Assembly: GCA_964036665.1 (NCBI GenBank)
Contig: OZ038531.1
Coordinates: forward strand, 12,338,168-12,402,167
Direction of reading: 5' to 3'
Origin: Gordius sp. MW1
Taxonomy: Eukaryota; Nematomorpha; Gordioida; Gordea; Gordiidae
Length of the DNA stretch: 64,000 nucleotides
The translations under genes were made by a program, and so were the position numbers. Positions 1 to 64,000 of the stretch are shown here, in pieces; the first letter of the stretch is position 1; each line of letters starts with the position of its first letter. The notes under the pieces are model-generated. The model worked only from the letters and a program-made list of their open reading frames with translations, was not told the origin of the DNA and ran no database searches.

Positions 1-130
1 ATGCATCCGACGAAAGGTGTCGTTTTCAGACATGGTTTCTATGATCCCAAGTAAAAATTTATCAGAATCTGAAAACTATTACTTTGAAATCATAATCGCA
101 TAGAGCAGTTTTCAAAAATTAAGCACTCAC

Positions 131-157
131 GTTGCGATACAACAAACTAATCGCAAC
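131..157 (+). repeat. Conserved dyad GTTGCGAT-11-ATCGCAAC (first instance; once per satellite A monomer)
   Basis: Perfect 8-bp arms (131-138 and 150-157) around an 11-base loop. The arms are unchanged in most A monomers of both orientations, while the loop start varies (ACAAC, TCAAC, ATAAC, AAAAC). Isolated exceptions carry one arm mismatch, for example TTGCGAGAC near 32,717 and AATTGCAAC near 29,389. In B the corresponding arms are GCTGCGAT or GATGCGAT with ATAGCAAC or ATGGCAAC, which leaves two mismatches. It could be a site for a dimeric DNA-binding protein or a hairpin; no function is shown. Confidence 0.85.
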
Positions 158-253
158 AATAAAACGTTGTCTTTTGTCAAAATGATAGTTCTCGCAGCTT
201 AAAACCTCTTTTCAGAAGTCAATCGAGGATAATAGGATTCTCAAATTGGCTTA

Positions 254-263
254 CTTTTATATA
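254..263 (-). promoter_or_regulatory. TATA-box-like TATATAAAAG (first instance; recurs in most monomers)
   Basis: On the strand opposite to monomer direction, nearly every A monomer has AAAAAATATATAAAAGTAAG, which fits the eukaryotic TATA consensus TATAWAAR. Many B monomers instead have TATATAGAAG, a weaker fit. In so A+T-rich a sequence, a match is not proof of promoter activity. The point in its favour is that flanking positions drift while this word stays. I see no initiator or transcript evidence. Confidence 0.3.
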
Positions 264-539
264 TTTTTTTATGCTCTTTCACATAGAATCGAAAAAAATA
301 AATATTTTTACCACAAATTTTTCACATATTTTTCTTTGAACCGTATTAATCCGATGAAAGTTGTCGTTTTCAGACGTGGTTTCCATGATAAAAAGTAAAA
401 ATTTATCAGAATCAGAAAACTATTACTTTGAAATCATAATCGCATAAAGCAGTTTTCAAAAATTAAGCACTCACGTTGCGATACAACAAACTAATCGCAA
501 CAATAAAACGTTGTCTTTTGTCAAAATGATAGTTCTCGC

Positions 540-3500
540 AGCTTAAAACCTCTTTTCGGAAGTAAATCGAGGATAATAGGATTCTCAAATTGGCTTACTT
601 TTATATATTTTTTCATGCTCTTTTACATAAAATCGAAAAAAATAAATATTTTTACCTCAGAATTTTTCAAATATTTTTCTTTCTACCGTATGCATCCGAC
701 GAAAGTTGTCGTTTTCAGACGTGGTTTCCATGATAAAAAGTAAAAATTTATCAGAATCAGAAAACTATTACTTTGAAATCATAATCGCATAAAGCAGTTT
801 TCAAAAATTAAGCACTCACGTTGCGATTCAACAAACTAATCGCAACATAAAACGTTGTCTTTTGTCAAAATGATAGTTCTCGCAGCTTAAAACCTCTTTT
901 CAGAAGTCAATCGAGGATAATGGGATTCTCAAATTGGCTTACTTTTATATATTTTTTTATGCTCTTTCACATAGAATCGAAAAAAATAAATATTTTTACC
1001 TCAAATTTTTCACATATTTTTCTTTGAACCGTATTCATCCGATGAAAGTTGTCGTTTTCAGACGTGGTTTCCATGATAAAAAGTAAAAATTTATCAGAAT
1101 CAGAAAACTATTACTTTGAAATCATAATCGCATAGTGCATTTTTGAAAAATTAAGCACTCACGTTGCGATACAACAAACTAATCGCAACAATAAAACGAG
1201 GTCTTTTGTCAAAATGATAGTTCTCGCAGCTTAAAACCTCTTTTCGGAAGTAAATCGAGGATAATAGGATTCTCAAATTGGCTTACTTTTATATATTTTT
1301 TCATGCTCTTTCACATAGAATCGAAAAAAATAAATATTTTTACCTCAAAATTTTTCACATTTTTTCTTTCAACCGTATGCATCCGATGAAAGTTGTCGTT
1401 TTCAGACGTAATTTCGATGATAAAAAGTAAAAATTTATCAGAATCAGAAAACTATTACTTTAAAATCATGATCGCATAGTGCATTTTTGAAAAATTAAGC
1501 ACTCACGTTGCGATACAACAAACTAATCGCAACAATAAAACGTTGTCTTTTGTCAAAATGATAGTTCTCGCAGCTTAAAACCTCTTTTCGGAAGTAAATC
1601 GAGGATAATAGGATTCTCAAATTGGCTTACTTTTATATATTTTTTCATGCTCTTTTACATAAAATCGAAAAAAATAAATATTTTTACCTCAGAATTTTTC
1701 AAATATTTTTCTTTCTACCGTATGCATCCGACGAAAGGTGTCGTTTTCAGACATGGTTTCTATGATCCCAAGTAAAAATTTATCAGAATCTGAAAACTAT
1801 TACTTTGAAATCATGATCACATAATGCATTTTTGAAAAATTAAGCACTCACGTTGCGATACAACAAACTAATCGCAACAATAAAACGTTGTCTTTTGTCA
1901 AAATGATAGTTCTCGCAGCTTAAAACCTCTTTTCGGAAGTAAATCGAGGATAATAGGATTCTCAAATTGGCTTACTTTTATATATTTTTTCATGCTCTTT
2001 TACATAAAATCGAAAAAAATAAATATTTTTACCTCAGAATTTTTCAAATATTTTTCTTTCTACCGTATGCATCCGACGAAAGTTGTAGTTTTCAGACGTG
2101 GTTTCCATGATAAAAAGTAAAAATTTATCAGAATCAGAAAACTATTACTTTGAAATCATAATCGCATAAAGCAGTTTTCAAAAATTAAGCACTCACGTTG
2201 CGATTCAACAAACTAATCGCAACATAAAACGTTGTCTTTTGTCAAAATGATAGTTCTCGCAGCTTAAAACCTCTTTTCAGAAGTCAATCGAGGATAATGG
2301 GATTCTCAAATTGGCTTACTTTTATATATTTTTTTATGCTCTTTCACATAGAATCGAAAAAAATAAATATTTTTACCTCAAATTTTTCACATATTTTCTT
2401 TGAACCGTATTCATCCGATGAAAGTTGTCGTTTTCAGACGTGGTTTCCATGATAAAAAGTAAAAATTTATCAGAATCAGAAAACTATTACTTTGAAATCA
2501 TAATCGCATAGTGCATTTTTGAAAAATTAAGCACTCACGTTGCGATACAACAAACTAATCGCAACAATAAAACGTTGTCTTTTGTCAAAATGATAGTTCT
2601 CGCAGCTTAAAACCTCTTTTCGGAAGTAAATCGAGGATAATAGGATTCTCAAATTGGCTTACTTTTATATATTTTTTCATGCTCTTTTACATAAAATCGA
2701 AAAAAATAAATATTTTTACCTCAGAATTTTTCAAATATTTTTCTTTCTACCGTATGCATCCGACGAAAGGTGTCGTTTTCAGACATGGTTTCTATGATCC
2801 CAAGTAAAATTTTATCAGAATCTGAAAACTATTACTTTGAAATCATAATCGCATAGAGCAGTTTTCAAAAATTAAGCACTCACGATGCGATACAACAAAC
2901 TAATCGCAACAATAAAACGTTGTCTTTTGTCAAAATGATAGTTCTCGCAGCTTAAAACCTCTTTTCAGAAGTCAATCGAGGATAATAGGATTCTCAAATT
3001 GGCTTACTTTTATATATTTTTTCATGCTCTTTCACATAGAATCAAAAAAAATAAATATTTTTACCTCAAAATTTTTCACATATTTTTCTTTCAACCGTAT
3101 GCATCCGATGAAAGTTGTCGTTTTCAGACGTGGTTTTGATGATAAAAAGTAAAAATTTATCAGAATCAGAAAACTATTACTTTGAAATCATAATCGCATA
3201 GAGCAGTTTTCAAAAATTAAGCACTCACGTTGCGATACAACAAACTAATCGCAACAATAAAACGTTGTCTTTTGTCAAAATGATAGTTCTCGCAGCTTAA
3301 AACCTCTTTTCGGAAGTAAATCGAGGATAATAGGATTCTCAAATTGGCTTACTTTTATATATTTTTTTATGCTCTTTTACATAGAATCGAAAAAAATAAA
3401 TATTTTACCTCTAAATTTTTCACATATTTTTCTTTAAACCGTATTCATCCGATGAAAGTTGTCGTTTTCAGACGTGGTTTCCATGATAAAAAGGAAAAAT

Positions 3501-5190
3501 TTATCAGAATCAGAAAACTATTACTTTGAAATCATAATCGCATAGGGCAGTTTTTAAAAATTAAGCACTCACGTTGCGATACAACAAACTAATCGCAACA
3601 ATAAAACGTTGTCTTTTGTCAAAATGATAGTTCTCGCAGCTTAAAACCTCTTTTCGGAAGTAAATCGAGGATAATAGGATTCTCAAATTGGCTTACTTTT
3701 ATATATTTTTTCATGCTCTTTCACATAGAATCGAAAAAAATAAATATTTTTACCTCAAAATTTTTCACATTTTTTCTTTCAACCGTATGCATCCGATGAA
3801 AGTTGTCGTTTTCAGACGTGGTTTCGATGATAAAAAGTAAAAATTTATCAGAATCAGAAAACTATTACTTTAAAATCATGATCGCATAGTGCATTTTTGA
3901 AAAATTAAGCACTCACGTTGCGATACAACAAACTAATCGCAACAATAAAACGTTGTCTTTTGTCAAAATGATAGTTCTCGCAGCTTAAAACCTCTTTTCG
4001 GAAGTAAATCGAGGATAATAGGATTCTCAAATTGGCTTACTTTTATATATTTTTTCATGCTCTTTTACATAAAATCGAAAAAAATAAATATTTTTACCTC
4101 AGAATTTTTCAAATATTTTTCTTTCTACCGTATGCATCCGACGAAAGGTGTCGTTTTCAGACATGGTTTCTATGATCCCAAGTAAAAATTTATCAGAATC
4201 TGAAAACTATTACTTTGAAATCATGATCACATAATGCATTTTTGAAAAATTAAGCACTCACTTTGCGATACAACAAACTAATCGCAACAATAAATTGTTG
4301 TCTTTTGTCAAAATGATAGTTCTCGCAGCTTAAAACCTCTTTTCGGAAGTAAATCGAGGATAATAGGATTCTCAAATTGGCTTACTTTTATATATTTTTT
4401 CATGCTCTTTTACATAAAATCGAAAAAAATAAATATTTTTACCTCAGAATTTTTCAAATATTTTTCTTTCTACCGTATGCATCCGACGAAAGTTGTCGTT
4501 TTCAGACGTGGTTTCCATGATAAAAAGTAAAAATTTATCAGAATCAGAAAACTATTACTTTGAAATCATAATCGCATAAAGCAGTTTTCAAAAATTAAGC
4601 ACTCACGTTGCGATTCAACAAACTAATCGCAACATAAAACGTTGTCTTTTGTCAAAATGATAGTTCTCGCAGCTTAAAACCTCTTTTCAGAAGTCAATCG
4701 AGGATAATGGGATTCTCAAATTGGCTTACTTTTATATATTTTTTTATGCTCTTTCACATAGAATCGAAAAAAATAAATATTTTTACCTCAAATTTTTCAC
4801 ATATTTTTCTTTGAACCGTATTCATCCGATGAAAGTTGTCGTTTTCAGACGTGGTTTCCATGATAAAAAGTAAAAATTTATCAGAATCAGAAAACTATTA
4901 CTTTGAAATCATAATCGCATAGTGCATTTTTGAAAAATTAAGCACTCACGTTGCGATACAACAAACTAATCGCAACAATAAAACGTTGTCTTTTGTCAAA
5001 ATGATAGTTCTCGCAGCTTAAAACCTCTTTTCGGAAGTAAATCGAGGATAATAGGATTCTCAAATTGGCTTACTTTTATATATTTTTTCATGCTCTTTCA
5101 CATAGAATCGAAAAAAATAAATATTTTTACCTCAAAATTTTTCACATTTTTTCTTTCAACCGTATGCATCCGATGAAAGTTGTCGTTTTC
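540..5190 (+). repeat. Segmental copy 1 of a ~4.65 kb satellite A block (partner 9,294 bp downstream)
   Basis: The order of variant monomers here matches 9,835-14,480 at a constant offset of 9,294-9,295 bp (27 monomers). Anchors include AAAACGAGGTC at 1,193 and 10,487, AAAGGTGTCG at 1,734 and 11,028, the rare AAGTAAAATTTTATC at 2,803 and 12,098, and the AAAAAGGAAAAATTT monomer near 3,490 and 12,785. The match is lost at the left near 540 and at the right near 5,190, where one copy has ACGTAATTTCGATG and the other ACGTGGTTTCGATG. Boundaries were judged by eye and may be off by tens of bases. Confidence 0.75.
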
Positions 5191-8100
5191 AGACGTAATT
5201 TCGATGATAAAAAGTAAAAATTTATCAGAATCAGAAAACTATTACTTTAAAATCATGATCGCATAGTGCATTTTTGAAAAATTAAGCACTCACGTTGCGA
5301 TACAACAAACTAATCGCAACAATAAAACGTTGTCTTTTGTCAAAATGATAGTTCTCGCAGCTTTAAACCTCTTTTCGGAAGTAAATCGAGGATAATAGGA
5401 TTCTCAAATTGGCTTACTTTTATATATTTTTTCATGCTCTTTTACATAAAATCGAAAAAAATAAATATTTTTACCTCAGAATTTTTCAAATATTTTTCTT
5501 TCTACCGTATGCATCCGACGAAAGGTGTCGTTTTCAGACATGGTTTCTATGATCCCAAGTAAAAATTTATCAGAATCTGAAAACTATTACTTTGAAATCA
5601 TGATCACATAATGCATTTTTGAAAAATTAAGCACTCACGTTGCGATACAACAAACTAATCGCAACAATAAAACGTTGTCTTTTGTCAAAATGATAGTTCT
5701 CGCAGCTTAAAACCTCTTTTCGGAAGTAAATCGAGGATAATAGGATTCTCAAATTGGCTTACTTTTATATATTTTTTCATGCTCTTTTACATAAAATCGA
5801 AAAAAATAAATATTTTTACCTCAGAATTTTTCAAATATTTTTCTTTCTACCGTATGCATCCGACGAAAGTTGTCGTTTTCAGACGTGGTTTCCATGATAA
5901 AAAGTAAAAATTTATCAGAATCAGAAAACTATTACTTTGAAATCATAATCGCATAAAGCAGTTTTCAAAAATTAAGCACTCACGTTGCGATTCAACAAAC
6001 TAATCGCAACATAAAACGTTGTCTTTTGTCAAAATGATAGTTCTCGCAGCTTAAAACCTCTTTTCAGAAGTCAATCGAGGATAATGGGATTCTCAAATTG
6101 GCTTACTTTTATATATTTTTTTATGCTCTTTCACATAGAATCGAAAAAAATAAATATTTTTACCTCAAATTTTTCACATATTTTTCTTTGAACCGTATTC
6201 ATCCGATGAAAGTTGTCGTTTTCAGACGTGGTTTCCATGATAAAAAAGTAAAAATTTATCAGAATCAGAAAACTATTACTTTGAAACATAATCGCATAGT
6301 GCATTTTTGAAAAATTAAGCACTCACGTTGCGATACAACAAACTAATCGCAACAATAAAACGTTGTCTTTTGTCAAAATGATAGTTCTCGCAGCTTAAAA
6401 CCTCTTTTCGGAAGTAAATCGAGGATAATAGGATTCTCAAATTGGCTTACTTTTATATATTTTTTCATGCTCTTTCACATAGAATCGAAAAAAATAAATA
6501 TTTTTACCTCAAAATTTTTCACATTTTTTCTTTCAACCGTATGCATCCGATGAAAGTTGTAGTTTTCAGACGTAATTTCGATGATAAAAAGTAAAAATTT
6601 ATCAGAATCAGAAAACTATTACTTTAAAATCATGATCGCATAGTGCATTTTTGAAAAATTAAGCACTCACGTTGCGATACAACAAACTAATCGCAACAAT
6701 AAAACGTTGTCTTTTGTCAAAATGATAGTTCTCGCAGCTTAAAACCTCTTTTCGGAAGTAAATCGAGGATAATAGGATTCTCAAATTGGCTTACTTTTAT
6801 ATATTTTTTCATGCTCTTTTACATAAAATCGAAAAAAATAAATATTTTTACCTCAGAATTTTTCAAATATTTTTCTTTCTACCGTATGCATCCGACGAAA
6901 GGTGTCGTTTTCAGACATGGTTTCTATGATCCCAAGTAAAAATTTATCAGAATCTGAAAACTATTACTTTGAAATCATGATCACATAATGCATTTTTGAA
7001 AAATTAAGCACTCACGTTGCGATACAACAAACTAATCGCAACAATAAAACGTTGTCTTTTGTCAAAATGATAGTTCTCGCAGCTTAAAACCTCTTTTCGG
7101 AAGTAAATCGAGGATAATAGGATTCTCAAATTGGCTTACTTTTATATATTTTTTCATGCTCTTTTACATAAAATCGAAAAAAATAAATATTTTTACCTCA
7201 GAATTTCTCAAATATTTTTCTTTCTACCGTATGCATCCGACGAAAGTTGTCGTTTTCAGACGTGGTTTCCATGATAAAAAGTAAAAATTTATCAGAATCA
7301 GAAAACTATTACTTTGAAATCATAATCGCATAAAGCAGTTTTCAAAAATTAAGCACTCACGTTGCGATTCAACAAACTAATCGCAACATAAAACGTTGTC
7401 TTTTGTCAAAATGATAGTTCTCGCAGCTTAAAACCTCTTTTCAGAAGTCAATCGAGGATAATGGGATTCTCAAATTGGCTTACTTTTAAATATTTTTTTA
7501 TGCTCTTTCACATAGAATCGAAAAAAATAAATATTTTTACCTCAAATTTTTCACATATTTTTCTTTGAACCGTATTCATCCGATGAAAGTTGTCGTTTTC
7601 AGACGTGGTTTCCATGATAAAAAGTAAAAATTTATCAGAATCAGAAAACTATTACTTTGAAATCATAATCGCATAGTGCATTTTTGAAAAATTAAGCACT
7701 CACGTTGCGATACAACAAACTAATCGCAACAATAAAACGTTGTCTTTTGTCAAAATGATAGTTCTCGCAGCTTAAAACCTCTTTTCGGAAGTAAATCGAG
7801 GATAATAGGATTCTCAAATTGGCTTACTTTTATATATTTTTTCATGCTCTTTCACATAGAATCGAAAAAAATAAATATTTTTACCTCAAAATTTTTCACA
7901 TTTTTTCTTTCAACCGTATGCATCCGATGAAAGTTGTCGTTTTCAGACGTAATTTCGATGATAAAAAGTAAAAATTTATCAGAATCAGAAAACTATTACT
8001 TTAAAATCATGATCGCATAGTGCATTTTTGAAAAATTAAGCACTCACGTTGCGATACAACAAACTAATCGCAACAATAAAACGTTGTCTTTTGTCAAAAT

Positions 8101-11100
8101 GATAGTTCTCGCAGCTTAAAACCTCTTTTCGGAAGTAAATCGAGGATAATAGGATTCTCAAATTGGCTTACTTTTATATATTTTTTCATGCTCTTTTACA
8201 TAAAATCGAAAAAAATAAATAATTTTACCTCAGAATTTTTCAAATATTTTTCTTTCTACCGTATGCATCCGACGAAAGGTGTCGTTTTCAGACATGGTTT
8301 CTATGATCCCAAGTAAAAATTTATCAGAATCTGAAAACTATTACTTTGAAATCATGATCACATAATGCATTTTTGAAAAATTAAGCACTCACGTTGCGAT
8401 ACAACAAACTAATCGCAACAATAAAACGTTGTCTTTTGTCAAAATGATAGTTCTCGCAGCTTAAAACCTCTTTTCGGAAGTAAATCGAGGATAATAGGAT
8501 TCTCAAATTGGCTTACTTTTATATATTTTTTCATGCTCTTTTACATAAAATCGAAAAAAATAAATATTTTTACCTCAGAATTTTTCAAATATTTTTCTTT
8601 CTACCGTATGCATCCGACGAAAGTTGTCGTTTTCAGACGTGGTTTCCATGATAAAAAGTAAAAATTTATCAGAATCAGAAAACTATTACTTTGAATCATA
8701 ATCGCATAAAGCAGTTTTCAAAAATTAAGCACTCACGTTGCGATTCAACAAACTAATCGCAACATAAAACGTTGTCTTTTGTCAAAATGATAGTTCTCGC
8801 AGCTTAAAACCTCTTTTCAGAAGTCAATCGAGGATAATGGGATTCTCAAATTGGCTTACTTTTATATATTTTTTTATGCTCTTTCACATAGAATCGAAAA
8901 AAATAAATATTTTTACCTCAAATTTTTCACATATTTTTCTTTGAACCGTATTCATCCGATGAAAGTTGTCGTTTTCAGACGTGGTTTCCATGATAAAAAG
9001 TAAAAATTTATCAGAATCAGAAAACTATTACTTTGAAATCATAATCGCATAGTGCATTTTTGAAAAATTAAGCACTCACGTTGCGATACAACAAACTAAT
9101 CGCAACAATAAAACGAGGTCTTTTGTCAAAATGATAGTTCTCGCAGCTTAAAACCTCTTTTCGGAAGTAAATCGAGGATAATAGGATTCTCAAATTGGCT
9201 TACTTTTATATATTTTTTCATGCTCTTTCACATAGAATCGAAAAAAATAAATATTTTTACCTCAAAATTTTTCACATTTTTTCTTTCAACCGTATGCATC
9301 CGATGAAAGTTGTCGTTTTCAGACGTAATTTCGATGATAAAAAGTAAAAATTTATCAGAATCAGAAAACTATTACTTTAAAATCATGATCGCATAGTGCA
9401 TTTTTGAAAAATTAAGCACTCACGTTGCGATACAACAAACTAATCGCAACAATAAAACGTTGTCTTTTGTCAAAATGATAGTTCTCGCAGCTTAAAACCT
9501 CTTTTCGGAAGTAAATCGAGGATAATAGGATTCTCAAATTGGCTTACTTTTATATATTTTTTCATGCTCTTTTACATAAAATCGAAAAAAATAAATAATT
9601 TTACCTCAGAATTTTTCAAATATTTTTCTTTCTACCGTATGCATCCGACGAAAGGTGTCGTTTTCAGACATGGTTTCTATGATCCCAAGTAAAAATTTAT
9701 CAGAATCTGAAAACTATTACTTTGAAATCATGATCACATAATGCATTTTTGAAAAATTAAGCACTCACGTTGCGATACAACAAACTAATCGCAACAATAA
9801 AACGTTGTCTTTTGTCAAAATGATAGTTCTCGCAGCTTAAAACCTCTTTTCGGAAGTAAATCGAGGATAATAGGATTCTCAAATTGGCTTACTTTTATAT
9901 ATTTTTTCATGCTCTTTTACATAAAATCGAAAAAAATAAATATTTTTACCTCAGAATTTTTCAAATATTTTTCTTTCTACCGTATGCATCCGACGAAAGT
10001 TGTCGTTTTCAGACGTGGTTTCCATGATAAAAAGTAAAAATTTATCAGAATCAGAAAACTATTACTTTGAAATCATAATCGCATAAAGCAGTTTTCAAAA
10101 ATTAAGCACTCACGTTGCGATTCAACAAACTAATCGCAACATAAAACGTTGTCTTTTGTCAAAATGATAGTTCTCGCAGCTTAAAACCTCTTTTCAGAAG
10201 TCAATCGAGGATAATGGGATTCTCAAATTGGCTTACTTTTATATATTTTTTTATGCTCTTTCACATAGAATCGAAAAAAATAAATATTTTTACCTCAAAT
10301 TTTTCACATATTTTTCTTTGAACCGTATTCATCCGATGAAAGTTGTCGTTTTCAGACGTGGTTTCCATGATAAAAAGTAAAAATTTATCAGAATCAGAAA
10401 ACTATTACTTTGAAATCATAATCGCATAGTGCATTTTTGAAAAATTAAGCACTCACGTTGCGATACAACAAACTAATCGCAACAATAAAACGAGGTCTTT
10501 TGTCAAAATGATAGTTCTCGCAGCTTAAAACCTCTTTTCGGAAGTAAATCGAGGATAATAGGATTCTCAAATTGGCTTACTTTTATATATTTTTTCATGC
10601 TCTTTCACATAGAATCGAAAAAAATAAATATTTTTACCTCAAAATTTTTCACATTTTTTCTTTCAACCGTATGCATCCGATGAAAGTTGTCGTTTTCAGA
10701 CGTAATTTCGATGATAAAAAGTAAAAATTTATCAGAATCAGAAAACTATTACTTTAAAATCATGATCGCATAGTGCATTTTTGAAAAATTAAGCACTCAC
10801 GTTGCGATACAACAAACTAATCGCAACAATAAAACGTTGTCTTTTGTCAAAATGATAGTTCTCGCAGCTTAAAACCTCTTTTCGGAAGTAAATCGAGGAT
10901 AATAGGATTCTCAAATTGGCTTACTTTTATATATTTTTTCATGCTCTTTTACATAAAATCGAAAAAAATAAATATTTTTACCTCAGAATTTTTCAAATAT
11001 TTTTCTTTCTACCGTATGCATCCGACGAAAGGTGTCGTTTTCAGACATGGTTTCTATGATCCCAAGTAAAAATTTATCAGAATCTGAAAACTATTACTTT

Positions 11101-12060
11101 GAAATCATGATCACATAATGCATTTTTGAAAAATTAAGCACTCACGTTGCGATACAACAAACTAATCGCAACAATAAAACGTTGTCTTTTGTCAAAATGA
11201 TAGTTCTCGCAGCTTAAAACCTCTTTTCGGAAGTAAATCGAGGATAATAGGATTCTCAAATTGGCTTACTTTTATATATTTTTTCATGCTCTTTTACATA
11301 AAATCGAAAAAAATAAATATTTTTACCTCAGAATTTTTCAAATATTTTTCTTTCTACCGTATGCATCCGACGAAAGTTGTCGTTTTCAGACGTGGTTTCC
11401 ATGATAAAAAGTAAAAATTTATCAGAATCAGAAAACTATTACTTTGAAATCATAATCGCATAAAGCAGTTTTCAAAAATTAAGCACTCACGTTGCGATTC
11501 AACAAACTAATCGCAACATAAAACGTTGTCTTTTGTCAAAATGATAGTTCTCGCAGCTTAAAACCTCTTTTCAGAAGTCAATCGAGGATAATGGGATTCT
11601 CAAATTGGCTTACTTTTATATATTTTTTTATGCTCTTTCACATAGAATCGAAAAAAATAAATATTTTTACCTCAAATTTTTCACATATTTTTCTTTGAAC
11701 CGTATTCATCCGATGAAAGTTGTCGTTTTCAGACGTGGTTTCCATGATCAAAAGTAAAAATTTATCAGAATCAGAAAACTATTACTTTGAAATCATAATC
11801 GCATAGTGCATTTTTGAAAAATTAAGCACTCACGTTGCGATACAACAAACTAATCGCAACAATAAAACGTTGTCTTTTGTCAAAATGATAGTTCTCGCAG
11901 CTTAAAACCTCTTTTCGGAAGTAAATCGAGGATAATAGGATTCTCAAATTGGCTTACTTTTATATATTTTTTCATGCTCTTTTACATAAAATCGAAAAAA
12001 ATAAATATTTTTACCTCAGAATTTTTCAAATATTTTTCTTTCTACCGTATGCATCCGACG
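4144..12060 (+). repeat. 4-mer higher-order repeat of satellite A, period 1,377 bp
   Basis: Four distinguishable monomers repeat in fixed order: m1 (GACGAAAGGTGTCG, ACATGGTTTCTATGATCCC, GATCACATAATGC), m2 (GCGATTCAAC, CAACATAAAACG, GAGGATAATGGG), m3 (GTGGTTTCCATGATAAAAAG with GCATAGTGC) and m4 (ACGTAATTTCGATG). The m1 anchor AAAGGTGTCG falls at 4,144, 5,521, 6,898, 8,275, 9,651 and 11,028, giving steps of 1,377, 1,377, 1,377, 1,376 and 1,377. That is five full units plus an m1-m2-m3 partial. The m4 anchor ACGTAATTTCG gives the same spacing. Copies differ by only a few bases each, so the amplification is recent relative to the ~10-20% divergence among m1 to m4. Confidence 0.92.
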
Positions 12061-14480
12061 AAAGGTGTCGTTTTCAGACATGGTTTCTATGATCCCAAGT
12101 AAAATTTTATCAGAATCTGAAAACTATTACTTTGAAATCATAATCGCATAGAGCAGTTTTCAAAAATTAAGCACTCACGATGCGATACAACAAACTAATC
12201 GCAACAATAAAACGTTGTCTTTTGTCAAAATGATAGTTCTCGCAGCTTAAAACCTCTTTTCAGAAGTCAATCGAGGATAATAGGATTCTCAAATTGGCTT
12301 ACTTTTATATATTTTTTCATGCTCTTTCACATAGAATCAAAAAAAATAAATATTTTTACCTCAAAATTTTTCACATATTTTTCTTTCAACCGTATGCATC
12401 CGATGAAAGTTGTCGTTTTCAGACGTGGTTTTGATGATAAAAAGTAAAAATTTATCAGAATCAGAAAACTATTACTTTGAAATCATAATCGCATATAGCA
12501 GTTTTCAAAAATTAAGCACTCACGTTGCGATACAACAAACTAATCGCAACAATAAAACGTTGTCTTTTGTCAAAATGATAGTTCTCGCAGCTTAAAACCT
12601 CTTTTCGGAAGTAAATCGAGGATAATAGGATTCTCAAATTGGCTTACTTTTATATATTTTTTTATGCTCTTTTACATAGAATCGAAAAAAATAAATATTT
12701 TACCTCTAAATTTTTCACATATTTTTCTTTGAACCGTATTCATCCGATGAAAGTTGTCGTTTTCAGACGTGGTTTCCATGATAAAAAGGAAAAATTTATC
12801 AGAATCAGAAAACTATTACTTTGAAATCATAATCGCATAGGGCAGTTTTTAAAAATTAAGCACTCACGTTGCGATACAACAAACTAATCGCAACAATAAA
12901 ACGTTGTCTTTTGTCAAAATGATAGTTCTCGCAGCTTAAAACCTCTTTTCGGAAGTAAATCGAGGATAATAGGATTCTCAAATTGGCTTACTTTTATATA
13001 TTTTTTCATGCTCTTTCACATAGAATCGAAAAAAATAAATATTTTTACCTCAAAATTTTTCACATTTTTTCTTTCAACCGTATGCATCCGATGAAAGTTT
13101 TCGTTTTCAGACGTGGTTTCGATGATAAAAAGTAAAAATTTATCAGAATCAGAAAACTATTACTTTAAAATCATGATCGCATAGTGCATTTTTGAAAAAT
13201 TAAGCACTCACGTTGCGATACAACAAACTAATCGCAACAATAAAACGTTGTCTTTTGTCAAAATAATAGTTCTCGCAGCTTAAAACCTCTTTTCGGAAGT
13301 AAATCGAGGATAATAGGATTCTCAAATTGGCTTACTTTTATATATTTTTTCATGCTTTTTACATAAAATCGAAAAAAATAAATATTTTTACCTCAGAATT
13401 TTTCAAATATTTTTCTTTCTACCGTATGCATCCGACGAAAGGTGTCGTTTTCAGACATGGTTTCTATGATCCCAAGTAAAAATTTATCAGAATCTGAAAA
13501 CTATTACTTTGAAATCATGATCACATAATGCATTTTTGAAAAATTAAGCGCTCACGTTGCGATACAACAAACTAATCGCAACAATAAAACGTTGTCTTTT
13601 GTCAAAATGATAGTTCTCGCAGCTTAAAACCTCTTTTCGGAAGTAAATCGAGGATAATAGGATTCTCAAATTGGCTTACTTTTATATATTTTTTCATGCT
13701 CTTTTACATAAAATCGAAAAAAATAAATATTTTTACCTCAGAATTTTTCAAATATTTTTCTTTCTACCGTATGCATCCGACGAAAGTTGTCGTTTTCAGA
13801 CGTGGTTTCCATGATAAAAAGTAAAAATTTATCAGAATCAGAAAACTATTACTTTGAAATCATAATCGCATAAAGCAGTTTTCAAAAATTAAGCACTCAC
13901 GTTGCGATTCAACAAACTAATCGCAACATAAAACGTTGTCTTTTGTCAAAATGATAGTTCTCGCAGCTTAAAACCTCTTTTCAGAAGTCAATCGAGGATA
14001 ATAGGATTCTCAAATTGGCTTACTTTTATATATTTTTTTATGCTCTTTCACATAGAATCGAAAAAAATAAATATTTTTACCTCAAATTTTTCACATATTT
14101 TTCTTTGAACCGTATTCATCCGATGAAAGTTGTCGTTTTCAGACGTGGTTTCCATGATAAAAAGTAAAAATTTATCAGAATCAGAAAACTATTACTTTGA
14201 AATCATAATCGCATAATGCATTTTTGAAAAATTAAGCACTCACGTTGCGATACAACAAACTAATCGCAACAATAAAACGTTGTCTTTTGTCAAAATGATA
14301 GTTCTCGCAGCTTAAAACCTCTTTTCGGAAGTAAATCGAGGATAATAGGATTCTCAAATTGGCTTACTTTTATATATTTTTTCATGCTCTTTCACATAGA
14401 ATCAAAAAAAATAAATATTTTTACCTCAAATTTTTCACATATTTTTCTTTGAACCGTATTCATCCGATGAAAGTTGTCGT
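9835..14480 (+). repeat. Segmental copy 2 of the ~4.65 kb satellite A block
   Basis: Partner of 540-5,190. It shares the rare AAGTAAAATTTTATC and AAAAAGGAAAAATTT monomers in the same order and spacing. Small differences between the copies (for example CATGATCAAAAGT at 11,743, GCTTTTTACATAAAATC near 13,354, AAGTTTTCGTTTTC near 13,096) show they have diverged slightly since duplication. Confidence 0.75.
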
Positions 14481-16259
14481 TTTCAGACGTGGTTTCGATG
14501 ATAAAAAGTAAAAATTTATCAGAATCAGAAAACTATTACTTTAAAATCATGATCGCATAGTGCATTTTTGAAAAATTAAGCACTCACGTTGCGATACAAC
14601 AAACTAATCGCAACAATAAAACGTTGTCTTTTGTCAAAATGATAGTTCTCGCAGCTTAAAACCTCTTTTCGGAAGTAAATCGAGGATAATAGGATTCTCA
14701 AATTGGCTTACTTTTATATATTTTTTCATGCTCTTTTACATAAAATCGAAAAAAATAAATATTTTTACCTCAGAATTTTTCAAATATTTTTCTTTCTACC
14801 GTATGCATCCGACGAAAGGTGTCGTTTTCAGACATGGTTTCTATGATCCCAAGTAAAAATTTATCAGAATCTGAAAACTATTACTTTGAAATCATAATCG
14901 CATAGAGCAGTTTTCAAAAATTAAGCACTCACGTTGCGATACAACAAACTAATCGCAACAATAAAACGTTGTCTTTTGTCAAAATGATAGTTCTCGCAGC
15001 TTAAAACCTCTTTTCAGAAGTCAATCGAGGATAATAGGATTCTAAAATTGGCTTACTTTTATATATTTTTTTATGCTCTTTCACATAGAATCGAAAAAAA
15101 TAAATATTTTTACCTCAAATTTTTCACATATTTTTCTTTGAACCGTATTCATCCGATGAAAGTTGTCGTTTTCAGACGTGGTTTCCATGATAAAAAGTAA
15201 AAATTTATCAGAATCAGAAAACTATTACTTTGAAATCATAATCGCATAGAGCAGTTTTCAAAAATTAAGCACTCACGTTGCGATACAACAAACTAATCGC
15301 AACAATAAAACGTTGTCTTTTGTCAAAATGATAGTTCTCGCAGCTTAAATCCTCTTTTCGGAAGTAAATCGAGGATAATAGGATTCTCAAATTGGCTTAC
15401 TTTTATATATTTTTTCATGCTCTTTTACATAAAATCGAAAAAAATAAATATTTTTACCTCAGAATTTTTCAAATATTTTTCTTTCTACCGTATGCATCCG
15501 ACGAAAGGTGTCGTTTTCAGACATGGTTTCTATGATCCCAAGTAAAAATTTATCAGAATCTGAAAACTATTACTTTGAAATCATGATCACATAATGCATT
15601 TTTGAAAAATTAAGCACTCACGTTGCGATACAACAAACTAATCGCAACAATAAAACGTTGTCTTTTGTCAAAATGATAGTTCTCGCAGCTTAAAACCTCT
15701 TTGCGGAAGTCAATCGAGGATAATAGGATTCTCAAATTGGCTTACTTTTATATATTTTTTTATGCTCTTTCACATAGAATCGAAAAAAATAAATATTTTA
15801 CCTCTAAATTTTTTACACATTTTTCTTTGAACCGTATTCATCCGATGAAAGTTGTCGTTTTCAGACGTGGTTTCCATGATAAAAAGTAAAAATTTATCAG
15901 AATCAGAAAACTATTACTTTGAAATCATAATCGCATAAAGCAGTTTTCAAAAATTAAGCACTCACGTTGCGATACAACAAACTAATCGCAACTATAAAAC
16001 GTTGTCTTTTGTCAAAATGATAGTTCTTGTAGCTTAAAACCTCTTTTCGGAAGTCAATCGAGGATAATAGGATTCTCAAATTGGCTTACTTTTATATATT
16101 TTTTTATGCTCTTTCACATAGAATCGAAAAAAATAAATATTTTACCTCTAAATTTTTTACATATTTTTCTTTGAACCGTATTCCTCCGATGAAAGTTGTC
16201 GTTTTCAGACGTGGTTTCCATGATAAAAAGTAAAAATTTATCAGAATCAGAAAACTATT
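14480..16259 (+). repeat. Satellite A, irregular monomers between two HOR regions
   Basis: About five monomers of mixed variant type that belong to neither the 4-mer nor the 12-mer unit. Distinctive states are CTTTGCGGAAGTCAATC near 15,700, a Y-shaped mix of TTTACCTCTAAATTTT spacers and GTTCTTGTAGC near 16,025. Nothing other than satellite sequence is present. Confidence 0.8.
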
Positions 16260-19200
16260 ACTTTGAAATCATAATCGCATAAAGCAGTTTTCAAAAATTA
16301 AGCACTCACGTTGCGATTCAACAAACTAATCGCAACATAAAACGTTGTCTTTAGTCAAAATGATAGTTCTCTCAGCTTAAAACCTCTTTTCAGAAGTCAA
16401 TCGAGGATAATAGGATTCTCAAATTGGCTTACTTTTATATATTTTTTTATGCTCGAAAAAAATAAATATTTTTACCTCAAATTTTTCACATATTTTTCTT
16501 TGAACCGTATTCATCCGATGATTGTCGTTTTCAGACGTGGTTTCTATGATCCCAAGTAAAAATTTGTCAGAATCTAAAAACTATTACTTTGAAATCATAA
16601 TCGCATAGAGCAGTTTTCAAAAATTAAGCACTCACGTTGCGATACAACAAACTAATCGCAACATTAAAACGTTGTCTTTTGTCAAAATGAATAGTTCTGG
16701 CAGCTTAAAACCTCTTTTCGGAAGTAAATCGAGGATAATAGGATTCTCAAATTGGCTTACTTTTATATATTTTTTCATGCTCTTTCACATAGAATCGAAA
16801 AAAATAAATATTTTTACCTCAAAATTTTTCACATATTTTTCTTTCAACCGCATGCATCCGATGAAAGTTGTCGTTTTCAGACGTGGTTTCGATGATAAGA
16901 AGTAAAAATTTATCAGAATCAGAAAACTATTACTTTAAAATCATGATCGCATAGTGCATTTTTGAAAAATTAAGTACTCACGTTGCGATATAACAAACTA
17001 ATCGCAACATTAAAACGTTGTCTTTTGACAAAATGAATAGTTCTGGCAGCCTAAAACCTCTTTTCGGAAGTAAATCGAGGATAATAGGATTCTCAAATTG
17101 GCTTACTTTTATATATTTTTTCATGCTCTTTCACATAGAATCGAAAAAAAAAAATATTTTTACCTCAAAATTTTTCACATATTTTTCTTTCAACCGCATG
17201 CATCCGATGAAAGTTGTCGTTTTCAGACGTGGTTTCGATGATAAGAAGTAAAAATTTATCAGAATCAGAAAACTATTACTTTAAAATCATGATCGCATAG
17301 TGCATTTTTGAAAAATTAAGTACTCACGTTGCGATACAACAAACTAATCGCAACATTAAAACGTTGTCTTTTGACAAAATGAATAGTTCTGGCAGCCTAA
17401 AACCTCTTTTCGGAAGTAAATCGAGGATAATAGGATTCTCAAATTGGCTTACTTTTATATATTTTTTCATGCTCTTTCACATAGAATCGAAAAAAAAAAA
17501 TATTTTTACCTCAAAATTTTTCACATATTTTTCTTTCAACCGCATGCATCCGATGAAAGTTGTCGTTTTCAGACGTGGTTTCGATGATAAGAAGTAAAAA
17601 TTTATCAGAATCAGAAAACTATTACTTTAAAATCATGATCGCATAGTGCATTTTTGAAAAATTAAGTACTCACGTTGCGATACAACAAACTAATCGCAAC
17701 AAAAAAACGTTGTCTTTTGTCAAAATGATATTTCTCGCAGCTTAAAACCTCTTTTCGGAAGTAAATCGAGGATAATAGGATTCTCAAATTGGCTTACTTT
17801 TATATATTTTTTCATGCTCTTTCACATAGAATCGAAAAAAATAAATATTTTTACCTCAAAATTTTTCACATTTTTTCTTTCAACCGTATGCATCCGATGA
17901 AAGTTGTCGTTTTCAGACGTGGTTTCTATGATCCCAAGTAAAAATTTATTAGAATCTGAAAACTATTACTTTGAAATCATGATCGCATAGAGCCATTTTC
18001 AAAAATTAAGCACTCACGTTGCGATTCAACAAACTAATCGCAACATAAAACGTTGTCTTTTGTCAAAATGATAGTTCTCGCAGCTTAAAACCTCTTTTCA
18101 GAAGTCAATCGAGGATAATAGGATTCTCAAATTGGCTTACTTTTATATATTTTTTTATGCTCTTTCACATAGAATCGAAAAAAATAAATATTTTTACCAC
18201 AAATTTTTCACATATTTTTCTTTGAACCGTATTCATCCGATGAAAGTTGTCGTTTTCAGACGTGGTTTCTATAATCCCAAGTAAAAATTTGTCAGAATCT
18301 AAAAACTATTACTTTGAAATCATAATCGCATAGAGCAGTTTTCAAAAATTAAGCACTCACGTTGCGATATAACAAACTAATCGCAACATTAAAACGTTGT
18401 CTTTTGACAAAATGAATAGTTCTGGCAGCCTAAAACCTCTTTTCGAAAGTAAATCGAGGATAATAGGATTCTCAAATTGGCTTACTTTTATATATTTTTT
18501 CATGCTCTTTCACATAGAATCGAAAAAAAAAAATATTTTTACCTCAAAATTTTTCACATATTTTTCTTTCAACCGCATGCATCCGATGAAAGTTGTCGTT
18601 TTCAGACGTGGTTTCGATGATAAGAAGTAAAAATTTATCAGAATCAGAAAACTATTACTTTAAAATCATGATCGCATAGTGCATTTTTGAAAAATTAAGT
18701 ACTCACGTTGCGATACAACAAACTAATCGCAACAAAAAAACGTTGTCTTTTGTCAAAATGATATTTCTCGCAGCTTAAAACCTCTTTTCGGAAGTAAATC
18801 GAGGATAATAGGATTCTCAAATTGGCTTACTTTTATATATTTTTTCATGCTCTTTCACATAGAATCGAAAAAAATAAATATTTTTACCTCAAAATTTTTC
18901 ACATTTTTTCTTTCAACCGTATGCATCCGATGAAAGTTGTCGTTTTCAGACGTGGTTTCGATGATAAAAAGTAAAAATTTATCAGAATCAGAAAACTATT
19001 ACTTAAAAATCATGATCGCATAGTGCATTTTTGAAAAATTAAGCACTCACGTTGCGATACAACAAACTAATCGCAACAATAAAACGTTGTCTTTTGTCAA
19101 AATGATAGTTCTCGCAGCTTAAAACCTCTTTTCAGAAGTCAATCGAGGATAATAGGATTCTCAAATTGGCTTACTTTTATATATTTTTTTATGCTCTTTC

Positions 19201-20377
19201 ACATAGAATCGAAAAAAATAAATATTTTTACCACAAATTTTTCACATATTTTTCTTTAAACCGTATTCATCCGATGAAAGTTGTCGTTTTCAGACGTGGT
19301 TTCTATAATCCCAAGTAAAAATTTGTCAGAATCTAAAAACTATTACTTTGAAATCATAATCGCATAGAGCAGTTTTCAAAAATTAAGCACTCACGTTGCG
19401 ATATAACAAACTAATCGCAACATTAAAACGTTGTCTTTTGACAAAATGAATAGTTCTGGCAGATTAAAACCTCTTTGCGGAAGTCAATCGAGGATAATAG
19501 GATTCTCAAATTGGCTTACTTTTATATATTTTTTTACGCTCTTTCACATAGAATCGAAAAAAATAAATTTTTTTACCTCAAAATTTTTCACATATTTTTC
19601 TTTGAACCGTATTCATCCGATGAAAGTTGTCGTTTTCAGACGTGGTTTCTATGATCCCAAGTAAAAATTTATCAGAATCTGAAAACTATTACTTTGAAAT
19701 CATGATCGCATAGAGCCATTTTCAAAAATTAAGCACTCACGTTGCGATACAACAAACTAATCGCAACTATAAAACGTTGTCTTTTGTCAAAATGATAGTT
19801 CTTGTAGCTTAAAACCTCTTCTCGGAAGTCAATCGAGGATAATAGGATTCTCAAATTGGCTTACTTTTATATATTTTTTTATGCTCTTTCACATAGAATC
19901 GAAAAAAATAAATATTTTACCTCTAAATTTTTTACATATTTTTCTTTGAACCGTATTCATCCGATGAAAGTTGTCGTTTTTAGACTTGGTTTCCATGATA
20001 AAAAGTAAAAATTTATCAGAATCAGAAAACTATTACTTTGAAATCATAATCGCATAAAGCAGTTTTCAAAAATTAAGCACTCACGTTGCGATTCAACAAA
20101 CTAATCGCAACATAAAACGTTGTCTTTTGTCAAAATGATAGTTCTCGCAGCTTAAAACCTCTTTTCATAAGTCAATCGAGGATAATAGGATTCTCAAATT
20201 GGCTTACTTTTATATATTTTTTTATGCTCTTTCACATAGAATCGAAAAAAATAAATATTTTTACCACAAATTTTTCACATATTTTTCTTTGAACCGTATT
20301 CATCCGATGAAAGTTGTCGTTTTCAGACGTGGTTTCTATGATCCCAAGTAAAAATTTGTCAGAATCTAAAAACTATT
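16260..20377 (+). repeat. 12-mer satellite A unit, tandem copy 1 (4,118 bp)
   Basis: A block of 12 monomers repeated immediately downstream with an exact offset of 4,118 bp. Shared private markers include TTAGTCAAAATGATAG at 16,350 and 20,468, a 14-bp deletion giving ATGCTCGAAAAA at 16,454 and 20,572, ATGATTGTCG near 16,518 and 20,636, and three successive AATGAATAGTTCTGGC monomers. Comparing the copies by eye I found only isolated differences (for example CTTTTCGAAAGTAA near 18,442 against CTTTTCGGAAGTAA, and CTTTAAACCG near 19,254 against CTTTGAACCG). The left edge of the match is near 16,250. Confidence 0.93.
16454..16455 (+). repeat. 14-bp deletion allele in satellite A (copy also at 20,572/20,573)
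   Basis: TTTTATGCTC is followed directly by GAAAAAAATAAAT, lacking the usual TTTCACATAGAATC. The same join is present 4,118 bp downstream, which ties it to the 12-mer duplication. The same monomer also carries a 3-bp contraction in CCGATGATTGTCG. Confidence 0.93.
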
Positions 20378-23300
20378 ACTTTGAAATCATAATCGCATAA
20401 AGCAGTTTTCAAAAATTAAGCACTCACGTTGCGATTCAACAAACTAATCGCAACATAAAACGTTGTCTTTAGTCAAAATGATAGTTCTCTCAGCTTAAAA
20501 CCTCTTTTCAGAAGTCAATCGAGGATAATAGGATTCTCAAATTGGCTTACTTTTATATATTTTTTTATGCTCGAAAAAAATAAATATTTTTACCTCAAAT
20601 TTTTCACATATTTTTCTTTGAACCGTATTCATCCGATGATTGTCGTTTTCAGACGTGGTTTCTATGATCCCAAGTAAAAATTTGTCAGAATCTAAAAACT
20701 ATTACTTTGAAATCATAATCGCATAGAGCAGTTTTCAAAAATTAAGCACTCACGTTGCGATACAACAAACTAATCGCAACATTAAAACGTTGTCTTTTGT
20801 CAAAATGAATAGTTCTGGCAGCTTAAAACCTCTTTTCGGAAGTAAATCGAGGATAATAGGATTCTCAAATTGGCTTACTTTTATATATTTTTTCATGCTC
20901 TTTCACATAGAATCGAAAAAAATAAATATTTTTACCTCAAAATTTTTCACATATTTTTCTTTCAACCGCATGCATCCGATGAAAGTTGTCGTTTTCAGAC
21001 GTGGTTTCGATGATAAGAAGTAAAAATTTATCAGAATCAGAAAACTATTACTTTAAAATCATGATCGCATAGTGCATTTTTGAAAAATTAAGTACTCACG
21101 TTGCGATATAACAAACTAATCGCAACATTAAAACGTTGTCTTTTGACAAAATGAATAGTTCTGGCAGCCTAAAACCTCTTTTCGGAAGTAAATCGAGGAT
21201 AATAGGATTCTCAAATTGGCTTACTTTTATATATTTTTTCATGCTCTTTCACATAGAATCGAAAAAAAAAAATATTTTTACCTCAAAATTTTTCACATAT
21301 TTTTCTTTCAACCGCATGCATCCGATGAAAGTTGTCGTTTTCAGACGTGGTTTCGATGATAAGAAGTAAAAATTTATCAGAATCAGAAAACTATTACTTT
21401 AAAATCATGATCGCATAGTGCATTTTTGAAAAATTAAGTACTCACGTTGCGATACAACAAACTAATCGCAACATTAAAACGTTGTCTTTTGACAAAATGA
21501 ATAGTTCTGGCAGCCTAAAACCTCTTTTCGGAAGTAAATCGAGGATAATAGGATTCTCAAATTGGCTTACTTTTATATATTTTTTCATGCTCTTTCACAT
21601 AGAATCGAAAAAAAAAAATATTTTTACCTCAAAATTTTTCACATATTTTTCTTTCAACCGCATGCATCCGATGAAAGTTGTCGTTTTCAGACGTGGTTTC
21701 GATGATAAGAAGTAAAAATTTATCAGAATCAGAAAACTATTACTTTAAAATCATGATCGCATAGTGCATTTTTGAAAAATTAAGTACTCACGTTGCGATA
21801 CAACAAACTAATCGCAACAAAAAAACGTTGTCTTTTGTCAAAATGATATTTCTCGCAGCTTAAAACCTCTTTTCGGAAGTAAATCGAGGATAATAGGATT
21901 CTCAAATTGGCTTACTTTTATATATTTTTTCATGCTCTTTCACATAGAATCGAAAAAAATAAATATTTTTACCTCAAAATTTTTCACATTTTTTCTTTCA
22001 ACCGTATGCATCCGATGAAAGTTGTCGTTTTCAGACGTGGTTTCTATGATCCCAAGTAAAAATTTATTAGAATCTGAAAACTATTACTTTGAAATCATGA
22101 TCGCATAGAGCCATTTTCAAAAATTAAGCACTCACGTTGCGATTCAACAAACTAATCGCAACATAAAACGTTGTCTTTTGTCAAAATGATAGTTCTCGCA
22201 GCTTAAAACCTCTTTTCAGAAGTCAATCGAGGATAATAGGATTCTCAAATTGGCTTACTTTTATATATTTTTTTATGCTCTTTCACATAGAATCGAAAAA
22301 AATAAATATTTTTACCACAAATTTTTCACATATTTTTCTTTGAACCGTATTCATCCGATGAAAGTTGTCGTTTTCAGACGTGGTTTCTATAATCCCAAGT
22401 AAAAATTTGTCAGAATCTAAAAACTATTACTTTGAAATCATAATCGCATAGAGCAGTTTTCAAAAATTAAGCACTCACGTTGCGATATAACAAACTAATC
22501 GCAACATTAAAACGTTGTCTTTTGACAAAATGAATAGTTCTGGCAGCCTAAAACCTCTTTTCGGAAGTAAATCGAGGATAATAGGATTCTCAAATTGGCT
22601 TACTTTTATATATTTTTTCATGCTCTTTCACATAGAATCGAAAAAAAAAAATATTTTTACCTCAAAATTTTTCACATATTTTTCTTTCAACCGCATGCAT
22701 CCGATGAAAGTTGTCGTTTTCAGACGTGGTTTCGATGATAAGAAGTAAAAATTTATCAGAATCAGAAAACTATTACTTTAAAATCATGATCGCATAGTGC
22801 ATTTTTGAAAAATTAAGTACTCACGTTGCGATACAACAAACTAATCGCAACAAAAAAACGTTGTCTTTTGTCAAAATGATATTTCTCGCAGCTTAAAACC
22901 TCTTTTCGGAAGTAAATCGAGGATAATAGGATTCTCAAATTGGCTTACTTTTATATATTTTTTCATGCTCTTTCACATAGAATCGAAAAAAATAAATATT
23001 TTTACCTCAAAATTTTTCACATTTTTTCTTTCAACCGTATGCATCCGATGAAAGTTGTCGTTTTCAGACGTGGTTTCGATGATAAAAAGTAAAAATTTAT
23101 CAGAATCAGAAAACTATTACTTAAAAATCATGATCGCATAGTGCATTTTTGAAAAATTAAGCACTCACGTTGCGATACAACAAACTAATCGCAACAATAA
23201 AACGTTGTCTTTTGTCAAAATGATAGTTCTCGCAGCTTAAAACCTCTTTTCAGAAGTCAATCGAGGATAATAGGATTCTCAAATTGGCTTACTTTTATAT

Positions 23301-24495
23301 ATTTTTTTATGCTCTTTCACATAGAATCGAAAAAAATAAATATTTTTACCACAAATTTTTCACATATTTTTCTTTGAACCGTATTCATCCGATGAAAGTT
23401 GTCGTTTTCAGACGTGGTTTCTATAATCCCAAGTAAAAATTTGTCAGAATCTAAAAACTATTACTTTGAAATCATAATCGCATAGAGCAGTTTTCAAAAA
23501 TTAAGCACTCACGTTGCGATATAACAAACTAATCGCAACATTAAAACGTTGTCTTTTGACAAAATGAATAGTTCTGGCAGATTAAAACCTCTTTGCGGAA
23601 GTCAATCGAGGATAATAGGATTCTCAAATTGGCTTACTTTTATATATTTTTTTACGCTCTTTCACATAGAATCGAAAAAAATAAATTTTTTTACCTCAAA
23701 ATTTTTCACATATTTTTCTTTGAACCGTATTCATCCGATGAAAGTTGTCGTTTTCAGACGTGGTTTCTATGATCCCAAGTAAAAATTTATCAGAATCTGA
23801 AAACTATTACTTTGAAATCATGATCGCATAGAGCCATTTTCAAAAATTAAGCACTCACGTTGCGATACAACAAACTAATCGCAACTATAAAACGTTGTCT
23901 TTTGTCAAAATGATAGTTCTTGTAGCTTAAAACCTCTTCTCGGAAGTCAATCGAGGATAATAGGATTCTCAAATTGGCTTACTTTTATATATTTTTTTAT
24001 GCTCTTTCACATAGAATCGAAAAAAATAAATATTTTACCTCTAAATTTTTTACATATTTTTCTTTGAACCGTATTCATCCGATGAAAGTTGTCGTTTTTA
24101 GACTTGGTTTCCATGATAAAAAGTAAAAATTTATCAGAATCAGAAAACTATTACTTTGAAATCATAATCGCATAAAGCAGTTTTCAAAAATTAAGCACTC
24201 ACGTTGCGATTCAACAAACTAATCGCAACATAAAACGTTGTCTTTTGTCAAAATGATAGTTCTCGCAGCTTAAAACCTCTTTTCATAAGTCAATCGAGGA
24301 TAATAGGATTCTCAAATTGGCTTACTTTTATATATTTTTTTATGCTCTTTCACATAGAATCGAAAAAAATAAATATTTTTACCACAAATTTTTCACATAT
24401 TTTTCTTTGAACCGTATTCATCCGATGAAAGTTGTCGTTTTCAGACGTGGTTTCTATGATCCCAAGTAAAAATTTGTCAGAATCTAAAAACTATT
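20378..24495 (+). repeat. 12-mer satellite A unit, tandem copy 2 (4,118 bp)
   Basis: Second copy of the 12-monomer unit, with every anchor displaced by 4,118 bp from copy 1. The match to copy 1 runs to 24,517, where GCATAG replaces GCATAA. The start of copy 2 can lie anywhere in 20,368-20,399, because the ~31-bp tract AAAACTATTACTTT...AATCGCATA is the same at both unit ends. This is the footprint expected of unequal crossing-over inside a short identical tract. Confidence 0.93.
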
Positions 24496-24517
24496 ACTTT
24501 GAAATCATAATCGCATA

Positions 24518-27500
24518 GAGCAGTTTTCAAAAATTAAGCACTCACGTTGCGATACAACAAACTAATCGCAACATTAAAACGTTGTCTTTTGACAAAATGA
24601 ATAGTTCTGGCAGCTTAAAACCTCTTTTCGGAAGTAAATCGAGGATAATAGGATTCTCAAATTGGCTTACTTTTATATATTTTTTCATGCTCTTTCACAT
24701 AGAATCGAAAAAAATAAATATTTTTACCTCAAAATTTTTCACATATTTTTCTTTCAACCGCATGCATCCGATGAAAGTTGTCGTTTTCAGACGTGGTTTC
24801 GATGATAAGAAGTAAAAATTTATCAGAATCAGAAAACTATTACTTTAAAATCTTGATCGCATAGTGCATTTTTGAAAAATTAAGTACTCACGTTGCGATA
24901 CAACAAACTAATCGCAACAAAAAAACGTTGTCTTTTGTCAAAATGATATTTCTCGCAGCTTAAAACCTCTTTTCGGAAGTAAATCGAGGATAATAGGATT
25001 CTCAAATTGGCTTACTTTTATATATTTTTTCATGCTCTTTCACATAGAATCGAAAAAAATAAATATTTTTACCTCAAAATTTTTCACATTTTTTCTTTCA
25101 ACCGTATGCATCCGATGAAAGTTGTCGTTTTCAGACGTGGTTTCGATGATAAAAAGTAAAAATTTATCAGAATCAGAAAACTATTACTTTAAAATCATGA
25201 TCGCATAGTGCATTTTTGAAAAATTAAGCACTCACGTTGCGATACAACAAACTAATCGCAACAAAAAAACGTTGTCTTTTGTCAAAATGATAGTTCTCGC
25301 AGCTTAAAACCTCTTTTCGGAAGTAAATCGAGGATAATAGGATTCTCAAATTGGCTTACTTTTATATATTTTTTCATGCTCTTTTACATAAAATCGAAAA
25401 AAATAAATATTTTTACCTCAAAATTTTTCAAATATTTTTCTTTCTACCGTATGCATCCGACGAAAGGTGTCGTTTTCAGACATGGTTTCTATGATCCCAA
25501 GTAAAAATTTATCAGAATTTGAAAACTATTACTTTGAACACATGATCACATAATGCATTTTTGAAAAATTAAGCACTCACGTTGCGATACAACAAACTAA
25601 TCGCAACAATAAAACGTTGTCTTTTGTCAAAATGATAGTTCTCGCAGCTTAAAACCTCTTTGCGGAAGTCAATCGAGGATAATAGGATTCTCAAATTGGC
25701 TTACTTTTATATGTTTTTTACGCTCTTTCACATAGAATCGAAAAAAATAAATTTTTTTACCTCAAAATTTTTCACATATTTTTCTTTGAACCGTATTCAT
25801 CCGATGAAAGTTGTCGTTTTCAGACGTGGTTTCTATGATCCCAAGTAAAAATTTATCAGAATCTGAAAACTATTACTTTGAAATCATGATCGCATAGAGC
25901 CATTTTCAAAAATTAAGCACTCACGTTGCGATACAACAAACTAATCGCAACTATAAAACGTTGTCTTTTGTCAAAATGATAGTTCTCGTAGCTTAAAACC
26001 TCTTCTTGGAAGTCAATCGAGGATAATAGGATTCTCAAATTGGCTTACTTTTATATATTTTTATATGCTCTTTCACATAGAATCGAAAAAAAAAAATATT
26101 TTACCTCTAAATTTTTTACATATTTTTCTTTGAACCGTATTCATCCGATGAAAGTTGTCGTTTTTAGACGTGGTTTCCATGATAAAAAGTAAAAATTTAT
26201 CAGAATCAGAAAACTATTACTTTGAAATCATAATCGCATAAAGCAGTTTTCAAAAATTAAGCACTCACGTTGCGATTCAACAAACTAATCGCAACATAAA
26301 ACGTTGTCTTTTGTCAAAATGATAGTTCTCGCAGCTTAAAACCTCTTTTCAGAAGTCAATCGAGGATAATAGGATTCTCAAATTGGCTTACTTTTATATA
26401 TTTTTTTATGCTCTTTCACATAGAATCGAAAAAAATAAATATTTTTACCACAAATTTTTCACATATTTTTCTTTGAACCGTATTCATCCGATGAAAGTTG
26501 TCGTTTTCAGACGTGGTTTCTATGATCCCAAGTAAAAATTTGTCAGAATCTAAAAACTATTACTTTGAAATCATAATCGCATAGAGCAGTTTTCAAAAAT
26601 TAAGCACTCACGTTGCGATACAACAAACTAATCGCAACATTAAAATGTTGTCTTTTGACAAAATGAATAGTTCTGGCAGCTTAAAACCTCTTTTCGGAAG
26701 TAAATCGAGGATAATAGGATTCTCAAAATGGCTTACTTTTATATATTTTTTAATGCTCTTTCACATAGAATCGAAAAAAATAAATATTTTTACCTCAAAA
26801 TTTTTCACATATTTTTCTTTCAACCGCATGCATCCGATGAAAGTTGTCGTTTTCAGACGTGGTTTTGATGATAAGAAGTAAAAATTTATCAGAATCAGAT
26901 AACTATTACTTTAAAATCATGATCGCATAGTGCATTTTTGAAAAATTAAGTACTCACGTTGCGATACAACAAACTAATCGCAACAAAAAAACGTTGTCTT
27001 TTGTCAAAATGATATTTCTCGCAGCTTAAAACCTCTTTTCGGAAGTAAATCGAGGATAATAGGATTCTCAAATTGGCTTACTTTTATATATTTTTTCATG
27101 CTCTTTCACATAGAATCGAAAAAAATAAATATTTTTACCTCAAAATTTTTCACATTTTTTCTTTCAACCGTATGCATCCGATGAAAGTTGTCGTTTTCAG
27201 ACGTGGTTTCGATGATAAAAAGTAAAAATTTATCAGAATCAGAAAACTATTACTTTAAAATCATGATCGCATAGTGCATTTTTGAAAAATTAAGCACTCA
27301 CGTTGCGATACAACAAACTAATCGCAACAATAAAACGTTGTCTTTTGTCAAAATGATAGTTCTCGCAGCTTAAAACCTCTTTTCGGAAGTAAATCGAGGA
27401 TAATAGGATTCTCAAATTGGCTTACTTTTATATATTTTTTCATGCTCTTTTACATAAAATCGAAAAAAATAAATATTTTTACCTCAAAATGTTTCAAATA

Positions 27501-28319
27501 TTTTTCTTTCTACCGTATGCATCCGACGAATGGTGTCGTTTTCAGACATGGTTTCTATGATCCCAAGTAAAAATTTATCAGAATCTGAAAACTATTACTT
27601 TGAAATCATGATCACATAATGCATTTTTGAAAAATTAAGCACTCACGTTGCGATACAACAAACTAATCGCAACAATAAAACGTTGTCTTTTGTCAAAATG
27701 ATAGTTCTCGCAGCTTAAAACCTCTTTTCGGAAGTAAATCGAGGATAATAGGATTCTCAAATTGGCTTACTTTTATATATTTTTTCATGCTCTTTTACAT
27801 AAAATCGAAAAAAATAAATATTTTTACCTCAAAATTTTTCAAATATTTTTCTTTCTACCGTATGCATCCGACGAAAGGTGTCGTTTTCAGACATGGTTTC
27901 TATGATCCCAAGTAAAAATTTATCAGAATCTGAAAACTATTACTTTGAAATCATGATCACATAATGCATTTTTGAAAAATTAAGCACTCACGTTGCGATA
28001 CAACAAACTAATCGCAACAATAAAACGTTGTCTTTTGTCAAAATGATAGTTCTCGCAGCTTAAAACCTCTTTGCGGAAGTCAATCGAGGATAATAGGATT
28101 CTCAAATTGGCTTACTTTTATATATTTTTTTACGCTCTTTCACATAGAATCGAAAAAAATAAATTTTTTTACCTCAAAATTTTTCACATATTTTTCTTTG
28201 AACCGTATTCATCCGATGAAAGTTGTCGTTTTCAGACGTGGTTTCTATGATCCCAAGTAAAAATTTATCAGAATCTGAAAACTATTACTTTGAAATCATG
28301 ATCGCATAGAGCCATTTTC
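24518..28319 (+). repeat. Satellite A, diverged relatives of the 12-mer unit
   Basis: About eleven monomers whose types follow parts of the 12-mer order (GAATAGTTCTGGC, then AACAAAAAAACG, then the CTTTGCGGAAGTC monomer with TTTTTTACGCTC), but with more private changes, such as AAATTAAAATGTTG at 26,636, GGTTTTGATGATAAG near 26,861 and CGACGAATGGTG near 27,525. The CTTTGCGGAAG monomer recurs at about 25,660 and 28,071 (offset ~2,411 bp, seven monomers), so a 7-mer repeat may begin here. Only satellite sequence is present. Confidence 0.75.
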
Positions 28320-30110
28320 AAAAATTAAGCACTCACGTTGCGATACAACAAACTAATCGCAACTATAAAACGTTGTCTTTTGTCAAAATGATAGTTCTCG
28401 TAGCTTAAAACCTCTTCTCGGAAGTCAATCGAGGATAATAGGATTCTCAAATTGGCTTACTTTTATATATTTTTTTATGCTCTTTCACATAGAATCGAAA
28501 AAAATAAATATTTTACCTCTAAATTTTTTACATATTTTTCTTTGAACCGTATTCATCCGATGAAAGTTGTCGTTTTCAGACGTGGTTTCCATGATAAAAA
28601 GTAAAAATTTATCAGAATCAGAAAACTATTACTTTGAAATCATAATCGCATAAAGCAGTTTTCAAAAATTAAGCACTCACGTTGCGATTCAACAAACTAA
28701 TCGCAACATAAAACGTTGTCTTTTGTCAAAATGATAGTTCTCGCAGCTTAAAACCTCTTTTCAGAAGTCAATCGAGGATAATAGGATTCTCAAATTGGCT
28801 TACTTTTATATATTTTTTTATGCTCTTTCACATAGAATCGAAAAAAATAAATATTTTTACCACAAATTTTTCACATATTTTTCTTTGAACCGTATTCATC
28901 CGATGAAAGTTGTCGTTTTCAGACGTGGTTTCTATGATCCCAAGTAAAAATTTGTCAGAATCTAAAAACTATTACTTTGAAATCATAATCGCATAGAGCA
29001 GTTTTCAAAAATTAAGCACTCACGTTGCGATACAACAAACTAATCGCAACATTAAAACGTTGTCTTTTGTCAAAATGAATAGTTCTGGCAGCTTAAAACC
29101 TCTTTTCGGAAGTTGATCGAGGATAATAGGATTCTCAAATTGGCTTACTTTTATATATTTTTTCATGCTCTTTCACATAAAATCGAAAAAAATAAATATT
29201 TTTACCTCAAAATTTTTCACATATTTTTCTTTCAACCGCATGCATCCGATGAAAGTTGTCGTTTTCAGACGTGGTTTCGATGATAAGAAGTAAAAATTTA
29301 TCAGAATCAGAAAACTATTACTTTAAAATCATGATCGCATAGTGCATTTTTGAAAAATTAAGTACTCACGTTGCGATACAACAAACTAATTGCAACAATA
29401 AAACGTTGTCTTTTGTCAAAATGATAGTTCTCGCAGCTTAAAACCTCTTTTCGGAAGTAAATCGAGGATAATAGGATTCTCAAATTGGCTTACTTTTATA
29501 TATTTTTTCATGCTCTTTCACATAGAATCGAAAAAAATAAATATTTTTACCTCAAAATTTTTCACATATTTTTCTTTCAACCTTATGCATCCGATGAACT
29601 GTCGTTTTCAGACGTGGTTTTGATGATAAAAAGTAAAAATTTATCAGAATCAGAAAACTATTACTTTAAAATCATGATCGCATAGTGCATTTTTGAAAAA
29701 TTAAGCACTTGCGTTGCGATACAACAAACTAATCGCAACAATAAAACGTTGTCTTTTGTCAAAATGATAGTTCTCGCAGCTTAAAACCTCTTTTCGGAAG
29801 TCAATCGAGGATAATAGGATTCTCAAATTGGCTTATAGAATCGAAAAAAATAAATATTTTTACCTCAAAATTTTTCACATATTTTTCTTTCAACCGTATG
29901 CATCCGATGAAAGTTGTCGTTTTCAGACGTGGTTTCGATGATAAAAAGTAAAAATTTATCAGAATCAGAAAACTATTACTTTAAAATCATGATCGCATAG
30001 TGCATTTTTGAAAAATTAAGCACTTACGTTGCGATACAACAAACTAATCGCAACAATAAAACGTTGTCTTTTGTCAAAATGATAGTTCTCGCAGCTTAAA
30101 ACCTCTTTTC
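28320..30110 (+). repeat. Satellite A segment, copy 1 of a ~1.8 kb duplication
   Basis: Monomer order matches 30,671-32,455 at an offset of 2,351 bp, falling to 2,345 bp after a 6-bp loss near 30,920 (GTTGTCAGACG). Shared rare markers are GGAAGTTGATCGAGG at 29,109 and 31,454, CCTTATGCATCCGATGAACTG near 29,581 and 31,926 (given here in part), and a 30-bp deletion monomer at 29,835 and 32,180. Confidence 0.75.
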
Positions 30111-30151
30111 GGAAGTCAATCGAGGATAATAGGATTCTCAAATTGGCTTAT
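29835..30151 (+). repeat. Shortened satellite A monomers with a shared 30-bp deletion
   Basis: TTGGCTTA is joined directly to TAGAATCGAAAA at 29,835/29,836 and again at 30,150/30,151. The 30 bases between these words in normal monomers, including the TATA-like stretch and CTCTTTCACA, are missing. Both copies delete the same bases, so the second arose by tandem duplication of a deleted monomer (period 315 bp). A third copy with the same deletion lies at 32,180/32,181. Confidence 0.9.
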
Positions 30152-30670
30152 AGAATCGAAAAAAATAAATATTTTTACCTCAAAATTTTTCACATATTTT
30201 TCTTTCAACCGTATGCATCCGATGAAAGTTGTCGTTTTCAGACGTGGTTTCGATGATAAAAAGTAAAAATTTATCAGAATCAGAAAACTATTACTTTAAA
30301 ATCATGATCGCATAGTGCATTTTTGAAAAATTAAGCACTCACGTTGCGATACAACAAACTAATCGCAACAATAAAACGTTGTCTTTTGTCAAAATGATAG
30401 TTCTCGCAGCTTAAAACCTCTTTTCGGAAGTAAATCGAGGATAATAGGATTCTCAAATTGGCTTACTTTTATATATTTTTTCATGCTCTTTTACATAAAA
30501 TCGAAAAAAATAAATATTTTTACCTCAAAATTTTTCAAATATTTTTCTTTCTACCGTATGCATCCGACGAAAGGTGTCGTTTTCAGACATGGTTTCTATG
30601 ATCCCAAGTAAAAATTTATCAGAACCTGAAAACTATTACTTTGAAATCATGATCACATAATGCATTTTTG

Positions 30671-32455
30671 AAAAATTAAGCACTCACGTTGCGATACAAC
30701 AAACTAATCGCAACTATAAAACGTTGTCTTTTGTCAAAATGATAGTTCTCGTAGCTTAAAACCTCTTCTCGGAAGTCAATCGAGGATAATAGGATTCTCA
30801 AATTGGCTTACTTTTATATATTTTTTTATGCTCTTTCACATAGAATCGAAAAAAATAAATATTTTACCTCTAAATTTTTTACATATTTTTCTTTGAACCG
30901 TATTCATCCGATGAAAGTTGTCAGACGTGGTTTCCATGATAAAAAGTAAAAATTTATCAGAATCAGAAAACTATTACTTTGAAATCATAATCGCATAAAG
31001 CAGTTTTCAAAAATTAAGCACTCACGTTGCGATTCAACAAACTAATCGCAACATAAAACGTTGTCTTTTGTCAAAATGATAGTTCTCGCAGCTTAAAACC
31101 TCTTTTCAGAAGTCAATCGAGGATAATAGGATTCTCAAATTGGCTTACTTTTATATATTTTTTTATGCTCTTTCACATAGAATCGAAAAAAATAAATATT
31201 TTTACCACAAATTTTTCACATATTTTTCTTTGAACCGTATTCATCCGATGAAAGTTGTCGTTTTCAGACGTGGTTTCTATGATCCCAAGTAAAAATTTGT
31301 CAGAATCTAAAAACTATTACTTTGAAATCATAATCGCATAGAGCAGTTTTCAAAAATTAAGCACTCACGTTGCGATAAAACAAACTAATCGCAACATTAA
31401 AACGTTGTCTTTTGTCAAAATGAATAGTTCTGGCAGCTTAAAACCTCTTTTCGGAAGTTGATCGAGGATAATAGGATTCTCAAATTGGCTTACTTTTATA
31501 TATTTTTTCATGCTCTTTCACATAGAATCGAAAAAAATAAATATTTTTACCTCAAAATTTTTCACATATTTTTCTTTCAACCGCATGCATCCGATGAAAG
31601 TTGTCGTTTTCAGACGTGGTTTCGATGATAAGAAGTAAAAATTTATCAGAATCAGAAAACTATTACTTTAAAATCATGATCGCATAGTGCATTTTTGAAA
31701 AATTAAGTACTCACGTTGCGATACAACAAACTAATCGCAACAATAAAACGTTGTCTTTTGTCAAAATGATAGTTCTCGCAGCTTAAAACCTCTTTTCGGA
31801 AGTAAATCGAGGATAATAGGATTCTCAAATTGGCTTACTTTTATATATTTTTTCATGCTCTTCCACATAGAATCGAAAAAAATAAATATTTTTACCTCAA
31901 AATTTTTCACATATTTTTCTTTCAACCTTATGCATCCGATGAACTGTCGTTTTCAGACGTGGTTTCGATGATAAAAAGTAAAAATTTATCAGAATCAGAA
32001 AACTATTACTTTAAAATCATGATCGCATAGTGCATTTTTGAAAAATTAAGCACTTACGTTGCGATACAACAAACTAATCGCAACAATAAAACGTTGTCTT
32101 TTGTCAAAATGATAGTTCTCGCAGCTTAAAACCTCTTTTCGGAAGTCAATCGAGGATAATAGGATTCTCAAATTGGCTTATAGAATCGAAAAAATAAATA
32201 TTTTTACCTCAAAATTTTTCACATATTTTTCTTTCAACCGTATGCATCCGATGTAAGTTGTCGTTTTCAGACGTGGTTTCGATGATAAAAAGTAAAAATT
32301 TATCAGAATCAGAAAACTATTACTTTAAAATCATGATCGCATAGTGCATTTTTGAAAAATTAAGCACTCACGTTGCGATACAACAAACAAATCGCAACAA
32401 TAAAACGTTGTCTTTTGTCAAAATGATAGTTCTCGCAGCTTAAAACCTCTTTTCG
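30671..32455 (+). repeat. Satellite A segment, copy 2 of the ~1.8 kb duplication
   Basis: Partner of 28,320-30,110, sharing the GGAAGTTGATCG variant and the 30-bp deletion monomer. The match ends before 32,465: copy 1 is followed by a second 30-bp-deleted monomer (30,150), while this copy is followed by a full-length one. Confidence 0.72.
32180..32181 (+). repeat. Third monomer with the 30-bp deletion
   Basis: Same TTGGCTTA/TAGAATCG join as at 29,835 and 30,150, followed by a private one-base contraction in the A run (GAAAAAATAAAT). It lies 2,345 bp from the first instance, inside the ~1.8 kb duplicated segment. Confidence 0.9.
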
Positions 32456-32779
32456 GAAGTAAATCGAGGATAATAGGATTCTCAAATTGGCTTACTTTTA
32501 TATATTTTTTCATGCTCTTTTACATAGAATCGAAAAATTAAATATTTTTACCTCAAAATCTTTCACATATTTTTCTTTGAACCGTATTCATCCGATGAAA
32601 GTTGTCGTTTTCAGACGTGGTTTCTATGATCCCAAGTAAAAATTTATCAGATTTTGAAAACTATTACTTTGAAATCATGATCGCATAAAGCCATTTTGAA
32701 AAATTAAGCACTCACGTTGCGAGACAACAAACTAATCGCAACAATAAAACGTTGTCTTTTGTCAAAATGATAGTTCTCG

Positions 32780-32820
32780 CAGCTTAAAACCTCTTTTCGG
32801 AAATTTTTACCTCAAAATTT
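32780..32820 (+). repeat. Satellite A monomer with a unique ~86-bp deletion
   Basis: CCTCTTTTCGGAA runs straight into ATTTTTACCTCAAAAT at about 32,800. Normal monomers have about 86 bp between these words (from GTAAATCGAGG to AAAATAAAT). The two deletion ends share AA. I saw this allele only once, so it is younger than the last local duplication or was never amplified. Confidence 0.88.
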
Positions 32821-34398
32821 TTCACATATTTTTCTTTCAACCGTATGCATCCGATGAAAGTTGTCGTTTTCAGACGTGGTTTCGATGATAAAAAGTAAAA
32901 ATTTATCAGAATCAGAAAACTATTACTTTAAAATCATGATCGCATAGTGCATTTTTGAAAAATTAAGTACTCACGTTGCGATACAACAAACTAATCGCAA
33001 CAATAAAACATTGTCTTTTGTCAAAATGATAGTTCTCGCAGCTTAAAACCTCTTTTCGGAAGTAAATCGAGGATAACAGGATTCTCAAATTGGCTTACTT
33101 TCATATATTTTTTCAATGCTCTTTCACATAGAATCGAAAAAAATAAATATTTTTACCTCAAAATTTTTCACATATTTTTCTTTCAACCGTATTCATCCGA
33201 TGAAAGTTGTCGTTTTCAGACGTGGTTTCTATGATCCCAAGTAAAAATTTATCAGAATCTAAAAACTATTACTTTGAAATCATAATCGCATAGAGCAGTT
33301 TTCAAAAATTAAGCACTCACGTTGCGATACAACAAACTAATCGCAACATTAAAACGTTGTCTTTTGTCAAAATGAATAGTTCTGGCAGCTTAAAACCTCT
33401 TTTCGGAAGTAAATCGACGATAATAGGATTCTCAATTTGGCTTACTTTTATATATTTTTTCATGCTCTTTCACATAGAATCGAAAAAAATAAATATTTTT
33501 ACCTCAAAATTTTTCACATATTTTTCTTTCAACCGTATGCATCCGATGAAAGTTGTCGTTTTCAGACATGGTTTCTATGATCCCAAGGAAAAATTTATCA
33601 GAATCTGAAAACTATTACTTTGAAATTATGATCACATAGTGCATTTTTGAAAAATTAAGTACTCACGTTGCGATACAACAAACTAATCGCAACAATAAAA
33701 CATTGTCTTTTGTCAAAATGATAGTTCTCGCAGCTTAAAACCTCTTTTCGGAAGTAAATCGAGGATAACAGGATTCTCAAATTGGCTTACTTTCATATAA
33801 TTTTTCATGCTCTTTCACATAGAATCGAAAAAAATAAATATTTTTACCTCAAAATTTTTCACATATTTTTCTTTCAACCGTATTCATCCGATGAACTGTC
33901 GTTTTCAGACGTGGTTTCGATGATAAAAAGTAAATTTTATCAGAATCAGAAAACTATTACTTTAAAATCATGATCGCATAGTGCATTTTTGAAAAATTAA
34001 GCACCTACGTTGCGATACAACAAACTAATCGCAACAATAAAACGTTGTCTTTTGTCAAAATGATAGTTCTCGCAGCTTAAAACCTCTTTTCGGAAGTAAA
34101 TCGAGGATAATAGGATTCTCAAATTGGCTTACTTTTAGATATTTTTTCATGCTCTTTTACATACAATCGAAAAAAATCAATATTTTTACCTCAAAATTTT
34201 TCATATATAATTCTTTCTACCGTATGCATCCGACGAAAGGTGTCGTTTTCAGACATGGTTTCTATGATCCCAAGTAAAAATTTTTCAGAATCTGAAAACT
34301 ATTACTTTGAAATCATGATCACATAATGCATTTTTGAAAAATTAAGCACTCAAGTTGCGATACAACAAACTAATCGCAACATTAAAACGTTGTCTTTT

Positions 34399-34401
34399 GT
34401 T
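34399..34401. other. Orientation-switch junction 1 (A forward / B reverse)
   Basis: Satellite A on the plus strand reads AAACGTTGTCTTTTGT up to 34,400 and should continue CAAAATGAT. Instead the sequence becomes TAGTTGGTTGTATCGCAGCG, which is minus-strand satellite B. Extending B leftward, the T at 34,400 still matches but the G at 34,399 does not. The two arms therefore share a single base. The join is convergent (arrows meet) and out of register, so it is non-homologous in appearance. Confidence 0.93.
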
Positions 34402-37133
34402 AGTTGGTTGTATCGCAGCGTGAGTGCTTAATTTTTGAAAACTGCCCTATGCAATCATGATTTTAAGGAAATAGTTTTTTGCTCCGGATAAATTTTTACT
34501 TTTTATCATGGAAATCACGTCAGAAAACGACAACTTCATCGGATGAATAGTATTAAAACAAAAAAATGTGAAAATTTTCTAAGAAAAAAAATATTTTTTT
34601 TGTTATTTTATGTGAAAGAGCTTGAAAAAATATATAAAAGTAAGCAATTTGAAAATCCTATTATCCGATTGACTCCCGAAAAGAACTTTTAAGCAGCGAA
34701 AACTCTCATTTTGACAAAAGAAAACGTTTTATTGTTGCCATTAGTTTGTTGTATCGCATCGTGAGTCCTTAATTTTTGAAACATGCTCCATGCAATCATG
34801 ATTTTAAAGAAATGGTTTTCTGATTCTGATAAATTTTTACTTTTTATCATGGAAATCACGTCTGAAAACTACAACTTTCATCGGATAAATAGTATTGAAA
34901 CAAAAAAATGTGAAATGTTTTGAGGTAAAAAAATTTATTTTTTGTTATTTTATGTTAAAGAGCTTGAAAAAATATATAAAAGTAAGCCAATTTGAGAATC
35001 CTATTATCCTCGATCGACTCCCGAAAAGAACTTTTAAGCAGCGAAAATCTCATTTTGACAAAAAAACAACGTTTTATTGTTGCTATTAGTTGGTTGTATC
35101 GCAGCGTGAGTGCTTAATTTTTGAAACATGCATCATGCAATCATGATTTTAAAGAAATGGTTTTCAGAATCTGATAAATTTTTACTTTTTATCAAGGAAA
35201 TCACGTCAGAAAACGACAACTTTCATCGGATGAATAGTATTGAAACAAAAAATGTGAAAAGTTTTGAGGTAAAAAAATTTATTTTTTTTATTTTATTTGA
35301 AAGAGCTTGAAAAAATATATAAAGGTAAGCCACTTTGAAAATCCTATTATCCGATTGACTCCCGAAAAGAACTTTTAAGCAGCGAAAACTCTCATTTTGA
35401 CAAAAGACAACGTTTTATTGTTGCTACTAGTTGGTTGTATCGCAGCGTGAGTGCTTAATTTTTGAAAACTGCTCTATGCAATCATGATTTTAAAGAAATA
35501 GTTTTTTGCTCCGGATAAATTTATACTTTTTATCATGGAAATCACGTCAGAAAACGACAACTTCATCGGATGAATAGTATTGAAACAAAAAAATGTGATA
35601 ATTTTCTAAGAAAAAAATATTTTTTTTGTTATTTTATGTGAAAGAGCTTGAAAAAATATATAAAAGTAAGCCAATTTGAAAATCCTTTTATCCGATTGAC
35701 TCCCGAAAAGAACTTTTAAGCAGCGAAAACTCTCATTTTGACAAAAGAAAACGTTTTATTGTTGCCATTAGTTTGTTGTATCGCATCGTGAGTGCTTAAT
35801 TTTTGAAACATGCTCCATGCAATCATGATTTTAAAGAAATGCTTTTTTGATTCTGATATATTTTTACTTTTTATCATGGAAATCACGTCTGAAAACTACA
35901 ACTTTCATGATGAATAGTATTGAAACAAAAAAAATTGGAAAATTTTCTAAGAAAAAAATATTTTTTTTGTTATTACAAAAGAGCTTGAAAAAATATATAG
36001 AAGTAAGCCAATTTGAGAATCTAATTATCCTCGATTGACTCCCGAAAAGAACTTTTAAGCAGCGAAAACTCTCATTTTGACAAAAGACAACGTTTTATTG
36101 TTGCTATTAGTTGGTTGTATCGCAGCGTGAGTGCTTAATTTTTTAAACAGGCTCCATGCAATCATGATTTTAAAGAAATGGTTTTCAGAATCTGATAAAT
36201 TTTTACTTTTTATCATGGAAATCACGTCAGAAAACGACAACTTTCATTGGATGAATAGTATTGAAACAAAAAATGTGAAAAGTTTTGAGGTAAAAAAATT
36301 TATTTTTTTTTATTTTATTTGAAAGACTTGAAAAAATATATAAAGGTAAGCCACTTTGAAAATCCTATTATCCGATTGACTCCCGAAAAGAGCTTTTAAG
36401 AAGCGAAAACTCTCATTTTGACAAAAGACAACGTTTTATTGTTGCTATTAGTTGGTTGTATCGCAGCGTGAGTGCTTAAGTTTTGAAAACTGCTCAATGC
36501 AGTCATGATTTTAAAGCAATAGTTTTTTGCTCCGGATAAATTTTTACTTTTTATCATGGAAATCACGTCAGAAAACGACAACTTCATCGGATGAATAGTA
36601 TTAAAACAAAAAAATGTGAAAATTTTCTAAGAAAAAAAATATTTTTTTTGTTATTTTATGTGAAAGAGCTTGAAAAAATATATAAAAGTAAGCCAATTTG
36701 AAAATCCTATTATCCGATTGACTCCCGAAAAGAACTTTTAAGCAGCGAAAATTCTCATTTTGACAAAAGACAACGTTTTATTGTTGCCATTAGTTTGTTG
36801 TATCGCATCGTGAGTGCTTAATTTTTGAAACATGCTCCATGCAATCATGATTTTAAAGAAATGCTTTTCTGATTCTGATATATTTTTACTTTTTATCATG
36901 GAAATAACGTCTGAAAACTACAACTTTCATCGGATGAATAGTATTGAAACAAAAAAATGTGAAAATTTTCTAAAAAAAAAAAACATTTTTTTTGTTATAC
37001 ATGTGAAAGAGCTTGAAAAAATATATAGAAGTAAGCCAATTTGAGAATCCTATTATCCTCGATTGACTCCCGAAAAGAACTTTTAAGCAGCGAAAACTCT
37101 CATTTGACAAAAGACAACGTTTTATTGTTGCTA
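34400..37133 (-). repeat. 8-mer satellite B unit, copy 1 (2,734 bp)
   Basis: Eight B monomers repeated downstream with an offset of 2,732-2,734 bp. Markers include GTAAGCAATTTG near 34,652 and 37,374, GAGTCCTTAATT near 34,762 and 37,494, the AATTTTTTAAACAGGCTCC monomer near 36,138 and 38,872, and the GCAGTCATGATT monomer near 36,500 and 39,234. The unit's left end coincides with the inversion junction at 34,400, so the inversion has cut the array inside or at the edge of this unit. Confidence 0.88.
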
Positions 37134-39868
37134 TTAGTTGGTTGTATCTCAGCGTGAGTGCTTAATTTTTGAAAACTGCTCTTTGCAATCATGATTTTAA
37201 AGAAATAGTTTTTTGCTCCGGATTAATTTTTACTTTTTATCATGGAAATCACGTCAGAAAAAGACAACTTCATCGGATGAATAGTATTAAAACAAAAAAA
37301 TGTGAAAATTTTCTAAGAAAATAATATTTTTTTGTTATTTTATGTGAAAGAGCTTGACAAAATATATAAAAGTAAGCAATTTGAAAATCCTATTATCCGA
37401 TTGACTCCCGAAAAGAACTTTTAAGCAGCGAAAACTCTCATTTTGACAAAAGAAAACGTTTTATTGTTGCCATTAGTTTGTTGTATCGCATCGTGAGTCC
37501 TTAATTTTTGAAACATGCTCCATGCAATCATGATTTTAAAGAAATGGTTTTCTGATTCTGATAAATTTTTACTTTTTATCATGGAAATCACGTCTGAAAA
37601 CTACAACTTTCATCGGATAAATAGTATTGAAACAAAAAAATGTGAAATGTTTTGAGGTAAAAAAATTTATTTTTTGTTATTTTATGTTAAAGAGCTTGAA
37701 AAAATATATAAAAGTAAGCCAATTTGAGAATCCTATTATCCTCGATCGACTCCCGAAAAGAACTTTTAAGCAGCAAAAATCTCATTTTGACAAAAAAACA
37801 ACGTTTTATTGTTGCTATTAGTTGGTTGTATCGCAGCGTGAGTGCTTAATTTTTGAAACATGCTCCATGCAATCATGATTTTAAAGAAATGGTTTTCAGA
37901 ATCTGATAAATTTTTACTTTTTATCAAGGAAATCACGTCAGAAAACGACAACTTTCATCGGATGAATAGTATTGAAACAAAAAATGTGAAAAGTTTTGAG
38001 GTAAAAAAATTTATTTTTTTTTTATTTTATTTGAAAGAGCTTGAAAAAATATATAAAGGTAAGCCACTTTGAAAATCCTATTATCCGATTGACTCCCGAA
38101 AAGAACTTTTAAGCAGCGAAAACTCTCATTTTGACAAAAGACAACGTTTTATTGTTGCTACTAGTTGGTTGTATCGCAGCGTGAGTGCTTAATTTTTGAA
38201 AACTGCTCTATGCAATCATGATTTTAAAGAAATAGTTTTTTGCTCCGGATAAATTTATACTTTTTATCATGGAAATCACGTCAGAAAACGACAACTTCAT
38301 CGGATGAATAGTATTGAAACAAAAAAATGTGATAATTTTCTAAGAAAAAAATATTTTTTTTGTTATTTTATGTGAAAGAGCTTGAAAAAATATATAAAAG
38401 TAAGCCAATTTGAAAATCCTTTTATCCGATTGACTCCCGAAAAGAACTTTTACACAGCGAAAACTCTCATTTTGACAAAAGAAAACGTTTTATTGTTGCC
38501 ATTAGTTTGTTGTATCGCATCGTGAGTGCTTAATTTTTGAAACATGCTCCATGCAATCATGATTTTAAAGAAATGCTTTTTTGATTCTGATATATTTTTA
38601 CTTTTTATCATGGAAATCACGTCTGAAAACTACAACTTTCATGATGAATAGTATTGAAACAAAAAAAATTGGAAAATTTTCTAAGAAAAAAATATTTTTT
38701 TTGTTATTACAAAAGAGCTTGAAAAAATATATAGAAGTAAGCCAATTTGAGAATCTAATTATCCTCGATTGACTCCCGAAAAGAACTTTTAAGCAGCGAA
38801 AACTCTCATTTTGACAAAAGACAACGTTTTATTGTTGCTATTAGTTGGTTGTATCGCAGCGTGAGTGCTTAATTTTTTAAACAGGCTCCATGCAATCATG
38901 ATTTTAAAGAAATGGTTTTCAGAATCTGATAAATTTTTACTTTTTATCATGGAAATCACGTCAGAAAACGACAACTTTCATTGGATGAATAGTATTGAAA
39001 CAAAAAATGTGAAAAGTTTTGAGGTAAAAAAATTTATTTTTTTTTATTTTATTTGAAAGACTTGAAAAAATATATAAAGGTAAGCCACTTTGAAAATCCT
39101 ATTATCCGATTGACTCCCGAAAAGAGCTTTTAAGAAGCGAAAACTCTCATTTTGACAAAAGACAACGTTTTATTGTTGCTATTAGTTGGTTGTATCGCAG
39201 CGTGAGTGCTTAAGTTTTGAAAACTGCTCAATGCAGTCATGATTTTAAAGCAATAGTTTTTTGCTCCGGATAAATTTTTACTTTTTATCATGGAAATCAC
39301 GTCAGAAAACGACAACTTCATCGGATGAATAGTATTAAAACAAAAAAATGTGAAAATTTTCTAAGAAAAAAAATATTTTTTTTGTTATTTTATGTGAAAG
39401 AGCTTGAAAAAATATATAAAAGTAAGCCAATTTGAAAATCCTATTATCCGATTGACTCCCGAAAAGAACTTTTAAGCAGCGAAAATTCTCATTTTGACAA
39501 AAGACAACGTTTTATTGTTGCCATTAGTTTGTTGTATCGCATCGTGAGTGCTTAATTTTTGAAACATGCTCCATGCAATCATGATTTTAAAGAAATGCTT
39601 TTCTGATTCTGATATATTTTTACTTTTTATCATGGAAATAACGTCTGAAAACTACAACTTTCATCGGATGAATAGTATTGAAACAAAAAAATGTGAAAAT
39701 TTTCTAAAAAAAAAAAACATTTTTTTTGTTATACATGTGAAAGAGCTTGAAAAAATATATAGAAATTAGCCAATTTGAGAATCCTATTATCCTCGATTGA
39801 CTCCCGAAAAGAACTTTTAAGCAGCGAAAACTCTCATTTGACAAAAGACAACGTTTTATTGTTGCTAT
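37134..39868 (-). repeat. 8-mer satellite B unit, copy 2
   Basis: Second copy of the 2,734-bp unit. The match continues about 115 bp beyond one full unit, to near 39,985. Differences from copy 1 are sparse (for example GCAGCAAAAATC near 37,769 against GCAGCGAAAATC, and TTTTACACAGCG near 38,448 against TTTTAAGCAGCG). A partial third copy follows at about 40,600-41,450, offset 1,995 bp from this one. Confidence 0.88.
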
Positions 39869-39989
39869 TAGTTGGTTGTATCTCAGCGTGAGTGCTTAAT
39901 TTTTGAAAACTGCTCTTTGCAATCATGATTTTAAAGAAATAGTTTTTTGCTCCGGATTAATTTTTACTTTTTATCATGGAAATCACGTC

Positions 39990-40550
39990 AGAAAATGACA
40001 ACTTTCATCGGATGAATAGTATTGAAACAAAAAAATGTGAAAATTTTCTAAGAAAAAAAATATTTTTTTTGTTATTTTATGTGAAAGAGCTTGAAAAAAT
40101 ATATAGAAGTAAGCTGATTTGAGAATCCTTTTAAGCAGCGAAAACTCTCATTTTGACAAAAGACAACGTTTTATTGTTGCTACTAGTTGGTTGTATCGCA
40201 GCGTGAGTGCTTAATTTTTGAAAACTGCTCTTTGCAATCATGATTTTAAAGAAATAGTTTTTTGCTCCGGATTAATTTTTACTTTTTATCATGGAAATCA
40301 CGTCAGAAAATGACAACTTTCATCGGATGAATAGTATTGAAACAAAAAAATGTGAAAATTTTCTAAGAAAAAAAATATTTTTTTTGTTATTTTATGTGAA
40401 AGAGCTTGAAAAAATATATAGAAGTAAGCTGATTTGAGAATCCTTTTAAGCAGCGAAAACTCTCATTTTGACAAAAGACAACGTTTTATTGTTGCTACTA
40501 GTTGGTTGTATCGCAGCGTGAGTGCTTAATTTTTGAAAACTGCTCTATGC
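39990..40550 (-). repeat. Tandem pair of shortened satellite B monomers (315 bp)
   Basis: Two successive monomers have GTAAGCTGATTTGAGAATCCT joined to TTTAAGCAGCG, at 40,129/40,130 and 40,444/40,445. About 30 bp from ATTATCCTCG to AAGAACT is missing. The two monomers are 315 bp apart and share the private GCTGATTT change, so one is a direct duplicate of the other. Confidence 0.9.
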
Positions 40551-40599
40551 AATCATGATTTTAAAGAAATAGTTTTTTGCTCCGGATAAATTTATACTT

Positions 40600-41450
40600 T
40601 TTATCATGGAAATCACGTCTGAAAACTACAACTTTCATGATGAATAGTATTGAAACAAAAAAATTGTAAAATTTTCTAAGAAAAAAATATTTTTTTTGTT
40701 ATTACAAAAGAGCTTGAAAAAATATATAGAAGTAAGCCAATTTGAGAATCTAATTATCCTCGATAGACTCCCGAAAAGAACTTTTAAGCAGCGAAAACTC
40801 TCATTTTGACAAAAGACAACGTTTTATTGTTGCTATTAGTTGGTTGTATCGCAGCGTGAGTGCTTAATTTTTTAAACAGGCTCCATGCAATCATGATTTT
40901 AAAGAAATGGTTTTCAGAATCTGATAAATTTTTACTTTTTATCATGGAAATCACGTCAGAAAACGACAACTTTCATTGGATGAATAGTATTGAAACAAAA
41001 AATGTGAAAAGTTTTGAGGTAAAAAAATTTATTTTTTTTTATTTTATTTGAAAGACTTGAAAAAATATATAAAGGTAAGCCACTTTGAAAATCCTATTAT
41101 CCGATTGACTCCCGAAAAGAGCTTTTAAGAAGCGAAAACTCTCATTTTGACAAAAGACAACGTTTTATTGTTGCTATTAGTTGGTTGTATCGCAGCGTGA
41201 GTGCTTAAGTTTTGAAAACTGCTCAATGCAATCATGATTTTAAAGCAATAGTTTTTTGCTCCGGATAAGTTTTTACTTTTTATCATGGAAATCACGTCAG
41301 AAAACGACAACTTCATCGGATGAATAGTATTAAAACAAAAAAATGTGAAAATTTTCTAAGAAAAAAAATATTTTTTTTGTTATTTTATGTGAAAGAGCTT
41401 GAAAAAATATATAAAAGTAAGCCAATTTGAAAATCCTATATCCGATTGAC
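40600..41450 (-). repeat. Partial third copy of the satellite B 8-mer
   Basis: Repeats the CATGATGAATAG, TTTTTTAAACAGGCTCC and TTAAGTTTTGAAAACTGCTC monomers of the 8-mer unit at an offset of 1,995 bp from copy 2. Its left edge cuts into a B1-type monomer near 40,600, giving a hybrid monomer (CCGGATAAATTTATAC followed by GTCTGAAAACTACAAC). This shows that amplification steps do not respect monomer boundaries. Confidence 0.78.
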
Positions 41451-42430
41451 TCCCGAAAAGAACTTTTAAGCAGCGAAAACTCTCATTTTGACAAAAGACA
41501 ACGTTTTATTGTTGCTATTAGTTGGTTGTATCGCATCGTGAGTGCTTAATTTTTGAAACATGCTCCATGCAATCATAATTTTAAAGAAAAGGTTTTCTGA
41601 TTCTGATAAATTTTTACTTTTTATCATGGAAATCACGTCTGAAAACGACAACTTTCATCGGATGAATAAAATTGAAACAAAAAAATGTGAAAATTTTCTA
41701 AGAAAAAAATTATTTTTTTTGTTATTTTATGTGAAAGAGCTTGAAAAAATATATAGAAGTAAGCCTAATTGAGAATCCTATTATCCTCGATTGACTCCCC
41801 AAAAGAACTTTTAAGCAGCGAAAACTCTCATTTTGACAAAAGACAACGTTTTATTGTTGCTATTAGTTGGTTGTATCGCAGCGTGAGTGCTTAATTTTTG
41901 AAAACTGCTCTTGGCAATCATGATTTTAAAGAAATAGTTTTTGCTCTGGAGAAATTTTTACTTTTTATCAGAGAAATCACCTCAAAAAACGACAACTTCA
42001 TCGGATGAATAGTATTGAAACAAAAAAATGTAAAATTTCTAAGAAAAAAAAAATTTTTTTTTGTTATTTTATGTGAAAGAGCTTGAAAAAATATATAGAA
42101 GTAAGCCTATTTGAGAATATTATTATCTTCGATTGACTCCCGAAAAGAACTTTTAAGCAGCGAAAACTCTCATTTTAACAAAAGACAACGTTTTATTGTT
42201 GCTATTAGTTGGTTGTATCGCAGCGTGAGTGCTTAATTTTTGAAAACTGCTCTTGGCAATCATGATTTTAAAGAAATAGTTTTTGCTCTGGAGAAATTTT
42301 TAATTTTTATCATGGAAATCACGTCAGAAAACGACAACTTCATCGGATGAATAGTATTGAAGCAAAAAAATGTGAAAAGTTTTAAGGTAAAAAAATTTAT
42401 TTTTAGTTATTTTATGTGAAAGTGCTTGAA
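41450..42430 (-). repeat. Satellite B, irregular monomers
   Basis: About three B monomers between the 8-mer and 3-mer regions. Private states include GGCAATCATGATT with TTTGCTCTGGAGAAA, and a one-off TTTTTATCAGAGAAATCACC near 41,965. The TTTGCTCTGGAGAAA allele first appears here and then recurs through 46 kb. No other sequence type is present. Confidence 0.75.
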
Positions 42431-44540
42431 AAAATAAATAAAAGGAAGCCAATTTGAAAATCCTATTATCCGATTGACTCCCGAAAAGAACTTTTAAGCA
42501 GCGAAAACTCTCATTTTGATAAAAGACAACGTTTTGTTGTTGCCATTAGTTTGTTGTATCGCATCGTGAGTGCTTAATTTTTTAAACATGCTCCATGCAA
42601 TCATGATTTTAAAGAAATGCTTTTCTGATTCTGATAAATTTTTACTTTTTATCATGGAAATCACGTCTGAAAACGACAACTTTCATCGGATGAACAGTAT
42701 TGAAACAAAAAAATGTGAAAATTTTCTAAGAAAAAAAATGTTTTTTTTGTTATTTTATGTGAAAGAGCTTGAAAAAATATATAGAAGTAAGCCTAATTAA
42801 GAATCCTATTATCCTCGATTGACTCCCGAAAAGAACTTTTAAGCAGCGAAAACTCTCATTTTGACAATAGACAACGTTTTATTGTTGCTATTAGTTGGTT
42901 GTATCGCAGCGTGAGTGCTTAATTTTTGAAAACTGCTCTTGGCAATCATGATTTTAAAGAAATAGTTTTTGCTCTGGAGAAATTTTTACTTTTTATCATG
43001 GAAATCACGTCAGAAAACGACAACTTCATCGGATGAATAGTATTGAAACAAAAAAATGTGAAAAGTTTTGAGGTAAAAAAATTTATTTTTAGTTATTTTA
43101 TGTGAAAGTGCTTGACAAAATAAATAAAAGGAAGCCAATTTGAAAATCCTATTATCCGATTGACTCCCGAAAAGAACTTTTAAGCAGCGAAAACTCTCAT
43201 TTTAACAAAAGACAACGTTTTATTGTTGCTATTAGTTGGTTGTATCGCAGCGTGAGTGCTTAATTTTTGAAAACTGCTCTTGGCAATCATGATTTTAAAG
43301 AAATAGTTTTTGCTCTGGAGAAATTTTTACTTTTTATCATGGAAATCACGTCAGAAAACGACAACTTCATCGGATGAATAGTATTGAAACAAAAAAATGT
43401 GAAAAGTTTTGAGGTAAAAAAATTTATTTTTAGTTATTTTATGTGAAAGTGCTTGAAAAAATAAATAAAAGGAAGCCAATTTGAAAATCCTATTATCCGA
43501 TTGACTCCCGAAAAGAACTTTTAAGCAGCGAAAACTCTCATTTTGACAAAAGACAACGTTTTATTGTTGCCATTAGTTTGTTGTATCGCATCGTGAGTGC
43601 TTAATTTTTTAAACATGCTCCATGCAATCATGATTTTAAAGAAATGCTTTTCTGATTCTGATAAATTTTTACTTTTTATCATGGAAATCACGTCTGAAAA
43701 CGACAACTTTCATCGGATGAATAGTATTGAAACAAAAAAATGTGAAAATTTTCTAAGAAAAAAAATCTTTTTTTTGTTATTTTATGTGAAAGAGCTTGAA
43801 AAAATATATAGAAGTAAGCCAATTTGAGAATCCTATTATCCTCGATTGACTCCCGAAAAGAACTTTTAAGCAGCGAAAACTCTCATTTTGACAAAAGACA
43901 ACGTTTTATTGTTACTATTAGTTGGTTGTATCGCAGCGTTAGTGTTTAATTTTTGAAAACTGCTCTTTGCAATCATGATTTTAAAGAAATAGTTTTTTGC
44001 TCCGGATAAATTTTTACTTTTTATCATGGAAATCACGTCAGAAAACGACAACTTCATCGGATGAATAGTATTGAAACAAAAAAATGTAAAACTTCTAAGA
44101 AAAAAAATACTTTTTTTGTTATTTTATGTGAAAGAGCTTGAAAAAATATATAGAAGTAAGCCAATTTGAGAATATTATTATCCTCGATTGACTCCAGAAA
44201 ATAACTTTTAAGCAGCGAAAACTCTCATTTTGACAAAAGACAACGTTTTATTGTTGCTATTAGTTGTTTGTATCGTAGCGTGAGTGCTTAATTTTTGAAA
44301 ACTGCTCTATGCAATCATGATTTTAAAGAAATAGTTTTTGCTCTGGAGAAATTTTTACTTTTTATCATGGAAATCACGTCAGAAAACGACAACTTCATCG
44401 GATGAATAGTATTAATGTTAAAAGTTTTGAGGTAAAAAAATTTATTTTTAGTTATTTTATGTGAAAGAGCTTGAAAAAATATATAAAAGTAAGCCAATTT
44501 GAAAATCCTATTATCCGATTGACTCCCGAAAAGAACTTTT
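42430..44540 (-). repeat. 3-mer higher-order repeat of satellite B, period ~1,027 bp
   Basis: The monomer with GCATCGTGAG and TTTTTTAAACATGCTCC recurs near 42,557, 43,584 and 44,602 (steps ~1,027 and ~1,018), and again near 45,288 and 46,322. Between successive copies lie one or two GCTCTGGAGAAA monomers. The two nearest units are close in sequence, while later ones are less regular. The last step is shorter because of a ~9-bp contraction in the ATTAATGTTAAAAG monomer near 44,410. Confidence 0.7.
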
Positions 44541-46547
44541 AAGCAGCGAAAACTCTCATTTTGACAAAAGACAACGTTTTATTGTTGCCATTAGTTTGTT
44601 GTATCGCATCGTGAGTGCTTAATTTTTTAGACATGCTCCATGCAATCATGATTTTAAAGAAATGCTTTTCTGATTCTGATAAATTTTTACTTTTTATCAT
44701 GGAAATCACGTCTGAAAACGACAACTTTCATCGGAAGAATAGTATTGAAAAAAAAAATGTGAAAATTTTCTAAGAAAAAAAATATTTTTTTTGTTATTTT
44801 ATGTGAAAGAGCTTGAAAAAATATATAGAAGTAAGCCTAATTAAGAATCCTATTATCCTCGATTGACTCCCGAAAAGAACTTTTAAGCAGCGAAAACTCT
44901 CATTTTGACAAAAGACAACGTTTTATTGTTGCTATTAGTTGGTTGTATCGCAGCGTGAGTGCTTAATTTTTGAAAACTGCTCTATGCAATCATGATTTTA
45001 AAGAAATAGTTTTTTGCTCCGGAGAAATTTTTACTTTTTATCATGGAAATCACGTCAGAAAACGACATCTTCATGGGATGAATAGTATTGAAACAAAAAA
45101 ATGTGAAAATTTCCTAAGAAAAAAAATATTTTTTTTGTTATTTTATGTGAAAGAGCTTAAAAAAATATAAAAAAGTAAGCCAATTTGAAAATCCTATTAT
45201 CCGATTGACTCCCGAAAAGAACTTTTAAGCAGCGAAAACTCTCATTTTGACAAAAGACAACGTTTTATTGTTGCCATTAGTTTGTTGTATCGCATCGTGA
45301 GTGCTTAATTTTTTAAACATGCTCCATCCAATCATGATTTTAAAGAAATGCTTTTCAGATTCTGATAAATTTTTACTTTTTATCATGGAAATCACGTCTG
45401 AAAACGACAACTTTCATCGGATGAATAGTATTGAAACAAAAAAATGTGAAAATTTTCTAAGAAAAAAAAATATTTTTTTTGTTATTTTATGTGAAAGAGC
45501 TTAAAAAAATATATAGAAGTAAGCCTAATTAAGAATCCTATTATCCTCGATTGACTCCCGAAAAGAACTTTTAAGCAGCGAAAACTCTCATTTTGACAAA
45601 AGACAACTTTTTATTGTTGCTATTAGTTGGTTGTATCGCAGCGTGAGTGCTTAATTTTTGAAAACTGCTCTATGCAATCATGATTTTAAAGAAATAGTTT
45701 TTTGCTCCGGATAAATTTTTACTTTTTATCATGGAAATCACGTCAGAAAACGACAACTTCATCGGATGAATAGTATTGAAACAAAAAAATGTAAAATTTC
45801 TAAGAAAAAAAAATACTTTTTTTGTTATTTTATGTGAAAGAGCTTGAAAAAATATATAGAAGTAAGCCAATTTGAGAATATTATTATCCTCGATTGACTC
45901 CCGAAAATAACTTTTAAGCAGCGAAAACTCTCATTTTGACAAAAGACAACGTTTTATTGTTGCTATTAGTTGGTTGTATCGCAGCGTGAGTGCTTAATTT
46001 TTGAAAACTGCTCTATGCAATCATGATTTTAAAGAAATAGTTTTTGCTCTGGAGAAATTTTTACTTTTTATCATGGAAATCACGTCAGAAAACGACAACT
46101 TCATCGGATGAATAGTATTGAAACAAAAAAATGTGAAAAGTTTTGAGGTAAAAAAATTTATTTTTAGTTATTTTATGTGAAAGAGCTTGAAAAAATATAT
46201 AAAAGTAAGCCAATTTGAAAATCCTATTATCCGATTGACTCACGAAAAGAACTTTTAAGCAGCGAAAACTCTCATTTTGACAAAAGACAACGTTTTATTG
46301 TTGCCATTAGTTTGTTGTATCGCATCGTGAGTGCTTAATTTTTTAAACATGCTCCATGCAACATGATTTTAAAGAAATGTTTTTCTGATTCTGATAAATC
46401 TTTACTTTTTATCATGGAAATCACGTCTGAAAACGACAACTTTCATCGGATGAATAGTATTGAAACAAAAAAATGTGAAAATTTTCTAAGAAAAAAAATA
46501 TTTTATTTGTTATTTTATGTAAAAGAGCTTGAAAAAATATATAGAAG
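44541..46547 (-). repeat. Satellite B, mixed monomers approaching the A boundary
   Basis: About six B monomers alternating B2 (GCATCGTGAG) and B1 (GCAGCGTGAG) types, with some B3-like A-type tracts (TTTTGAGGTAAAAAAATT near 46,140). Only satellite sequence is present. Monomers remain fully B up to the switch at 46,548. Confidence 0.8.
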
Positions 46548-46580
46548 TAAGCCAATTTGAGAATCCTATTATCCTCGATT
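46548..46580 (-). other. In-register switch from satellite B to satellite A
   Basis: The last B-specific bases are in ATATAGAAG (46,539-46,547) and the preceding AGAGCTTG. The first A-specific base is the T at 46,581 in TTTACTTCCG, where B has TTGACTCCCG. Between them the two subfamilies are identical, so the switch lies inside this shared tract and keeps both monomer phase and orientation. That is what homologous unequal exchange or gene conversion would produce, in contrast to the two out-of-register joins at 34,400 and 58,977. Confidence 0.9.
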
Positions 46581-49264
46581 TACTTCCGAAAAGAGGTTTT
46601 AAGCTGCGAGAACTATCATTTTGACAAAAGACAACGTTTTATTGTTGCGACTAGTTTGTTGTATCGCAACGTAAGTGCTTAATTTTTCAAAAATGCACTA
46701 TGCGATCATGATTTTAAAGTAATAGTTTTCTGATTCTGATAAATTTTAACTTTTTATCATCGAAACCACGTCTGAAAACGACAGTTCATCGGATGCATAC
46801 GGTTGAAAGAAAAATATGTGAAAAATTTTAAGGTAAAAATATTTATTTTTTTCGATTCTATGTGAAAAAGCATGAAAAAATATATAAAAGTAATCCAATT
46901 TGAGAATCCTATTATCCTCGATTGACTTCTGAAAAGAGGTTTTAAGCTGCGAGAACTATCATTTTGACAAAAGACAACGTTATTGTTGCGATTAGTTTGT
47001 TGTATCACAACGTGAGTGCTTAATTTTTGAAAACTGCTCTATGCGATTATGATTTCAAAGTAATAGTTTTCTGATTCTGATATATTTTTACTTTTTATCA
47101 TGGAAACAACGTCTGAAAACGACAACTTTCATCGGATGAATACGGTTCAAAGAAAAATATGTGAAAAATTTAGAGGTAAAATATTTGTTTTTTTCGATTC
47201 TATGTGAAAGAGCATGAAAAAATATATAAAAGTAAGCCAATTTGAGAATCCTATTATCCTCGATTTACTTCCGAAAAGAGGTTTTAAGCTGCCAGAACTA
47301 TTCATTTTGACAAAAGACAACGTTTTATAGTTGCGATTAGTTTGTTGTATCGCAACGTGAGTGCTTAATTTTTGAAAATAGCTCTATGCGATCATGATTT
47401 CAAAGTAATAGTTTTCAGATTCTGATAAATTTTTACTTGAGATTATAGAAACCACGTCTGAAAACGACAACTTTCATCGGATGAATACCGTTCAAAGAAA
47501 AATATGTGAAAAATTTTGAGGTAAAAATATTTATTTTTTTCGATTCTATGTAAAAGAGCATGAAAAAATATATAAAAGTAATCCAATTTGAGAATCCTAT
47601 TATCCTCGATTGACTTTGAAAAGAGGTTTTAAGCTGCGAGAACTATCATTTTGACAAAAGACAACGTTATTGTTGCGATTAGTTTGTTGTATCACAACGT
47701 GAGTGCTTAATTTTTGAAAACTGCTCTATGCGATTATGATTTCAAAGTAATAGTTTTCTGATTCTGATATATTTTTACTTTTTATCATGGAAACAACGTC
47801 TGAAAACGACAACTTTCATCGGATGAATACGGTTCAAAGAAAAATATGTAGAGGTAAAATATTTATTTTTTTCGATTCTATGTGAAAGAGCATGAAAAAA
47901 TATATAAAAGTAAGCCAATTTGAGAATCCTATTATCCTCGATTTACTCCCGAAAAGAGGATTTAAGCTGCGAGAACAATCATTTTGACAAAAGACAACGT
48001 TTTATTGTTGCGATTAGTTTGTTGTATCGCAACGTAAGTGCTTAATTTTTCAAAAATGCACTATGCGATCATGATTTTAAAGTAATAGTTTTCTGATTCT
48101 GATAAATTTTTACTTTTTATCATCGAAATTACGTCTGAAAACGACAGTTCATCGGATGCATACGGTTGAAAGAAAAATCTGTGAAAAATTTTGAGGTAAA
48201 AATATTTATTTTTTTCGATTCTATGTGAAAGAGCATGAAAAAATATATAAAAGTAAGCCAATTTGAGAATCCTATTATCCTCGATTTACTTCCGAAAAGA
48301 GGTTTTAAGCTGCGAGAACTATCAATTTGACAAAAGACAACGTTTTATTGTTGCGATTAGTTTGTTGTATCGCAACGTGAGTACTTAATTTTTCAAAAAT
48401 GCACTATGCGATCATGATTTTAAAGTAATAGTTTTCTGATTCTGATAAATTTTTACTTTTTATCATCGAAACCACGTCTGAAAACGACAACTTTCATCGG
48501 ATGCATACGGTTGAAAGAAAAATATGTGAAAGATTTTGAGGTAAAAATATTTATTTTTTTCGTTTCTATGTGAAAGAGCATGAAAAAATATATAAAAGTA
48601 AGCCAATTTGAGAATCCTATTATCCTCGATTTACTTCCGAAAAGAGGTTTTAAGCTGCCAGAACTATTCATTTTGACAAAAGACAACGTTTTAATGTTGC
48701 GATTAGTTTGTTGTATCGCAACGTGAGTGCTTAATTTTTGAAAACTGCTCTATGCGATTATAATTTCAAAGTAATAGTTTTTAGATTCTGATAAATTTTT
48801 ACTTGGGATCATAGAAACCACGTCTGAAAACGACAACTTTCATTGGATGAGTACGGTTCAAAGAAAAATATGTGAAAAATTTTGAGGTAAAAATATTTAT
48901 TTTTTTCGATTCTATGTAAAAGAGCATGAAAAAATATATAAAAGTAAGCCAATTTGAGAATCCTATTATCCTCGATTTACTTCCGAAAAGAGGTTTTAAG
49001 CTGCCAGAACTATTCATTTTGACAAAAGACAACGTTTTAATGTTGCGATTAGTTTGTTGTATCGCAACGTGAGTGCTTAATTTTTCAAAAATGCATTATG
49101 TGATCATGATTTCAAAGTAATAGTTTTCAGATTCTGATAAATTTTTACTTGGGATCATAGAAACCACGTCTGAAAACGACAACTTTCATCGGATGAGTAC
49201 GGTTCAAAGAAAAATATGTGAAAAATTTTGAGGTAAAAATATTTATTTTTTTCGATTCTATGTG
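46581..49264 (-). repeat. Satellite A reverse, monomers nearest the B boundary
   Basis: About eight A monomers with no long tandem unit. Two monomers near 46,970 and 47,665 share the rare AACGTTATTGTTGCG contraction and TATCACAACGTGAG, spaced ~694 bp (a dimer). A monomer near 47,850 has lost the AAAAATTT segment (ATATGTAGAGGTAAAAT). Only satellite sequence is present. Confidence 0.78.
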
Positions 49265-51220
49265 AAAGAGCATGAAAAAATATATAAAAGTAAGCCAATT
49301 TGAGAATCCTATTATCCTCGATTTACTTCCGAAAAGAGGTTTTAAGCTGCGAGAACTATCATTTTGACAAAAGACAACGTTTTATTGTTGCGATTAGTTT
49401 GTTGTATCGCAACGTGAGTACTTAATTTTTCAAAAATGCACTATGCGATCATAATTTTAAAGTAATAGTTTTCTGATTTTGATAAATTTTTACTTTTTAT
49501 CATCGAAACCACGTCTGAAAACGACAACTTTCATCGGATGCATACGGTTGAAAGAAAAATATGTGAAAGATTTTGAGGTAAAAATATTTATTTTTTTCGA
49601 TTCTATGTGAAAGAGCATGAAAAAATGTATAAAAGTAAGCCAATTTGAGAATCCTATTATCCTCGATTTACTTCCGAAAAGAGGTTTTAAGCTGCCAGAA
49701 CTATTCATTTTGACAAAAGACAACGTTTTAATGTTGTGATTAGTTTGTTGTATCGCAACGTGAGTGCTTAATTTTTGAAAACTGCTCTATGCGATTATAA
49801 TTTCAAAGTAATAGTTTTTAGATTCTGATAAATTTTTACTTGGGATCATAGAAACCACGTCTGAAAACGACAACTTTCATCGGATGAGTACGGTTCAAAG
49901 AAAAATATGTGAAAAATTTTGAGGTAAAAATATTTATTTTTTTCGATTCTATGTAAAAGAGCATGAAAAAATATATAAAAGTAAGCCAATTTGAGAATAT
50001 TATTATCCTCGATTTACTTCCGAAAAGAGGTTTTAAGCTGCCAGAACTATTCATTTTGACAAAAGACAACGTTTTAATGTTGCGATTAGTTTGTTGTATC
50101 GCAACGTGAGTGCTTAATTTTTCAAAAATGCATTATGTGATCATGATTTCAAAGTAATAGTTTTCAGATTCTGATAAATTTTTACTTGGGATCATAGAAA
50201 CCACGTCTGAAAACGACAACTTTCATCGGATGAGTACGGTTCAAAGAAAAATATGTGAAAAATTTTGAGGTAAAAATATTTATTTTTTTCGATTCTATGT
50301 GAAAGAGCATGAAAAAATATATAAAAGTAAGCCAATTTGAGAATCCTATTATTCTCGATTTACTTCCGAAAAGAGGTTTTAAGCTGTGAGAACTATCATT
50401 TTGACAAAAGACAACGTTTTATTGTTGCGATTAGTTTGTTGTATCGCAACGTAAGTGCTTAATTTTTCAAAAATGCACTATGCGATTATGATTTTAAAGT
50501 AATAGTTTTCTGATTCTGATAAATTTTTACTTTTTATCATCGAAACCACGTCTGAAAACGACAGTTCATCGGATGCATACGGTTGAAAGAAAAATATGTG
50601 AAAAATTTTGAGGTAAAAATATTTATTTTTTTCGATTCTATGTAAAAGAGCATGAAAAAATATATAAAAGTAAGCCAATTTGAGAATCCTATTATCCTCG
50701 ATTTACTTCCGAAAAGAGGTTTTAAGCTACGAGAACTATCATTTTGACAAAAGACAACGTTTTATTGCTGCGATTAGTTTGTTGTATCACAACGTGAGTG
50801 CTTAATTTTTCAAAAATGCAATATGTGATCATGATTTCAAAGTAATAGTTTTCAGATTTTGATAAATTTTTACTTGGGATCATAGAAACCATGTCTGAAA
50901 ACGACACCTTTCGTCTTATGCATACGGTAGAAAGAAAAATATGTGAAAAATTTTGAGGTAAAAATATTTATTTTTTTCGATTCTATGTAAAAGAGCATGA
51001 AAAAATATATAAAAGTAAGCTAATTTGAGAATCCTATTATCCTCGATTTACTTCCGAAAAGTGGTTTTAAGCTGCGAGAACTATCATTTTGACAAAAGAC
51101 AGCGTTTTATTGTTGCGATTAATTTGTTGTATCGCAACGTGAGTGCTTAATTTTTCAAAAATGCATTATGTGATCATGATTTCAAAGTAATAGTTTTCAG
51201 ATTCTGATAAATTTTTACTT
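49265..51220 (-). repeat. Satellite A segment duplicated at 54,437-56,392 (offset 5,172 bp)
   Basis: Markers GATCATAATTTTAAAG, ATGTTGTGATTAG, the ATTTTTCAAAAATGCAATATG monomer (given in part) and AAAGACAGCG recur 15 monomers downstream at a constant 5,172 bp. A few single differences separate the copies (AAAAATGTATAAAAG near 49,625 against AAAAATATATAAAAG; GAATATTATTA near 49,996 against GAATCCTATTA). The right edge is near 51,220, where GGGATCATATAAACC replaces GCGATCATAGAAACC. Confidence 0.85.
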
Positions 51221-53485
51221 GGGATCATATAAACCACGTCTGAAAACGACAACTTTCATCGGATGAGTACGGTTCAAAGAAAAATATGTGAAAAATTTTG
51301 AGGTAAAAATATTTATTTTTTTCGATTCTATGTAAAAGAGCATGAAAAAATATATAAAAGTAAGCCAATTTGAGAATCCTATTATCCTCGATATACTTCC
51401 GAAAAGAGGTTTTAAGCTGCCAGAACTATTCATTTTGACAAAAGACAACGTTTTAATGTTGCGATTAGTTTGTTGTATCGCAACGTGAGTGCTTAATTTT
51501 TCAAAAATGCATTATGTGATCATGATTTCAAAGTAATAGTTTTCAGATTCTGATAAATTTTTACTTGGGATCATAGAAACCACGTCTGAAAACGACAACT
51601 TTCATCGGATGAGTACGGTTCAAAGAAAAATATGTGAAAAATTTTGAGGTAAAAATATTTATTTTTTTCGATTCTATGTGAAAGAGCATGAAAAAATATA
51701 TAAAAGTAAGCCAATTTGAGAATCCTATTATCCTCGATTTACTTCCGAAAAGAGGTTTTAAGCTGTGAGAACTATCATTTTGACAAAAGACAACGTTTTA
51801 TTGTTGCGATTAGTTTGTTGTATCGCAACGTAAGTGCTTAATTTTTCAAAAATGCACTATGCGATTATGATTTTAAAGTAATAGTTTTCTGATTCTGATA
51901 AATTTTTACTTTTTATCATCGAAACCACGTCTGAAAACGACAGTTCATCGGATGCATACGGTTGAAAGAAAAATATGTGAAAAATTTTGAGGTAAAAATA
52001 TTTATTTTTTTCGATTCTATGTAAAAGAGCATGAAAAAATATATAAAAGTAAGCCAATTTGAGAATCCTATTATCCTCGATTTACTTCCGAAAAGAGGTT
52101 TTAAGCTACGAGAACTATCATTTTGACAAAAGACAACGTTTTATTGCTGCGATTAGTTTGTTGTATCACAACGTGAGTGCTTAATTTTTCAAAAATGCAA
52201 TATGTGATCATGATTTCAAAGTAATAGTTTTCAGATTTTGATAAATTTTTACTTGGGATCATAGAAACCATGTCTGAAAACGACACCTTTCGTCTTATGC
52301 ATACGGTAGAAAGAAAAATATGTGAAAAATTTTGAGGTAAAAATATTTATTTTTTTCGATTCTATGTAAAAGAGCATGAAAAAATATATAAAAGTAAGCT
52401 AATTTGAGAATCCTATTATCCTCGATTTACTTCCGAAAAGTGGTTTTAAGCTGCGAGAACTATCATTTTGACAAAAGACAGCGTTTTATTGTTGCGATTA
52501 ATTTGTTGTATCGCAACGTGAGTGCTTAATTTTTCAAAAATGCATTATGTGATCATGATTTCAAAGTAATAGTTTTCAGATTCTGATAAATTTTTACTTG
52601 GGATCATATAAACCACGTCTGAAAACGACAACTTTCATCGGATGAGTACGGTTCAAAGAAAAATATGTGAAAAATTTTGAGGTAAAAATATTTATTTTTT
52701 TCGATTCTATGTAAAAGAGCATGAAAAAATATATAAAAGTAAGCCAATTTGAGAATCCTATTATCCTCGATATACTTCCGAAAAGAGGTTTTAAGCTGCC
52801 AGAACTATTCATTTTGACAAAAGACAACGTTTTAATGTTGCGATTAGTTTGTTGTATCGCAACGTGAGTGCTTAATTTTTCAAAAATGCATTATGTGATC
52901 ATGATTTCAAAGTAATAGTTTTCAGATTCTGATAAATTTTTACTTGGGATCATAGAAACCACGTCTGAAAACGACAACTTTCATCGGATGAGTACGGTTC
53001 AAAGAAAAATATGTGAAAAATTTTGAGGTAAAAATATTTATTTTTTTCGATTCTATGTGAAAGAGCATGAAAAAATATATAAAAGTAAGCCAATTTGAGA
53101 ATCCTATTATCCTCGATTTACTTCCGAAAAGAGGTTTTAAGCTGTGAGAACTATCATTTTGACAAAAGACAACGTTTTATTGTTGCGATTAGTTTGTTGT
53201 ATCGCAACGTAAGTGCTTAATTTTTCAAAAATGCACTATGCGATTATGATTTTAAAGTAATAGTTTTCTGATTCTGATAAATTTTTACTTTTTATCATCG
53301 AAACCACGTCTGAAAACGACAGTTCATCGGATGCATACGGTTGAAAGAAAAATATGTGAAAAATTTTGAGGTAAAAATATTTATTTTTTTCGATTCTATG
53401 TAAAAGAGCATGAAAAAATATATAAAAGTAAGCCAATTTGAGAATCCTATTATCCTCGATTTACTTCCGAAAAGAGGTTTTAAGC
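50020..53485 (-). repeat. 4-mer higher-order repeat of satellite A, period 1,379 bp
   Basis: About 2.5 units of four monomers. Anchors: CATCGAAACCACG with GACAGTTCATCGG near 50,540, 51,919 and 53,298; GACACCTTTCGTCTTATGC near 50,904 and 52,283; GGGATCATATAAACC near 51,217 and 52,596; CGATATACTTCCG near 51,390 and 52,769. Offsets are 1,379 bp throughout and I found no differences between units by eye. The unit has the same number of monomers as the forward-block 4-mer but a different composition, so it arose separately. Confidence 0.9.
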
Positions 53486-54436
53486 TGTGAGAACTATCAT
53501 TTTGACAAAAGACAACGTTTTATTGTTGCGATTAGTTTGTTGTATCGCAACGTAAGTGCTTAATTTTTCAAAAATGCACTATGCGATTATGATTTTAAAG
53601 TAATAGTTTTCTGATTCTGATAAATTTTTACTTTTTATCATCGAAACCACGTCTGAAAACGACAGTTCATCGGATGCATACGGTTGAAAGAAAAATATGT
53701 GAAAAATTTTGAGGTAAAAATATTTATTTTTTTCGATTCTATGTGAAAGAGCATGAAAAAATATATAAAAGTAAGCCAATTTGAGAATCCTATTATCCTC
53801 GATTTACTTCCGAAAAGAGGTTTTAAGCTGCGAGAACTATCATTTTGACAAAAGACAACGTTTTATTGTTGCGATTAGTTTGTTGTATCGCAACGTGAGT
53901 ACTTAATTTTTCAAAAATGCACTATGCGATCATAATTTTAAAGTAATAGTTTTCTGATTTTGATAAATTTTTACTTTTTATCATCGAAACCACGTCTGAA
54001 AACGACAACTTTCATCGGATGCATACGGTTGAAAGAAAAATATGTGAAAGATTTTGAGGTAAAAATATTTATTTTTTTCGATTCTATGTGAAAGAGCATG
54101 AAAAAATATATAAAAGTAAGCCAATTTGAGAATCCTATTATCCTCGATTTACTTCCGAAAAGAGGTTTTAAGCTGCCAGAACTATTCATTTTGACAAAAG
54201 ACAACGTTTTAATGTTGTGATTAGTTTGTTGTATCGCAACGTGAGTGCTTAATTTTTGAAAACTGCTCTATGCGATTATAATTTCAAAGTAATAGTTTTT
54301 AGATTCTGATAAATTTTTACTTGGGATCATAGAAACCACGTCTGAAAACGACAACTTTCATCGGATGAGTACGGTTCAAAGAAAAATATGTGAAAAATTT
54401 TGAGGTAAAAATATTTATTTTTTTCGATTCTATGTA

Positions 54437-56392
54437 AAAGAGCATGAAAAAATATATAAAAGTAAGCCAATTTGAGAATCCTATTATCCTCGATTTACTT
54501 CCGAAAAGAGGTTTTAAGCTGCGAGAACTATCATTTTGACAAAAGACAACGTTTTATTGTTGCGATTAGTTTGTTGTATCGCAACGTGAGTACTTAATTT
54601 TTCAAAAATGCACTATGCGATCATAATTTTAAAGTAATAGTTTTCTGATTTTGATAAATTTTTACTTTTTATCATCGAAACCACGTCTGAAAACGACAAC
54701 TTTCATCGGATGCATACGGTTGAAAGAAAAATATGTGAAAGATTTTGAGGTAAAAATATTTATTTTTTTCGATTCTATGTGAAAGAGCATGAAAAAATAT
54801 ATAAAAGTAAGCCAATTTGAGAATCCTATTATCCTCGATTTACTTCCGAAAAGAGGTTTTAAGCTGCCAGAACTATTCATTTTGACAAAAGACAACGTTT
54901 TAATGTTGTGATTAGTTTGTTGTATCGCAACGTGAGTGCTTAATTTTTGAAAACTGCTCTATGCGATTATAATTTCAAAGTAATAGTTTTTAGATTCTGA
55001 TAAATTTTTACTTGGGATCATAGAAACCACGTCTGAAAACGACAACTTTCATCGGATGAGTACGGTTCAAAGAAAAATATGTGAAAAATTTTGAGGTAAA
55101 AATATTTATTTTTTTCGATTCTATGTAAAAGAGCATGAAAAAATATATAAAAGTAAGCCAATTTGAGAATCCTATTATCCTCGATTTACTTCCGAAAAGA
55201 GGTTTTAAGCTGCCAGAACTATTCATTTTGACAAAAGACAACGTTTTAATGTTGCGATTAGTTTGTTGTATCGCAACGTGAGTGCTTAATTTTTCAAAAA
55301 TGCATTATGTGATCATGATTTCAAAGTAATAGTTTTCAGATTCTGATAAATTTTTACTTGGGATCATAGAAACCACGTCTGAAAACGACAACTTTCATCG
55401 GATGAGTACGGTTCAAAGAAAAATATGTGAAAAATTTTGAGGTAAAAATATTTATTTTTTTCGATTCTATGTGAAAGAGCATGAAAAAATATATAAAAGT
55501 AAGCCAATTTGAGAATCCTATTATCCTCGATTTACTTCCGAAAAGAGGTTTTAAGCTGTGAGAACTATCATTTTGACAAAAGACAACGTTTTATTGTTGC
55601 GATTAGTTTGTTGTATCGCAACGTAAGTGCTTAATTTTTCAAAAATGCACTATGCGATTATGATTTTAAAGTAATAGTTTTCTGATTCTGATAAATTTTT
55701 ACTTTTTATCATCGAAACCACGTCTGAAAACGACAGTTCATCGGATGCATACGGTTGAAAGAAAAATATGTGAAAAATTTTGAGGTAAAAATATTTATTT
55801 TTTTCGATTCTATGTAAAAGAGCATGAAAAAATATATAAAAGTAAGCCAATTTGAGAATCCTATTATCCTCGATTTACTTCCGAAAAGAGGTTTTAAGCT
55901 ACGAGAACTATCATTTTGACAAAAGACAACGTTTTATTGCTGCGATTAGTTTGTTGTATCACAACGTGAGTGCTTAATTTTTCAAAAATGCAATATGTGA
56001 TCATGATTTCAAAGTAATAGTTTTCAGATTTTGATAAATTTTTACTTGGGATCATAGAAACCATGTCTGAAAACGACACCTTTCGTCTTATGCATACGGT
56101 AGAAAGAAAAATATGTGAAAAATTTTGAGGTAAAAATATTTATTTTTTTCGATTCTATGTAAAAGAGCATGAAAAAATATATAAAAGTAAGCTAATTTGA
56201 GAATCCTATTATCCTCGATTTACTTCCGAAAAGTGGTTTTAAGCTGCGAGAACTATCATTTTGACAAAAGACAGCGTTTTATTGTTGCGATTAATTTGTT
56301 GTATCGCAACGTGAGTGCTTAATTTTTCAAAAATGCATTATGTGATCATGATTTCAAAGTAATAGTTTTCAGATTCTGATAAATTTTTACTT
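54437..56392 (-). repeat. Satellite A segment, partner of 49,265-51,220
   Basis: Copy of the ~1.96 kb segment, displaced 5,172 bp. The intervening 4-mer amplification (50.0-53.5 kb) begins inside the first copy. The present layout therefore records at least two nested expansion events. The preceding 53,800-54,492 stretch repeats 54,493-55,183 as a dimer at offset 691 bp. Confidence 0.85.
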
Positions 56393-57087
56393 GCGATCAT
56401 AGAAACCACGTCTGAAAACGACAACTTTCATCGGATGCATACGGTTGAAAGAAAAATATGTGAAAAAATTTGAGGTAAAAATATTTTTTTTTTACGATTC
56501 TATGTGAAAGAGCATGAAAAAATATATAAAAGTAAGCCAATTTGAGAATCCTATTATCCTCGATTTACTTCCGAAAAGAGGTTTTAAGCTGCGAGAACTA
56601 TCATTTTGACAAAAGACAACGTTTTATTGTTGCGATTAGTTTGTTGTATCGCAACGTGAATACTTAATTTTTCAAAAATGCACTATGCGATCATGATTTT
56701 AAAGTAATAGTTTTCTGATTCTGATAAATTTTTACTTTTTATCATCGAAACCACGTCTGAAAACGACAACTTTCATCGGATGCATGCGGTTGAAATGTGA
56801 AAAATTTTGAGGTAAAAATATTTATTTTTTTCGATTCTATGTGAAAGAGCATGAAAAAATATATAAAAGTAAGCCAAATTGAGAATCCTATTATCGTCGA
56901 TTTACTTCCGAAAAGAGGTTTTAACCAGAACTATTCATTTTGACAAAAGACAACGTTTTAATGTTGCGATTAGTTTGTTGTATCGCAACGTGAGTGCTTA
57001 ATTTTTAAAAACTGCTTTATGCGATTATGATTTCAAAGTAATAGTTTTTAGATTCTGATAAATTTTTACTTGGGATCATAGAAACCA
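56370..57087 (-). repeat. Satellite A ~718-bp segment, copy 1 (offset 1,370 bp)
   Basis: Two monomers including the distinctive TGCATGCGGTTGAAATGTG contraction (56,781) and the GAGGTTTTAACCAGAAC contraction (near 56,925) recur at 58,151 and near 58,295. I saw no differences over the segment. It ends near 57,087, where CCATGTCTG in this copy corresponds to CCACGTCTG in the other. Confidence 0.88.
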
Positions 57088-57739
57088 TGTCTGAAAACGA
57101 CACCTTTCGTCTTATGCATACGGTAGAAAGAAAAATATGTGAAAAATTTTGAGGTAAAAATATTTATTTTTTTCGATTCTATGTGAAAGAGCATAAAAAA
57201 ATATATAAAAGTAAGCTAATTTGAGAATCCTATTATCCTCGATTTACTTCCAAAAAGAGGTTTTAAGCTACGAGAACTATCATTTTGACAAAAGACAACG
57301 TTTTATTGCTGCGATTAGTTTGTTGTATCACAACGTGAGTGCTTAATTTTTCAAAAATGCAATATGTGATCATGATTTCAAAGTAATAGTTTTCAGATTT
57401 TGATAAATTTTTACTTGGGATCATAGAAACCATGTCTGAAAACGACACCTTTCGTCTTATGCATACGGTAGAAAGAAAAATATGTGAAAAATTTTGAGGT
57501 AAAAATATTTATTTTTTTCGATTCTATGTGAAAGAGCATAAAAAAATATATAAAAGTAAGCTAATTTGAGAATCCTATTATCCTCGATTTACTTCCAAAA
57601 AGAGGTTTTAAGCTGCCAGAACTATTCATTTTGACAAAAGACAACGTTTTAATGTTGCGATTAGTTTGTTGTATCGCAACGTGAGTGCTTAATTTTTGAA
57701 AACTGCTCTATGCGATTATGATTTCAAAGTAATAGTTTT

Positions 57740-58457
57740 TAGATTCTGATAAATTTTTACTTGCGATCATAGAAACCACGTCTGAAAACGACAACTTTCA
57801 TCGGATGCATACGGTTGAAAGAAAAATATGTGAAAAAATTTGAGGTAAAAATATTTTTTTTTTACGATTCTATGTGAAAGAGCATGAAAAAATATATAAA
57901 AGTAAGCCAATTTGAGAATCCTATTATCCTCGATTTACTTCCGAAAAGAGGTTTTAAGCTGCGAGAACTATCATTTTGACAAAAGACAACGTTTTATTGT
58001 TGCGATTAGTTTGTTGTATCGCAACGTGAATACTTAATTTTTCAAAAATGCACTATGCGATCATGATTTTAAAGTAATAGTTTTCTGATTCTGATAAATT
58101 TTTACTTTTTATCATCGAAACCACGTCTGAAAACGACAACTTTCATCGGATGCATGCGGTTGAAATGTGAAAAATTTTGAGGTAAAAATATTTATTTTTT
58201 TCGATTCTATGTGAAAGAGCATGAAAAAATATATAAAAGTAAGCCAAATTGAGAATCCTATTATCGTCGATTTACTTCCGAAAAGAGGTTTTAACCAGAA
58301 CTATTCATTTTGACAAAAGACAACGTTTTAATGTTGCGATTAGTTTGTTGTATCGCAACGTGAGTGCTTAATTTTTAAAAACTGCTTTATGCGATTATGA
58401 TTTCAAAGTAATAGTTTTTAGATTCTGATAAATTTTTACTTGGGATCATAGAAACCA
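57740..58457 (-). repeat. Satellite A ~718-bp segment, copy 2
   Basis: Partner of 56,370-57,087 at an offset of 1,370 bp. It carries the same two contractions (TTGAAATGTGAAAAAT and GAGGTTTTAACCAG). Between the copies lie two near-identical monomers with GACACCTTTCGTCTTATGC (57,090-57,740). Confidence 0.88.
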
Positions 58458-58975
58458 CGTCTGAAAACGACAACATTCATCGGATGAATACGGTTGAAAG
58501 AAAAATATGTGAAAATTTTTGAGGTAAAAATATTTATTTTTTTCGATTCTATGTTAAAGAGCATGAAAAAATATATAAAAGTAAGCCAATTTGAGAATCC
58601 TGTTATCCTCGATTTACTTCCGAAAAGAGGTTTTAAGCTGCCAGAACTATCATTTTGACAAAAGACAACGTTTTGTTGTTGCGATTAGTTTGATGTATCG
58701 CACCGTGAGTACTTAATTTTTCAAAAATGCACTATGCGATCATGATTTTAAAGTAATAGTTTTCTGATTCTGATAAATTTTTACTTTTTATCATCGAAAC
58801 CACGTCTGAAAACGACAACTTTCATCGGATGCATACGGTTGAAAGAAAAATATGTGAAAAAATTTGAGGTAAAAATATTTTTTTTTTACGATTCTATGTG
58901 AAAGAGCATGAAAAAATATATAAAAGTAAGTCAATTTGAGAATCCTATTATCCTCGATTTACTTCCGAAAAGAGG

Positions 58976-58978
58976 TTA
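58976..58978. other. Orientation-switch junction 2 (A reverse / B forward)
   Basis: Minus-strand satellite A reads CTTCCGAAAAGAGGTT to 58,977, where TTAAGCTGC should follow. The sequence changes to AGCAACAATAAAACGTTG, which is plus-strand satellite B. The T at 58,977 fits both sides; the flanking bases fit only one side each. The join is divergent (arrows point apart), with one shared base and no filler. Confidence 0.93.
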
Positions 58979-60409
58979 GCAACAATAAAACGTTGTCTTT
59001 TGTCAAAATGAGAGTTTTCGCTGCTTAAAAGTTCTTTTCGGGAGTCAATCGATGAAATAGTATTCTCAAATTGACTTACTTCTAAATATTTTTTTAAGCT
59101 CTTTCACATAAAATAACAAAAAAAATATTTTTCACATTTTTTTGTTTCAATACTATTCACCCGATGAAAGTTGTCGTTTTCTGACGTGATTTCCATGATA
59201 AAAAGTGAAAATTTATCAGAATCAGAAAACTATTTCTTTAAAATCATGATTGCATGGAGCATGTTTCAAAAATTAAGCACTCACGATGCGATACAACAAT
59301 CTAAAGGCAACTAAAACGTTGTCTTTTGTCAAAATGAGAGTTTTCGCTGCTTAAAAGTTCTTTTGGGGAGTCAATCGAGGATATTAGGATTCTCAATTAG
59401 GCTTATTTCTATATATTTTTTAAAGCTCTTTCACATAAAATAACAAAAAAAATATTTTTTTTCTTATAAAATTTTCATATTTTTTTGTTTCAATACTATT
59501 CATCCGATGAAAGTTGTCGTTTTCAGACGTGTTTCTATGATAAAAAGTAAAAATTTATCAAAATCAGAAAAGCATTTATTTAAAATCATGATTGCATGGA
59601 GCATGTTTAAAAAATTAAGCACTCACGATGCGATACAACAAACTAATGGCAACAATAAAACGTTGTCTTTTGTCAAAATGGGAGTTTTAGTCAATCGAGG
59701 ATAATAGGATTCTCAATTAGGCTTACTTCTATATATTTTTTCAAGCTCTTTCACATAAAATAACAAAAAAAATATTTTTTTTCTTAGAAATGTTTCACAT
59801 TTTTTTGTTTCAATACTATTCATCCGATGAAAGTTGTCGTTTTCAACCGTGATTTCCATGATAAAAAGGTAAAAATTTATCAGAATCAGAAAAGCATTTC
59901 TTTAAAATCATGATTGCATGGAGCATGTTTAAAAAATTAAGCATTCACGATGCGATACAACAAACTAATGGCAACAATAAAACGTAGTCTTTTGTCAAAA
60001 TGAGAGTTTTCGCTGCTTAAAAGTTCTTTTGGGGAGTCAATCGAGGATAATAGGATTCTCAATTAGGCTTACTTCTATATATTTTTTCAAGCTCTTTCAC
60101 ATAAAATAACAAAAAAAATATTTTTTTTCTTAGAAAATTTTCACATTTTTTTGTTTCAATACTAATCATCCGATGAAAGTTGTCGTCTTCTGACGTGATT
60201 TCCATGATAAGTAAAAATTTATCCGGAGCAAAAAACTATTTCTTTAAAATCATGATTCCATAGAGCAGTTTTCAAAAATTGAACAATCACGAAGCGATAC
60301 AACCAACTAATAGCAACAATGAAACGTTGTCTTTTGTCAAAATGAGAGTTTTCGCTGCTTAAAAGTTCTTTTCGGGAGTCAATCGAGGATAATAGGATTC
60401 TCAAATTGG

Positions 60410-60505
60410 CTTACTTTTATATATTTTTACAAGCTCTTTCACATAAAATAACAAAAACTTACTTATATGTATTTTTTCAAGCTCTTTCACATAAAATAAC
60501 AAAAA
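60410..60505 (+). repeat. 48-bp internal duplication in a satellite B monomer
   Basis: The stretch from CTTACTTTTATATATTTTT through CACATAAAATAACAAAAA is present twice in direct succession (60,410-60,457 and 60,458-60,505), lengthening this monomer by 48 bp. The second half has diverged to CTTACTTATATGTATTTTT. The same allele occurs at 62,495-62,590. Confidence 0.92.
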
Positions 60506-60720
60506 AAATATTTGTTTTCTTAGAAAATTTTCACATTTTTTTGTTTCAATACTATTCATCCGATGAAAGTTGTCGTTTTCAGACGTGATTTCCATGATAA
60601 AAATTAAAAATTTATCAGAATCAGAAAACAATTTCTTTAAAATCATGATTGCATGGAGCATGTTTCAAAAATTAAGCACTCACGCTGCGATACAACCAAC
60701 TAATAGCAACAATAAAACGT

Positions 60721-62070
60721 TGTCTTTTGTCAAAATGAGAGTTTTCGCTGCTTAAAAGTTTTTTTGGGAGTCAATCGAGAATAGGATTCTCAAATTTGCT
60801 TACTTCTATATATTTTTTTAAGCTCTTTTACATAAAATAACAAAAAAAATATTTTTTTCATATTTTTTTGTTTCAATTCTAATCATCCTATGAAAGTTGT
60901 CGTCTTCTGACGTGATATCCATGATAAAAAGTAAAAATTTATCCGGAGCAAAAAACTATTTCTTTAAAATCATGATTGCATAGAGCAGTTTTCAAAAATT
61001 GAGCAATCACGCAGCGATACAACCAACTAATAGCAACAATAAAACGTTGTCTTTTGTCAAAATGAGAGTTTTCGCTGCTTAAAAGTTCTTTTCGGGAGTC
61101 AATCGGATAATAGGATTTTCAAAGTGGCTTCATTTATATATTTTTTCAAGCTCTTTCAAATAAAATAAAAAAAAATAAGTTTTTTTACCTCAAAACTTTT
61201 CACATTTTTTGATTCAATACTATTCATCCGATGAAAGTTGTCGTTTTCTGACGTGATTTCCATGATAAAAAGTAAAAATTTATCAGATTCTGAAAACAAT
61301 TTCTTTAAAATCATGATTGCATGGAGCATGTTTCAAAAATTAAGCACTCACGCTGCGATACAACCAACTAATAGCAACAATAAAACGTTGTCTTTTGTCA
61401 AAATGAGAGTTTTCGCTGCTTAAAAGTTTTTTTGGGAGTCAATCGAGAATAGGATTCTCAAATTTGCTTACTTCTATATATTTTTTTAAGCTCTTTCACA
61501 TAAAATAACAAAAAAAATATTTTTTTTCTTAGAAAATTTTCATATTTTTTTGTTTCAATTCTAATCATCCTATGAAAGTTGTCGTCTTCTGACGTGATTT
61601 CCATGATAAAAAGTAAAAATTTATCCGGAGCAAAAAACTATTTCTTTAAAATCATGATTGCATAGAGCAGTTTTCAAAAATTGAGCAATCACGCAGCGAT
61701 ACAACCAACTAATAGCAACAATAAAACGTTGTCTTTTGTCAAAATGAGAGTTTTCGCTGCTTAAAAGTTCTTTTCGGGAGTCAATCGGATAATAGGATTT
61801 TCAAAGTGGCTTCATTTATATATTTTTTCAAGCTCTTTCAAATAAAATAAAAAAAAATAAGTTTTTTTACCTCAAAACTTTTCACATTTTTTGATTCAAT
61901 ACTATTCATCCGATGAAAGTTGTCGTTTTCTGACGTGATTTCCATGATAAAAAGTAAAAATTTATCAGATTCTGAAAACAATTTCTTTAAAATCATGATT
62001 GCATGGAGCATGTTTCAAAAATTAAGCACTCACGCTGCGATACAACCAACTAATAGCAACAATAAAACGT
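60721..62070 (+). repeat. Dimer higher-order repeat of satellite B (668 and 682 bp)
   Basis: Two B monomers alternate: one with AAAGTTTTTTTGGGAGTC, TCGAGAATAGG and TTCAATTCTAATCATCCTATG, and one with CAATCGGATAATAGG, TCAAAGTGGCTTCATTTAT and TTTACCTCAAAAC. The unit starts at 60,721 and 61,389. The first unit is 14 bp shorter because its CTTAGAAAATTTTC stretch is missing near 60,857. The same AAAGTTTTTTTGGGAGTC monomer returns near 63,520, so the dimer is interrupted and resumed. Confidence 0.85.
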
Positions 62071-62494
62071 TGTCTTTTGTCAAAATGAGAGTTTTCGCTG
62101 CTTAAAAGTTCTTTTCGGGAGTCAATCGGATAATAGGATTTTCAAATTGGCTTACTTTTATATATTTTTTCAAGCTCTTTCACATAAAATAACAAAAAAA
62201 ATATTTTTTTTCTTAGAAAATTTTCACATTTTTTTGTTTCAATACTATTCATCCGATGAAGTTGTCGTTTTCTGACGTGATTTACATGATAAAAAGTAAA
62301 AATTTATCCGGAGCAAAAAACTATTTCTTTAAAATCATGATTGCATAGAGCAGTTTTCAAAAATTAAGCACTCACGCTGCGATACAACCAACTAATAGCA
62401 ACAATAAAACGTTGTCTTTTGTCAAAATAAGAGTTTTCGCTGCTTAAAAGTTCTTTTCGGGAGTCAATCGAGGATAATAGGATTCTCAAATTGG

Positions 62495-62590
62495 CTTACT
62501 TTTATATATTTTTTCAAGCTCTTTCACATAAAATAACAAAAACTTACTTCTATGTATTTTTTCAAGCTCTTTCACATAAAATAACAAAAA
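62495..62590 (+). repeat. Second monomer with the 48-bp internal duplication
   Basis: Same 48-bp tandem duplication as at 60,410, with the repeat starting at 62,495 and 62,543. The second half reads CTTACTTCTATGTATTTTTT, sharing the TATGTA change with the other instance. The two monomers therefore descend from one duplicated ancestor. Confidence 0.92.
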
Positions 62591-62700
62591 AAATATTTTT
62601 TTTCTTAGAAAATTTTCACATTTTTTTGTTTCAATAGTAATCATCCGATGAAAGTTGTCGTACGTGATTTCCATGATAAAAAGTAAAAATTTATCCGGAG

Positions 62701-62731
62701 CAAAGAACTATTTCTTTAAAATAGTTCTTTG
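62701..62731 (+). repeat. Perfect 13-bp inverted repeat created inside a satellite B monomer
   Basis: CAAAGAACTATTT (62,701-62,713), a 5-base loop CTTTA, then AAATAGTTCTTTG (62,719-62,731). Other B monomers read CAAAAAACTATTTC and then AAAATCATGATTGCAT. The right arm has therefore replaced CATGATT with a copy of the left arm's complement, and the left arm's own unusual G is mirrored in it. This is the mark of a short template switch during replication. Confidence 0.93.
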
Positions 62732-64000
62732 CATAGAGCAGTTTTCAAAAATTGAGCAATCATGCAGCGATACAACCAACTAATAGCAACAATAAAACGT
62801 TGTCTTTTGTCAAAATGAGAGTTTTCGCTGCTTAAAAGTTCTTTTCGAAAGTCAATCGGATAATAGGATTTTCAAAGTGGCTTACATTTATATATTTTTT
62901 CAAGCTCTTTCAAATAAAATAAAAAAATAAATTTTTTTACCTCAAAACTTTTCACATTTTTTGATTCAATACTATTCATCCGATGAAAGTTGTCGTTTTC
63001 TGACGTGATTTCCATGATAAAAAGTAAAAATTTATCAGATTCTGAAAACAATTTCTTTAAAATCATGATTGCATGGAGCATGTTTCAAAAATTAAGCACT
63101 CACGCTGCGATACAACCAACTAATGGCAACTAAAACGTTGTCTTTTGTCAAAATGAGAGTTTTCGCTGCTTAAAAGTTCTTTTCGGGAGTCAATCGAGGA
63201 TAATAGGATTTTCAAAGTGGCTTACATTTATATATTTTTTCAAGCTCTTTCAAATAAAATAAAAAAAAATAAGTTTTTTTACCTCAAAACTTTTCACATT
63301 TTTTGATTCAATACTATTCATCCGATGAAAGTTGTCGTTTTCTGACGTGATTTCCATGATAAAAAGTAAAAATTTATCAGATTCTGAAAACAATTTCTTT
63401 AAAATCATGATTGCATGGAGCATGTTTCAAAAATTAAGCACTCACGCTGCGATACAACCAACTAATAGCAACAATAAAACGTTGTCTTTTGTCAAAATGA
63501 GAGTTTTCGCTGCTTAAAAGTTTTTTTGGGAGTCAATCGAGAATAGGATTCTCAAATTTGCTTACTTCTATATATTTTTTTAAGCTCTTTCACATACAAT
63601 AACAAAAAAAACATTTTTTTTCTTAGAAAATTTTCACATTTTTTTGTTTCAATACTATTCATCCGATGAAGTTGTCGTTTTCTGACGTGATTTCCATGAT
63701 AAAAAGTAAAAATTTATCCGGAGCAAAAAACTATTTCTTTAAAATCATGATTGCATAGAGCAGTTTTCAAAAATTAAGCACTCACGCTGCGATACAACCA
63801 ACTAATAGCAACAATAAAACGTTGTCTTTTGTCAAAATGAGAGTTTTCGCTGCATAAAAGTTCTTTTGGGGAGTCAATCGAGGATAATAGGATTTTCAAT
63901 TAGGCTTACTCTATATATTTTTAAAGCTCTTTCACATAAAATAACAAAAAAAATATTTTTTTTCTTATAAAATTTTCACATTTTTTTGTTTCAATACTAT

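Follow-up and report, generated by a model that had tools for sequence, protein, structure and literature searches.

Organization of the satellite array

The window, by which we mean the whole 64,000-nucleotide stretch analysed here, corresponds to C5:12,338,168-12,402,167, where C5 is a contig of 24.0 Mb in a genome assembly of 211.8 Mb and 12 contigs. It lies in an array of satellite monomers of about 340-346 bp with a G+C content of about 30%. CCCTAA repeats (TTAGGG type) are present at the start of C5. The right end of the contig (C5:24,000,969-24,001,768) is a GTTAAA-like AT-rich repeat and a telomere repeat was not found in its last 300 bases, which may mean that the assembled contig is not complete at this end.

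An HMM scan of C5:12,238,168-12,502,167 (264 kb, comprising the window and 100 kb on either side, with no N) identified 785 monomers, 712 on the plus strand and 73 on the minus strand. All 73 minus-strand monomers fall in a single block, at window positions 34,377-59,018 in the scan. The reversed stretch itself, 34,400-58,976 (24.6 kb), is the only one in the 264 kb and the array on both sides of it keeps the original orientation. K-means clustering of the 752 near-full monomers with k=3 gave five pure runs, namely A+ (383 monomers), B- (35), A- (36), B+ (106) and C+ (192). With k=2 the A and B subfamilies merged, and with k=4 and k=5 the array was broken into 140 and 178 short runs, respectively. 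A+ and A- monomers have a mean similarity of 0.937, and B+ and B- monomers one of 0.878; the corresponding values are 0.815-0.838 for A against B and 0.578-0.617 for C against A or B. The four-block layout A+, B-, A-, B+ described in an earlier sequence-only reading of the window is therefore confirmed, with 73 of 785 monomers reversed in one block and the clusters pure at k=3.

In the window the forward A array occupies positions 1-34,399 and continues leftward, being A+ in samples back to C5:12,038,168. It is joined at 34,399/34,400 to reversed B monomers, which extend to 46,464. A hybrid monomer on the minus strand (46,465-46,796; A score 335.5, B score 317.4) carries the B/A border inside the inverted block, and reversed A monomers follow from 46,797 to 58,976; both reversed arrays were assigned by the HMM scan and K-means. 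At 58,976/58,977 the reversed A array is joined to forward B monomers (58,977-64,000 in the window), which reach about 33 kb to the right of the window and give way to C+.

Two local features of the array may be recorded here. Both A and B include shortened monomers of 314-315 bp, at window positions 29,522-30,465, 31,867-32,494 and 39,814-40,750. To the left of the window, at C5:12,301,993-12,304,030, there is a 2 kb non-satellite insert with terminal direct repeats and ATCGAG on both flanks, as judged by eye; it looks like a non-coding LTR-type element.

The two joins

Both joins are abrupt and read as the earlier account had claimed. At 34,399/34,400 the A+ array ends in ...GTCTTTTG, at the motif CTTTTG, and the B- array begins TTAG (TTAGTTGG). 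At 58,976/58,977 the A- array ends in ...GAAAAGAGGT, at AGAGGT, and the B+ array begins TAGCAAC. The 25-mer spanning either join occurs once genome-wide at up to two mismatches. The joins are non-homologous, with a microhomology of 1 bp (T) at each. Since this T can be assigned to either side, each break is placed to within one base, which corrects the earlier description of both breakpoints as resolved to a single base.

Turning the block back restores a plain A-B-C order by one flip. The un-inverted B join then reads CCAACTAA followed by TAGCAAC, also written CCAACTAATAGCAAC, and is exactly in register; this string is found 53 times in the left B+ array, 18 times in the left B- array and 16 times in the right-arm B tracks. 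Register is blind to whole monomers lost or gained, so that the description of the B side as lossless holds for register only, modulo whole monomers. It is overstated as a description of the event, since whole monomers are undetectable in this way and the two B halves are unlike a native neighbouring pair (see below).

The un-inverted A join reads CTTTTG followed by ACCTCTTTTC and is short by 27 or 28 bp. Of 299 A monomers, 256 have a spacing of 27 bp from CTTTTG to ACCTCTTTT, and this figure had been taken as the exact loss. The monomer cut at the A join belongs to the CAACATT subtype, in which the spacing is 28 bp in 23 of 27 cases, 27 bp in two and 24 bp in two. The register is indeed short on this side, but the exact value of 27 bp cannot be upheld, because the subtype that was cut mostly has 28 bp; the A side lost 27 or 28 bp or, less probably, 24 bp.

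It had been argued that independent breaks would not be expected to restore register on both sides. If the breaks are assumed to be independent and uniform, the chance of both registers agreeing so well is about (1/341) × (55/341), or some 5 in 10 000, which bears out that argument. A break hotspot common to the joins and to the turn in the C array described below was considered and rejected: the C turn lies at a different monomer position, as judged by eye, and the A and B breaks are 26 bp apart in register, for which the chance is about 0.15.

Putative former neighbours at the joins

Rare words common to A+ and A- were compared for 12 combinations of word length and rarity over 43 A+ bins. 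For words from the last 3.1 kb of A-, the A+ bin adjoining 34.4 kb ranks first of the 43 in all 12 settings, with 66-82 words, against 5-37 in the runner-up bin. The far end of A- gives the same A+ bin a rank of 8 to 14 at the three stricter cut-offs and a rank of 1 to 3 at the loosest. This independent test links the two A ends that the inversion model makes neighbours. On the B side the bin at the join ranks just 5 to 10 of 12, and no words were left at the three stricter cut-offs.

The reconstructed pairs were also compared with native ones. The A pair resembles native neighbours: 14-21% of native sites are no better than it, and 5-20% of random pairs are as good. The B pair is matched by 33-53% of random pairs, and 0-4.5% of native sites are as poor. 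When unduplicated native sites are taken, those as poor as the B pair number 5 of 36 with 250 bp halves, 4-5 of 36 with 340 bp halves and 0 of 20 with 680 bp halves. The reconstructed B pair thus looks as if native halves had been paired at random. This mismatch could be explained by unequal exchange near the join at a later time, or by whole monomers having been lost in the event.

Similarity gradients along A- and B- gave no preference between the un-inverted and the present order. A rare-word table had suggested that the un-inverted B blocks follow the mirrored order of the right arm; this was dropped after rank correlations over monomer pairs, in which rho with the right arm ranges from -0.60 to 0.26 in the ancestral order and from -0.33 to 0.53 in the other reading. 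Ten of the 12 settings give a higher correlation for that other reading, and none of the 12 reaches significance at 0.05.

A mirrored array on C5

The window lies in a much larger structure. Sampled over 1.06 Mb, from about 12.04 to 13.10 Mb, the C5 array reads A+B+C+ followed by C-B-A-. Samples of 1 kb are A+ at 12.04-12.22 Mb (four of four), C+ at 12.52-12.60 Mb (three of three), C- at 12.66-12.94 Mb (six of six), B- at 12.970-12.974 Mb and A- at 13.00-13.10 Mb (three of three). Nineteen 400-base samples bracket the turn between C5:12,619,399 and 12,622,000, and a further sample at 12,948,000 is C-. The turn is at about C5:12,621,916, with plus-strand samples to its left and minus-strand samples to its right, and is, as judged by eye, a fold-back whose loop measures about 20 bases. 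Identity between its arms is 93.7% over 4.1 kb, which is near the general level of C monomers (mean similarity 0.922, by a different measure). In the right arm the B/A border is at C5:12,986,779-12,987,111, and 30.7 kb of sequence around this border contain only reversed monomers, with no orientation switch.

Word searches agree with this layout. A 26-base B word has 104 exact matches; the 100 of them that were listed are all on C5 and form three orientation-pure groups: the inverted block accounts for 13, the left B zone for 33 and the right B zone for 54. A 30-base C word has 206 forward and 363 reverse matches. Among the 100 listed, all on C5, the 60 before the turn are forward and the 40 after it are reverse; the other 146 forward matches fall beyond those listed, on C5 or later contigs. 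The array consists, in these samples, of two long opposite subarrays meeting at a turn, that is, a macro-dyad symmetry. A short B-like stretch on the plus strand is present at C5:11,004,128-11,005,920, about 1 Mb to the left of the nearest A+ sample.

Origin of the inverted block

Our analysis supports a single two-break inversion across the A/B border as the simplest account, and we consider it probable that this took place by end joining in an ancestral A+B+C+ left arm. In such a model the order A+, B+, C+ would be the original state of the left arm of the long satellite array. A and B would each have suffered one double-strand break, the two lying about 24.6 kb from each other, and the segment between them, with the A/B border inside, would have come free. 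End joining would have put it back in the opposite direction, using one base of microhomology per join and losing about 27-28 bp on the A side. The single inversion put forward in the sequence-only reading is for the most part borne out by further tests, which found a sole reversed block in the 264 kb, unique joins, rare words linking the two A ends and, in the 30.7 kb read, an unswitched border in the right arm. A simple A-then-B ancestor had also been envisaged; one flip does restore that order, but it was missed that the array is one arm of an A-B-C, C-B-A mirror.

Non-homologous joins, 1 bp microhomology and a small one-sided loss are what the end joining of a pair of double-strand breaks usually leaves behind. 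The unique joins and the 1 bp microhomology found here fit two breaks and such a repair, as does the loss of 27 or 28 bp, and end joining, as assigned earlier, is the probable repair. Recombination between inverted repeats was set aside as a cause since the joins are not homologous. What the sequence shows directly is the layout, the lone reversed block in the 264 kb, and the sequences and register of the joins; a single event, breaks and end joining rather than copying, and the ancestral order are inferred.

Copying would be a different route to a similar product. In replication template switching a fork would jump from A to the opposite strand in B, copy back through the border and jump forward again. 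The 1 bp microhomology at both joins is equally permitted by such a mechanism, but its two switches must hit the exact B register and the A register to within 27-28 bp, whereas cutting and flipping yields both registers with no extra assumption; we regard template switching as improbable. A second form of copying had to be tested because the array in the window is one arm of the mirror: the block could be a copy of the B-/A- border of the right arm, put into the left A/B border by conversion or template switching. The region C5:12,970,500-13,001,167 reads B- then A-, in the order and on the strand of the block. Among 16 windows of 1.5 kb along the block, 11 have a best match in the right arm that is slightly better than that in the left arm, with differences of up to 2.6 points, in a comparison that covered far less right-arm than left-arm sequence, and the B piece on the right-hand side of 58,977 is matched best (93.75%) beside the right-arm border. 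Such a copy must, however, have inserted exactly at the left A/B border, the crossover from B to A is at a different monomer position in the two borders (judged by eye), and the border zones of both arms may be alike for other reasons. The best right-arm identity in any of the 16 windows is 96.9%, which excludes a recent copy. This explanation is accordingly disfavoured, and we think it quite improbable.

The inversion was read from the assembly, and satellite arrays misassemble easily, so the block could be correct in itself and turned round in error, or the joins could be chimeric. The 264 kb are free of N, the joins lack the homology needed for a false overlap and a simple contig flip would not remove 27-28 bp on one side only; an error of this kind is very unlikely. 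Least probable of all is that two or more unrelated rearrangements gave the four blocks by chance. The B halves, being unlike a native pair, would suit that explanation, but it is opposed by the lack of a second reversed block in the 264 kb and by the agreement of both registers.

Comparison with known satellite arrays

Inverted satellite blocks are already known and the local inversion on C5 is one more example. Alpha-satellite arrays of primates contain inversions that were confirmed with reads (PMC11062924). As in the C5 block, monomers are reversed inside an array. By comparison with those inversions, the C5 block is 24.6 kb in length, crosses a subfamily border, has joins readable to within one base and was read from an assembly.

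Macro-dyad symmetries are described in Tribolium satellites, and the authors state that such macro-dyads are documented in that genus only (PMC13081366). The likeness to C5 extends to opposite subarrays with inversion sites and to related satellites with transition zones. The Tribolium inversion sites are conserved and recurrent, whereas each of the two C5 joins, found once genome-wide at up to two mismatches, is not a recurring turn sequence of that type (PMC13081366). The longest annotated Tribolium dyads given there are 75 and 26 kb, while the C5 structure exceeds 1 Mb in samples (PMC13081366). Searches of the literature by satellite strings and by words found nothing on this array among the listed results. 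The telomere-type repeat of Tribolium is TCAGG, compared with the TTAGGG type at the start of C5.

Homogenization usually blurs rearrangements inside satellite arrays. Because the flip crosses a subfamily border here, a single assembly is enough to read the break positions, the repair signature and the probable order of the ancestor. The C5 inversion is therefore a usable test case for the origin of orientation switches in centromere-like arrays. The surrounding mirror layout suggests that, outside Tribolium as well, such switches can develop into long-range architecture and, if borne out by a full reading, its extent of more than 1 Mb would be a more surprising observation than the local inversion.

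Orientation switches on other contigs

Among the matches listed, the A satellite occurs in long runs of alternating orientation at 11.25-14.11 Mb on C1 and at 8.47-12.54 Mb on C2. The first 100 of 372 matches of one A word, on C1, form four orientation runs of 22, 13, 3 and 62; the first 100 of 334 matches of another, on C2, form four runs of 38, 34, 25 and 3. A lone reversed match was not found among these listed C1 and C2 matches, in which such sparse words would miss many small inversions. We suggest, tentatively and with some doubt, that the satellite arrays of this genome may be mirror domains of about 0.2 to more than 1 Mb (A-B-C, C-B-A on C5; alternating on C1 and C2), far longer than the annotated Tribolium macro-dyads. 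The 24.6 kb inversion could then be a small, younger case of end-joining events that seed switches; amplification would later turn some of these into mirrored arms.

At C2:12,253,516-12,253,867 a 133-base plus-strand match lies 15 bases past a run of minus-strand matches, and this is probably another orientation switch, in a B-like satellite.
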